Part shown: positions 1-64,000 of the stretch, piece after piece
How positions within the stretch are numbered: the first letter of the stretch is position 1
How the letters are laid out: each line of letters begins with the position of its first letter
Source of the DNA: Megaustenia siamemsis
Taxonomy: Eukaryota > Mollusca > Gastropoda > Stylommatophora > Ariophantidae
NCBI GenBank assembly: GCA_032433765.1
Contig: JAVIAB010000051.1
Location: forward strand, 152,657,421-152,721,420
Reading direction: 5' to 3'
Length of the DNA: 64,000 bases
The notes under the pieces: generated by a model
The model's database searches: none
What the model was told of the DNA's origin: nothing
The model's input: only the letters and a program-made list of their open reading frames with translations
Made by a program: the position numbers and the translations under genes

Positions 1-715
1 TCCTCTTATCCCTTTTAATGCATATTCTCGCTTCTTTTTTCACCTCTATGTAAGCTTCCTGTGTCTTGGCTTTATTACTTCTCGTTTCGCTTTTATTTAT
101 GTCTGCTTTCTTGTTATTTCTTTCTTTAATTTTGTCCAGGGTCTCTGCTGTCATCCATGCCTTATTCTGGTGTTATCTTTTCCCTAGTGTTTCTTCGCAT
201 CTCTCTTTCCATATATCATTTACCTTTTTCCATTGATCTTCTACATTTATTGTATTTTCTAGTTGTTGGAGGACTTGGTATTTGTTTGATATTGTGATTG
301 TGAATTTATCTTTAATTCCTTGTTCTTTAAGAAACCCTACATTGAAATACTTTCTACCCTTATTCATTGTAGTAAACCTTTTTAGTTTCATTTTAAGTTT
401 GGCTATAAGAAGATGATGATCAGAAGCTGCATCTGCCCCTCTATATACTTTTATATCCTGTAAGGATGACTTAAACTTATTAATAATACATATGTGATCA
501 ATTTGATTTTCCATTCTATGATCTGGTGACACCCATGTAGCTTTGTGTATTCTTTTATGTTGGAATATTGTTCCTCCTAGGCTCACTTGATTAAGGGCGC
601 AGAAATTCACAAATATCTCTCCATTCTCATTTATATCTCCAAGTCCATCTTTTCTCATAATCTCTTCGAAGCCTCTGTTGTCTGATTCTACTTTAGCATT
701 TATGTCTCCCATCAA
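1..715 (-). pseudogene. LINE-A endonuclease C-terminal half plus linker, runs off the window
   Basis: This is the C-terminal half of an AP-endonuclease-like (exonuclease-endonuclease-phosphatase fold) domain from a non-LTR retrotransposon. Such domains nick target DNA to prime reverse transcription. Reading leftward from 715, the translation shows GDINAK (the GDxN motif), then QIDHI and SDHHLL, the conserved Asp and His positions of this fold. A lysine-rich linker follows. One in-frame stop (TAA at 173-175) interrupts the linker, but the same frame then stays open to base 1 with a basic, helical-looking sequence typical of the spacer before the reverse transcriptase. The apparent start at 715 is an artefact: the frame is cut there by the LINE inserted at 722-2146, and the N-terminal half lies at 2158-2721. 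The reverse transcriptase would lie left of the window. The clade is not assigned. Confidence 0.85.
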
Positions 716-721
716 GATTAT

Positions 722-2146
722 TAGAAATAATAGCAGCAGCAGGAGAAACAGGAATGCAATGGCTGCACAGAATATTTAATGCAGCACGGCACCAACAACA
801 AGCCCCAGAAGACTGGCAACAGGCAATCATCATACCAATGTGGAAAAAGAATGGTAGCAAAGAGACTGCAATCAGTACAGATGTATATCTCTTCTCAGCC
901 ATGTAGCCAAAATCTTGGAAAAATGGCTGAGACCAATAATAGAATTACAGTTAGGCGATTCTCAAATGGGGTTCCGAAAAAAACAGAGGATGTACCGACA
1001 CACTATTCACATTAAAACAGCTTGCAGAAAAAACGACAGAACACAATCAAAACTTATACATAGCCTTCATTGACCAGGAAAAAGCATTCCAAAGAATAAA
1101 CAGAGAACAACTGTGGGAGATACTAACAATATACGGAATAAGCCAACATCTAACCAACCTTATTAAAAGTCTCTACGTCAACAGCAGCTGCAGGGTCAGA
1201 ACAGCAGCAGGCTACACAGACCACTTCGAAGTTAGATCAGGTGTAAGGCAGGGGTGCGTACTATCCCCATTACTGTTTATTACATACATGGACCATATAT
1301 GCAAGCTAGCCAACCCATCAGAGACAGAGGAGATCAACGAGCATTTATTTTCAGACGATCAGGCACTAATACATGAATGTACATACATGAAACAATAGAA
1401 GACCTATAAGAACACTTAAACAAACTCAACATCTCATGCACAAAATACAACATGAAAATCAACATCAACAAAACAGAAGTCATGAATGTCGCCAAAAATA
1501 AACAGAACATGAACATAACTATAGAAGGCAGGCAACTAAAACAAGTAGAGGAATTCAAATACCTAGGAAGTCTAATGACAAACGATAATTCTCAAACAGC
1601 AGATATAGAATCAAGATGCAACAAAGCTTGTCAAATTATCGGACAGTTATCACCACTATTGTCCAACAAGGAAATAACTCTGGAGGCAAAACGAGCTCTA
1701 TACAATACACTCTTCATCCCAACTTTGTACTACCAATGTCAGACCTGGACCCTAGATGCAAGAACAATAAGAAAAACAACCTCTACAGAGATTAAATGTG
1801 TTAGACGAATGACAGGAAACAGTCTGAGAGATAAGATCAGAAATTAAGAACTGAGAAAAAAGCTAGGAATAGCCCCCGCCATAGAATATATAAGGAAACA
1901 ACAGATAAAATGGTTTGGCCACGTGGCAAGGCAGAAAGAACAAAACACAACACAACGAGCTTTCAACAAACGTTGTGAGAACACCAGACCCAAGTGTCGA
2001 TCAGGAAAAAGATGGGCCGATGGAATATTAGAAGCACTAGGAAACATAACAGCAGTAGAGGCGACCAGAAGAGCAAAATACCGCAAATTATATCTCCCCT
2101 CGACGCTGAAATGCAGATGAGGAAGGAAAGAAAAAAGAAGAAGAAG
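722..2146 (+). mobile_element. LINE-B, 5'-truncated insertion with perfect 11-bp TSD
   Basis: This is a 1425-bp, 5'-truncated non-LTR retrotransposon in plus orientation inside LINE-A. It is flanked by the perfect direct repeat ATCAAGATTAT (711-721 and 2147-2157). It begins within the reverse transcriptase (EDWQQAIIIPMWKKNGSK at about 810-865). It continues through a motif-A-like region with Gln in place of the usual residue (FIDQEKAF, about 1066), motif B (GVRQGCVLSPLL, about 1240), a damaged motif C (FSDDQALI, about 1350) and the thumb and C-terminal region (KYLGSLM, CVRRMTGNSLRDK, KWFGHVARQKE). Several frameshifts and stops, for example TAA at 1846, make it a pseudogene. The 3' end is a short A/G-rich stretch (about 2117-2146) just after the stop. 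The same family supplies the four satellite-embedded copies at 32.5-38.4 kb and minus-strand scraps at 11.9 and 15.0 kb. Confidence 0.9.
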
Positions 2147-2157
2147 ATCAAGATTAT

Positions 2158-2721
2158 AATATCCTTGGCTCGTCTTACATCCATCTGACATTGTAGCTGT
2201 TTATAGAAATCATCTTTAACTAAATCATCTTTATCGTTGGTTGGTGCATAGCATTGGATAATGTGTAATTTTATTTTGTTTTTGATTATTTTAAATGTTG
2301 CTGTCATTAGACTTGGTCCTACTGCTTCCCATTCTATAAGTGTCTTCTGTGCATTCCTTGATAGCACTATAGCTACCCCCTCACTATGTTGTGCTCCAGG
2401 TTCCTGGTGTCCTGATGATAAAATCATCTCTCCTGTATTTAGTTTTATTCTTTCCGTTCCTAGCCATCTTGTTTCACACATTCCCAGAATATCTATCTTG
2501 TAGTTTCTCATTTCTGCTGCTACCTGAGCAGCTTTTCCTTGTTCGTTTAGGGTACGTACATTCCAGGTGCCAATTCTGGAGGATTTCCTGGTAGACAAAG
2601 GTTGAGTCGGCAACCCGGACTCCTTACGGCTTTCTCCGGTTTGCGTCATACGTCTCTTAGACAGAAAGCCCTTATCTTTCCTGGATGGCAGATTTACTTG
2701 TTCACTTTTTGACTTGTCCAT
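2158..2721 (-). pseudogene. LINE-A endonuclease N-terminal half
   Basis: This is the N-terminal half of the endonuclease whose other half is at 1-715. It starts at an ATG (2719-2721). After about 50 poorly conserved basic residues it shows GTWNVRTL, then MCETRW (the catalytic Glu motif) and CYAPTND, the expected order for an AP-type LINE endonuclease. The computed open frame continues past 2158 to about 1963, but its last 65 or so residues (a Phe/Leu-rich stretch) are antisense of the inserted LINE-B and are not endonuclease. The reading phase on both sides of the TSD is the same, so the LINE-A frame was intact through this point when the insertion happened. Confidence 0.88.
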
Positions 2722-2869
2722 GTTTGTGAAGTTTTTTCAGTTTATTTTTTCACAGTGTGGGATAACCAGTCCCATGCTCAACCCTCTTTCTCGACTCTTA
2801 CGAACATGCCTGTTAGGGTACAGCGCCGCTATTCTTTACTCCCATTTCGGACCTCGGCAGCGCACGGGC
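2722..2869 (-). other. Putative 5' UTR of LINE-A
   Basis: This 148-bp stretch lies immediately upstream of the LINE-A ATG on the minus strand. It has no open frame of its own and is more GC-rich than its surroundings. Its position suggests the 5' untranslated leader of LINE-A, ending against the 27-bp array. This is inference only; no TSD for LINE-A can be tested because its other end is outside the window. Confidence 0.35.
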
Positions 2870-3215
2870 GAATTCTGAAGATTTGGTATTCTAGAAAGAT
2901 TGTGAAGATTCAGTATTTTAGTAAGATGGGGAAGATTCGGTATTCTAGTAAGATTGTAGAGATTTGGTATTCTAACAAGATTGTGAAGATTTGGTATTCT
3001 AGAAAGATTGTAGCGATTTGGTATTCTAGTAAGATGGGGGAAGATTCGGTGTTCTAGTAATTTCGTGAAGATTATGTATTCTTATTCGGTCGTGAAGATT
3101 CGGTATTCTTATAAGGTCGTGAAGATTCGGTATTCTTGTAAGTTTGTGGAGATTCGGTATTCTTGTAAGTTTGTGGAGATTCGGTATTCTAGCAAAATGA
3201 AAATTCGCTATGACT
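2870..3215 (+). repeat. 27-bp minisatellite
   Basis: About 12 degenerate copies of a 27-bp unit built on GATTCGGTATTCTTGTAAG and variants (GATTTGGTATTCTAGAAAG). The period is a multiple of three, so two short frames stay open (2755-3057 and 3065-3247), but these are translated repeat and not a gene. Confidence 0.9.
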
Positions 3216-3365
3216 GTGACGATTCGGTAATCTACAAGAAAAAATAAAGGATATATGACACCATCTCGAAGCAGTGAAGTCGTTAGTCAAACACAAAACC
3301 ATCATTGCAAGTGATCCAACCTCCACACATCTATGTTCTTATTATGCTAGACACGTCAGTAGCGG

Positions 3366-4088
3366 TAAAAAAAAGTCAAGAGCCCCGTCACGCCACGTGA
3401 CGTATAAGGAATATGGTGTTCTTTTACTTCTTTCTTCTTTTCTCTTTCACTGATACCTAAAAGGTGTCGTGGTTTATATCATTTGTCGTTCTTGAGCTGC
3501 TCGAATTGTCTGAATTAGTGATTTCCCTTTGTTGTTACATGTCTCTTTCACTGCATCTATCCATCTTCCTCTGGGTCTTCCTCTTGGTATTTTTCCATGC
3601 ATTCTCAAGAAGAACGCCCTTGATGGTGATTGGTAAGGATTCATTTTGACCAGGTGGCCAAACCATTTAAGTTGTTGTTGTTCTAGATATTCTTGGCAGG
3701 GTTTTGTCCCTACTATTTTTCTTATGGTTTCATTTGGTATTCTATCTCTTCTTGTGTTGTTTGTTACTTTTCTCAAGCAACGCATCTCACATGTATTGAT
3801 CTTTCTTAAATGTGATTTAGAAAGGGTCCATGTTTGACTTTCATAGCACAAAGTTGGTATGGAAATGCTATTTATCATTTTTGTTTAGCTGGCATAGTGA
3901 CCATAATTTTTACAGACCTTCGGCACATGATTTTTGGGGGGTAATGTGGTCAGTGTTAAGCCCGTGCTGCTTTACTTTCCAAGAAAAAAAAAATCAGGTA
4001 CCCATATAAGGCTGGGTGAATCCGGAAGCCGTGTCCTGTGTAGTCTAGTTCACTAACCAAACTCAGTGATCATGCTAGCCTCATAATG
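3366..4088 (-). mobile_element. SINE S1, minus strand, split by LINE-C
   Basis: A degraded copy of the tRNA-derived SINE found full-length at 56789-57040. The 3' part (3366 to about 3416, containing CCCCGTCACGCCACGTGACG) and the body and 5' head (about 3893-4088) are separated by LINE-C. The head retains the A-box side (in the sense orientation GGTTAGTGAACTAGACTAC), but the B-box segment is deleted relative to the full copy. Confidence 0.8.
3417..3892 (-). mobile_element. LINE-C 3'-end fragment inside SINE S1
   Basis: A 5'-truncated LINE 3' end on the minus strand. Its open frame (3474-3878, 134 aa) reads the post-RT C-terminal region: SIPTLCYESQTWTL, then CLRKVTNNTRRDR, LEQQQLKWFGHLVKM and PRGRPRGRWIDAVKET. 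This layout parallels LINE-B, but the sequence is clearly different. The 3' tail (left side) is a TTC-rich stretch on the plus strand. The insertion point falls in the S1 sequence between ...GGTGTT and AGTGACC... . No clear TSD is visible. A sister copy is at 30248-30895. Confidence 0.8.
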
Positions 4089-5330
4089 TATTGATCTCCA
4101 ACAAGGACAATTTGGTCCTCATCAGCACGGATGAACTTACAACATTTTGTGTGTGCGAGTTGTGTTCTGCCGTCTCTATCTTAAATACATTCCTAGGAAA
4201 TGACAGTCATTCTCCAACTTATGATAGTGATACTTTCCGAGAAAATCAACGTATGAGATACCGCTAAAGTCGAATGTATTATATGGTAGCTTCGAAATAA
4301 CCAATGACGTCATTTTCATATATGTTTCCTTTGCTCTAATCCTGGCCAGTTTTTTTTTTTAAATCAGACTTTCAGAATAGAACACAATGTTTAACCATAG
4401 TCAGCTATAGATTGACTTAGACCGGCAGGCTGAGAAGGAATTCCGGGAAAAAGACCAACTAGCATGACATTTTCAGCCATGCGAGCAGGGAGAGTTGTGG
4501 GTAGAGTGAGGTCAGTCATATATAGCTCCAATATTTATAGCTCCATCACGCTAGTTGGTGGGTTTTCTTGTTTTATTTCCTGCCTGAGGGCCTTATTAAA
4601 TCTATAGTTGGCTGTGGTTTAACCTATTCGTGCCACGCATGGTTAAATATAGAAAATGACGCAATCTAACTCAGTAAAATTGTAACCCGGACGATAGTAA
4701 GCCCAGGACATGTCCGTATTTGTTTGATTGTTAAACCATTACACTTTGTCTTCCTTCTTACACGGTGACAAAACAGAACAAATCATGTTTGTGAGAATGG
4801 CAATGGCAAACGTTCACAACATGAAGAATAAACAAATATGGATAACGAAAGTTATGAGAGACACCATCAGCAGCCGGCACGGTACTTTATGCTGATGATC
4901 ATGACTGTTATCTTCAATGTATTATAGCAAATATTGGAAGCATGCGCTGACTTCACGTCTTGAAACTGACCATTTCGCTGGTTGCGAAGAAGATGGAGAC
5001 AAATAATAATTAATGAATATTATAATGGTGGGTAACTTCCGAGGCAATAGATCAGCGAATCATTTCATGGGAAGAGGTATGTTTACAGCACTCGGGAAAA
5101 TAAAAACATCACAAATAATCAACAACAGAAAAAAACAATAGATGGTCCGAATAATTTTATTTATTCATTGTTTTTTCGTTCCCTAAGCTTTGACCTCTGA
5201 CGAGCTCCCTAAAGACCATGAACTGAATTTTGCGCGTTAATCCATTTTTCCCGGGCAGCCGTGTGCATAGAGGTCCCTCGCCGCACAGGCAGATAACTCC
5301 GACTTCAGAAGTACTCATATTTTTTCGTCT
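4089..5330. other. No recognisable gene; contains one inverted-repeat structure
   Basis: I see no coding sequence or known repeat here apart from the imperfect inverted repeat at 4391-4624, listed separately. Open frames are short and have no recognisable motif. Confidence 0.6.
4391..4624. repeat. Imperfect foldback (inverted-repeat) element
   Basis: The left arm (about 4391-4470) contains CAGCTATAGATT and ACCAACTAGCATGA. The right arm (about 4546-4624) reads on the opposite strand as CCAACTATAGATT and ACCAACTAGCGTGATG, in the same order. The arms are about 80 bp, diverged, and flank a loop of about 75 bp. Part of the loop (about 4470-4515) reappears inverted at about 29013-29060. This is consistent with an old MITE-like or foldback repeat. 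Confidence 0.6.
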
Positions 5331-5334
5331 ATGA

Positions 5335-5460
5335 GTAATTGACGTTTCAAGCCGGGTCTCGCTGCTGAGACCAGGGTGGTTGCCACAGAGATAAATTATA
5401 AATAAAAATCCCAACCAACCGGGATTTGAACCCACAACCTCTCTGTCTCGAGGCCGGCGT
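5335..5460 (-). repeat. tRNA-like SINE remnant with B box
   Basis: On the minus strand, bases about 5436-5409 read GGTTGTGGGTTCAAATCCCG. This includes a perfect RNA polymerase III B box (GGTTCAAATCC). A matching A box is not clear, so this is called a SINE or tRNA-derived remnant rather than a tRNA gene. It differs in sequence from S1 and S2. Confidence 0.5.
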
Positions 5461-5489
5461 CTTGCCGAAGAATGTTCGAACCTGTACCC

Positions 5490-5645
5490 TCCGGCAGAGG
5501 ATTGTCATTATCATCAGTTTTACAGCAGCTTCGCATCTTGATGCATCTTGGTGCCTCTTGATGCCTTTACTCCTTCTCGGCACAGCGCCCTGGCACGAGA
5601 AACCAAAGGCTGGAGCACACGACCAACTAGGCTATCTACTATGGA
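5490..5645 (-). repeat. Dispersed repeat S3, head-containing copy
   Basis: On the minus strand this reads TAGCCTAGTTGG (A-box-like), then CCAGGGCGCTGTGCC, GCACCAAGATGC and GCGAAGCTGCTGTAAA. The last two blocks recur in the same order at 63840-63905. The GAAGCTGCTGTAAA block also occurs at about 6988-7008 and on the minus strand at about 30034-30055. This is a dispersed short-repeat family, likely tRNA-derived. Confidence 0.6.
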
Positions 5646-5717
5646 CATGTTGGTTCTCCCAATATGTTGATAATTTACACGGGTCGTACGACACCTGTCT
5701 TATTGTGGTGTTGAATT

Positions 5718-5905
5718 AAGTCTTGTAAGAAATGGGTATCGGATTTTTTGGGGGGAAAGTAAAGCTGCACGGGCGTAATACCGACCACATTACCCCAAAA
5801 ATCATGAGCTGAAGGTCTGTAAAATGTAGGGTCACTAACACCATATTTCCCTATACATCACTTGGCGTGACGGGGATACTTTACTTTACTTTACTTACAA
5901 GACTT
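5718..5905 (+). mobile_element. SINE S1, 5'-truncated, flanked by 12-bp inverted repeats
   Basis: The body of S1 (about 5730-5893) matches the full copy from AAATGG(T/G)TA to the tail (TTTAC)n, but the tRNA head is absent. Unusually it is bounded by a perfect 12-bp inverted repeat, AAGTCTTGTAAG at 5718-5729 and CTTACAAGACTT at 5894-5905, rather than a direct TSD. Confidence 0.8.
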
Positions 5906-6134
5906 ACTAAAGAAAAGTTAACTTAAGTTTGCTAAGTAAAACCTTGATAGTTCTCAGTACAGCGCACGAAGACCATAGCATCATACAGGGTCCCATAATT
6001 CTCCCTGTAAGATCAGACATAGTCTACCATCTTTATGAGCAGCTCAAAATGATGATAAGTCATTGGGATAAATAATTTATTGACATTTTATATAAGCTAA
6101 ACATTATAGACGTAGCTGTTGCTAATTACCTTGA

Positions 6135-6680
6135 ATCTGTACACACTGTGCGCTGTTTACTTGTTGTTGCATTCCTTAAGGTTTACACACTGTGTACTGT
6201 TTACTTGTTGCTACATTCCTTAAGGTTTACACACTGTGTACTGTTTACTTGTTGCTACATTCCTTAAGGTTTACACACTGTGTACTGTTTACTTGTTGCT
6301 ACATTCCTTAAGGTTTACACACTGTGTACTGTTTACTTGTTGCTACATTCCTTAAGGTTTACACACTGTGTACTGTTTACTTGTTGCTACATTTCTTACG
6401 TTTCACACACTGTGCACTGTTTACGTGTTCTGAAGTTATTAAGTTTTAAACACTGCGCACTATTTACCTGTTGATGCATCTCTTACACACTGTGCATTGT
6501 TTATTTCTTGCTGCATTTCTTATGTTTAACACACTGTGCATCATTTACGTGATGCTACATTCCTAAAGTTTTACAAACTGTGCACTGTTTACTTGCTGCT
6601 GTATTCCTTAAGTTTAACACACTGTGCACCATTTACATGATGCTACATTCCTAAAGTTTTGCACACTGTGCCCTGTTGAG
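6135..6680 (+). repeat. 44-bp minisatellite
   Basis: About 12 copies of a 44-bp unit containing TTACACACTGTGTACTGTTT. The central copies (about 6180-6390) are nearly identical and the right-hand ones (6400-6680) are diverged and variable in length. Homogeneous centre and degenerate edge is the usual pattern of unequal exchange. Confidence 0.92.
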
Positions 6681-6974
6681 ATAATAATCGAGCTACTGCT
6701 ACTATTGATTACAAGATGTGTGGTAGTAAAAAGCATCACCGATATCGATCAAGTAGAGCTCGCGTGTAGTGAGCTGCTGTACTATGAAGTATTAAGCGTG
6801 CTGCTGTAATCGAACTGAGGTAGTTTGATAACTTGCTTGTTGAATCTTCATCTATTTACATTGTTCACAGTATCGTACAGCATAGTTCCACATGCCTGTG
6901 ACAGAAAGGGCCGTTTTTGGAGGGGGGCCTGGAAGTTATAAGGGGCTGGACTCTGAAATAATAGGGTCAAAGCA

Positions 6975-7400
6975 AGAAGTGCATAGAAATGCGAAGCTGC
7001 TGTAAAGCTAATTGTCAGGAGAAATGATAAATATATATAGAGAGAGAAAAAAATAGAAAAAAAACGACATGGTTAAAGCTTCACGTAATTAGTGGACGAC
7101 ACACATTTTTAAAATAAAAAATAAAATAAAAATAAAATACCCTGTTGGTGAACCGTGGCATTCATTTCTGTCTGGCCATAGCACAGTTTGCAGGGAAGAC
7201 ATTTGTTCTTATTTTTATTTTTATTTCTCATTCTAGTTAACAAATTATTATTTTTTGTTTTAAATACACATCCGTGTGTGTGTTGTATGTTTGCTCCTGC
7301 TGAAAGTTTTTGAGCCGAAACGTTGTTCTAATTTCTGGCGTCTACTTATGAAAAGCTATTCCGTTTTTTTCTATTTTGTTCTATATATTTTTTTTTACTT
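6975..7400. repeat. S3/R-like composite with inverted ends
   Basis: The left part carries the S3 block GCGAAGCTGCTGTAAAGC and a CATGGTTAAAGCTTCACG segment. The right part carries GAGCCGAAACGTTG and then GTCTACTTATGAAAAGC, which is an imperfect inverted copy of the left segment followed by the same poly(A)/ATATATAGA-type border. The two halves therefore form an imperfect inverted repeat around A-rich DNA (7110-7140) and T-rich DNA (7210-7260). The same blocks occur in a single orientation at 29880-30065 and 63840-64000. Confidence 0.6.
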
Positions 7401-8065
7401 TTCTCCGTAATTTAAAAAAATGTTTGACATATTGTAAGTTTTTATTATGAAAAAACTATACTTTTTTTTGTAATAAATAAATTACTTATATATAATTTAT
7501 ACTGACTTAATGTATCTTAAATCGTATATACAGAGCATTGTGCTACCCTGAATCTTATTGGTAGATGGGATCGAGGCCACGGAAGATCATATTCTAGAAG
7601 GTTTCTACTCGCAGGATGTGGGGACGTGTAGTTGAGAGCGACGCTTCTTTGATATTTATTTGTGTATAGTAAGGTCAAGTGTGTTCTTCAATGCCGACCA
7701 ATCAATCATGAGTGTTCTAGTCTGGACTTAAACAATTTGTACCGTCACAATACACATTTATAACTGAAACATTGAGATTATGTAGAAATTAAACATTAAG
7801 CATTAAAACCAAACTTCGGATATTCGACTAAAATGATTTATCTATCACTAGATATGTGAGAGCCAAATATAAGCAAAAGATACCGATATAGATTTTATTC
7901 CAATCAATTCAAGACTAGTGCAGAGAAATCAAGAGAAATGGTGCATCAACAACTCGTCTATAACCAGGAAGGAAACATGGACAAATCTTGGTTATTTCAC
8001 ATGAAAAAATATCAACAGCCACAAAGCAAACCCTCCAATGTGAAACAATAGGAAATACAAGTGCT

Positions 8066-8068
<3 letters not shown>
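7401..8068. other. No feature recognised
   Basis: AT-rich sequence without open frames or repeats that I can recognise. Confidence 0.5.
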
Positions 8069-8124
<56 letters not shown>

Positions 8125-8127
8125 CAG
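8069..8127. repeat. (GA)n microsatellite
   Basis: About 24 GA dinucleotides with a short GACAGAGACAG end. Open frames running through it on both strands are artefacts of the repeat. Confidence 0.95.
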
Positions 8128-8515
8128 AAGAATTACAGACAAGAGAGATAAAAATAGCAGGCATCAATTCCCTTACAGAGATTGAAAATTTCGCCAAGAA
8201 TAGAAATTTATGACGAGACTAAGAACTTTTTGTGACGTTATATGGCATGTTAGTATGCTGGAGGTAATATTGGCAGAGTCATGTAGATGGGCATCTCAGA
8301 TCAACTTCAGCGATGCGGACTGACAACAGTCGTTACGATATACTTGAATTATTGTTGGAATAACGCAGAAGCCATAAGCCCATTATATCATATATAGACA
8401 GGATAAGTCAGTAATAATAACTATATTAACACTTCTATTTTACTTTCTCATTATTTGAATTGTGGAATAATCAGGACACACGCACATATGAATACTGACC
8501 ATGCTACCAACTCTT
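8128..8515. other. No feature recognised
   Basis: No gene or repeat seen. Confidence 0.5.
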
Positions 8516-9552
8516 CGTGTGTAAAGGTAAAGATAACGGTAAAAAAAAAGGTAAAGATAAAGGCAAAGATAAAGGTAAAGTACGAGACTTGTATATCAAT
8601 AAGACAACAACTATGATCATAAACAAAGAAAATACTCAAAACCCACAAGTGGATATCAAAATTGAAGAAATAGACCTGGAGACAGTTCAGAACTACAACT
8701 ACCTTGGACATACTATAACCAGTGGTGGACAATTTACAAATGAAATAAACAAAAGAATAGCAATGGCAAAAAATAATTTTAATGTCATGAAAAACATACT
8801 AACATCACAACAAATAACACCAGGGCTAAAACTAAGAATAGCAAAATATTACATCTTCTCAATATTCCTATATGGTGCAGATACATGGACATAATTCAAG
8901 AAAACAGAACAGAGAAGCCTTTGAAATGTGGATATATAGAAGAATAGGTAGAATTGGGTGGAAGGAAAAGAAAACAAACGACGTAGTCGTAAAACAACTA
9001 AAAATGGAAAGAGAACTACTAAGCACAATTCAAACAAGACAAATGCGATTTTTGGGCCATGTTAAAAGACACAACAGCCTACTAAAAGTAATCCTGGTGG
9101 GGAAAATACAAGGTAAAAGAGGCAGACCAAGGCTAACATGAACGAGTAACATCAAAAGATGGACAAATCAGCCTATGACAACCTGCACCATCAAAGCAAG
9201 AGCCTATCAGAATGGTGCTCCATGGTAGCCAACCTTCTTTGCGGAGATGGTACTCGATGATGATGATAACGAGACTTGAATTGGCGTCTCAACAGGTGAG
9301 TTTTCACCATATGTTCTCGGCTGCCTATACAGAAGTGTTCGGATACTTCTGGACAGTGTCGCTTCAAGCATCGAAACTCATGATGCGAGGCGGCATTACT
9401 AACCTTCCCAGAGTACTACTCTCGTACTCATTTCTCCCAGCGGCTTGGTGGACCGCGGGGGCATTTTCTTTCCAACCACAGTACAACTCTCACAACCTCC
9501 ATCGGGAATCGAACACGGGTTGTCCTGACATCGGTAATCAGGTCGGGTGATT
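8516..9552 (-). mobile_element. SINE S2, minus strand, split by LINE-D
   Basis: A tRNA-derived SINE on the minus strand, with its 3' tail on the left (8516-8591, an expanded GGTAAAGATAAA tail on the plus strand) and its body and head at 9279-9552. On the minus strand the head shows the B box GTGTTCGATTCCC (about 9518-9506). The body shares long blocks with the second copy at 29072-29392, for example GGTGGACCGCGGGG here against GGTAGACCGCGGGG there, and GCTTCAAGCAT in both. The LINE at 8592-9268 sits inside it and duplicates ACGAGACTTG. The A-box end appears truncated. Confidence 0.8.
8592..9268 (+). mobile_element. LINE-D 3'-end copy with 10-bp TSD
   Basis: A 677-bp 5'-truncated LINE in plus orientation. 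It is flanked by ACGAGACTTG at 8582-8591 and 9269-9278. It encodes only the region after motif C (TMIINKENTQNPQVDIKI, YLGHTI, IFLYGADTWT, EMWIYRRIGRIGWKEKK, RQMRFLGHVKRHNSLLK) and ends in a (GAT)n tail at about 9256-9268. A stop after DTWT (TAA at 8893) and small indels break the frame into 8517-8894 and 8872-9141. It is a close relative of the longer LINE-D at 12915-14655. Confidence 0.9.
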
Positions 9553-9636
9553 TTTGGGTGTCATTATGTTGTTCTTACCTCTCCAACATGAAACAGAACA
9601 AAGAGTCAAGTTGTCATGACAAAAACACTTACATGC

Positions 9637-11396
9637 TGAAGAAGAAGAAGTTGAAGAAAAGAACAAGAACAAGAAGAAAAGAAGAAGTAGAAGAAGAAGT
9701 AGAAGAAATATAAGAAGAAGTAGAAGAAAAAGTAGAAGAAAAAGACAAAAAGAAGTAGAAGAAGAAGTAGAAGAAAAAGAAAAAAAGAAGAAGTAGACGT
9801 AGTAGAAGTAAAAGAAAAAAGAAGAAGTAGAAGAAAAAGAAAAAAAGAAGAAGTAGAAGAAGAAGTAGAGGAAAAAGAAAAAAGAAGAAGTAGACGTAGT
9901 AGAAGTAAAAGAAAAAAGAAGAAGTAGAAGAAAAAGAAAAAAAAAGGAGGAGTAGAAGAAAAAGAAAAAAGAAGAAGTAGAAGAAGAAGTAGAAGAAAAA
10001 GAAAAAAAGAAGAAGTAGAAGAAAAAGAAAAAAAGAAGAAGTAGAAGTAAAAGAAAAAAGAAGAAGTAGAAGAAAAAGTAGAAGAAAAAGAAAAAAAGAA
10101 GAAGTAGAAGAAGAAGTAGAAGAAAAAGAAAAAAAGAAGAAGTAGAAGTAAAAGAAAAAAAAAGGAGGAGTAGAAGAAAAAGAAAAAAGAAGAAGTAGAA
10201 GAAGAAGTAGAAGAAAAAGAAAAAAGAAGAAGTAGAAGAAAAAGAAAAAAAGAAGAAGTAGAAGTAAAAGAAAAAAGAAGAAGTAGAAGAAAAAGTAGAA
10301 GAAAAAGAAAAAAGAAGAAGTAGAAGAAGAAGTAGAAGAAAAAGAAAAAAAGAAGAAGTAGAAGTAAAAGAAAAAAGAAGAAGTAGAAGTAAAAGAAAAA
10401 AGAAGAAGTAGAAGAAAAAGTAGAAGAAAAAGAAAAAAAGAAGAAGTAGAAGAAGAAGTAGAAGAAAAAGAAAAAAAGAAGAAGTAGAAGTAAAAGAAAA
10501 AAGAAGAAGTAGAAGAAAAAGAAAAAAGAAGAAGTAGAAGAAGAAGTAGAAGAAAAAGAAAAAAGAAGAAGTAGAAGAAAAAGAAAAAAGAAGAAGTAGA
10601 AGAAAAAGAAAAAAGAAGAAGTAGAAGTAAAAAAAAAGAAGAAGTAGAAGTAAAAGAAAAAAGAAGTAGAAGAAAAAGAAAAAAGAAGAAGTAGAAGTAA
10701 AAAAGAAGAAAAAAGAAGAAGTAGAAGAAAAAGAAAAAAGAAGAAGTAGAAGTAAAAAAGAAGAAAAAGAAGAAGTAGAAGTAAAAAAGAAGAAAAAAGA
10801 AGAAGTAGAAGAAAAAAAGAAAAAAGAAGAAATAGAAGAAGAAGAAGAAGAAATAGAAGAAGAAGTAGTAGAAGAAAAAGCAGAAGTAAAAGAAGAAAAG
10901 AAGTAGTAGAAGAAAAAAGAAGTAAAAGAAGAAGAAGAAGAGGTAATAGAAGAAAAGAAGAAAAAGAAAAGAAGTAGAAGAGAAAGAAGAAGTAGAAGAA
11001 AAGAAGAAGTAAAAGAAGAAGTAGAAGAGGTAGTAGTAGAAGAAAAAGAAGAAGAAGTAGAAGAAGAAGAGGAAGAAGAGGTAGTAGTAGAAGAAATAGA
11101 GGAAGAAGTAGAAGAAAAAGAAGTAGAAGAAGAAGAGGAAGAAGAGGTAGTAGTAGAAGAAATAGAGGAAGAAGTAGAAGAAGAAGTAGAAGAAGAAGAG
11201 GAAGAAGAGGTAGTAGTAGAAGAAATAGAGGAAGAAGTATTAGAAGAAAAAGAAGAAGTAGAAGAAGAAGAAGAAGAGAATAAGAAGAAGTAGTAGTAGT
11301 AGAAGAAGAAGAAGTAGTAGAAGGAGAAGAATGAGAAGAAGTAGATGAAAAAGAAGTAAAAGAAGAAAAAGTAGTAGAAGAAGAAGAAGAAGAAGA
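9637..11396. repeat. 1.76-kb purine-rich (GAA)n/GTAGAAGAA tract
   Basis: Almost every base is A or G, with an isolated T in GTAG, organised as irregular units such as GAAGAAGTAGAAGAAAAAG. Subsegments about 25-80 bp long recur. Two of the three plus-strand frames are open through most of it (Glu/Lys/Val or Arg/Ser rich) but there is no start codon and no non-repeat sequence. Long polypurine-polypyrimidine tracts can form triplex (H-DNA) and are hard to replicate and assemble. Confidence 0.93.
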
Positions 11397-11902
11397 TATG
11401 TGTGTGACTCTGTCCTACAAATATAACAGCCTAAATTTCAATATTTTCCAATAACCATAAAAATATAACGCAGCTAATGAGGTTTACAATAATTCAGCTC
11501 AGCTCACGATTTGACTGTAGATTCTTTTGATAAAATTGTTTAGTGACATCTTGCATACATCTGTTGCTAAACTATTCAGCGCTCGGGCTCTATTTATTCA
11601 TTCCTGCTTTTGTTGGCATCGGCTCACGGCCGGTGACAGATGGCCAGAGAATCGTTGCAGTTTGCAGCTCAAAATACGAGTAAACAAACACTTCTTTTAA
11701 GATAAATCTACTACCAACTTTTAGCGGGACTGTGATTTGCAATTCATCCTATAAATAGAAACATATATGTCGTGTCTGTTTTAAGGTGAACACTCTCAAT
11801 GTAATCGAAATCCGTTGTTAGGTCAGCATAACGCGTCACAAAACATACAGTGGAAAGTCGTTAACTTCTATTTTCTCAACTTCTTCGTCATTCCCCCCCC
11901 CC
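11397..11902. other. No gene; ends in a poly(C) run
   Basis: Nothing recognisable between the purine tract and the LINE-B scrap. A run of 14 or so C residues lies at about 11890-11903. Confidence 0.5.
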
Positions 11903-12067
11903 CCTCCTTACTTGTCTTTCATCGTCTAGGGGAATATATAGTTTGTGGTCTTTTGCTTTTCTGTTTGCTTCTCCTGCTGTTTTGTTTCATAGTATTTTGA
12001 TTATTTCATCAATCCATCTTTTTCGTGGTCGACCTTTGGGTCTGGTGTTCCCGCAACGTTTGTTAAG
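11903..12067 (-). mobile_element. LINE-B 3'-end scrap, minus strand
   Basis: The minus strand reads AACAAACGTTGCGGGAACAC, then CCAGACCCAAAGGTCGACC and a diverged match to the last 50 codons and short 3' end of LINE-B. It is 5'-truncated at about 12067, where repeat R begins. The frame is broken. Confidence 0.75.
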
Positions 12068-12255
12068 TGATTGTTATGTTGTGGAGAACAAGAGGTGGGC
12101 TGTAACATACAAACCTAACGAGTTCAGTGACAGCTGCACAGAAAAGGACAATACAAAATATTTGACGTTTCGGTCTACATGCGGCCTTTTTCAGTGAACA
12201 GGGACAATACAGATAACGAAATGAAGATATACTCTACTACATGTTCTGGAGTAAA
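12068..12255 (-). repeat. Dispersed repeat R, minus-strand copy
   Basis: On the minus strand this reads GTAGAGTATATCTTCATTTC, then GACCGAAACGTC, TTTGTATTGTCC, CAGCTGTCACT and TTTGTATGTTACAGCCCACC. The same blocks in the same order occur in plus orientation at 16311-16815. The CGAAACGTC/T motif also occurs at 7322, 29932 and at the right window end. The family is unknown. Confidence 0.7.
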
Positions 12256-12281
12256 AAAAAAATAATACTACAAAGAAGGTA

Positions 12282-12866
12282 TAGTTCGTTCACAAATTCG
12301 TGCCCACAGAGTTGATCAATTATCTAGGAAACTTTTTGATGAACTTCTGTAATTTTTTTTCATGAAATATTATTTTTCACCGACCTTAAGATTTTATAAC
12401 ATTTAAGTACAAATGCTGTCTAAATTTTGCACAAATCGTTTTTTGTTTTATAGTTTCAAAAAAAATATCAAACCGTGTGCTCTAAACATTAGAATTTACT
12501 GTAAATTATGTTATTTTTCTAACAACCCTCTCAGTGGATTGCGTCTTACAAATTACGGTTGAGTGAGCGCGAGATGGTGCTAAGATTGTGTGGAGAGCAC
12601 GTGAAGTTTGCATTTTTAAACGGTGAGTTGATTACAACAAAAGTGGATATTGTAAAATTCTCAAAATTAGAAAAACCAAGAAAATCATATTTTTATATAC
12701 CTCAAAGAAGGAAAAAACATTTTTTTATATGTATGACAGTAAGGACAAAAATCAGTCTTAAGGTCGATGAAAAAATATGATTTCATGAAAACGAATTACA
12801 GAAATTCATCAAATAGTTTCCGAGATAATTAATAAACACTTTGGGCACGTATTTCTGAACAAACTA
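12282..12866. repeat. 585-bp long inverted-repeat element (MITE-like or foldback)
   Basis: The left arm (12282 to about 12400) starts TAGTTCGTTCACAAATTCGT. On the opposite strand the right arm (12866 to about 12735) starts TAGTTTGTTCAGAAATACGT. Both arms continue through GGAAACT, TTTGATGAA, TTCTGTAATT, TTTCATGAAAT and CGACCTTAAGA. The arms are at least 115 bp and perhaps 80% identical, and weaker similarity continues inward (GTGCTCT). The interior frame at 12559-12780 has no recognisable domain. It could be a non-autonomous DNA transposon; no clear TSD was found. Confidence 0.75.
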
Positions 12867-12918
12867 CAGTAATAAACGATAAGAAGATACGTAAGGAGAA
12901 TATAATATATCACAAACT

Positions 12919-13650
12919 ATGGAAAGCAAACAAGACCTAAGAGGAATGCACACAGAAATAAAGAGAATGACTAATAAAAATAAAAAAGCCACAGAAGGTG
13001 GATGCATTGCAGACAAAAAAGGAAAAATGCTAACAGACAATAAGGATATCATAGACAGATGGCAGGAATATATAACAGAACTATTTCATGATCAAAGGGA
13101 CAAGAAACCAGTTATAAAATGTACATCAGGCTATAAAATCTTAAAATCTGAGGTGGAAAAAGCTATAAAAACAATGAAAAGGGGAAAAGCAGCAGGACCT
13201 GAAAGCATACAGATAGAGATGATACAGGCACTTGAAGATTTTGGCATTGAAGTGATTACAGACATATGCAATGACATATACCACACAGGATACATACCAA
13301 ATGAACTAAAAACATCAACTTTCATTGCATTGCCTAAAAAGAATGGTGCAGTTGAATGCAGTGACTTTAGAACAATAAGCCTAATGACCCATGTTACAAA
13401 AATCTTGCTAAAAGTTATACAAGGAAGGATTCAGAATAAAATCAGTACTGAATTAGATGAGCAGCAATTTGGATTTAGGAAAAATAGCGGGACAAAAGAA
13501 GCCATATTCTGCATGAGAACATTAATAGACAAATACACAGAAGTAAACAAACCAATATATGCCTGCTTCATAGACTACACCAAAGCTTTTTATAGAGTAC
13601 ACCACAAACAACTTATAGAATGCCTAAAAGAAAGAGATACATCTAGATGA
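12919..13650 (+). pseudogene. LINE-D reverse transcriptase, N-terminal part
   Basis: A 243-residue frame. Residues 48-58 (RWQEYITELFH) are the end of the linker. GKAAGP (89-94) is the RT entry motif, FIALPKKNG (135-143) and DFRTISLM (149-156) are RT blocks 1-2, and QFGFRKNSGTKEA (183-195) is block 2a. FIDYTKAFY (217-225) is motif A, whose Asp219 is the catalytic position. The last residue of motif A is Tyr where Asp is usual (FIDxxKAFD). The final ten or so residues are out of frame: the correct frame shifts near 13630 and continues at 13634. Confidence 0.88.
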
Positions 13651-14647
13651 CATGGATATACGACTAATATGCAATCTATACTGGGAGCAAACAGCAATAA
13701 TAAAATATAACAAAGAGTTCTCTACACCCATTGATATAAAAAGAGGAGTAAGACAAGGATGCATCCTATCACCAAGCTTGTTCAATCTATGCACTGAGCA
13801 AATCTTTAAAAACATCATAGAGATGCCAGGCCTACAAATTAATGGAAAGATAATCAATAACCTAAGATATGCTGACGATACTGTACTACTAGCAGAAAAT
13901 CCTAAAGACCTACAACAATTACTTAATGAAATAAACACGACAAGCAAAAAATATGGACTAGATATGAATATCAAAAAGACTAAAACTATGATCATAAACA
14001 AAGAAAATACTCAAAACCCACAAGTGGATATCAAAATTGAAGGAATAGACCTTGAGACAGTTCAGAACTATAACTACCTTGGACATACTATAACCAGTGA
14101 TGGAAAATGTACAACTGAAATAAACAAAAGAATAGGAATGGCAAAAAGTAATTTTAATGTCATGAAGGACATACTAACATCAAAACAAATAACACCAGAG
14201 CTAAAACTAAGAATAGCAAAATGTTACATCTTCTCAATATTCCTATATGGTGCTGAAACATGGACATTAGACAAGAAAACAGAACAGAGAATTGAAGCCT
14301 TTGAAATGTGGATATATAGAAGAATAGGTAGAATTGGATGGAAGGAAAAGAAAACAAACGACAAAGTCTTAAAACAACTAAAAATGAAAAGAGAACTTCT
14401 GAACACAATTAGAACAAGACAAATGCGATTCTTAGGCCATGTTAAAAGACACAACAGCCTACTGAAAGTGATCCTGGAGGGGAAAATACAAGGTAAAAGA
14501 GGCAGAGGCAGACCAAGATTAACATGGACGAGTAACATCAAAAGATGGACAAATCAACCGATGACAACCTGCACCATCAAAGCAAGAGATAGAGCAAAAT
14601 GGCACTCCATGGTAGCCAACCTTCGTTGCGGAGACGGCACTCAATGA
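13634..14647 (+). pseudogene. LINE-D reverse transcriptase, motifs B-E and C-terminal region
   Basis: This continues LINE-D in the next frame (ATG-initiated frame at 13652, 331 residues). GVRQGCILSP (residues 32-41) is motif B and YADD (73-76) is the catalytic motif C. A thumb-like segment follows (YLGHTITSDG). The C-terminal part has LYGAETWTLDKK, EMWIYRRIGRIGWKEK, RQMRFLGHVKRH and GKRGRGRPRLTW, ending in an Arg/Trp-rich stretch. Together with the upstream frame it gives all catalytic motifs, but in two frames. Confidence 0.88.
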
Positions 14648-14671
14648 TGATGATGAATATATCACATGGAT

Positions 14672-14676
<5 letters not shown>

Positions 14677-14722
<46 letters not shown>
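14677..14722. repeat. (GA)n microsatellite
   Basis: About 22 GA dinucleotides, starting 11 bp after the LINE-D TSD. Confidence 0.95.
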
Positions 14723-14724
<2 letters not shown>

Positions 14725-15000
14725 TGATTTTAATAAAAGGTGTATTAAAAATGCAAAAGAATGAGTTACTTAGCTGAACCAACCATCATCTAGTGTGCTG
14801 TCGCAGGGTGGAATGTGGGAAATGTGAGAGGAGGATGTCAGAATATGTGATAAGACGAAAACTCTGACAAGGGTGGCCGATAAGGGGAGATAAGATGAGA
14901 AGGAAGACATGGGCCAGACGGGTGTGAGGACGCTGGCTAACACCTACAGCGGCTCGACTGGGTGAAGTATAACATTGCAGATCAGATCACACAACCAAAC

Positions 15001-15280
15001 CTAGGAGTTATGTTTTGTTTTGACCTTCTGTCTTATCACGCAGACAAACCGTTTTATCTGTTGTTTCTTTATGCATTCTATGGAGGGAATTATTCCTCGC
15101 TTTTTTCTCTGCTCTTCACTTCTGACTGTATCTCTTAGGCTGTTTCCTGTCATTCTTCTAAAGCATTTAATTTTGATAATGCTTACTTTTCTTATTGCGT
15201 TGGAGTCGATCGCCCAGATCTTGCATTGGTAGCACGTAATTGGGATGAAGACTTTCTCAATAAAATTATATACTTGTTTA
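15001..15280 (-). mobile_element. LINE-B fragment, truncated at both ends
   Basis: The minus-strand frame 15001-15309 reads FIPITCYQC, CFRRMTGNSLRDTVRSEE and SIECIKKQQIKRFVCVIRQK, matching the LINE-B C-terminal region (RRMTGNSLRDKIRNEE, IRKQQIKWFGHVTRQK). The last 50 or so codons and the 3' end of LINE-B are missing at the left edge. This is unusual for target-primed insertions and implies a later deletion. A (TA)n run lies at about 15280-15298. Confidence 0.8.
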
Positions 15281-15354
15281 ATATATATATATATATTAAT
15301 GATCTTCAAGGTTTGAGAAATAGCAGAAACAAAAGCCTCGTTTTTTGTTAATTC

Positions 15355-15688
15355 TGCAGAATAGCCTTGGCCCTAATATAATTCTGAAGCACTGCCTCTG
15401 CCCTAATATAACTCTGAAGCACTGCCTCTGCCCTAATATAATTCTGAAGCACTGCCTCTGCCCTAATATAATTCTGAAGCACTGCCTCTGCCCTAGTATA
15501 ACTCTGAAGCACTGCCTCTGCCCTAATATAATTCTGAAGCACTGCCTCTGCCCTAATATAATTCTGAAGCACTGCCTCTGCCCTAATATAATTCTGAAGC
15601 ACTGCCTCTGCCCTAATATAATTCTGAAGCACTGCCTCTGCCCTAATATAATTCTGAAGCACTGCCTCTGTCCTAGTATAACTATGAA
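15355..15688 (+). repeat. 30-bp minisatellite
   Basis: Eleven copies of a 30-bp unit containing CTGAAGCACTGCCTCTGCCC, nearly identical. Since 30 is a multiple of three, both strands stay open (a 10-residue repeat in 15345-15896 plus and 15348-15695 minus). Not a gene. Confidence 0.95.
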
Positions 15689-16215
15689 AGCTCACCTTCT
15701 AATGAATGTTAAGGTCTCGTATCTGTTTTCTTTATGCTTGTCCAGTGTTGAACAGCTTTTGTCTCGAAACATTAGTTTATCTAGTCTAATCTTACCCGTA
15801 AGTCTGAAACATCCGATTCTTCTTTCGTTGCAGGGTTTGCATGCTATTAGATGTTTTGATACTAAAAATACTCGATATCCTAGTCAATGTGGTTAAGACT
15901 TGTCCACACTGTACGTCTCAGACTCTACTGATCTCTAGGTGGTCTATGGTCCGTTCTTCACCTTCTATGAGTGTTCCACTGTGTGAGATAGTTACTGGCT
16001 TCCTTCTCAGCCATTCCTACACATTTCAAACATTTGCCCGCTTTCGTTGTATTCCTATTGGCAAAACTACATGAACAGTTCTCGGACTTTTACTATTTCA
16101 AAACATTGTAAGAGTATTGTCTTCTCAGGTTGTGTGAAATGAAGACAGGGAACAAATGAGGGAGTGAGACAAACGTTCATACAATATTAGCACTTTACAA
16201 ATAGGACAACTCGGG
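15689..16215. other. No feature recognised
   Basis: Unique-looking sequence. A pyrimidine stretch ending in GCAG at about 15819-15833 resembles a splice acceptor by chance; no exon is supported. Confidence 0.45.
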
Positions 16216-16815
16216 CTACCAACGAAATGAAGATATACTCTTTTATATTTTCAGGAGTAAATTAAGCGATTTTAAAATTTACTAAATTGTTTTAGTAACT
16301 CCTAAACATGTAGTAGATTATATCTTCATTTCACTGTTCGTTTTTGTTGTCCTTGTATTTTGTTGTTGTTTTGTTTGTTAAAGAAAGCCGTATGTAGACC
16401 GAAACGTCAAGGTTTTGTATTGTCCTTTTTTCCGTAAAGCTGTCACTATACTTTGTTGGAGTGTATGTTTCACCCCACATACCAATGCGATTACTCATGT
16501 GGGAAACATCAGGTAAGAGGAAAAGAGGCCGACCTAGAGAGACACTGAGAATAACATTGTTCAGAGAGGCAAGAACAGCAGGAATCGACTCCCTCAATAA
16601 GATAGAGTTGCTTGCACGGAGCAGAGACAAATGGTGAGATTTGATAAAAGATATTTACAAGAATTGAAAACTGCTAGAATAAAAATTTATATAAGAGAAA
16701 GTGTATCTAGGTATATGCCCTATGGGCCGGCTACGGCTCGAAAGGTCAATAGATAGATAGATAGATGTTACACCTCACCTTGTTCTCTGCTACCAGCTTT
16801 ACTAGCACTGCAATT
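16216..16815 (+). repeat. Repeat R, plus copy with foldback head, split by LINE-F
   Basis: It begins with an inverted repeat: GAAATGAAGATATACTC at about 16222 and its approximate complement TATATCTTCATTTC at 16319-16332, with an inner pair TTCAGGAGTAA and TTAGTAACTCCTAAA. Then come GTAGACCGAAACGTCAAGG, TTTTGTATTGTCC and GTATGTTTCACCCCAC. LINE-F occupies 16482-16766. After it, TGTTACACCTCACCTTGTTC resumes the R sequence known from the 12.1-kb copy. Confidence 0.7.
16482..16766 (+). mobile_element. LINE-F 3'-end fragment with (GATA)n tail
   Basis: A 285-bp 5'-truncated copy of the 3' end of LINE-F (21368-22979). The coding part retains GKRKRGRPRETLR, EARTAGIDSLNKIELLARS and DKW. The 3' UTR carries GGGCCGGCTACGGCTCGAAA and ends in (GATA)n. 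The flanks TGTTTCACCCCAC (left, about 16465-16477) and TGTTACACCTCAC (right, about 16767-16779) look like a degenerate TSD. This fits with repeat R continuing on the right side. Confidence 0.85.
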
Positions 16816-17671
16816 ATTTGCCTGTTACCTGAAAAAAAAATGATAATTTCCATGTCTGCTAGTCAGTGTTGGCCGTCACCCATTCATGCCAATGGATGAC
16901 TACTCACAGTGGAGATCTCTTACATTAATCAGATTGTTGTGTTATTGAAGCTTCCCCAAAATATGTTTTCCATAGCGAAACAGGCTGGAAAATGAATGGA
17001 TAATTACGTTATATCTAAATGTAAGAAATTAAAAGCGAAAACAGACAGAGTTAGAAAACGTATCTAAAATTAACAATATACCAGTCAATATGGCGGATAG
17101 GCGGCAGGAGCTTTTAAAGGCTGAAAAGTGTTCCTTGTTGCAGTTTCCTCATATTCCAAGTCCGGCTTGTTGCTGGAGCTACTGAGTTTAGTGCTCTCTG
17201 CACACCGTGAGCTGTGCATTTCATCTGTTTTAATCGTGTTATTCCGATTGCTTACGATAAATAAAGATATCGTATGACGGGTAACAGATGGCTGTGTTTA
17301 ATTTTCGTGCGGTTTCGCCTTATGTCTTTTGGCGTGTGCTGAGACTGCTCTGATGGGGACTGCAGCTACCTTCGTTTATTTGGGAGATGCGATATTTTAA
17401 TTCGGATGATTCCACTGGCACCGGCGGTTGAGCAATTATGGACTTGAATTCGTCTGCAGCGATACCGGGGCCTTCCATAACCATAATCAACAATAACAAT
17501 AGATAGGTAACTCATACTGAGTAAAAACTAAAGAAAACTAGCAACAGACAAACGGCTGACATTATGAAAGTAAAAATATATACCAACGAGGCATGGACGT
17601 CAGACCGAACTGTTCGATTGACCTTTAACCTGATCATTTGTGACATAAACATTACTGCAATTTGCGCATGT
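16816..17671. other. No feature recognised
   Basis: Mixed-composition sequence without recognised repeats or convincing frames. Confidence 0.45.
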
Positions 17672-17682
17672 AATATAGTTCC

Positions 17683-18467
17683 AGTATATAGATATAGTCT
17701 TAATCGCTAAGAGTGAAAATGAGTTACAAGAAATGTTGGACATTATAGTGAAAGAAAGCAAAAATAAAGGACTCAGCCTTAATAGCAAAAAGACAGAGGT
17801 AATGGTAACAACAAAGAAAAAGACATCACCTCAGTGTAAAGTAAAGACAAGTGGAACAATATTATAACAGGTAAATTAATTTAAATATTTGGGAACTTTG
17901 TTAACCTCAGACGGAAGATGTACAAAAGATGTGAGATGCAGAAAGGCTCAGGCAAAAGCAGATTTCCAGAAAATGAGAAAGATACTATGCAATCCATTTT
18001 TGACAATAGAAACAATAAAAAGAGTTCTTAAATGTTATGTGGAGCCAGTCTTAACATATGGATGCGAAACATGGACAATAGGACAACAGACAAGAAAATC
18101 ACTGGAGTCTGTAGAAATGTGGTTTTACAGGAGAATCTTGAGAGTACCATGGACATCTAAGAAGAGTAATGAAGATGTTCTGAGAGAGGTCAAAACAAAA
18201 AAGAGAGCTAATTTCCAATATTAGGAAGAAAAAATCATCATTTTTTAGGCATGTAATGAGAAGAGAACAACTGGAATATATTGTAACAACTGGAAAAATT
18301 GAGGGACGAAGAGATAGACGGAAGTAAAGAGAAAAAATAACAGACAGCTTAAGAGAATGGCTTGACAGAAGGTCAACAACAAAAATGATAAATAACTGCC
18401 GAGATGGAAAGTTGTGGAGAGACATGATCACCTACGCCAGTAGGCCCGGTACTTGATGATGATGATG
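17683..18467 (+). mobile_element. LINE-E copy 1, 5'-truncated, with perfect 11-bp TSD
   Basis: A 785-bp 5'-truncated LINE flanked by AATATAGTTCC (17672-17682 and 18468-18478). It starts just at or after RT motif C and encodes NELQEMLDIIVKESKNK, then the thumb (YLGTLLTSDGRCTKDVR) and the C-terminal region (VLTYGCETWTIGQQTRK, EMWFYRRILRVPWTSKKS). A frameshift and a stop (18222-18224) break the rest, whose last codons read WRDMITYASRPGT before a (GAT)n tail. The TSD begins AATATA, like that of LINE-D. Confidence 0.92.
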
Positions 18468-18687
18468 AATATAGTTCCTTCAGTTTTTGCCCTAAATAAA
18501 CATAAGTTACAATTACATTATAATATCTTTGTAATTTACATTATAAGTTATGAAAAAATAAACTGTTTTGCTGTTTATTAAAATCTTTTAGAATTTTGTT
18601 CAGGATTTATTGTATATAAAGATGCGGCGCAGTGATTCTTACGATTGGCACTTGGTAAATTCGTTCTCATCAGCACTACTTCTATAT

Positions 18688-19748
18688 CATCATCAAGTGC
18701 CAAGCCTGCTGGCGTAGGTGATCATGTCTCTCCACAAACTTCTATCAAGACTGTTATTTTTCATTTATGTAGTTGATCTTCTACCAAGCCATTATCTTAA
18801 ACTGCCTGGTATCTTTTCTCTTTGTTTCCCCCTGTCTCTTCGTCCCTCAATTTTCCCGGTTGCCACAATATTTTCCAGTGTTAAGAATGTTTCTGGTGAT
18901 GATTGTTTTTTCCTAATTTTTGAAATTAGCTCCCTTTTTGTTTTGGCATTCAGAACGTTTTCATCACTCTTCTTATCTGTCCATGGTATTCTCAACATTC
19001 TCATGTAAAACCACAATTCTACAGCCTCAGATAATTTTCTTGTCTGTTGTCTTATTGTCCATGACTCACATCCATATGTTAAGACTGGCTCTACATAACA
19101 TTTGAGAACTTTTTTTCTTGTTTCCATTGTCAAAAATGGATTGCACAGTGTCTTCTTCATTTTTTGGATAGTTGATTTTTCCTGAGTCATTCTGCGTTTC
19201 ACCTCTGTTGTACATCTACCATGTGAGGTTAACACCGTTCCCAGATATTTAAATTCATTTACCTGTTTTAATATTTTTCCACTTGTCTTTATTGTGCATT
19301 GCGGTGATGTCTTTTACTTTGTTGTTACCATTACCTCTGTCTTTTTGCTTTTAAGGCTGAGTCCTTTTATTTGTGCGTTCCTTCACTATACTGTCTAACA
19401 TTTCTTGTAACTCATTTTCATTCATAGCGATTAAGACTGTATCATCATCATACCTTAGATTATTTATATTATGATCTTCAATTGTTATTCCAGGATGTCC
19501 CTTATGGACCATAAAATAACCTCACTATACATATTAAATAAATCTGGTGACAGTAGACAACCTTGCCTAACACCCTGTTTTATTTGTTGAAACATTCCCA
19601 ATTGATTTCCAGTTCTTATGGCCGTTGTTTGTTATCAGTACATGTTCTTTATTTTTCTTAGATCTTAGCTGTCTACGTTTATACCTTCTAAAATTGTATT
19701 TATTTCTTGGTGCTTTGCTTTGTCAAAGGCTTTGCTATATTGAGATAG
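18688..19748 (-). mobile_element. LINE-E copy 2, minus strand
   Basis: A minus-strand LINE-E copy with its GAT tail at the left edge (CATCATCAAGTGCC on the plus strand). The right part retains the end of motif A (SKAFDKAKHQEI, about 19735), motif B (GVRQGCLLSPDLFN, about 19570) and motif C as RYDDDTVLIA (about 19455). The open frame 18792-19235 covers the post-RT region (CYVEPVLTYGCESWT, LWFYMRMLRIPWTDKKS). Stops and frameshifts are frequent. The candidate TSD is TTCTATAT at 18680-18687 and 19749-19756. It lies only about 220 bp from copy 1, in opposite orientation. Confidence 0.85.
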
Positions 19749-19756
19749 TTCTATAT

Positions 19757-20159
19757 GTTTCAATAGAAAATACAAACCGCCATCTGAATAGTTTTTCTTA
19801 TATCATCATGGAAACTGGGAGCTAATTTCTGAAACGGCCTGCCTAGTTCTCATACACATTGCAAGGTCGGTAGATACCGTTTTACCATTGTAGTATATTT
19901 GATCTCTATAGACATCGAAGTCTATTAGTAACGGCTTGCGTTATTTGAATGACATCACTGATGTGCTAGGGAATACGGTGGCTGGTTGTACACTGCCATC
20001 TAATTCATTGAGCTGGAATTTGAATGACATTTTGCATCCTAATAAATTATTGGAGGAGTCGTGACCTCCGTTGTCTCCTCTGAATATCCGCCTCTGCCAT
20101 ATACATAAATACTTGGTTATATATTGTTCCTCTATTTAGTTGTCAATTATACTGTTTCT

Positions 20160-20204
<45 letters not shown>

Positions 20205-20739
20205 TCTCTGTCTAGTTCCAATCCTCTTGTCATAGAACGATGTCGTAACAGTTCTAAATATAGATTGCATCGCCGCTAAACACAAGTATGGGAAGCATGA
20301 CGTCACAGCCTGGAGAAACACTTCACATTGTTGCTGGTTCTCCCCGCGAGAGCTTTCATCCCTCACGAGGACTCCAACTCTCCGTGTTCCAAATCTCAGC
20401 CACTACTACCAGAGAAAGCTAACTACCAGAGAAGGCTGGTTAGACGAGCCTAAGGGTGACATTTTTTCTTCTCTGACCAATTCAACAGTCCTAGTTAGCT
20501 TGTGTTGACTTTCCCCTCTCCTTGTCAAATGTTCTTCTTAATAATCGAATGACAATTTTGAACATTTTCTCTAAAGGACTCCAATTAGAGGTGTTTTTAT
20601 CTTACTAGAATGGTGCTCTTCTGTCTCTTTTTATCTGTTACATACAAAGAGAACAAAAAAACAAAGAAGTAAGAATTTAATCCGTTACGATTAGTGTACA
20701 TTACAGGTCCATTTATACACGAATCATCGACATATTGAA
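19757..20739. other. No gene; contains a (CT)n microsatellite
   Basis: Apart from a (CT)n run at about 20157-20200 I see no recognised feature. Confidence 0.5.
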
Positions 20740-21130
20740 AGTTTATACCAGTACCGTACAATACATGTTTTAAATGGTTTATACCAGTACCGTATAATAC
20801 ATATTTTAAATGGTTTATACCAGTACCGTACAATACATGTTTTAAATGGTTTATATCAGTACCGTACAATACATATTTTAAATGGTTTATATCAGTACAT
20901 TGCATTCAATTTCTGTGATGGAAATGTGATGGTAATAATGATATCTGTATATTACAATTAATTTTTGTGATGGTTTCTATCGTTACCATACAATTAATGT
21001 TTGTGATGGTTTATATCGGTACCATACAATTAATTTTTGTAATGGTTATACCAGTACCGCACAATTCATTTTTTTATGGTTATACCAGTACCGTGTAATC
21101 CATTTTTTAATGGTTTATACTAGTACTGTG
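20740..21130 (+). repeat. 36-bp minisatellite
   Basis: About 10 copies of a 36-bp unit containing GGTTTATACCAGTACCGTAC, regular between 20740 and 20900 and degenerate to 21130. The minus-strand frame 20597-20905 is an open translation of the repeat. Confidence 0.88.
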
Positions 21131-21358
21131 ACAGTCATGTAGGGTGCTACTGTATGCAGTAGACAATACAACCTGCGGCTGCCCTGATGCCTTGCAGGTA
21201 TGCTCGGGAGAGTAAAAGGCTAAGGGAGGGTACCCTAAATTAAAACAACACCACTGCCTTGTGGGAGAGATTTTTTAATCAAAAGCTAGCGGAGCCAAAC
21301 GTAAACAAATCGATCGTCATCAAGCTACTGTAAGCAGAATAAGGATAAAACAGAGTCT
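21131..21358 (+). other. Putative 5' UTR of LINE-E copy 3
   Basis: This stretch precedes the LINE-F insertion. LINE-E endonuclease sequence starts directly after LINE-F (about 22989), so the sequence left of LINE-F is likely the displaced 5' leader of that LINE-E copy. It includes GGGTACCCTAAATTAAAAC at about 21225. Inference from nesting only. Confidence 0.35.
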
Positions 21359-21366
21359 ATAGATAA

Positions 21367-22890
21367 GCAGCAGCAGAATTAGATGTAAATTTAGATGACT
21401 TCACCTTGAGTGAAATAGAAACCACCTTAAAGCTAATGACCAATAACAAGGCTGCTGGAGAGGATAAGTTAACAGCTGAGATCCTCAAGGCAATTGATAG
21501 CCATAATCTAATACATCTCCAAAAAATGTTCAACATCATTTGGAAAACAGAGAAGACGCCTCTTAAATGGAAAAAAGGAATCATTGTTAAGATCCCAAAA
21601 AAGGGCAATCTTAGAGATTGTAACAACTGGAGAGGCGTGACACTTTTGTCAGTTGCCTCAAAGTTATTCTGTAAAATCATCCTAAATAGAATAAAGGATT
21701 CAATAGATACAGTAATGCGTGAAGAACAGGCTGGGTTTAGAAAAGGGAGAAGCTGTCTTGACCACATTTTCACTCTACGACTTATATTGGAGGAACACAT
21801 TGAAAAGCAAAAACCTTTTGTACTTAACTTCATCGACTTCAAAAAAGCATTTGATAGTATTCATATAGATTCTTTGTGGAAAATTCTGAAGCAATATGGT
21901 TTACCATCAAAAATCATAAATATTATCAAAGACATGTATGTTGGTTACACATGTGCAGTTCGAACAGAGGAAGGACTGAGCGAATGTTTCCCAATAGAAA
22001 CTGGGGTTAAACAAGGATGTATTCTATCGCCCTTGTTTGGAATTGTTATGGACTTCATAATGAAGAAATGCTGCACTGGTAATAAAGGCATCGAATGGAT
22101 ACAAGGAGACCATTTGGAGGACCTCGACTTTGCTGATGACATAGTTCTCATCAGCAGTCAGATAAAAACGATGCAGGAAAACACAAATGAACTATCATCA
22201 ATAGCCAGCAAAATTGGGCTTGAGGTCAATCATGAAAAGACTAAAGTCATGAAAAGTTTAATTCCAACAAGTGACAAAATATACATGGAAAACAAACCAA
22301 TAGAAGAGATCGATCACTTTATCTATCTTGAAAGTCACATTGATCGAGAAGGGGATACGAGCAAAGAAATTAGAATCAGACTGGCTAAAGCAGCAATGTC
22401 TTTCAGAAGCCTTGAAAAGTTGTGGAAATCAAAACTCATCAGCACAAACACAAAACTTAGGCTATTCAAATCAAATGTACTATCAACCCTTACGTATGCG
22501 TGTGAAAGCTGGAAAACAACAAGAGATATAGAAACAAAGTTGAACGCATTCGAAAATAAATGTCTAAGGAAAATACTTGGTATAGAATGGAACGAATTCA
22601 AAACAAACAAGGAAATTAGAGAAATCGCCAATCAACCACTAATATCTTCAGTAATAAAGAAAAGACGATGGTCATACGTTGGACATGTGATGAGAAGAGA
22701 TAATAATCGAATAACAATGCAAGCCCTCATATGGGAAACAACAGGTAAAAGAAAAAGAGGAAGACCCAGGGAGACACTGAGAAGAACATTGATGAGAGAG
22801 GCAAGAGCAGCAGGAATCGGCTCCCTCAATGAGATAGAACTGCTTGCACAGAACAGAGACAGATGGCGAGATTTGATAAAATATCTTTAA
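21367..22890 (+). CDS. LINE-F reverse transcriptase, uninterrupted partial frame
   Basis: The only long retrotransposon frame here without a stop or frameshift: about 507 codons from an in-frame TAA (21364-21366) to the TAA at 22888. There is no ATG at the edge. The conventional frame start at 21406 is a TTG and the first ATG is at 21436, so this is a 5'-truncated gene. Counting from 21406, NNKAAGEDKL (13-22) is the RT entry motif and IPKKGNLRDCNNWRGVTLL (63-81) covers blocks 1-2. FIDFKKAFD (142-150) is motif A, GVKQGCILSP (200-209) motif B and FADD (242-245) motif C. The C-terminal part has CLRKILGIEW, RRWSYVGHVMRR and GKRKRGRPRETLRR. All catalytic aspartates are present, but without the endonuclease it cannot be an autonomous element. 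Confidence 0.9.
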   Translation, partial: AAAELDVNLDDFTLSEIETTLKLMTNNKAAGEDKLTAEILKAIDSHNLIHLQKMFNIIWKTEKTPLKWKKGIIVKIPKKGNLRDCNNWRGVTLLSVASKLFCKIILNRIKDSIDTVMREEQAGFRKGRSCLDHIFTLRLILEEHIEKQKPFVLNFIDFKKAFDSIHIDSLWKILKQYGLPSKIINIIKDMYVGYTCAVRTEEGLSECFPIETGVKQGCILSPLFGIVMDFIMKKCCTGNKGIEWIQGDHLEDLDFADDIVLISSQIKTMQENTNELSSIASKIGLEVNHEKTKVMKSLIPTSDKIYMENKPIEEIDHFIYLESHIDREGDTSKEIRIRLAKAAMSFRSLEKLWKSKLISTNTKLRLFKSNVLSTLTYACESWKTTRDIETKLNAFENKCLRKILGIEWNEFKTNKEIREIANQPLISSVIKKRRWSYVGHVMRRDNNRITMQALIWETTGKRKRGRPRETLRRTLMREARAAGIGSLNEIELLAQNRDRWRDLIKYL

Positions 22891-22979
22891 AAGAAAACTG
22901 CTAGAACAAAAATTCATATAGGAGAAGGTGTATCTTGGTCTACGCCCTCTGGGCCGGTTACGGCTCGAAAGGTCAATAG
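21368..22979 (+). mobile_element. LINE-F, 1.6 kb, best preserved LINE in the window
   Basis: A 5'-truncated LINE carrying the reverse transcriptase and C-terminal region, a short 3' UTR (with GGGCCGGTTACGGCTCGAAA) and a (GATA)n-type tail. ATAGATAAG occurs at 21359-21367 and 22980-22988 and fits a 9-bp TSD, although the right copy overlaps the GATA tail. The endonuclease-coding part is absent. It is inserted at the 5' side of LINE-E copy 3. A 285-bp sister fragment is at 16482-16766. Confidence 0.9.
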
Positions 22980-22988
22980 ATAGATAAG

Positions 22989-23867
22989 TACTTTGAATGT
23001 TAGAACACTCATGCAGAAGGGTTAATTGGAAAACTTCATACAGGAAATGAAAACAATGGGTTTATATTTTCTAGGAGCTTGCGAAATGAGATACACTGAA
23101 TCAGGGGAGATATATTCTGATGAACATAACTAATCAATTCTGGAAGTACAGAACACCAAAGAGGAGTAGGTATCGTCTTGGATGCAGAAAGAGCAAGAAC
23201 AGTGAAATGCTTTTACCCAATATCTGACAGAGTCATTTTAGTGAAATTGAATGAAAATCCAATAGATATAAATCTTATACAAGTTTATGCACCAACAGCA
23301 GACAGTCTAGAGGAAACAATTGATAAATTTTACGACGAGTTAAATAAGGCACTTCGTGAATACAAACCACATGAAAACACCATAGTTCTAGGGGATTTTA
23401 ACGCAAAAGTTGGAAAGGAGAGAGTTGAGGATGTAGTTGGTCATTATGGCTTAGGTGAGTAGAAAGAAAGAGATGAGAAACTTATTGACTGGGCAAGAAC
23501 AAACAACATGATGATAGGAAACACCTGGTTTAAGCAACATCCAAGACGCCTGTGGACATGGAAAAGCCCAGGAGAAAACGCATGTAATCAAATTGATTAC
23601 ATAATGATATACAATAGGTTTAGAAACAGTCTGGTGTGTATGAAAACTAGATCAGGGGCAGATTACAATAGTGATCATGTACCATTTGTGGGAAAGCTTA
23701 GAGTAAAATTAAAAACAACAAAACGAGCATCAGTTAACATCAAGTTAAATTTAGATTTACTCAAATCAGGCAAGAAGATGCAAGACAAATATAAAATCAC
23801 AATTCAGAACCGGTACAATGCAATAGAGAATATACAAAGCATTGATGAACAGTGGGAAATGCTATAA
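22989..23867 (+). pseudogene. LINE-E copy 3, endonuclease region
   Basis: AP-type endonuclease remnant starting directly to the right of LINE-F. STLNVRTL (about 22990) corresponds to the usual TWNVRTL, and GACEMRY carries the catalytic Glu. The frames 23178-23462 and 23508-23867 then give VYAPTAD, GDFNAKVG, QIDYIMIYNRF and SDHVPFVGKL, so the full motif order is present. Damage includes a stop in the first block (TAA at 23022-23024), a frameshift near 23120-23170 and an in-frame TAG at 23460-23462. Downstream it joins a Lys/Glu-rich linker. Confidence 0.88.
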
Positions 23868-25376
23868 GAATCAATGCAACAAACATCAAAAGAATTCATT
23901 CCATCAGTGAGGACAAATTCAAGAAAGAAATGCATACAAGAAGAAGAAATAAATAAAATAAAGATGAGTATAAGAGATTAAATAAAGAAATTGTAATAAA
24001 AAGCAATGAAGCAAAAGAGGCATGGCTAAAAGAGAGATGCAAAGAGATTGAAATGCAACAAAAAGGAGATGCCAAAGCTATATACAAACAAATTGAAGAA
24101 TTAACAGGAAGAAAAACGCAATCAAAAACTGGATGTTTAAGATCAAAGGAATGAGAACTGTTGATTGATCAAGAAAACATAAGGAACTATGGACAGAATA
24201 CATTAAAGATATTTATGATGATGAACGAACAAAAGTAAATTTTAAGGGTAATGGAGAAGAACCAGAAATACTCAGAGAAGAAGTGAAAGACGCCTTGCGC
24301 AATATGAAAGCAGGCAAAGCTCCTGGACCAGATAATATAACTAAAGAAGAGATTGAAGCCATGGGTGATTTTGGAATAGAAATAATAACAAAAATATTGA
24401 ATGATATCTACATGTATTGAAAGAATATGTACTGGCAACAAACAGCGGCCATAAGTACTGGAAATCAATTGGGAATGTTTCAACAAATAAAACAGGGTGT
24501 TGTGTGCTGACACCAGATTTGTTTAATATATAAAATAGTGAAATTATGTGAAGATCCATAAGGGGCATGCCTGGAATAACAATCGGAGATTATAATATAA
24601 ATAATCTAAGGTATGATGATGATACAGTATCAGTCGCTAAGAGTGAAAATGAGTTACAAGAAATGTTAGACATTATAGTGAAAGAAAGCAAAAGTGAAGG
24701 ACACAGCGTTAATAGCAAAAGGACAGAAGTAATGGTAACAACAAAGAAAAAGACTTCACCTCAGTGCAAAATAAAGATAAGTGGAACAATATTAAAACAT
24801 GTTTACTTAAATATTTGGGAACTTTATTAATCTCAGACGGAAGATGTACAACAGAGGTGAGATGCAGAATGGCTCAGGCAAAAGCAGTTTTCCAAAAAAA
24901 TGAGGAAGATACTATACAATCCATTTTTGACAATAGAAACAATAAAAAGAGTTCTTAAATGTTATGTAGAGACAGTCTTAACATATGGATGTGAATCATC
25001 GACAATAGAACAACCGACAAGAAAATAACTGGAGTCTGTAGAAATGTGGTTTTACAGAAGAATGTTGAGAGTACCATGGACAGCTAAGAAGAGTAATGAA
25101 AATGTTCTGAAAGAGGCCTAAGCAAAATGAGAGCTAATTTCCAATATTAGGAAGAAACAATCATTACCAGAAACATTCTCCAACACTGGAATATATTGTA
25201 ACAACTGGGAAAATTGAGGGAATAAGAGATAGAGGGAAGCAAAGAGAAAAGATACCAGACAGCCTAAGAGAATGGCTTGGCAGAAAGTCAACAACAGAAA
25301 TGATAAATAACTGTCGAGATGGAAAGTTGTGGAGAGACATGATCACCTATGTCATCCGGTACTTGATGATAATGAT
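23868..25376 (+). pseudogene. LINE-E copy 3, linker and internally deleted reverse transcriptase
   Basis: The linker (to about 24230) has several stops. RT starts with ALRNMKAGKAPGPDNITKEE (about 24290-24350) and ILNDIYMY, then jumps at about 24420 to WQQTAAISTGNQLGMFQQIK just before motif B. RT blocks 1 through motif A are therefore deleted, including the first catalytic Asp. Motif B is damaged (GV...LTPDLFN). Motif C reads RYDDDTVSVA (about 24610) instead of YADD. The post-RT region (24830-25370) is split by frameshifts and ends in a GATGATAATGATG tail. Confidence 0.85.
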
Positions 25377-25399
25377 GTTTATAGTAGTGCCATACGAAC

Positions 25400-25862
25400 C
25401 ATTTTTAACAATAGAAACAAGAAAAGAGTTCTTAAATGTTATGTTGAGCCAGTCTTAAGATATGAATGTGAATCATGGACAATGGGACAGGATATAAGAA
25501 AATCACTGGGGATAAAGAAATGTGGCTTTAAAGAAGAATGTTGAGAATACCATGAACAGCTAAGAAGAGTAATAAAAACGTTCTGAAACAGGCCAAAGAA
25601 AAAATGAGCTAATATTCAATATTAGGAAGAAACAATCATTATTTTTTAGCCATGTAATGAGAAGGGAACAGCTGGAATATATTGTAACAACTGGGAAAAA
25701 TGAGGGACGAAGAGATAGAGGAGAGCAAAGAGAAAAGATATCAGACAGCTTAAGAGAATGGCTTGGCAGAAGGTCAACAACAGAAATGATAAATAACTGT
25801 ATAGATTGAGAGTTAGAACATGATCTCCTACGCAAGCAAGCATGGCACTTTATGATGATGAT
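25400..25862 (+). mobile_element. LINE-E copy 4, 3' end only
   Basis: A second LINE-E 3' end immediately after copy 3. It starts in the post-RT region (AACAATAGAAACAAG, VLKCYVEPVLRYECESWT) and ends with TTTATGATGATGAT. Multiple stops are present. The left flank ATAGTAGTGCC (about 25380) and right flank ATATCAGTACC (about 25861) agree at 8 of 11 positions and may be a decayed TSD. Confidence 0.8.
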
Positions 25863-25885
25863 ATCAGTACCTTTTTTTTAAATTT

Positions 25886-26612
25886 CAGATACGTCTTGTA
25901 TTAGTTTAATGGAAGATAAATCTAGAATACGTCTTGTATTAGTTTAATGGAAGATAAATCTAGAATACGTTTTGTATTAGTTTAATGGAAGATAAATCTA
26001 GAATACGTCTTGTATTAGTTTAATGGAAGATAAATCTAGAATACGTCTTGTATTAGTTTAATGGAAGATAAATCTAGAATACGTCTTGTATTAGTTTAAT
26101 GGAAGATAAATCTAGAATACGTCTTGTATTAGTTTAATGGAAGATAAATCTAAAATACGTCTTGTATTAGTTTAATGGAAGATAAATCTAGAATACGTTT
26201 TGTATTAGTTTAATGGAAGATAAATCTAAAATACGTCTTGTATTAGTTTAATGGAAGATAAATCTAGAATACGTCTTGTATTAGTTTAATGGAAGATAAA
26301 TCTAAAATACGTTTTGTATTAGTTTAATGGAAGATAAATCTAGAATACGTCTTGTATTAGTTTAATGGAAGATAAATCTAGAATACGTCTTGTATTAGTT
26401 TAATGGAAGATAAATCTAGAATACGTCTTGTATTAGTTTAATGGAAGATAAATCTAAAATACGTTTTGTATTAGTTTAATGGAAGATAAATCTAGAATAC
26501 GTCTTGTATTAGTTTAATGGAAGATAAATCTAGAATACGTCTTGTATTAGTTTAATGGAAGATAAATCTAGAATACGTCTTGTATTAGTTTAATGGAAGA
26601 TAAATCTAGACT
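25886..26612 (+). repeat. 38-bp minisatellite
   Basis: About 19 nearly identical copies of a 38-bp unit containing ACGTCTTGTATTAGTTTAAT. Variants are limited to CTT/TTT after ACG and TAGAA/TAAAA near the unit end. It begins just after LINE-E copy 4. Confidence 0.97.
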
Positions 26613-26756
26613 TGATCATCATAGACATCCACGTCTTGTCCCCGGAAGATCACTCAACCACCACTGCTGCACCACGGCTCTTTACGAATTAAAGACAAGG
26701 AAAAACACATGTTGGTATACAATTCCTTTGTATGACGTCATTACTCAATGTGTGGA

Positions 26757-27955
26757 ATCTGTCAGAGAGTCTGTCAGTGAGTCTGTCAGAGAGTCTGTCA
26801 GTGAATCTGTCAGAGAGTCTGTCAGTGAATCTGTCAGAGAGTCTGTCAGAGAGTCTGTCAGTGAATCTGTCAGAGAGTCTGTCAGTGAATCTGTCAGAGA
26901 GTCTGTCAGTGAATCTGTCAGAGAGTCTGTCAGTGAATCTGTCAGAGAGTCTGTCAGAGAGTCTGTCAGAGAGTCTATCAGAGAGTCTGTCAGTGTGTCT
27001 GTCAGAGAGTCTGTCAGAAAGTCTGTCAGTGTGTCTGTCAGAGAGTCTGTCAGAGAGTCTGTCAGTGTGTCTGTCAGAGAGTCTGTCAGTGAGTCTGTCA
27101 GAGAGTCTGTCAGAGAGTCTGTCAGAGAATCTGTCAGTGTGTCTGTCAGAGACTCTGTCAGTGAATCTGTCAGAGAGTCTGTCAGTGAATCTGTCAGAGA
27201 GTCTCTCAGTGAATCTGTCAGAGAGTCTATCAGAGAGTCTGTCAGAGAGTCTGTCAGTGAATCTGTCAGAGAGTCTGTCAGTGAATCTGTTAGAGAGTCT
27301 GTCAGTGTGTCTGTCAGAGAGTCTGTCAGAGAGTCTGTCAGTGTGTCTGTCAGAAAGTCTGTCAGAGAGTCTGTCAGTGTGTCTGTCAGAGAGTCTGTCA
27401 GTGAGTCTGTCAGAGAGTCTGTCAGTGAGTCTGTCAGAGAGTCTGTCAGTGTGTCTGTCAGAGAGTCTGTCAGTGAATCTGTCAGAGAGTCTGTCAGTGA
27501 ATCTGTCAGAGAGTCTCTCAGTGAATCTATCAGAGAGTCTATCAGAGAGTCTGTCAGAGAGTCTGTCAGTGAATTTGTCAGAGAGTCTGTCAGTGAATCT
27601 GTCAGAGAGTCTGTCAGAGAGTCTGTCAGTGAATCTGTTAGAGAGTCTGTCAGAGAGTCTGTCAGAGAGTCTGTCAGAGAGTCTATCAGAGAGTCTGTCA
27701 GTGAATTTGTCAGAGAGTCTGTCAGTGAATCTGTCAGAGAGTCTGTCAGTGAATCTGTTAGAGAGTCTGTCAGTGTGTCTGTCAGAGAGTCTGTCAGAGA
27801 GTCTGTCAGTGTGTCTGTCAGAAAGTCTGTCAGAGAGTCTGTCAGTGTGTCTGTCAGAGAGTCTGTCAGTGAGTCTGTCAGAGAGTCTGTCAGAGAATCT
27901 GTCAGAGAGTCTGTCAGTGTGTCTGTCAGAGAGTCTGTCAGTGAGTCTGTTTGAG
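26757..27955 (+). repeat. 12-bp minisatellite, about 100 copies
   Basis: A 1.2-kb array of GTCAGAGAGTCT and variants GTCAGTGAATCT, GTCAGTGTGTCT, GTCAGTGAGTCT and GTCAGAAAGTCT. Twelve is a multiple of three, so two plus frames (SVRE/SVSE and LSES) and one minus frame (TDSL) remain open for over 400 codons. A block at 27301 recurs at 27769, giving a 468-bp (39-unit) higher-order repeat. The flanks contain no gene-like sequence, so this is a satellite and not a Ser-rich protein gene. Confidence 0.95.
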
Positions 27956-29071
27956 AGTGACTCAAAGAGTCTTCAGTCTGATTAAATAGAATAGGGACCA
28001 CGCATCTAATGATGTGTACACGGTATCTATCGAGTGTGTCCTTTCTAACAAAAACACACAAAACCGACCCCAGCAACAATCGAACAAGAATACGTCGAGC
28101 GAGACGATCACTGCGTCCACCGACTGTCCTCTAGAAGTAAATAACTTGCAATACAGATGGATATAACATACTTAACAATTCTACATTAGCTCAGACACAA
28201 ATAAATTGCACACATTTCCTGAGTAGCTATTGAGACAAAAGCATTTAAAGGAAATGTATGCAATTTATCTGTAGATAAATTCAGTAGTTTTTGTCTCTTA
28301 TGTAGCTTTTGTGAAAGCGAAGATACTTTCATGTTATATTTCAACTGTTCGTAACCACAACCTTTACTATATTGCGTGTATTTGTTCCAAAGTTGATTGA
28401 TGAATAATTTAAACGTTTGCAACAATGACTTCCTTATGGCGTGTTAATATGCGTTACGTACGGCAAGGCAATAACGCTATGTTGTGTATCAGTTGACTTC
28501 CTTGTTCAGTTTCCTTTATATCCAATTTATTATTTTATGTCTATTTTCTCACATGGTAAATGATACTCTTTTATTGTATCATCAATTTTTAGTAACGTTA
28601 TTGACTGCTTGTCTGTAAATGCAAGTTTAATTATAAAGTACCTTGGTTTTAAGCTTTCTTTGTCAATTAGTTAACAAATGCACATCATAGTATATTTTAA
28701 ATATGAAACTCTACATCTATTGGTGGGATTAATTTAGCAACAATTTCGTTATATTTGAATCTAATGAGCAGTGACCATCATACTCGTCAGGTGATAACTT
28801 GTTTGAGACAATCAACGTGTTTCACTGTACACCTTTTAAAGTTTAGATGTGAAATAATACAACTAAATGAAAGTATTAGAAACTGCGACCCAATAGCTGA
28901 AACTGCCTATCCACAGCCATCTATAGTTTTACTAAGGACTGTGTTTTGAGAAAGAAATCCCGAAATCACTCAAAGTTTGTGACGTCTCTGTGATGATGAA
29001 CGCGAGCTGTAGACGGCTGGCGCCATGTTACCCACAACTGCCCCTGCTCGTAAAGCTGAAAACATCACAAC
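27956..29071. other. No gene; short repeat trace near the right end
   Basis: Mostly unique AT-rich sequence. About 29013-29060 contains TTACCCACAACTGCCCCTGC, which matches (inverted) the loop of the foldback element at 4470-4515. Confidence 0.5.
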
Positions 29072-29392
29072 CTTTAGGTAAAGGTAAAGTATGAGACTTG
29101 AAACGACTTCTTAGAACGTGACTTTTCATCCGTATGTGCTCGGCCGCCTATCCAGAAGTGATCGGAGACTTCATGATAGTGGCGCTTCAAGCATAGAAAT
29201 TCACGATGTAATGCGGCATTCCTCACCTTCCCACTGGTATACATTTCTGCCAGCAGTTGGGTAGACCGCGGGGATATTTATTTTCCAACTACGGGTATAA
29301 CTCACACTGCTTCCATCGGCAGTCGAACACGAGTTGTCTGAACGTTGGTAGCCCAGTTCGGTGGTTTTCCCAACTAGGCTACCAAAGCCCCC
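29072..29392 (-). mobile_element. SINE S2, longest copy, minus strand
   Basis: A tRNA-derived SINE in minus orientation, about 320 bp, with a tail reading GGTAAAGGTAAAGT at the left. On the minus strand the head at the right shows an A-box-like TGGTAGCCTAGTTGG (about 29383-29369) and a B-box-like GTGTTCGACTGCC (about 29331-29319). The body matches the split copy at 8516-9552. No clear TSD was identified. Confidence 0.78.
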
Positions 29393-29570
29393 AAACTTTA
29401 GGTGATTCTTTTCAGTCCGCGGGCCTTATTAACAATACAGATTTCTGTGCTCTATTCCTTTTCGGTGGGTTACTGTTGTTTTAAGTATTTCCTCGTTGTT
29501 GTTGCATCTGCTGAGCTGCTCTCAGTTACAGACCTGATTCTCCTAAACTATTATGTAAACGTTATATCAG

Positions 29571-29790
29571 GCGATATTAATGTACGACATGCTGATATTA
29601 ATGTACGACATGCTGATATTAATGTACGACATGCTGATAATAATGTACGACATGCTGATATTAATGTACGACATGCTGATATTAATGTACGACATGCTGA
29701 TATTAATGTACGACATGCTGATATTAATGTACGACATGCTGATATTAATGTACGACATGCTGATATTAATGTACGACATGCTGATAATAA
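29571..29790 (+). repeat. 21-bp minisatellite
   Basis: About 10 near-perfect copies of a 21-bp unit GATATTAATGTACGACATGC plus T. The only variation is ATAATAATG in two copies. All three frames carry open repeats of seven residues. Not a gene. Confidence 0.97.
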
Positions 29791-29879
29791 TGACTGCAGC
29801 TAAACTCGTCCTCTAGTATTAGATTTTGCTCTGAATGTTTCATTACTAGTTAGCTATGTAGGATTAGGTTTATTTACTT

Positions 29880-30065
29880 ACATATCTGTGTGTGTATTGT
29901 TTTGCTTGTTCCTGCTGAAGGCCTATTGAGCCGAAACGTTGTTCAAATTTGTGTCGTCTATAATATCACGTAAAGCATTTACCATACCATTTTTGTCTCT
30001 ATTTTTTCAATTCTCGCTCACATTTAGCTTTACTGCAGCTTCGCATTTTGTTGTATTCATTTCTA
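29880..30065 (-). repeat. S3/CGAAACGTT repeat copy
   Basis: The plus strand reads GAGCCGAAACGTTGTTC, then GTCGTCTATAATATCACG, ACCATACCATTTTTG, and TTTACTGCAGCTTCGCAT. These are the same blocks, inverted, as at 63880-64000 and in the left half of 6975-7400. They identify one family with a GAAGCTGC block at one end and a CGAAACG block at the other. Confidence 0.65.
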
Positions 30066-30247
30066 TTTCTTTGACTTAACCCCTAATTAGACACATAAGA
30101 ATGTTATGAAAGTACACCAGTCCCATAGGTGTTTAGTGTTGTCTTTGTATTGAACTGGTGGTGGGGGGGGGGTACTCTAAATGTGTTTAGATTTAAAGAA
30201 AAGTTTAAAAGTAAAGGCACTCCCTTAGCATACAAAGCAATCTTCTT

Positions 30248-30895
30248 CTTCTTCTTTTCTCTTTTCACTGATACCTAAAAGGTGTCGTGGTTTATATCAT
30301 TTGCCGTTCTTGTGCTGCTCGAACTGTCTGAATTAGTGATTTTCCTTTGTTGTTACATGTCTCTGTCACTGCATCTATCCATCTTCTTCTTTTCTCTTTT
30401 CACTGATACCTAAAAGGTGTCGTGGTTTATATCATTTGCCGTTCTTGTGCTGCTCGAACTGTCTGAATTAGTGATTTTCCTTTGTTGCTACATGTCTCTG
30501 TCACTGCATCTATCCATCTTCTTCTGGGTCTTCCTCTTGGTCTTTTTCCATGCATTCTCGAGAAGAACGCCCTTGATGGTGATTGGTATGGATTCATTCT
30601 GACCAGCCAAACCATTTAAGTTGTTGTTGTTCTATATATTCTTGGCAGGGTTTTGTTCCTACTATTTTTCTTATGGTTTCATTTGGTATTCTATCTCTTC
30701 TTGTGTTGTTTGTTACTTTTCTCAAGCAACGCATCTCACATGTATTGATCTTTCTTAAATGTGATTTTTGACTTTCATAGCACAAAGTTGGTATGAAGAT
30801 GCTATTTATCATTTGTTGTTTAGCTGGCATAGAAATGTTTGGATGTCTTAGCAATGGTGAAAGCTGGTATGTGACAGCATTTGCTTTTGTATTCT
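30248..30895 (-). mobile_element. LINE-C 3' end with an internal 135-bp tandem duplication
   Basis: A minus-strand LINE-C copy longer than the one at 3417-3892. Reading leftward it has TKANAVTYQLSPLLRHPNI, then IFIPTLCYES, CLRKVTNNTRRDR and RGRPRRRWIDAVTET, with a frame break near 30600. The terminal segment is present twice in tandem with an offset of 135 bp (CACTGATACC at 30266 and 30401), so the 3' end of the LINE was duplicated after or during insertion. Confidence 0.82.
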
Positions 30896-30965
30896 CATGT
30901 TACAAAGCAATATTATAGTGTAAATATGACTAATCTTACTGTTTTCGTTCTCAGAATTTGGAGAT

Positions 30966-31075
30966 GATGTAGATTGTGTACTGTGTATGTAGATTGTGTA
31001 CTGTGTATGTAGATTGTGTACTGTGTATGTAAATTGTGTACTGTGTATGTAAATTGTGTACTGTGTACTAAGGCC
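30966..31075 (+). repeat. 20-bp minisatellite
   Basis: About 5 copies of GTATGTAGATTGTGTACTGT, with a GTAAATT variant in the last copies. Confidence 0.93.
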
Positions 31076-31489
31076 AGGTAAATGAATACAGCGGGCTTGA
31101 ATAATGATGGAATGGATGGTTCCTGGACGACGCATCACGGGCAGACCAAAAAGAAGGTGGCTTCAAAACAGGAGACATTGAACATGACAAATGAAATGGG
31201 GAATCCGGCTATAGATAGAGATTCTTTCAGACTGGCTGTGGTGAATGCAACGTTTTGCAGTGGACAATCGACCTGATGATGTGATCAGTGTCCTTCCTTG
31301 CTGTTATTACCGTTTCAATTTCCTTGAGCTTGTTCACACTTTGACAACTAAACAAATAAAGTGTACCAGTGAGGTAGACATGCAAGCTTAATTGTTGGAA
31401 CAATATGAATATATGGAGGTGACCGCGAACTTTGTCATGGTGACAGCGGAACAGACATGGGAAGACAATAAGCTTCTCGAATATATAGA
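31076..31489. other. No feature recognised
   Basis: Short frames only; nothing recognised. Confidence 0.5.
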
Positions 31490-31586
31490 GAGAAAGAGAG
31501 AGAGTGTGTGTGTGTGTGAGAAAGAGAGAGAGAGAGTGAGAGGGAGTGAGAGAGAGAGTGAGAGAGAGAGAGTGAGAGAGAGAGAT
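31490..31586. repeat. Compound (GA)n/(GT)n microsatellite
   Basis: GA-rich run with an internal (GT)6 and GAGTGAGAG interruptions. Frames on both strands here are artefacts. Confidence 0.93.
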
Positions 31587-32530
31587 TCTGGAAAGCAATC
31601 TTTGTTTTCTTGGTCCTGTTAATCAGAAACAACTGTGAATTACTCCCCGACATTTGAAGTCAATTCTTTTTTCGCATTCTCCACAAACACTCAGACACTA
31701 CTCTCCAAAACACTTAAAGAGGGTAGTGATTAGTGTTACTGACATTACTCTTGGTTCTAAAGGCGATAATGGGCACATATAACCGTACACAACCGTGCTC
31801 TCTCTCATTTTAGACTAGTATTCATCACAGTTGTGTTCATGTTTCAGATGGTTTCTAATTAGCTTCCCCTCCAGGTTGTCTGTGGTATCTCCATAATTAG
31901 TTACACTCAGAGTTGTCGGTGGTATCTCTACAATTAGTTACACTCAAAGTTGTCTGTAATATCTCCACAATTAGTTACACTCAGAATTGTCTGTAATATC
32001 TCCACAATTAGTTACACTCAAAGTTGTCTGTAATATCTCCACAATTAGTTACACTCAGAATTGTCTATAATATCTCCACAATTAGTTACACTCAGAATTG
32101 TCTGTAATATATCCACAATTAGTTACACTCAGAATTGTCTGTAATATCTCCACAATTAGTTACACTCAGAATTGTCTGTAATATCTCCACAATTAGTTAC
32201 ACTCAGAATTGTCTGTAATATCTCTACAATTAGTTACACTCAGAATTGTCTGTAATATCTCCACAATTAGTTACACTCAGAATTGTCTGTAATATCTCCA
32301 CAATTAGTTACACTAAGAGTTGTCTGTGGTATCTCTACAATTAGTTATTTTTAAGAGTTGTCTGTGGTATCTCCACAATTAGTTACAACCAAAGTTATCT
32401 GTGGTATCTCCATAATTAGTTACGTTCAAAGTTGTCTGTGATATCTCCATCATTAGTTACACTTAAAGTTATCTGTGGTATCTCCTTAATTAGTTACTCT
32501 CAAAGTTATCTGTGATATCTCCATAATTAG

Positions 32531-33112
32531 TACCTAGGAAGTCTAATGACAACCGATAATTCTCAAACAGCAGAGATAGAATCAAGATGCAACAAAGCTT
32601 GTCAAATTATCGGACAGTTATCACCACTATTGTCCAACAAGGAAATAACTCTGGAGGCAAAGCGAGCACTATACAATACAATCTTCATCCCAACGTTGTG
32701 CTACCAATGCCAGAATGGACCCTAGATGAAAGAACAATAAGAAAAATAAACATCTACAGAGATGAAATGTGTTAGACGAATGACAGGAAACAGTCTGAGA
32801 GATAAGATCAAAAATGAAGAACTGAGAAAAAAGCTAGGAATAGCCCCCGCCATAGAATATATAAGGAAACAACAGATAAAATGGTTTGGCCACGTGACAA
32901 GGCAGAAAGAACAAAACACTACACATCGAGCCTTCAACAAACGTTGTGAGAACACCAGACCCAAGTGTCGACCACAAAAAAGATGGGTCGATGGAATATT
33001 AGAAGCACTAGGAAACATAACAGCAGCAGAGGCGAACAGAAGAGCAAAAGACCGCAACATATATCTCCCTCAACGCTGAAAGGCAGATGAAGAAGGAAAG
33101 GAGAGAAGACAA
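32531..33112 (+). mobile_element. LINE-B 3' end, satellite copy 1
   Basis: Homologous to 1558-2146: YLGSLMT at the start, then DNSQTAEIESRCNKACQII, QLSPLLSNKEITLEAKRAL, CVRRMTGNSLRDK and KWFGHVTRQKEQN to the end (frame 32762-33079). Compared with the 1.5-2.1 kb copy it has a one-base loss at CCAGAATGGACC and a one-base gain in AAAAATAAACATC, so the middle is read in a shifted frame. Both lesions are shared by all four satellite copies. This copy also lacks one C near 33068, changing the last residues. Confidence 0.92.
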
Positions 33113-34176
33113 CGTTGTCTGTGATATCTCCATAATTAGCTACACTTAAAGTTGTCTGTGTTATCTCCATAATTATTTAAACTCAAAGTTGTCTGTGATA
33201 TCTCCATAATTAGTTACACTCAAAGTTGTCTGTGATATCTCCAAAATTAGTTAAACTCAAAGTTTTCTGTGATATATTCATAATTAGTTACACTTAAAGT
33301 TGTCTGTGATATCTTCATAATTATTTAAACTCAAAGTTGTCTGTGACATCTCCATAATTAGTTACACTTAAAGTTGTCTGTGATATCTCCATAATTAGTT
33401 ACACTCAAAGTTGTCTGTGATATCTTCATAATTATTTAAACTCAAAGTTGTCTGTGATATCTCCATAATTAGTTAAACTCAAAGTTGTCTGTGATATCTC
33501 CATAATTAGTTACACTCAAAGTTGTCTGTGATATCTCCATAATTAGTTAAACTCAAAGTTGTCTGTGATATCTCCATAATTAGTTACACTCAAAGTTGTC
33601 TGTGATATCTTCATAATTAGTTACACTTAAAGTTGTCTGTGATATCTTCATAATTAGTTACACTTAAAGTTGTCTATGATATCTCCATAATTAGTTACAC
33701 TTTAAGTTGTCTGTGATATCTCCATAATTAGTTACACTTTAAGTTGTGTATGATATCTCCATAATTAGTTACACTTTAAGTTGTCTGTGATATCTCCATA
33801 ATTAGTTACACTCAAATTTGTCTGTGATATCTCCATAATTAGTTAAACTCAAATTTGTCTGTGATATCTCCATAATTAGTTAAACTCAAAGTTGTCTGTG
33901 ATATCTCCATAATTAGTTACACTCAAAGTTGTCTGTGATATCTTCATAATTAGTTACACTAAGAGTTGTCTGTGGTATCTCTACAATTAGTTATTTTTAA
34001 GAGTTGTCTGTGGTATCTCCACAATTAGTTACACCCAAAGTTATCTGTGGTATCTCCATAATTAGTTACGTTCAAAGTTGTCTGTGATATCTCCATCATT
34101 AGTTACACTTAAAGTTATCTGTGGTATCTCCTTAATTAGTTACTCTCAAAGTTATCTGTGATATCTCCATAATTAG

Positions 34177-34760
34177 TACCTAGGAAGTCTAATGACAACC
34201 GATAATTCTCAAACAGCAGAGATAGAATCAAGATGCAACAAAGCTTGTCAAATTATCGGACAGTTATCACCACTATTGTCCAACAAGGAAATAACTCTGG
34301 AGGCAAAGCGAGCACTATACAATACAATCTTCATCCCAACGTTGTGCTACCAATGCCAGAATGGACCCTAGATGAAAGAACAATAAGAAAAATAAACATC
34401 TACAGAGATGAAATGTGTTAGACGAATGACAGGAAACAGTCTGAGAGATAAGATCAAAATGAAGAACTGAGAAAAAAGCTAGGAATAGCCCCCGCCATAG
34501 AATATATAAGGAAACAACAGATAAAATGGTTTGGCCACGTGACAAGGCAGAAAGAACAAAACACTACACATCGAGCCTTCAACAAACGTTGTGAGAACAC
34601 CAGACCCAAGTGTCGACCACAAAAAAGATGGGTCGATGGAATATTAGAAGCACTAGGAAACATAACAGCAGCAGAGGCGAACAGAAGAGCAAAAGACCGC
34701 AACATATATCTCCCCTCAACGCTGAAAGGCAGATGAAGAAGGAAAGGAGAGAAGACAACG
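34177..34760 (+). mobile_element. LINE-B 3' end, satellite copy 2
   Basis: Nearly identical to copy 1, with the same paired frameshifts. It additionally lacks one A at about 34456 (ATCAAAATG against ATCAAAAATG), which breaks the frame that is open in copies 1 and 3. Confidence 0.92.
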
Positions 34761-36008
34761 TTGTCTGTGATATCTCCATAATTAGCTACACTTAAAGTTG
34801 TCTGTGTTATCTCCATAATTATTTAAACTCAAAGTTGTCTGTGATATCTCCATAATTAGTTACACTCAAAGTTGTCTGTGATATCTCCAAAATTAGTTAA
34901 ACTCAAAGATTTTCTGTGATATATTCATAATTAGTTACACTTAAAGTTGTCTGTGATATCTTCATAATTATTTAAACTCAAAGTTGTCTGTGATATCTCC
35001 ATAATTAGTTACACTTAAAGTTGCCTGTGATATCTCCATAATTAGTTACACTCAAAGTTGTCTGTGATATCTTCATAATTATTTAAACTCAAAGTTGTCT
35101 GTGATATCTCCATAATTAGTTAAACTCAAAGTTGTCTGTGATATCTCCATAATTAGTTACACTCAAAGTTGTCTGTGATATCTCCATAATTAGTTAAACT
35201 CAAAGTTGTCTGTGATATCTCCATAATTAGTTACACTCAAAGTTGTCTGTGATATCTTCATAATTAGTTACACTTAAAGTTGTCTATGATATCTCCATAA
35301 TTAGTTACACTTTAAGTTGTCTGTGATATCTCCATAATTAGTTACACTTTAAGTTGTCTATGATATCTCCATAATTAGTTACACTTTAAGTTGTCTGTGA
35401 TATCTCCATAATTAGTTAAACTCAAATTTGTCTGTGATATCTCCATAATTAGTTAAACTCAAATTTGTCTGTGATATCTCCATAATTAGTTAAACTCAAA
35501 GTTGTCTGTGATATCTCCATAATTAGTTACACTCAAAGTTGTCTGTGATATCTTCATAATTAGTTACACTTTAAGTTGTCTGTAATATCTCCACAATTAG
35601 TTACACTCAGAATTGTCTGTAATATCTCCACAATTAGTTACACTCAGAATTGTCTGTAATATCTCCACAATTAGTTACACTCAGAATTGTCTGTAATATC
35701 TCTACAATTAGTTACACTCAGAATTGTCTGTAATATCTCCACAATTAGTTACACTCAGAATTGTCTGTAATATCTCCACAATTAGTTACACTAAGAGTTG
35801 TCTGTGGTATCTCTACAATTAGTTATTTTTAAGAGTTGTCTGTGGTATCTCCACAATTAGTTACACCCAAAGTTATCTGTGGTATCTCCATAATTAGTTA
35901 CGTTCAAAGTTGTCTGTGATATCTCCATCATTAGTTACACTTAAAGTTATCTGTGGTATCTCCTTAATTAGTTACTCTCAAAGTTATCTGTGATATCTCC
36001 ATAATTAG

Positions 36009-36593
36009 TACCTAGGAAGTCTAATGACAACCGATACTTCTCAAACAGCAGAGATAGAATCAAGATGCAACAAAGCTTGTCAAATTATCGGACAGTTATC
36101 ACCACTATTGTCCAACAAGGAAATAACTCTGGAGGCAAAGCGAGCACTATACAATACAATCTTCATCCCAACGTTGTGCTACCAATGCCAGAATGGACCC
36201 TAGATGAAAGAACAATAAGAAAAATAAACATCTACAGAGATGAAATGTGTTAGACGAATGACAGGAAACAGTCTGAGAGATAAGATCAAAAATGAAGAAC
36301 TGAGAAAAAAGCTAGGAATAGCCCCCGCCATAGAATATATAAGGAAACAACAGATAAAATGGTTTGGCCACGTGACAAGGCAGAAAGAACAAAACACTAC
36401 ACATCGAGCCTTCAACAAACGTTGTGAGAACACCAGACCCAAGTGTCGACCACAAAAAAGATGGGTCGATGGAATATTAGAAGCACTAGGAAACATAACA
36501 GCAGCAGAGGCGAACAGAAGAGCAAAAGACCGCAACATATATCTCCCCTCGACGCTGAAAGGCAGATGAAGAAGGAAAGGAGAGAAGACAACG
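36009..36593 (+). mobile_element. LINE-B 3' end, satellite copy 3
   Basis: Nearly identical to copies 1 and 2. The terminal frame 36240-36569 is the longest clean LINE-B C-terminus of the set (109 residues, ending YLPSTLKGR). The private change is GATACTTCTC near its left end. Confidence 0.92.
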
Positions 36594-37840
36594 TTGTCTG
36601 TGATATCTCCATAATTAGCTACACTTAAAGTTGTCTGTGTTATCTCCATAATTATTTAAACTCAAAGTTGTCTGTGATATCTCCATAATTAGTTACACTC
36701 AAAGTTGTCTGTGATATCTCCAAAATTAGTTAAACTCAAAGTTTTCTGTGATATATTCATAATTAGTTACACTTAAAGTTGTCTGTGATATCTTCATAAT
36801 TATTTAAACTCAAAGTTTGTCTGTGATATCTCCATAATTAGTTACACTTAAAGTTGTCTGTGATATCTCCATAATTAGTTACACTCAAAGTTGTCTGTGA
36901 TATCTTCATAATTATTTAAACTCAAAGTTGTCTGTGATATCTCCATAATTAGTTAAACTCAAAGTTGTCTGTGATATCTCCATAATTAGTTACACTCAAA
37001 GTTGTCTGTGATATCTCCATAATTAGTTAAACTCAAAGTTGTCTGTGATATCTCCATAATTAGTTACACTCAAAGTTGTCTGTGATATCTTCATAATTAG
37101 TTACACTTAAAGTTGTCTATGATATCTCCATAATTAGTTACACTTTAAGTTGTCTGTGATATCTCCATAATTAGTTACACTTTAAGTTGTCTATGATATC
37201 TCCATAATTAGTTACACTTTAAGTTGTCTGTGATATCTCCATAATTAGTTAAACTCAAATTTGTCTGTGATATCTCCATAATTAGTTAAACTCAAATTTG
37301 TCTGTGATATCTCCATAATTAGTTAAACTCAAAGTTGTCTGTGATATCTCCATAATTAGTTACACTCAAAGTTGTCTGTGATATCTTCATAATTAGTTAC
37401 ACTTTAAGTTGTCTGCGATATCTCCATAATTAGTTAAACTTTAAGTTGTCTGCGATATCTCCATAATTAGTTACATTTAAAGTTGTCTGTGATATCTCCA
37501 CAATTAGTTACACTCAGAATTGTCTGTAATATCTCTACAATTAGTTACACTCAGAATTGTCTGTAATATCTCCACAATTAGTTACACTCAGAATTGTCTG
37601 TAATATCTCCACAATTAGTTACCTAAGAGTTGTCTGTGGTATCTCTACAATTAGTTATTTTTAAGAGTTGTCTGTGGTATCTCCACAATTAGTTACACCC
37701 AAAGTTATCTGTGGTATCTCCATAATTAGTTACGTTCAAAGTTGTATGTGATATCTCCATCATTAGTTACACTTAAAGTTATCTGTGGTATCTCCTTAAT
37801 TAGTTACTCTCAAAGTTATCTGTGATATCTCCATAATTAG

Positions 37841-38422
37841 TACCTAGGAAGTCTAATGACAACCGATAATTCTCAAACAGCAGAGATAGAATCAAGATGC
37901 AACAAAGCTTGTCAAATTATCGGACAGTTTATCACCACTATTGTCCAACAAGGAAATAACTCTGGAGGCAAAGCGAGCACTATACAATACAATCTTCATC
38001 CCAACGTTGTGCTACCAATGCCAGAATGGACCCTAGATGAAAGAACAATAAGAAAAATAAACATCTACAGAGATGAAATGTTTAGACGAATGACAGGAAA
38101 CAGTCTGAGAGATAAGATCAAAAATGAAGAACTGAGAAAAAAGCTAGGAATAGCCCCCGCCATAGAATATATAAGGAAACAACAGATAAAATGGTTTGGC
38201 CAAGTGACAAGGCAGAAAGAACAAAACACTACACATCGAGCCTTCAACAAACGTTGTGAGAACACCAGACCCAAGTGTCGACCACAAAAAGATGGTCGAT
38301 GGAATATTAGAAGCACTAGGAAACATAACAGCAGCAGAGCGAACAGAAGAGCAAAAGACCGCAACATATATCTCCCCTCGAAGCTGAAAGGCAGATGAAG
38401 AAGGAAAGGAGAGAAGACAACG
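37841..38422 (+). mobile_element. LINE-B 3' end, satellite copy 4
   Basis: Same start and end as the other copies, with the shared frameshifts plus private ones: an extra T at about 37929, loss of GT in AAATGTTTAGACG, and single-base losses near 38288-38340. By chance these give one 180-residue open frame (37856-38398) that mixes two frames. It should not be called a gene. Confidence 0.92.
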
Positions 38423-40812
38423 TTGTCTGTGATATCTCCATAATTAGCTACACTTAAAGTTGTCTGTGTTATCTCCATAATTATTTAAACTCAAAGTTGT
38501 CTGTGATATCTCCATAATTAGTTACACTCAAAGTTGTCTGTGATATCTCCAAAATTAGTTAAACTCAAAGTTTTCTGTGATATATTCATAATTAGTTACA
38601 CTTAAAGTTGTCTGTGATATCTTCATAATTATTTAAACTCAAAGTTGTCTGTGATATCTCCATAATTAGTTACACTTAAAGTTGTCTGTGATATCTCCAT
38701 AATTAGTTACACTCAAAGTTGTCTGTGATATCTTCATAATTATTTAAACTCAAAGTTGTCTGTGATATCTCCATAATTAGTTAAACTCAAAGTTGTCTGT
38801 GATATCTCCATAATTAGTTACACTCAAAGTTGTCTGTGATATCTCCATAATTAGTTAAACTCAAAGTTGTCTGTGATATCTCCATAATTAGTTACACTCA
38901 AAGTTGTCTGTGATATCTTCATAATTAGTTTACACTTAAAGTTGTCTATGATATCTCCATAATTAGTTACACTTTAAGTTGTCTGTGATATCTCCATAAT
39001 TAGTTACACTTTAAGTTGTCTATGATATCTCCATAATTAGTTACACTTTAAGTTGTCTGTGATATCTCCATAATTAGTTAAACTCAAATTTGTCTGTGAT
39101 ATCTCCATAATTAGTTAAACTCAAATTTGTCTGTGATATCTCCATAATTAGTTAAACTCAAAGTTGTCTGTGATATCTCCATAATTAGTTACACTCAAAG
39201 TTGTCTGTGATATCTCCATAATTAGTTACACTCAAAGTTGTCTGTGATATCTTCATAATTAATTACACTTTAAGTTGTCTGCGATATCTCCATAATTAGT
39301 TAAACTTTAAGTTGTCTGCGATATCTCCATAATTAGTTACATTTAAAGTTGTCTGTGATATCTCCATAATTAGTTACATTTAAAGTTGTCTGTGATATCT
39401 CCATAATTAGTTACATTCAAAGTTGTCTGTGAAATCTCAATAATTAGCTACACTCAAAGTTGTGTGTGCTATCTCTATAATTAGCTACACTCAAAGTTGT
39501 CTGTGCTATCTCTATAATTAGTTACACTCAAGTTGTCTGTGCTATCTCTATAATTAGTTACACTCAAAGTTGTCTTTTGTATCTCTATAATTAGTTACAC
39601 TCAAAGTTGTCTTTTGTATCTCTATAATTAGTTACACCCAAAATTGTCTTTGGTATCTCTATAATTAGTTCCACTCAAAGTTGTCTGTGCTATCTCCATA
39701 ATTAGTTCGACTCAATGTTGTCTTTGGTATCTCTATAATTAGTTACACTCAAAGTTGTCTTTGGTATCTCTATATTTAGTTACACTCAAAGTTGTCTGTG
39801 ATATCTCTATAATTAGTTACACTCAAAGTTGTCCGTGATATCTCTATAATTAGTTACACTCAAAGTTGTATGTGGTATCTCTATAATTAGCTACACTCAA
39901 AGTTGTCTGTGCTGTCTCTATAACTAGCTCCACTCAAAGTTGTCTGTGATATCTCTATAACTAGCTCCACTCAAAGTTGTCTGTGATATCTCTATAACTA
40001 GCTCCACTCAAAGTTGTCTTTGGTATCTCTATAATTAGCTCCACTCAAAGTTGTCTGTGATATCTCTATAATTAGTTACACTCAAAGTCGTCTGTGTTAT
40101 TTCTATAATTAGTTACACTTAAAGTTGTCTGTGATATCTCTATAGTTAGTTACACTGAAGTTGTCTGTGGTATCTCTATAATTAGCTCCACTCAAAGTTG
40201 TCTGTGCTATCTCTATAACTAGCTCCACTCAAAGTTGTCTGTGATATCTCTATAATTAGTTCCACTCAAAGCTGTCTGTGTTATTTTATAATTAGTTCCA
40301 CTCAAGTTGTCTGTGCTATCTCCATAATTATTTTCGACTCAATGTTGTCTTTGTATCTCTATAATTAGTTTCATTAAAGTTGTCTGTGCTATCTCTATAA
40401 TTAGTTCCATTCAAAGTTGTCTGCTATCTCTATAATTAGCTCCAATCAAAGTTGTCTGTGGTATCTCTATAATTAGATCCACTCAAGGTTGTCTGTGCTA
40501 TCTCTATAATTAGCTCCACTCAAAGTTGTCTGTGCTATCTCTATAATTAGTTACACTCAAAGTTGTCTGTGATATCTCCATAATTAGTTATACTCAAAGT
40601 TGTCTGTGCTATCTCTATAATTAGTTAAAATCAAATTTGTCGATGCTATCTCTATAATTAGTTATACTCAAAGTTGTCTGTGCTATCTCTATAATTAGTT
40701 ATACTCAAAGTTGTCTGTGCTATCTCTATAATTAGTTACACTCAAGTTGTCTGTGCTATCTCTATAATTAGTTATACTCAAAGTTGTCTGTGCTATCTCC
40801 ATAATTAGTTAC

Positions 40813-41461
40813 CCGCCTTCCTTTAGGTGCCTCTCACGATTGTTATTGGCTTTCGTCATTGCCCGTTTGAGAACAATAATCTACAGGCACGCAATGCTTG
40901 CCCAGAATAACTCCCCTCCCCCCCCCCCCCAAACAAAAAAAAAAATAAAAAATAAAGAAAAAACATACATAGAAGGAGACAAGCAAAAGTCAATTATCTA
41001 AATTCGGAAACAATTTAAGTGTAATAGGATATCTCTTCTCCTACATGTATGTGCATTTTTCTGCTTGTCTGTCAGTCGTTTGTCTGTTTTACTCCGCATG
41101 ATAGAAACTGCTCAACTAAAGTGTCATAACAGACATGTTTGATTGTGTCTGTGTGCTATATTAACGCGTCTTAGATTGTGAAATCTTCTCGAGTTAAAAG
41201 ATAATACAATCAATCGTAGAATTGTACCATTCTTTGTTTCTCCCTGATTTGGGGGAGGGGGGAGAATACTGACAGACTGGCAAAAGAGTCCATATACCAT
41301 GTGCTGTACCCCGTAGTGTAGATATCTGGTGGCTTTTTAATTTAATCAGCAAAATGAAAATTAAGAAAACAAATCTTGATTGTGTGAAATTAGGTCACGT
41401 GCATCTGAGTGGTGTCAGGTTGACTAACAGGATCACGCAGATAAGACATGACTTCAGTTGT
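40813..41461. other. Spacer between the two large satellites
   Basis: Unique-looking sequence with a poly(C)/poly(A) stretch at about 40913-40970. No gene seen. Confidence 0.55.
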
Positions 41462-44400
41462 CAACTGTCGACAAGTTAACGTAGTCTGTCAGTAATACAT
41501 CAACGGCCCCACAGTTAACGTAGTCTGTCAGTAGTACATCAACGGCCCCCAAGTTAACGCAGTCTGTCAGTAATACATCAACGGCCCCCAAGTTAACGTA
41601 GTCTGTCAGTAGTGCATCAACGGCCCCCAAGTTAACGTAGTCTGTCAGTAATACACCAACGGCCCCCATGTTAAGGTAGTCTGTCAGTAGTACACCAACG
41701 GCCCCCAAGTTAACGTAGTCTGTCAGTAGTACACCAACGGCTTTCAAGTTAACGTAGTCTGTCAGTAGTACACCAACGGCCCCCAAGTTAACGTAGTCTG
41801 TCAGTAGTACACCAACGGCCGCCAAGTTAACACAGTCTGTTAGTAGTACATCAACGGCCCCCAAGTTAACGTAGTCTGTCAGTAGTACATCAACGACCCC
41901 ATAGTTAACGTGGTCTGTCAGTAGTACACCAACGCCCCCCAAATTAACGTAGTCTGTCAGTTGTACACCAACGGCCCCCAATTTAACGTAGTCTGTCAGT
42001 AATACATCAACGGCCCCCAAGGTAACGTAGTCTGTCAGTAGTACACCAACGGCCGCCAAGTTAACACAGTCTGTTAGTAGTACATCAACGGCCCCCAAGT
42101 TAACGTAGTCTGTCAGTAGTACATCAACGGCCCCCAAGTTAACGTAGTCTGTCAGTAGTACATCAACGGCCCCCAAGTTAACGTAGTCTGTCAGTAGTAC
42201 ATCAACGGCCCCCAAATTAACGTATTCTGTCAGTAGTACATCAACGACTCCCAAGTTAACGTAGTCTGTCAGTAGTTCATCAACGGCTTCCAAGTTTCCA
42301 AGTTAACGTAGTCTGTCAGTAGTACATCAACGGCTCCCAAGATAACGTAGTCTGTCAGTAGTATATCAACGGCTCCCAAGTTAACGCAGTCTGTCAGTAG
42401 TATTTCAACGGATCCCAAGTTAACGTAGTCTGTCAGTAGTTCATCAACGGCTTCCAAGTTTCCAAGTTAACGTAGTCTGTCAGTAGTACATCAACGGCTC
42501 CCAAGAAAACGTAGTCTGTCAGTAGCACATCAACGGCTCCCAAGTTAACGTAGTCTGTCAGTAGTACATCAACGGCTTCCAAGTTAACGTAGTCTGTCAG
42601 TAGTACATCAACAGCTCCCAAGTTTACGTAGTCTGTCAGTAGTACACCAACGGCCCTCAAGTTAACGTAGTCTGTCAGTAGTGCACCAACGGCTCCCAAG
42701 TTAACGTAGTCTGTCAGTAGTACATCAACGCCGCCAAGTTAACGTAGTCTTTCAGTAGTACATCAACGGTCCCCAAGTTAACGTATCTGTCAGTAGTACA
42801 TCAAAGACCCCCAGGTTAACCTGGTCTGTCACTAGTACACCAACGCCCCTGAAGTTCACGTAGTCTGTCAGTAGTACACCAACGGTCCCCAAGTTAACGT
42901 AGTCTGTCAGTAGTACATCAACGGCCTCCAAGTTAATGTAGTCTGTCAGTAGTACACCAACGGCCCCCTAGTTAACGTAGTCTTTCAGTAGTACATCAAC
43001 GGCCCCCAAGTTAACATAGTCTGTCAGTTTCCACCAACGGCCCCCAAGTTAGCAGAGTCTGTTAGTAGTACCTCATCGGCCCTCAAGTTAACGTAGTCTG
43101 TCAGTAGTACATCAACGTTCCCCAAGTTAACGTAGTCTGTCAGTAGTACACCAACGGCCCCCAAGTTAACGCAGTCTGTTAGTAGTACATCAACGGCCCC
43201 CAAGTTAATGTAGTCTGTCAGTAGTAACCCAACGGCCCCAAGTTAACGTAGTCTGTCAGTAGTACATCAACGGCTCCTAAGTTAACGTAGTCTGTCAGTA
43301 GTATATCAACGACTCCCAAGTTAACGTAGTAAGACTAAGTAGTTCATAAACTGCTTCAACCTTCCAAGTTAACGTAGTCTGTCAGTAGTTCATCAACGGC
43401 TTCCAAGTTTCCAAGTTAACGTAGTCTGTCAGTAGTACATCAACGGCTCCCAAGATAACGTAGTCTGTCAGTAGTATATCAACGGCTCCCAAGTTAACGT
43501 AGTCTGTCAGTAGTATTTCAACGGATCCCAAGTTAACGTAGTCTGTCAGTAATACACCAACGGCCCCATGTTAAGGTAGTCTGTCAGTAGTACACCAACG
43601 GCCCCCAAGTTAACGTAGTCTGTCAGTAGTACACCAACGGCTTTCAAGTTAACGTAGTCTGTCAGTAGTACACCAACGGCCCCCAAGTTAACGTAGTCTG
43701 TCAGTAGTACACCAACGGCCGCCAAGTTAACACAGTCTTTTAGTAGTACATCAACGGCCCCCAAGTTAACGTAGTCTGTCAGTAGTACATCAACGACCCC
43801 ATAGTTAACGTGTTCTGTCAGTAGTACACCAACGCCCCCCAAATTAACGTAGTCTGTCAGTTGTACACCAACGGCCCCCAAGTTAACGTAGTCTGTCAGT
43901 AATACATCAACGGCCCCCAAGTTAACGTAGTCTTTCAGTAGTACATCAACGGCCCCCAAGTTAACGCAGTCTGTCAGTAATACATCAACGGCCCCTACGT
44001 TAACGTAGTCTGTCAGTAGTACATCAACGGCCCCCAAGTTAACGTAGTCTGTCAGTAATACACCAACGGCCCCCATGTTAAGGTAGTCTGTCAGTAGTAC
44101 ACCAACGGCCCCCAAGTTAACGTAGTCTGTCAGTAGTACACCAACGGCTTTCAAGTTAACGTAGTCTGTCAGTAGTACACCAACGGCCCCCAAGTAAACG
44201 TAGTCTGTCAGTAGTACACCAACGGCCGCCAAGTTAACACAGTCTGTTAGTAGTACATCAACGGCCCCCAAGTTAACGTAGACTGTCAGTAGTACATCAA
44301 CGACCCCATAGTTAACGTGGTCTGTCAGTAGTACACCAACGCCCCCCAAATTAACGTAGTCTGTCAGTTGTACACCAACGGCCCCCAATTTAACGTAGTC

Positions 44401-47400
44401 TGTCAGTAATACATCAACGGCCCCCAAGGTAACGTAGTCTGTCAGTAGTACACCAACGGCCGCCAAGTTAACACAGTCTGTTAGTAGTACATCAACGGCC
44501 CCCAAGTTAACGTAGTCTGTCAGTAGTACATCAACGGCCCCCAAGTTAACGTGGTCTGTCAGTAGTACATCAACGGCCCCCCAAGTTAACGTAGTCTGTC
44601 AGTAGTACATCAACGGCCCCCAAATTAACGTATTCTGTCAGTAGTACATCAACGACTCCCAAGTTAACGTAGTCTGTCAGTAGTTCATCAACGGCTTCCA
44701 AGTTTCCAAGTTAACGTAGTCTGTCAGTAGTACATCAACGGCTCCCAAGATAACGTAGCCTGTCAGTAGTATATCAACGGCTCCAAGTTAACGTAGTCTG
44801 TCAGTAGTATTTCAACGGATCCCAAGTTAACGTAGTCTGTCAGTAGTTCATCAACGGCTTCCAAGTTTCCAAGTTAACGTAGTCTGTCAGTAGTACATCA
44901 ACGGCTCCCAAGAAAACGTAGTCTGTCAGTAGCACATCAACGGCTCCCAAGTTAACGTAGTCTGTCAGTAGTACATCAACGGCCCCCAAGTTAACGGTGT
45001 CTGTCAGTAGTACACTAACGGCCCCCTCGTTAACGTAGTCTGTCAGTAGTACATCAACGGCTTCCAAGTTAACGTAGTCTGTCAGTAGTACATCAACAGC
45101 TCCCAAGTTTACGTAGTCTGTCAGTAGTACACCAACGGCCCTCAAGTTAACGTAGTCTGTCAGTAGTGCACCAACGGCTCCCAAGTTAACGTAGTCTGTC
45201 AGTAGTACATCAACGCCCCCAAGTTAACGTAGTCTTTCAGTAGTACATCAACGGTCCCCAAGTTAACGTATCTGTCAGTAGTACATCAACGACCCCCAGG
45301 TTAACCTGGTCTGTCACTAGTACACCAACGCCCCTGAAGTTCACGTAGTCTGTCAGTAGTACACCAACGGTCCCCAAGTTAACGTAGTCTGTCAGTAGTA
45401 CATCAACGGCCCCCAAGTTAATGTAGTCTGTCAGTAGTACACCAACGGCCCCCAAGTTAATGTAGTCTTTTAGTAGTACATCAACGGCCCCCAAGTTAAC
45501 ATAGTCTGTCAGTTTTCCACCAACGGCCCCCAAGTTAGCAGAGTCTGTTAGTAGTACCTCAACGGCCCTCAAGTTAACGTAGTCTGTCAGTAGTACATCA
45601 ACGGTCCCCAAGTTAACGTAGTCTGTCAGTAGTACACCAACGGCCCCCAAGTTAACGCAGTCTGTTAGTAGTACATCAACGGCCCCCAAGTTAATGTAGT
45701 CTGTCAGTAGTAACCCAACGGCGCCAAGTTAACGTAGTCTGTCAGTAGTACATCAACGGCTCCCAAGTTAACGTAGTCTGTCAGTAGTATATCAACGACT
45801 CCCAAGTTAACGTAGTAAGACTAAGTAGTTCATCAACGGCTTCCAACCTTCCAAGTTAACGTAGTCTGTCAGTAGTTCATCAACGGCTTCCAAGTTTCCA
45901 AGTTAACGTAGTCTGTCAGTAGTACATCAACGGCTCCCAAGATAACGTAGTCTGTCAGTAGTATATCAACGGCTCCCAAGTTAACGTAGTCTGTCAGTAG
46001 TATTTCAACGGATCCCAAGTTAACGTAGTCTGTCAGTAGTTCATCAACGGCTTCCGAGTTTCCAAGTTAACGTAGTCTGTCAGTAGTACATCAACGGCTC
46101 CCAAGAAAACGTAGTCTGTCAGTAGCACATCAACGGCTCCCAAGTTAACGTAGTCTGTCAGTAGTACATCAACGGCCCCCAAGTTAACGGTGTCTGTCAG
46201 TAGTACACTAACGGCCCCCACGTTAACGTAGTCTGTCAGTAGTACATCAACGGCTTCCAAGTTAACGTAGTCTGTCAGTAGTACATCAACAGCTCCCAAG
46301 TTTACGTAGTCTGTCAGTAGTACACCAACGGCCCTCAAGTTAACGTAGACTGTCAGTAGTGCACCAACGGCTCCCAAGTTAACGTAGTCTGTCAGTAGTA
46401 CATCAACGCCCCCAAGTTAACGTAGTCTTTCAGTAGTACATCAACGGTCCCCAAGTTAACGTATCTGTCAGTAGTACATCAACGACCCCCAGGTTAACGT
46501 GGTCTGTCACTAGTACACCAACGCCCCTGAAGTTAACGTAGTCTGTCAGTAGTACATCATCGGTCCCCAAGTTAACGTAGTCTGTCAGTAGTACACCAAC
46601 GGCCCCCAAGTTAACGCAGTCTGTTAGTAGTACATCAACGGCCCCCAAGTTAATGTAGTCTGTCAGTAGTACACCAACGGCCCCAAGTTAACGTAGTCTG
46701 TCAGTAGTACATCAACGGCTCCCAAGTTAACGTAGTCTGTCAGTAGTATATCAACGACTCCCAAGTTAACGTAGTAAGACTAAGTAGTTCATCAACGGCT
46801 TCCAAGCTTCCAAGTTAACGTAGTCTGTCAGTAGTACATCAACGGCTCCCAAGTTAACGGTGTCTGTCAGTAGTACACTAACGGCCCCCAAGTTAACGTA
46901 GTCTGTCAGTAGTACATCAACGGCTCCCAAGTTAACGTAGTCTTTCAGTAGTACATCAACCGCTCCCAAGTTAACGTAGTCTGTCAGTAGTACACCAACG
47001 GCCCTCAAGTTAACGTAGTCTGTCAGTAGTACATCAACGGCTCCCAAGTTAACGTAGTCTGTCAGTAGTACATCAACGGCCAAGGTAACGTAGTCTTTCA
47101 GTAGTACACCAACGGCCCCAAGTTAACGTAGTCTGTCAGTAGTACATCAACGGCTCCCAAGATAACGTAGTCTGTCAGTAGTATATCAACGGCTCCCAAG
47201 TTAACGTAGTCTGTCAGTAGTATTTCAACGGATCCCAAGTTAACGTAGTCTGTCAGTAATACATCAACGGCCCCCATGTTAAGGTAGTCTGTCAGTAGTG
47301 CACCAACGGCCCCCAAGTTAACGTAGTCTGTCAGTAGTACACCAACGGCTTTCAAGTTAACGTAGTCTGTCAGTAGTACACCAACGGCCCCCAAGTTAAC

Positions 47401-50400
47401 GTAGTCTGTCAGTAGTACACCAACGGCCGCCAAGTTAACACAGTCTTTTAGTAGTACATCAACGGCCCCCAAGTTAACGTAGTCTGTCAGTAGTACATCA
47501 ACGACCCCATAGTTAACGTGGTCTGTCAGTAGTACACCAACGCCCCCCAAATTAACGTAGTCTGTCAGTTGTACACCAACGGCCCCCAAGTTAACGTAGT
47601 CTGTCAGTAATACATCAACGGCCCCCAAGTTAACGTAGTCTTTCAGTAGTACATCAACGGCCCCAAGTTAACGCAGTCTGTCAGTAATACATCAACGGCC
47701 CCTACGTTAACGTAGTCTGTCAGTAGTACATCAACGGCCCCCAAGTTAACGTAGTCTGTCAGTAATACACCAACGGCCCCCATGTTAAGGTAGTCTGTCA
47801 GTAGTACACCAACGGCCCCCAAGTTAACGTAGTCTGTCAGTAGTACACCAACGGCTTTCAAGTTAACGTAGTCTGTCAGTAGTACACCAACGGCCCCCAA
47901 GTAAACGTAGTCTGTCAGTAGTACACCAACGGCCGCCAAGTTAACACAGTCTGTTAGTAGTACATCAACGGCCCCCAAGTTAACGTAGACTGTCAGTAGT
48001 ACATCAACGACCCCATAGTTAACGTGGTCTGTCAGTAGTACACCAACGCCCCCAAATTAACGTAGTCTGTCAGTTGTACACCAACGGCCCACAATTTAAC
48101 GTAGTCTGTCAGTAATACATCAACGGCCCCAAGGTAACGTAGTCTGTCAGTAGTACACCAACGGCCGCCAAGTTAACACAGTCTGTTAGTAATACATCAA
48201 CGGCCCCCAAGTTAAAGTAGTCTGTCAGTAGTACATCAACGGCCCCCAAGTTAACGTAGTCTGTCACTAGTACATCAACGGCCCCCAAGTTAACGTAGTC
48301 TGTCAGTAGTACATCAACGGCCCCCAAATTAACGTATTCTGTCAGTAGTACATCAACGACTCCCAAGTTAACGTAGTCTGTCAGTAGTTCATCAACGGCT
48401 TCCAAGTTTCCAAGTTAACGTAGTCTGTCAGTAGTGCATCAACGGCTCCCAAGATAACGTAGCCTGTCAGTAGTATATCAACGGCTCCCAAGTTAACGTA
48501 GTCTGTCTGTAGTATTTCAACGGATCCCAAGTTAACGTAGTCTGTCAGTAGTTCATCAACGGCTTCCAAGTTTCCAAGTTAACGTAGTCTGTCAGTAGTA
48601 CATCAACGGCTCCCAAGAAAACGTAGTCTGTCAGTAGCACATCAACGGCTCCCAAGTTAACGTAGTCTGTCAGTAGTACATCAACGGCCCCCAAGTTAAC
48701 GGTGTCTGTCAGTAGTACACTAACGGCCCCCACGTTAACGTAGTCTGTCAGTAGTACATCAACGGCTTCCAAGTTAACGTAGTCTGTCAGTAGTACATCA
48801 ACAGCTCCCAAGTTTACGTAGTCTGTCAGTAGTACACCAACGGCCCTCAGGTTAACGTAGTCTGTCAGTAGTGCACCAACGGCTCCCAAGTTAACGTAGT
48901 CTGTCAGTAGTACATCAACGCCCCAAGTTAACGTAGTCTTTCAGTAGTACATCAACGGTCCCCAAGTTAACGTATCTGTCAGTAGTACATCAACGACCCC
49001 CAGGTTAACCTGGTCTGTCACTAGTACACCAACGCCCCTGAAGTTCACGTAGTCTGTCAGTAGTACACCAACGGTCCCCAAGTTAACGTAGTCTGTCAGT
49101 AGTACATCAACGGCCCCCAAGTTAATGTAGTCTGTCAGTAGTACACCAACGGCCCCCAAGTTAATGTAGTCTTTCAGTAGTACATCAACGGCCCCCAAGT
49201 TAACATAGTCTGTCAGTTTTCCACCAACGGCCCCCAGGTTAGCAGAGTCTGTTAGTAGTACCTCAACGGCCCTCAAGTTAACGTAGTCTGTCAGTAGTAC
49301 ATCAACGGTCCCCAAGTTAACGTAGTCTGTCAGTAGTACACCAACGGCCCCCAAGTTAACGCAGTCTGTTAGTAGTACATCAACGGCCCCCAAGTTAATG
49401 TAGTCTGTCAGTAGTAACCCAACGGCCCAAGTTAACGTAGTCTGTCAGTAGTACATAAACGGCTCCCAAGTTAACGTAGTCTGTCAGTAGTATATCAACG
49501 ACTCCCAAGTTAACGTAGTAAGACTAAGCAGTTCATCAACGGCTTCCAACCTTCCAAGTTAACGTAGTCTGTCAGTAGTTCATCAACGGCTTCCAAGTTT
49601 CCAAGTTAACGTAGTCTGTCAGTAGTACATCAACGGCTCCCAAGATAACGTAGTCTGTCAGTAGTATATCAACGGCTCCCAAGTTAACGTAGTCTGTCAG
49701 TAGTATTTCAACGGATCCCAAGTTAACGTAGTCTGTCAGTAGTTCATCAACGGCTTCCGAGTTTCCAAGTTAACGTAGTCTGTCAGTAGTACATCAACGG
49801 CTCCCAAGAAAACGTAGTCTGTCAGTAGCACATCAACGGCTCCCAAGTTAACGTAGTCTGTCAGTAGTACATCAACGGCCCCCAAGTTAACGGTGTCTGT
49901 CAGTAGTACACTAACGGCCCCCACGTTAACGTAGTCTGTCAGTAGTACATCAACGGCTTCCAAGTTAACGTAGTCTGTTAGTAGTACATCAACAGCTCCC
50001 AAGTTTACGTAGGCTGTCAGTAGTACACCAACGGCCCTCAAGTTAACGTAGACTGTCAGTAGTGCACCAACGGCTCCCAAGTTAACGTAGTCTGTCAGTA
50101 GTACATCAACGCCCCAAGTTAACGTAGTCTTTCAGTAGTACATCAACGGTCCCCAAGTTAACGTATCTGTCAGTAGTACATCAACGACCCCCAGGTTAAC
50201 GTGGTCTGTCACTAGTACACCAACGCCCCTGAAGTTAACGTAGTCTGTCAGTAGTACATCAACGGTCCCCAAGTTAACGTAGTCTGTCAGTAGTACACCA
50301 ACGGCCCCCAAGTTAACGCAGTCTGTTAGTAGTACATCAACGGCCCCCAAGTTAATGTAGTCTGTCAGTAGTACACCAACGGCCCCAAGTTAACGTAGTC

Positions 50401-53400
50401 TGTCAGTAGTACATCAACGGCTCCCAAGTTAACGTAGTCTGTCAGTAGTATATCAACGACTCCCAAGTTAACGTAGTAAGACTAAGTAGTTCATCAACGG
50501 CTTCCAAGCTTCCAAGTTAACGTAGTCTGTCAGTAGTACATCAACGGCTCCCAAGTTAACGGTGTCTGTCAGTAGTACACTAACGGCCCCAAAGTTAACG
50601 TAGTCTGTCAGTAGCACATCAACGGCTCCCAAGTTAACGTAGTCTTTCAGTAGTACATCAACCGCTCCCAAGTTAACGTAGTCTGTCAGTAGTACACCAA
50701 CGGCCCTCAAGTTAACGTAGTCTGTCAGTAGTACATCAACGGCTCCCAAGTTAACGTAGTCTGTCAGTAGTACATCAACGGCCAAGGTAACGTAGTCTTT
50801 CAGTAGTACACCAACGGCCCCAAGTTAACGTAGTCTGTCAGTAGTACATCAACGGCCCCCAAGTTAACGTAGTCTGTCAGTAGTACATCAATGGCCCCAA
50901 GTTAACGTAGTCTGTCAGTAGTACATCAACGGCCCCCAAGTTAACGTAGTCTGTCAGTAGTACATCAACGGCCCCCAAATTAACGTATTCTGTCAGTAGT
51001 ACATCAACGACTCCCAAGTTAACGTAGTCTGTCAGTAGTACATCAACGGCTCCCAAGAAAACGTAGTCTGTCAGTAGCACATCAACGGCTCCCAAGTTAA
51101 CGTAGTCTGTCAGTAATACATCAACGGCCCCCAAGTTAACGGTGTCTGTCAGTAGTACACTAACGGCCCCCACGATAACGTAGTCTGTCAGTAGTACATC
51201 AACGGCTTCCAAGTTAACGTAGTCTGTCAGTAGTACATCAACAGCTCCCAAGTTTACGTAGTCTGTCAGTAGTACACCAACGGCCCTCAAGTTAACGTAG
51301 TCTGTCAGTAGTGCACCAACGGCTCCCAAGTTAACGTAGTCTGTCAGTAGTACATCAACGCCCCCAAGTTAACGTAGTCTTTCAGTAGTACATCAACGGT
51401 CCCCAAGTTAACGTATCTGTCAGTAGTACATCAACGACCCCCAGGTTAACCTGGTCTGTCACTAGTACACCAACGCCCCTGAAGTTCACGTAGTCTGTCA
51501 GTAGTACACCAACGGTCCCCAAGTTAACGTAGTCTGTCAGTAGTACATCAACGGCCCCAAGTTAATGTAGTCTGTCAGTAGTACACCAACGGCCCCCAAG
51601 TTAATGTAGTCTTTCAGTAGTACATCAACGGCCCCCAAGTTAACATAGTCTGTCAGTTTTCCACCAACGGCCCCCAGGTTAGCAGAGTCTGTTAGTAGTA
51701 CCTCAACGGCCCTCAAGTTAACGTAGTCTGTCAGTAGTACATCAACGGTCCCCAAGTTAACGTAGTCTGTCAGTAGTACACCAACGGCCCCAAGTTAACG
51801 CAGTCTGTTAGTAGTACATCAACGGCCCCCAAGTTAATGTAGTCTGTCAGTAGTAACCCAACGGCCCCAAGTTAACGTAGTCTGTCAGTAGTACATAAAA
51901 GGCTCCCAAGTTAACGTAGTCTGTCAGTAGTATATCAACGACTCCCAAGTTAACGTAGTAAGACTAAGCAGTTCATCAACGGCTTCCAACCTTCCAAGTT
52001 AACGTAGTCTGTCAGTAGTTCATCAACGGCTTCCAAGTTTCCAAGTTAACGTAGTCTGTCAGTAGTACATCAACGGCTCCCAAGATAACGTAGTCTGTCA
52101 GTAGTATATCAACGGCTCCCAAGTTAACGTAGTCTGTCAGTAGTATTTCAACGGATCCCAAGTTAACGTAGTCTGTCAGTAGTTCATCAACGGCTTCCGA
52201 GTTTCCAAGTTAACGTAGTCTGTCAGTAGTACATCAACGGCTCCCAAGAAAACGTAGTCTGTCAGTAGCACATCAACGGCTCCCAAGTTAACGTAGTCTG
52301 TCAGTAGTACATCAACGGCCCCCAAGTTAACGGTGTCTGTCAGTAGTACACTAACGGCCCCCACGTTAACGTAGTCTGTCAGTAGTACATCAACGGCTTC
52401 CAAGTTAACGTAGTCTGTAGTAGTACATCAACAGCTCCCAAGTTTACGTAGGCTGTCAGTAGTACACCAACGGCCCTCAAGTTAACGTAGACTGTCAGTA
52501 GTGCACCAACGGCTCCCAAGTTAACGTAGTCTGTCAGTAGTACATCAACGCCCCCAAGTTAACGTAGTCTTTCAGTAGTACATCAACGGTCCCCAAGTTA
52601 ACGTATCTGTCAGTAGTACATCAACGACCCCCAGGTTAACGTGGTCTGTCACTAGTACACCAACGCCCCTGAAGTTAACGTAGTCTGTCAGTAGTACATC
52701 AACGGTCCCCAAGTTAACGTAGTCTGTCAGTAGTACACCAACGGCCCCAAGTTAACGCAGTCTGTTAGTAGTACATCAACGGCCCCCAAGTTAATGTAGT
52801 CTGTCAGTAGTACACCAACGGCCCCAAGTTAACGTAGTCTGTCAGTAGTACATCAACGGCTCCCAAGTTAACGTAGTCTGTCAGTAGTATATCAACGACT
52901 CCCAAGTTAACGTAGTAAGACTAAGTAGTTCATCAACGGCTTCCAAGCTTCCAAGTTAACGTAGTCTGTCAGTAGTACATCAACGGCTCCCAAGTTAACG
53001 GTGTCTGTCAGTAGTACACTAACGGCCCCAAGTTAACGTAGTCTGTCAGTAGCACATCAACGGCCCAAGTTAACGTAGTCTTTCAGTAGTACATCAACCG
53101 CTCCCAAGTTAACGTAGTCTGTCAGTAGTACACCAACGGCCCTCAAGTTAACGTAGTCTGTCAGTAGTACATCAACGGCTCCCAAGTTAACGTAGTCTGT
53201 CAGTAGTACATCAACGGCCAAGGTAACGTAGTCTTTCAGTAGTACACCAACGGCCCCAAGTTAACGTAGTCTGTCAGTAGTACATCAACGGCCCCCAAGT
53301 TAACGTAGTCTGTCAGTAGTACATCAATGGCCCCCAAGTTAACGTAGTCTGTCAGTAGTACATCAACGGCCCCCAAGTTAACGTAGTCTGTCAGTAGTAC

Positions 53401-56400
53401 ATCAACGGCCCCCAAATTAACGTATTCTGTCAGTAGTACATCAACGACTCCCAAGTTAACGTAGTCTGTCAGTAGTTCATCAACGGCTTCCAAGTTTCCA
53501 AGTTAACGTAGTCTGTCAGTAGTACATCAACGGCTCCAAGATAACGTAGCCTGTCAGTAGTATATCAACGGCTCCCAAGTTAACGTAGTCTGTCTGTAGT
53601 ATTTCAACGGATCCCAAGTTAACGTAGTCTGTCAGTAGTTCATCAACGGCTTCCAAGTTTCCAAGTTAACGTAGTCTGTCAGTAGTACATCAACGGCTCC
53701 CAAGAAAACGTAGTCTGTCAGTAGCACATCAACGGCTCCCAAGTTAACGTAGTCTGTCAGTAATACATCAACGGCCCCCAAGTTAACGGTGTCTGTCAGT
53801 AGTACACTAACGGCCCCCACGATAACGTAGTCTGTCAGTAGTACATCAACGGCTTCCAAGTTAACGTAGTCTGTCAGTAGTACATCAACAGCTCCCAAGT
53901 TTACGTAGTCTGTCAGTAGTACACCAACGGCCCTCAAGTTAACGTAGTCTGTCAGTAGTGCACCAACGGCTCCCAAGTTAACGTAGTCTGTCAGTAGTAC
54001 ATCAACGCCCCCAAGTTAACGTAGTCTTTCAGTAGTACATCAACGGTCCCCAAGTTAACGTATCTGTCAGTAGTACATCAACGACCCCAGGTTAACCTGG
54101 TCTGTCACTAGTACACCAACGCCCCTGAAGTTCACGTAGTCTGTCAGTAGTACACCAACGGTCCCCAAGTTAACGTAGTCTGTCAGTAGTACATCAACGG
54201 CCCCCAAGTTAATGTAGTCTGTCAGTAGTACACCAACGGCCCCCAAGTTAATGTAGTCTTTCAGTAGTACATCAACGGCCCCAAGTTAACATAGTCTGTC
54301 AGTTTTCCACCAACGGCCCCCAGGTTAGCAGAGTCTGTTAGTAGTACCTCAACGGCCCTCAAGTTAACGTAGTCTGTCAGTAGTACATCAACGGTCCCCA
54401 AGTTAACGTAGTCTGTCAGTAGTACACCAACGGCCCCCAAGTTAACGCAGTCTGTTAGTAGTACATCAACGGCCCCCAAGTTAATGTAGTCTGTCAGTAG
54501 TAAACCAACGGCCCCAAGTTAACGTAGTCTGTCAGTAGTACATAAACGGCTCCCAAGTTAACGTAGTCTGTCAGTAGTATATCAACGACTCCCAAGTTAA
54601 CGTAGTAAGACTAAGTAGTTCATCAACGTCTTCCAACCTTCCAAGTTAACGTAGTCTGTCAGTAGTTCATCAACGGCTTCCAAGTTTTCAAGTTAACGTA
54701 GTCTGTCAGTAGTACATCAACGGCTCCCAAGATAACGTAGTCTGTCAGTAGTATATCAACGGCTCCCAAGTTAACGTAGTCTGTCAGTAGTATTTCAACG
54801 GATCCAAGTTAACGTAGTCTGTCAGTAGTTCATCAACGGCTTCCGAGTTTCCAAGTTAACGTAGTCTGTCAGTAGTACATCAACGGCTCCCAAGAAAACG
54901 TAGTCTGTCAGTAGCACATCAACGGCTCCCAAGTTAACGTAGTCTGTCAGTAGTACATCAACGGCCCCCAAGTTAACGGTGTCTGTCAGTAGTACACTAA
55001 CGGCCCCCACGTTAACGTAGTCTGTCAGTAGTACATCAACGGCTTCCAAGTTAACGTAATCTGTCAGTAGTACATCAACAGCTCCCAAGTTTACGTAGGC
55101 TGTCAGTAGTACACCAACGGCCCTCAAGTTAACGTAGACTGTCAGTAGTGCACCAACGGCTCCCAAGTTAACGTAGTCTTTCAGTAGTACATCAACGCCC
55201 CCAAGTTAACGTAGTCTTTCAGTAGTACATCAACGGTCCCCAAGTTAACGTATCTGTCAGTAGTACATCAACGACCCCCAGGTTAACGTGGTCTGTCACT
55301 AGTACACCAACGCCCCTGAAGTTAACGTAGTCTGTCAGTAGTACATCAACGGTCCCCAGTTAACGTAGTCTGTCAGTAGTACACCAACGGCCCCAAGTTA
55401 ACGCAGTCTGTTAGTAGTACATCAACGGCCCCAAAGTTAATGTAGTCTGTCAGTAGTACACCAACGGCCCCAAGTTAACGTAGTCTGTCAGTAGTACATC
55501 AACGGCTCCCAAGTTAACGTAGTCTGTCAGTAGTATATCAACGACTCCCAAGTTAACGTAGTAAGACTAAGTAGTTCATCAACGGCTTCCAAGCTTCCAA
55601 GTTAACGTAGTCTGTCAGTAGTACATCAACGGCTCCCAAGTTAACGGTGTCTGTCAGTAGTACACTAACGGCCCCCAAGTTAACGTAGTCTGTCAGTAGT
55701 ACATCAACGGCTCCCAAGTTAACGTAGTCTTTCAGTAGTACATCAACCGCTCCCAAGTTAACGTAGTCTGTCAGTAGTACACCAACGGCCCTCAAGTTAA
55801 CGTAGTCTGTCAGTAGTACATCAACGGCTCCCAAGTTAACGTAGTCTGTCAGTAGTACATCAACGGCCAAGGTAACGTAGTCTTTCAGTAGTACACCAAC
55901 GGCCCCCAAGTTAACGTAGTCTGTCAGTAGTACATCAACGGCCCCCAAGTTAACGTAGTCTGTCAGTAGTACACCAACGGCCCCCAAGTTAACGTAGTCG
56001 TTCAGTAGTGCACCAACGGCTCCCAAGTTAACATAGTCTGTCAGTAGTACATCAAAGGCCCCAAGTTAACGTATTCGTTCAGTAGTACATCAACGGCCCT
56101 AAGTTAACGTAGTCTGTCAGTAGTACACCAACGGCTGCGAAGTTAACGTAGTCTGTCAGTAGTACATCAACGGCCCCAAGTTAACGTACTTTTTCAGTAG
56201 TACACCATCGGCCACCAAAGTTAACGTAGTCTGTCAGTAGTACATCAACGGCCCTCATGTTAACGTAGTCTGTCAGTAGTACACCAACGGCCCCCAAGTT
56301 AACGTGGTGTGTCAGTAGTTCACCAATGGCCCCCATATTAACGGAGTCTGTCAGTAGTACATGAACGGCTCCCAAATTAACGTGGACTGTCAGTAGTACA

Positions 56401-56630
56401 CCAACGGTCCCCAAGTTAACGTAGTCTGTCAGTAGTACACCAACGGCCCCCAAGTTAACGTAGTATGTCAGTAGTACACCAACGGCCCCCAAGTTAACGT
56501 AGTCTGTCAGTAGTACGTCAACGGCCCCCAAGTTAATGTAGTCTGTCAGTAGTACACCAACGGCCCCCAAGTTAACGTAGTCTGTCAGTAGTACCTCAAC
56601 GGCCCGCAAGTTAACGTAGTCTGCAATTAA
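41462..56630 (-). repeat. 15.2-kb 39-bp minisatellite with higher-order structure
   Basis: About 390 copies of a 39-bp unit containing GTAGTCTGTCAGTAGTACAT then CAACGGCCCCCAAGTTAAC. Only the minus strand stays open, with a 13-residue period (VNLGAVDVLLTDY). Distinct variants (for example GAAAACG, GGTGTCTG, TTTCCACC, AAGACTAAG) recur in fixed order. Equivalent blocks end at 45184 and 48889 (3705 bp, exactly 95 units), 46377 and 50080 (3703 bp), 51329 and 53976 (2647 bp), and 45184 and 46377 (1193 bp). Many minus-strand frames end where a run of five G becomes four. No start signal or non-repeat domain is attached, so I do not call a gene. Confidence 0.95.
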
Positions 56631-56788
56631 TGCTCTAAAGAGCCCCATGGTTATTGGATGAATGAGATGAAAATGTTAGTCTCTGAAACGTTTATTGCAC
56701 AAAGACATACACACACATATATATACAACACTTTCATACATGCTGAAACAGGCATACTCTAAATATATATACAATACTGTCATGCATG

Positions 56789-57040
56789 AGCCGCGATAGC
56801 TCAGTGGTTAGTGAACTGGACTACCACGGACAAGGGGTAGGGTTCGATCCCAACCGACGGCTTCCGGGTTCACCCAGCCTTAAATGGTTACCGGATTTTT
56901 TTCTGGGAAAGTAAAGCAGCACGGGCGTAATACTGACCACATTACCCCAAAAATCATGTGCTGAAGGTCTGTAAAATATAGGGTCACTAACACCATATTT
57001 CCCTATACGCCACTTGGTGTGACGGGGTACTTTACTTTTT
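56789..57040 (+). mobile_element. SINE S1, full-length copy with perfect 13-bp TSD
   Basis: A 252-bp tRNA-derived SINE flanked by ACTGTCATGCATG (56776-56788 and 57041-57053). The head has the A box TAGCTCAGTGG (about 56797-56807) and the B box GGTTCGATCCC (about 56840-56850), both matching RNA polymerase III internal promoter consensus. The body contains CACGGGCGTAATACTGACC and CCCCAAAAATCATGTGCTG, and the 3' end is a (TTTAC)n-like tail with TTTTT. Partner LINE unknown: its tail does not match the GAT or GATA tails of the LINEs here. Confidence 0.95.
56797..56850 (+). promoter_or_regulatory. RNA polymerase III A and B boxes of SINE S1
   Basis: A box TAGCTCAGTGG and B box GGTTCGATCCC are spaced about 33 bp apart, as in tRNA genes. 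They would be expected to drive transcription of the SINE from about 56789. Activity is not shown by sequence alone. Confidence 0.8.
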
Positions 57041-57254
57041 ACTGTCATGCATGCTAAATCAGGCATACATACACATATATACAATACTTTCATGCATGCT
57101 AATACAGGCATACATACACATATATACAATACTTTCATGCATGCTAATACAGGCATACATACACATATATACAATACTTTCATGCATGCTAATACAGGCA
57201 TACACACACGTATATATACAGAACACTTTCAAACATGCCGATGTAGGCATGTAT

Positions 57255-57262
57255 GAAAGTGT

Positions 57263-57346
<84 letters not shown>

Positions 57347-57360
57347 CACATACATACACG
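57255..57360. repeat. (TG)n(TA)n microsatellite with palindromic flanks
   Basis: TG repeats, then two (TA)n runs, then CACATACACATACATACACG. The TG/TA/CA order makes the block largely self-complementary, able to form a hairpin or cruciform. Confidence 0.93.
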
Positions 57361-57604
57361 TACACAGACCAAAAATAGTAAACCTGTCAACCTACACATA
57401 TGATTATTTGTACTTTAAACTGTTGGTTAGAACATTCGCTGTCTGGCTTGGCCTAAGGTGCTTGATACAAATGCTGGGAATGCAAAAGTAGAACTTGGAA
57501 TTGAACCAACAACAACTCAAGAATTGTTTAAGTATTCTACGTGTTTACCTGAAGTTTACATGGTACACTAATTATAAAAAAAATGGATTAACGATTGTAA
57601 CAGA

Positions 57605-60600
57605 TTTGAAGCGTGACAGAGAGATGTTGGCAGTTTGTAATGTGTATGTGAAGTTATTTATAACAGAGAGATGCTGCCAGTTTGTGATGTGTATGTGAAG
57701 TTATTTACAACACGGGGATGTTGGCAGTTTGTAATGTGAAGTTATTTACAACAAGGGATGTTGGCAGTTTGTAATGTGTATGTGAAGTTATTTACAACAC
57801 GGGGATGTTGGCAGTTTGTAATGTGTATGTGAAGTTACTTATAACAGAGAGATGTTGGCAGTTTGTGATGTGTATGTGAAGTTATTTACAACAAGGGATG
57901 TTGGCAGTTTGTAATGTGTATGTGAAGTTACATATAACAGAGAGATGTTGGCAGTTTGTAATGTGTATGTGAAGTTACTTATAACAGAGAGATGTTGGCA
58001 GTTTGTGATGTGTATGTGAAGTTATTTACAACAAGGGGATGTTGGCAGTTTGTAATGTGTATGTGAAGTTATTTACAACAAGGGAGTGTTGGCAGTTTGT
58101 TATGTGTACGTGAAGTTATTTACAACAAGGGGATGTTGGCAGTTTGTGATGTGTATATGAAGTTACTTATAACAGAGAGATGTTGGCAGTTTGTGATGTG
58201 TATGTGAAGTTACTTATAACAGAGAGATGTTGGCAGTTTGTGATGTGTATGTGAAGTTATTTACAACAAGGGGATGTTGGCAGTTTGTAATGTGTATGTG
58301 AAGTTACTTATAACAGAGAGATGTTGGCAGTTTGTGATGTGTATGTGAAGTTACTTATAACAGAGAGATGTTGGCAGTTTGTAATGTGTATGTGAAGTTA
58401 TTTACAACAAGGGGATGTTGGCAGTTTGTAATGTGTATGTGAAGTTATTTACAACAAGGGAATGTTGGCAGTTGGTGATGTGTATGTGAAGTTATTTACA
58501 ACAAGGGGATGTTGGCAGTTTGTGATGTGTATATGAAGTTACTTATAACAGAGAGATGTTGGCAGTTTGTGATGTGTATGTGAAGTTACTTATAACAGAG
58601 AGATGTTGGCAGTTTATGATGTGTATGTGAAGTTATTTACAACAAGGGGATGTTGGCAGTTTGTAATGTGTATGAGAAGTTACTTATAACAGAGAGATGT
58701 TGGCAGTTTGTAATGTGTATGTGAAGTTACTTATAACAGAGAGAAGTTGGCAGTTTGTGATGTGTATGTGAAGTTATTTACAATAAGGGGACGTTGGCAG
58801 TTTGTAATGTGTATGTGAAGTTATTTACAACAAGGGAATGTTGGCAGTTTGTGATGTGTATGTGAAGTTATTTACAACAAGAGGATGTTGGCAGTTTGTA
58901 ATGTGTATGTGAAGTTATTTACAACAAGGGGATGTTGGCAGTTTGTGATGTGTATGTGAAGTTACTTATAACAGAGAGATGTTGGCAGTTTGTGATGTGT
59001 ATGTGAAGTTACTTATAACAGAGAGATGTTGGCAGTTTATGATGTGTATGTGAAGTTATTTACAACAAGGGGATGTTGGCAGTTTGTAATGTGTATGAGA
59101 AGTTACTTATAACAGAGAGATGTTGGCAGTTTGTAATGTGTATGTGAAGTTACTTATAACATAGAGAAGTTGGCAGTTTGTGATGTGTATGTGAAGTTAT
59201 TTACAATAAGGGGACGTTGGCAGTTTGTAATGTGTATGTGAAGTTATTTACAACAAGGGAATGTTGGCAGTTTGTGATGTGTATGTGAAGTTATTTACAA
59301 CAAGAGGATGTTGGCAGTTTGTAATGTGTATGTGAAGTTATTTACAACAAGGGGATGTTGGCAGTTTGTGATGTGTATGTGAAGTTACTTATAACAGAGA
59401 GATGTTGGCAGTTTGTGATGTGTATGTGAAGTTACTTATAACAGAGAGATGCTGCCAGTTTGTAAAGTGTATGTGAAGTTATTTACAACAGAGAGATGCT
59501 GCCAGTTTGTGATGTGTATGTGAAGTTACTTATAACAGAGAGATGCTGCCAGTTTATGATGTGTATGTGAAGTTACTTATAACAGAGAGATGTTGCCAGT
59601 TTGTAATGTGTATGTGAAGTTATTTACAACAGAGAGATGCAACCTGTTTGTGATGTGTATGTGAAGTTACTGATAACAAAGAGATGCTGCCAGTTTGTGA
59701 TGTGTATGTGAAGTTACTTATAACAGAGAGATGTTGCCAGTTTGTAATGTGTATGTGAAGTTATTTAAAACAGAGAGATGTTGCCAATTTGTAATGTATA
59801 TGTGAAGTTATTACAGAAAGATGTTGCCAGCTTGTAATGTGTATGTGAAGTTACTGATAACAAAGAGATGCCGCCAGTTTGTGATGTGTATGTGAAGTTA
59901 CTTATAACAGAGAGATGTTGCCAGTTTGTAATGTGTATGTGAAGTTATTTACAACAGAGAGATGTTGCCAATTTGTAATGTATATGTGAAGTTATAACAG
60001 AAAGATGTTGCCAGCTTGTAATGTGTATGTGAAGTTACTTATAACAGAGTGATGTTGCCAATTTGTAATTGCATGTGAAGTTACTTATAACAGAGAGATG
60101 TTGCCAGCTTTTAATGTGTATGTGAAGTTAATTATAACATAGACATTTTGCCAGCTGTGATGTGTATGTGAAGTTACTTATAACAGAGAGATGTTGCCAG
60201 CTTCTAATGTGTATGTGAAGTTACTTATAACAGAAAGATGTTGCTAGCTTTTAATGTGTATGTGAAGTTACTTATAACAGAGAGATGTTGCCAATTTGTA
60301 AATGAATATGAAGTTACTTATAACAGAGAGATGTTGTCAGCTTTTATGTGTATGTGAAGTTACTTATAACAGAGAGATGTTGCCAGCTTGTGATGTTTAT
60401 GCGAAGTTACTTATAACAGAGAGATGTTGCCAGCTTGTGATGTGTATGTGAAGTTACTTATAACAGAGAGATGTTGTCAGCTTGTGATGTGTATGTGAAA
60501 TTACTTATAACAGAGAGATGTTGCCAGCGTGTAATGTGTATGTCAAGTTACTTATAACAGAGAAATGTTGCCAGCTTGTGATGTGTATGTCAAGTTACTT

Positions 60601-60840
60601 ATAACAGAGAGATGTTGCCAGCTTGTAATGTGTATGTCAAGTTACTTATAACAGAGAGATGTTGCCAGCTTGTAATGTGTATGTCAAGTTACTTATAACA
60701 GAGAGATGTTGCCAGCTTGTAATGTGTATGTCAAGTTACTTATAACAGAGAGATGTTGCCAGCGTGTAATGTGTATGTCAAGTTACTTATAACAAAGAGA
60801 TGTTGCCTGCGTGTAATGTGTATGTCAAGTTACTTATAAT
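57605..60840 (+). repeat. 3.2-kb 47-bp minisatellite
   Basis: About 69 copies of a 47-bp unit containing GTTGGCAGTTTGTGATGTG and TATGTGAAGTTACTTATAAC. Two main subtypes alternate: TTATAACAGAGAGAT and TTACAACAAGGGGAT. The right half (59.4-60.8 kb) shifts to GTTGCCAG forms. The block with the variant TATGAGAAGTTAC at 58671 recurs at 59094, giving a 423-bp (nine-unit) higher-order repeat. The period is not a multiple of three and no long frame exists. Confidence 0.95.
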
Positions 60841-62267
60841 TGGGTTTAAAATCTTAAGACAGTTGCACAAAAGGAACAAATCTTTAAATAAAAAAACCGT
60901 AGCCAAATAGACAAATAAAAACTCCCGGCTTCAGATACTAAATATAGCAAAAAAACAAAAACCTATATAATGCAGTTCTTGGCTTGAGTATAAGAGAAAA
61001 GAAAGAAGGTAAACGAGAGAAGAATCAACATTTTATAAATAGAAGCGGAGGTTGTGTGATGATGTTGCCAAATGGAGTATGTGAAAATAGACAAGCCGAT
61101 TCATGTCGTAGAAAGTGAAATATTGGCCGAGAAGCTTAGCTGAAACCTATTTTATGGTGATAGCAAGTTCAAGGTGAATATATGTTGGCAATCAGCGCAG
61201 GGAAAAGAAAGATCACCTGATATGATTTTGGTGTTTTTCCAAGAAAGTTCGTAGTGGCACCTTTAAATGACACCATTGGGGCGTACCTTTGTTACAGGAC
61301 AACACCCTGTAGTCATCTTACCATAATCGCTAAATGGAAAGATCTGGGTATAAAAAAAAAAAAAACTAATTCGCTATTGATTTCTATTGTTTTATTTCTA
61401 CACTATGTTCAATCGCTGAGAAAAAAATTCGGAGAACAAGCTCACGCAACTATCGAGATTAATAGCAGAAACAAAAGCTTGAACTCTAAAAACAGGCAGC
61501 AATGCAAATATGGCACGAATGAACGTCTCTTTAATTTCATAAAGCTCTGCACAACTTTGTCATCGTCAAATGACTTGTTTGTTCTTGAGCACTCCCTGGC
61601 TTGCGTTAATCGGTACTTCGTCGCTGCTTTGTCATACTCTGTCAGTATTGTCTTTCTCCTCTGTCTCTTCTACTTCAATATTGTCGCCAGTATTTTCAAT
61701 TTTTTACATTAAAAAAATAATTTAAGCTTCTTGATAGCTTTTGATCATGGCTGATTATGATTTTAACGCAGAATTCATATAACGGCACTTCTGGCAAACC
61801 TATAGGTTCTCAGCCCCATTTGCAAGTCAACGAAAGGTTTCCATAAAGAAGATCTCCATCTTGGCGGTGCACTGTTTCTACATATTCCTGATTCTTCCTC
61901 TTATGCATTCTTCCCCGCTCCCCGCCCAAGGAGTTTGATGACCCCGTCTTGTGGGATCCCATCTCTGTTTCGTACAATAGCTCAGTCTAACAACTATTCT
62001 GATAGTCTTTCTATGTGCTTCACAAGAAACCCCGGTTACTCGCACCCCAAATAAACACTGTTATATTTTCACACATTCCTTCTTGACAACATGTATTAGG
62101 CAGTTCTTCGATTGTTGAATATTGTAGAAGATTGTTGCAGATTGTAGAAGCTTGTAAAAGAACGGGTGGTCGAGTCGATATCTAGTCGTGCTACAAAAAC
62201 TGGAGAATGTAGGTTCGAATCTTGATAAGGTCAACAACTTTTTCTACTGGAATGAAATTAAAAACTC
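60841..62267. other. No supported gene
   Basis: Unique-looking sequence. A 152-codon plus-strand frame (61254-61712) has a hydrophobic C-terminus but no recognisable domain, and includes a poly(A)-encoded lysine run. I do not support it as a gene, though an exon cannot be excluded. Confidence 0.5.
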
Positions 62268-62790
62268 AGACAAGAAAACATCGTGACGACTGCCGAGGAC
62301 AAGTGGCCTTTATTCTACAAGAAAACATCGTCACGACTGCCGAGGACAAGCGGCCTTTATTCTACAAGAAAACATCGTCACGACTGCCGAGGACAAGCGG
62401 CCTTTATTCTACAAGAAAACATCGTGACGACTGCCGAGGACAAGCGGCCTTTATTCTACAAGAAAACATCGTGGCGACTGCCGAGGACAAGCGGACTTTA
62501 TTCTACAAGAAAACATCGTGACGACTGCCGAGGACAAGTGTCCTTTATTCTACAAGAAAACATCGTGGCGACTGCCGAGGACAAGTGGCCTTTATTCTAC
62601 AAGAAAACATCGTGGCGACTGCCGAGGACAAGTGTCCTTTATTCTACAAGAAAACATCGTGACGACTGCCGAGGACAAGTGTCCTTTATTCTACAAGAAA
62701 ACATCGTGACGACTGCCGAGGACAAGTGGCCTTTATTCTACAAGAAAACATCGTGACGACTGCCGAGGACAAGTGGCCTTTATTCTACAA
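62268..62790 (+). repeat. 47-bp minisatellite (second, unrelated unit)
   Basis: Eleven near-identical copies of a 47-bp unit containing CATCGTGACGACTGCCGAGG and ACAAGTGGCCTTTATTCTAC. Variable sites are GTGACG/GTCACG/GTGGCG and the base after CAAG. The unit has no stop in any plus frame, so overlapping frames 62222-62521, 62283-62756 and 62518-62709 are artefacts. Confidence 0.96.
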
Positions 62791-62791
62791 T

Positions 62792-63758
62792 CCACAAGTT
62801 TGTGACAATTCGTCAATGGTTGTGTTACAACAAGTTTGTGACAATTCGTCAATTATTGAGTTATTACAAGGTTGTGACAATTGCTCAATGGTTGAGTTAT
62901 TACAAGGTTGTGACAATTGCTCATGGTTGAGTTATTACAAGGTTGTGACAATTGCTCATTGGTTGAGTTATTACAAGGTTGTGACAATTGCTCAATGGCT
63001 GAGTTATTACAAGGTTGTGACAATTGCTCAATGGTTGAGTTATTACAAGATTGTGACAATTGCTCAATGGCTGAGTTATTACAAGGTTGTGACAATTGCT
63101 CATTGGTTGAGTTATTACAAGGTTGTGACAATTGCTCAATGGTTGAGTTATTACAAGGTTGTGACAATTGCTCAATGGTTGAGTTATTACAAGGTTGTGA
63201 CAATTGCTCAATGGTTGAGTTATTACAAGGTTGTGACAATTTTGCTCAATGGTTGAGTTATTACAAGGTTGTGACAATTGCTCAATGGTTGAGTTATTAC
63301 AAGTTTGTGACAATTGTTCAATGGTTGAGTTATTACAAGGTTGTGACAATTGCTCAATGGTTGAGTTATTACAAGGTTGTGACAATTGCTCAATGGTTGA
63401 GTTATTACAAGGTTGTGACAATTGCTCAATGGTTGAGTTATTACAAGGTTGTGACAATTGCTCAATGGTTGAGTTATTACAAGGTTGTGACAATTGCTCA
63501 TTGGTTGAGTTATTACAAGGTTGTGACAATTGCTCAATGGTTGAGTTATTACAAGGCTGTGACAATTGCTCAATGGTTGAGTTATTACAAGGTTGTGACA
63601 ATTGCTCAATGGTTGAGTTATTACAAGTTTGTGACAATTGTTCAATGGTTGAGTTATTACAAGGTTGTGACAATTGCTCAATGGTTGAGTTATTACAAGG
63701 TTGTGACAATTGCTCAATGGTTGAGTTATTACAAGGTTGTGACAATTGCTCAATGTTT
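62792..63758 (+). repeat. 36-bp minisatellite
   Basis: About 27 copies of a 36-bp unit containing GGTTGTGACAATTGCTCAAT and GGTTGAGTTATTAC. It abuts the preceding array directly. Period 36 keeps frames open on both strands (up to 311 codons), which is translated repeat only. Confidence 0.96.
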
Positions 63759-63799
63759 ATATTTGATCAGTGGAGACCGACATGAAGACATTAACTCTG

Positions 63800-64000
63800 C
63801 ACTGCCAAATGCAGGGGCGTCGTGCAAAGTAAACATTCTCTTAAAGGTGTAAAGACACTAAGGTGCACCAAGATGCACAGAGATGCGAAGCTGCTGTAAA
63901 GCTGATGATAATGATAATTTTTTTTAAAAAAGGGGGAAAAAGTGGCATGGTAACATCTTTACGTAGCTTAGTAACTGAACAAAAATCATCGACGTTTCGG
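63800..64000 (+). repeat. S3/CGAAACG repeat copy, cut by the window end
   Basis: Contains CAGGGGCGTCGTGC, GCACCAAGATGCAC, GCGAAGCTGCTGTAAAGC, GTGGCATGGTAACATC, and ends GACGTTTCGG. It links the head blocks seen at 5490-5645 (minus) with the CGAAACG end seen at 29880-30065 (minus), showing they belong to one family. Confidence 0.7.

What the first reader, a model, noticed from the sequence alone, without database searches (positions are those of the whole stretch)
31872..40812. A truncated LINE captured by a satellite and amplified four times with it
Four LINE-B 3' ends sit at the same point of the 37-bp unit, share the same two frameshifts, and are spaced 1646, 1832 and 1832 bp. This shows one insertion into the array followed by tandem amplification of a unit of about 1.83 kb (LINE plus about 34 minisatellite copies). 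It is a retrotransposon turning into satellite DNA, caught with few private mutations per copy.
Basis: seen in the sequence. Interest (0 to 1): 0.75.

Follow-up and report, generated by a model that had tools for sequence, protein, structure and literature searches.

The report
Jumping-gene fragment copied within a minisatellite
A dead piece of a jumping gene landed once inside a run of short DNA repeats and was then copied to four places as that run grew, which is a clear example of a known way that repeat DNA evolves and shows no sign of a function.

Summary
Four 580-583 bp 3' ends of one LINE family sit at the same phase of a 37-bp minisatellite, spaced 1646, 1832 and 1832 bp. They share 15 differences from the family majority, including two compensating frameshifts; 9 of the 15 are in none of 21 dispersed copies sampled. 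So there was one insertion, later multiplied. A 1318-column block common to all four is 98.8-99.5% identical.

There is no uniform 1.83-kb unit. The three inter-LINE arrays are mosaics of right-flank and left-flank monomers with three different switch points, all in 37-bp register. Two have the same total length, hence the equal spacing; the third is six monomers shorter at its junction. That is the signature of unequal in-register exchange.

Ten of 18 private events are one-base indels, against 7 of 110 in dispersed copies, so some are probably consensus errors. The 37-bp array was found only here: this is a composite higher-order repeat, not a genome satellite. An older two-copy case lies 131 Mb away, and another LINE-in-array is unmultiplied. 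New member of a known kind.

The parts
31875..32531 (+). Left part of the 37-bp minisatellite (18 monomers, the last cut after 27 bases by LINE copy 1); source of the L-type monomers in the inter-LINE arrays
32532..33113 (+). LINE 3' end, copy 1 (5'-truncated, 3'-complete)
33114..34177 (+). Inter-LINE array 1, 29 monomers (last one cut); one extra monomer at 33632-33668; six monomers shorter at the junction than arrays 2 and 3
33928..33964 (+). Hybrid monomer at junction 1 (right-flank monomer R21 joined to left-flank monomer L11)
34178..34759 (+). LINE 3' end, copy 2
34760..36009 (+). Inter-LINE array 2, 34 monomers (last one cut)
35575..35611 (+). Hybrid monomer at junction 2 (R22/L06)
36010..36592 (+). 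LINE 3' end, copy 3
36593..37841 (+). Inter-LINE array 3, 34 monomers (last one cut), same length as array 2 to one base but with a different switch point
37482..37518 (+). Hybrid monomer at junction 3 (R24/L08)
37842..38421 (+). LINE 3' end, copy 4 (most private one-base indels)
38422..40812 (+). Right part of the 37-bp minisatellite, 65 monomers; source of the R-type monomers; one extra monomer at 39200-39236
1561..2130 (+). Dispersed copy of the same LINE family in the window (94% identical); its LINE sequence continues upstream of the array copies' truncation point
41472..56623 (+). Neighbouring 39-bp minisatellite, used as a control: kb-scale internal duplications, no blastn hit to the LINE piece

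Best explanation
A 5'-truncated, 3'-complete copy of a high-copy LINE family inserted once into an existing 37-bp minisatellite, by target-primed reverse transcription as far as its ends show. It decayed there, and was later multiplied from one to four copies as a passenger of the array. Multiplication was by misaligned homologous exchange (unequal sister-chromatid exchange, or an equivalent template switch or gene conversion) between monomers on the right and left of the LINE. Each exchange joined a right-flank monomer to a left-flank monomer in register and duplicated the LINE. A later in-register deletion of six monomers and two single-monomer gains gave the present spacings. Shown: single insertion, tandem multiplication, in-register hybrid monomers, differing junctions. 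Inferred: the exact recombination pathway and the order of events. No function is indicated.
For: All four copies share the same truncation point, the same monomer phase and 15 differences from the majority of 21 dispersed copies; 9 of the 15 occur in none of the 21. The dispersed copies continue 5' of the truncation point and end in the same 3' region with a GAA-rich tail. Each inter-LINE array is a two-parent mosaic: 5, 6 and 6 edits, against 42, 80 and 65 if drawn from the right flank only and 397, 594 and 599 from the left flank only. Switch points fall inside monomers and keep the 37-bp register in 3 of 3 arrays. Arrays 2 and 3 use the same right-plus-left total (1250 bp) with switch points 76-92 bp apart, and array 1, with its one extra monomer set aside, uses 1028 bp, 6 x 37 less. 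The left flank is found once in the genome. An independent LINE-in-minisatellite pair with the same 5' junction in both copies lies at L051.
Against: No reads were available, so copy number in the living genome is untested. Ten of 18 private events are one-base indels, which suggests consensus errors in the array. The array insertion lacks the 9-12 bp target-site duplication seen exactly in 8 of 22 family ends examined: in monomer phase it has either a 6-10 bp target deletion or an unusually long duplication of about 27-31 bp, and periodicity hides which. Two independent exchanges at the same offset could also give arrays 2 and 3. The inter-copy array at L051 is not a clean mosaic (87 edits).
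Confidence: 0.87

Rival explanations
1. Assembly artefact: the real array holds one or two LINE copies and the assembler duplicated a segment.
For: Private differences are unusually rich in one-base indels (10 of 18 against 7 of 110 in dispersed copies; 4 of 9 without copy 4), a mark of imperfect consensus; copy 4 is worst. No reads could be examined.
Against: The three inter-LINE arrays have three different switch points and different monomer contents, which a duplicated contig segment would not produce. Eight substitutions also separate the copies.
Confidence: 0.08
2. Repeated independent insertions of the LINE at a preferred site of the 37-bp monomer.
For: The same phase is used four times. 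A hot-spot reading was raised in print for Mboumar in ant satellite DNA, where five copies sit at the same TA of a MITE (passages of PMC2581405).
Against: Identical 5' truncation, 15 shared differences of which 9 are in none of 21 other copies, and near-identical flanking monomers around every copy.
Confidence: 0.01
3. One-step amplification of a fixed 1.83-kb unit, for example through an extrachromosomal circle and rolling-circle copying.
For: Two spacings are exactly 1832 bp.
Against: The two 1832-bp units differ at the junction and array 1 differs again. A circle would give identical junctions, unless one was later converted by neighbouring monomers.
Confidence: 0.05
4. The array is younger than the LINE, having grown outward from a LINE end.
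For: In the loci fetched, arrays sometimes start within 10 bp of a LINE 3' end (L025, L051, L053, L063).
Against: Monomers on both sides of the LINE belong to one 37-bp family and resume in phase apart from the 6-10 missing bases. At the 10-kb loci the frequency of LINE in array fits array coverage (2 of 15 loci against 15% of bases).
Confidence: 0.03

Closest known systems
Mboumar mariner copies in Messor ant satellite DNA (passages of PMC2581405)
   Same: A transposable element found repeatedly at one site within satellite DNA, with a role in satellite evolution proposed
   Different: A DNA transposon with some intact copies; the shared site is a TA in a MITE (IRE-130) that itself lies in the satellite. 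A hot spot was suggested there and was not strongly supported by in vitro hops; here shared variants and junctions point to one insertion
LINE-related satellite DNAs listed in reviews: PROsat (LINE-1 ORF2), common cetacean satellite (L1 3' end), chicken HinfI/CR1 (passages of PMC9659126 and PMC6947457)
   Same: A LINE 3' region within a tandemly repeated unit
   Different: Those are named satellite families; here there are four copies at one locus and the LINE is a passenger of another repeat
Composite satellite monomers with stretches of TEs, 'TE graveyard' hypothesis (passages of PMC12628747)
   Same: TE insertion into tandem DNA, then tandemisation of the mixed sequence
   Different: Here the junctions are still readable, so an early step is visible; the passages seen argue from composite, degraded end products
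Higher-order repeats of alpha satellite (search listings only; details recalled)
   Same: A multi-monomer block duplicated in register by unequal exchange
   Different: Chromosomal setting here unknown, short 37-bp monomer, four imperfect copies only

Membership tests
Endonuclease-encoding non-LTR retrotransposon (LINE) | Reverse transcriptase of the LINE type in related longer copies | tested here: met
   RVT_1 E 4e-27 on L008; the 10 solved-structure matches at E up to 1 are R2, LINE-1 and similarly named reverse transcriptase proteins, E 5e-12 to 1e-9
Endonuclease-encoding non-LTR retrotransposon (LINE) | APE-type endonuclease domain upstream of the RT | tested here: inconclusive
   Exo_endo_phos_2 E 0.0023, below its cut-off, on an open frame of L055; Ribosomal_S2 matched the same frame slightly better (E 0.0012), also below its cut-off. 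The frame looks endonuclease-like by eye
Endonuclease-encoding non-LTR retrotransposon (LINE) | 5' truncation, constant 3' end, short target-site duplication in the family | tested here: met
   20 fetched copies plus one in the window share the 3' end region; exact 9-12 bp duplications at 8 of 22 ends examined, some of the other 14 being alignment limits and not true ends
Endonuclease-encoding non-LTR retrotransposon (LINE) | Same target-site duplication at the array insertion itself | tested here: inconclusive
   Phase shows 6-10 bases missing or a duplication of about 27-31 bp; periodicity of the target hides which
Higher-order repeat (composite) | Multi-monomer block repeated with copies much more alike than neighbouring monomers | tested here: met
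   98.8-99.5% identity over a 1318-column block in four copies
Higher-order repeat (composite) | Uniform unit with constant junction | tested here: not met
   Three junctions, three different switch points
Satellite DNA family | Abundant, many loci or very long arrays | tested here: not met
   37-bp array found at this locus only, about 9 kb; the 14 other listed matches are 66-73% identical. The search scores only its best candidates

The most novel reading that the evidence does not exclude
In this minisatellite-rich genome, LINE insertions that fall into arrays are repeatedly multiplied by array turnover, so that 'LINE plus minisatellite' composites at different stages (one copy at L063, two old copies at L051, four young copies here) form a readable time series of how composite satellites start, with the LINE acting as a register anchor for further exchange.
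Probability: 0.3. Interest if true: 0.45.

Novelty: new member of a known kind. Interest (0 to 1): 0.3.

Why it matters
TE-derived and composite satellites are mostly described as finished products. Here the insertion, the monomer order and each exchange junction can still be read, so one locus gives the number, register and rough relative timing of the exchanges. It also shows that equal spacing of copies need not mean a uniform amplified unit: spacing records the misalignment offset, not the breakpoint. The general process is known, and nothing suggests a function.

Tried and rejected
Independent insertions at a hot spot: rejected on shared variants. Uniform 1.83-kb unit or rolling circle: rejected as the sole process on the three junctions. 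Preferential insertion of the LINE into arrays: not supported; arrays of at least 100 bp cover 15% of the 15 fetched 10-kb loci, and in 2 of these 15 loci (L051, L063) a LINE has array close by on both sides. One-sided contacts also occur: L025 and an old fragment in L053 at the 3' end, L057 at the 5' end (14 bp). The 20 short loci held too little flank for a fair count. All these loci were chosen by likeness to the array LINE. LINE as the cause of the amplification: not supported, because the neighbouring 39-bp array shows kb-scale identical runs of monomers and no blastn hit to the LINE piece (the tblastx list was cut at 60 rows and does not cover that array). Further tandem LINE pairs in the two hit tables (40 rows; 40 of the 41 rows, one short row left out; 78 distinct places): only this locus and L051 hold same-strand pairs within 6 kb. 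The tables were seeded with those two loci and list only top-scoring copies, so this is no genome-wide rate. A two-parent mosaic at L051 was not clean (87 edits), as expected of an older, scrambled duplication, but it does not prove the same mechanism there. Eight paper searches gave no exact LINE-plus-minisatellite match that I could see in the listings, and only five papers were opened, by passages. The LINE clade was not assigned and the host species was not identified. A self-comparison by blastn printed nothing, and a marker pattern matched nothing; neither is used.
Full report
What is there. The window holds a 37-bp minisatellite at 31875-40812 interrupted four times by a 580-583 bp sequence at 32532-33113, 34178-34759, 36010-36592 and 37842-38421; start spacings are 1646, 1832 and 1832 bp. 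The inserts are the 3' end of a LINE. Further copies are a 94% match at 1561-2130 of the window, where LINE sequence continues upstream, and very many in the 2.59-Gb genome (6998 first-look candidates, 40 scored, best listed match outside the array 96%). Related copies carry a reverse transcriptase domain whose nearest solved structures are R2 and LINE-1 proteins. An upstream frame matches the endonuclease-reverse transcriptase model Exo_endo_phos_2 only below its cut-off; Ribosomal_S2 matched the same frame slightly better, also below its cut-off. The clade was not assigned.

One insertion. In 19 of the 20 dispersed copies fetched, and in the copy at 1561-2130, LINE sequence runs well upstream of the array copies' start; in L020 it stops about ten bases further upstream. 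The dispersed copies end in the same 3' region with a GAA-rich tail. The array copies are thus 5'-truncated and 3'-complete. Against the column majority of 21 dispersed copies, over about the first 560 bases, the four array copies share 13 substitutions, one one-base deletion and one one-base insertion. Of these 15 shared differences, 9 (7 substitutions and both indels) are in none of the 21 copies. The 21 are top-scoring matches plus the window copy, so they are not a random sample. All four copies leave the monomer after base 27 and resume at base 1 as I cut it.

Target site. Of 22 family ends that I examined, 8 have exact target-site duplications of 9-12 bp, as expected of target-primed reverse transcription. 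The other 14 gave no clear exact one by that test; some of these are limits of the alignment and not true ends, and two belong to the one L051 insertion. At L051 a duplication of about 10 bp can be read by eye from the junctions printed. The array insertion does not fit: in phase it shows 6-10 missing target bases or else a duplication of about 27-31 bp, and the periodic target hides which. A small target deletion, or later loss at the 5' side, is my reading (inference).

How it was multiplied. I cut the array into monomers. Left of copy 1 lie 18 L-type monomers and right of copy 4 lie 65 R-type monomers. Each inter-LINE array starts as the right flank starts and ends as the left flank ends. 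A two-parent mosaic explains arrays 1, 2 and 3 with 5, 6 and 6 edits, against 42, 80 and 65 for right flank alone and 397, 594 and 599 for left flank alone (one extra monomer was set aside in array 1 and one in the right flank). The switch falls inside a monomer and keeps register in 3 of 3. The switch points differ: about 798-803 bases of right flank plus 225-230 of left in array 1, 816-823 plus 427-434 in array 2, and 899-908 plus 342-351 in array 3. Arrays 2 and 3 have the same total (1250 bp) although their switch points differ, because in a misaligned exchange the spacing records the offset and not the breakpoint. Array 1 totals 1028 bp, six monomers less. The simplest history is one misaligned exchange at an offset of 34 monomers plus the LINE, further copies made in LINE register, a local conversion or second exchange that moved one junction by about two monomers, and a six-monomer deletion in array 1. 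Two separate exchanges at the same offset are not excluded, nor are replication template switches in place of crossing-over.

How recent. Over the 1318 columns common to all four units, pairwise identity is 98.8-99.5%. By my reading of those columns there are 8 substitutions and 10 one-base indels. Family copies have 103 private substitutions and 7 private indel events in 21 copies; the contrast is strong (Fisher p about 2e-6, and 0.004 with copy 4 left out), and the older pair at L051 has 35 substitutions and 1 indel. Part of the private indels here, 6 of the 10 being in copy 4, are therefore probably consensus errors. This test was devised after seeing the data and the counts are small. Within the LINE part the copies differ by four substitutions in all, against 13 shared substitutions, 7 of them seen in no other sampled copy. 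So multiplication is several times younger than the insertion, unless conversion keeps the copies alike (inference). Copies 1 and 2 share one substitution away from the majority that copies 3 and 4 lack; the same state is also seen in four dispersed copies, so it is weak evidence of order.

Is it special? The 37-bp array is at this locus only: of 39 listed matches, 25 lie in it and 14 elsewhere at 66-73% identity. The left flank is found once; the right flank could not be searched. The neighbouring 39-bp array (41472-56623) also has kb-scale internal duplication, for example 12 identical successive monomers 2440 bp apart, and no blastn hit to the LINE piece, so large in-register duplication does not need a LINE. 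In 15 fetched 10-kb loci, arrays cover 15% of bases, and in 2 of the 15 a LINE has array within 10 bp of both ends. One of these (L063) is a single insertion with an 11-bp exact target-site duplication. The other (L051; G000:C51:21504700-21514600, about 131 Mb away on the same contig) holds two copies in a 28-bp minisatellite, 1841 bp apart, with the same 5' junction and 35 substitutions between them. Its inter-copy array is not a clean mosaic, in keeping with age. So in this small sample LINE capture happens about as often as arrays offer targets, and multiplication has happened at least twice.

Known or new. Transposable elements inside satellite DNA, and satellites with LINE parts, are described. 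I saw passages on Mboumar in ant satellite DNA, with five copies at the same TA of a MITE there (PMC2581405), on LINE-derived satellites (PMC9659126; PMC6947457), on composite monomers (PMC12628747) and on satellite sources (PMC12692304). Higher-order repeats were seen in search listings only. I file this as a new member of a known kind. Its merit is legibility: insertion, offset and switch points can still be read.

Limits. No reads, no other individuals and no relatives were available; copy number and the one-base indels rest on the assembly.

Noticed in passing
L051 (G000:C51:21504700-21514600), minus strand 7998-6886 and 6157-5041: A second, older LINE-in-minisatellite composite: two copies of the same LINE family, same 5' junction, 1841 bp apart in a 28-bp array. 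A third copy of the family in the opposite orientation lies at 2662-3589.
   Followed up: yes
L063 (G000:C151:11960500-11970400), 4358-5307: A single LINE inside a 24-bp minisatellite with array on both sides and an 11-bp target-site duplication, not multiplied.
   Followed up: partly
41472-56623: 39-bp minisatellite of 385 monomers with longer marker monomers recurring at kb spacings (46762, 50464, 52903, 55549) and runs of 6-12 identical monomers at offsets of 2.4-8.8 kb: higher-order duplication without a detected LINE.
   Followed up: partly
30247-30525, compared with 3427-3572: A 135-bp segment, which looks by eye like the 3' end of another LINE family on the minus strand, is tandemly doubled at 30247 but single at 3427; its edges are TTC-rich, so a microsatellite-primed duplication is possible.
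   Followed up: no
9638-11396 and 11913-12064: A 1.76-kb GAA-rich simple array lies about 0.5 kb beyond the 3' end of a LINE fragment of related sequence, in a family whose tail is itself GAA-rich.
   Followed up: no
17691-19650 and 24420-25869: A repeated element present in direct and inverted copies (79-88% identical), one of them doubled with a 486-bp period next to a 38-bp array.
   Followed up: no
37842-38940: LINE copy 4 and its right flank hold 6 of the 10 private one-base indels of the four units, a likely sign of poor consensus in the last copy.
   Followed up: partly
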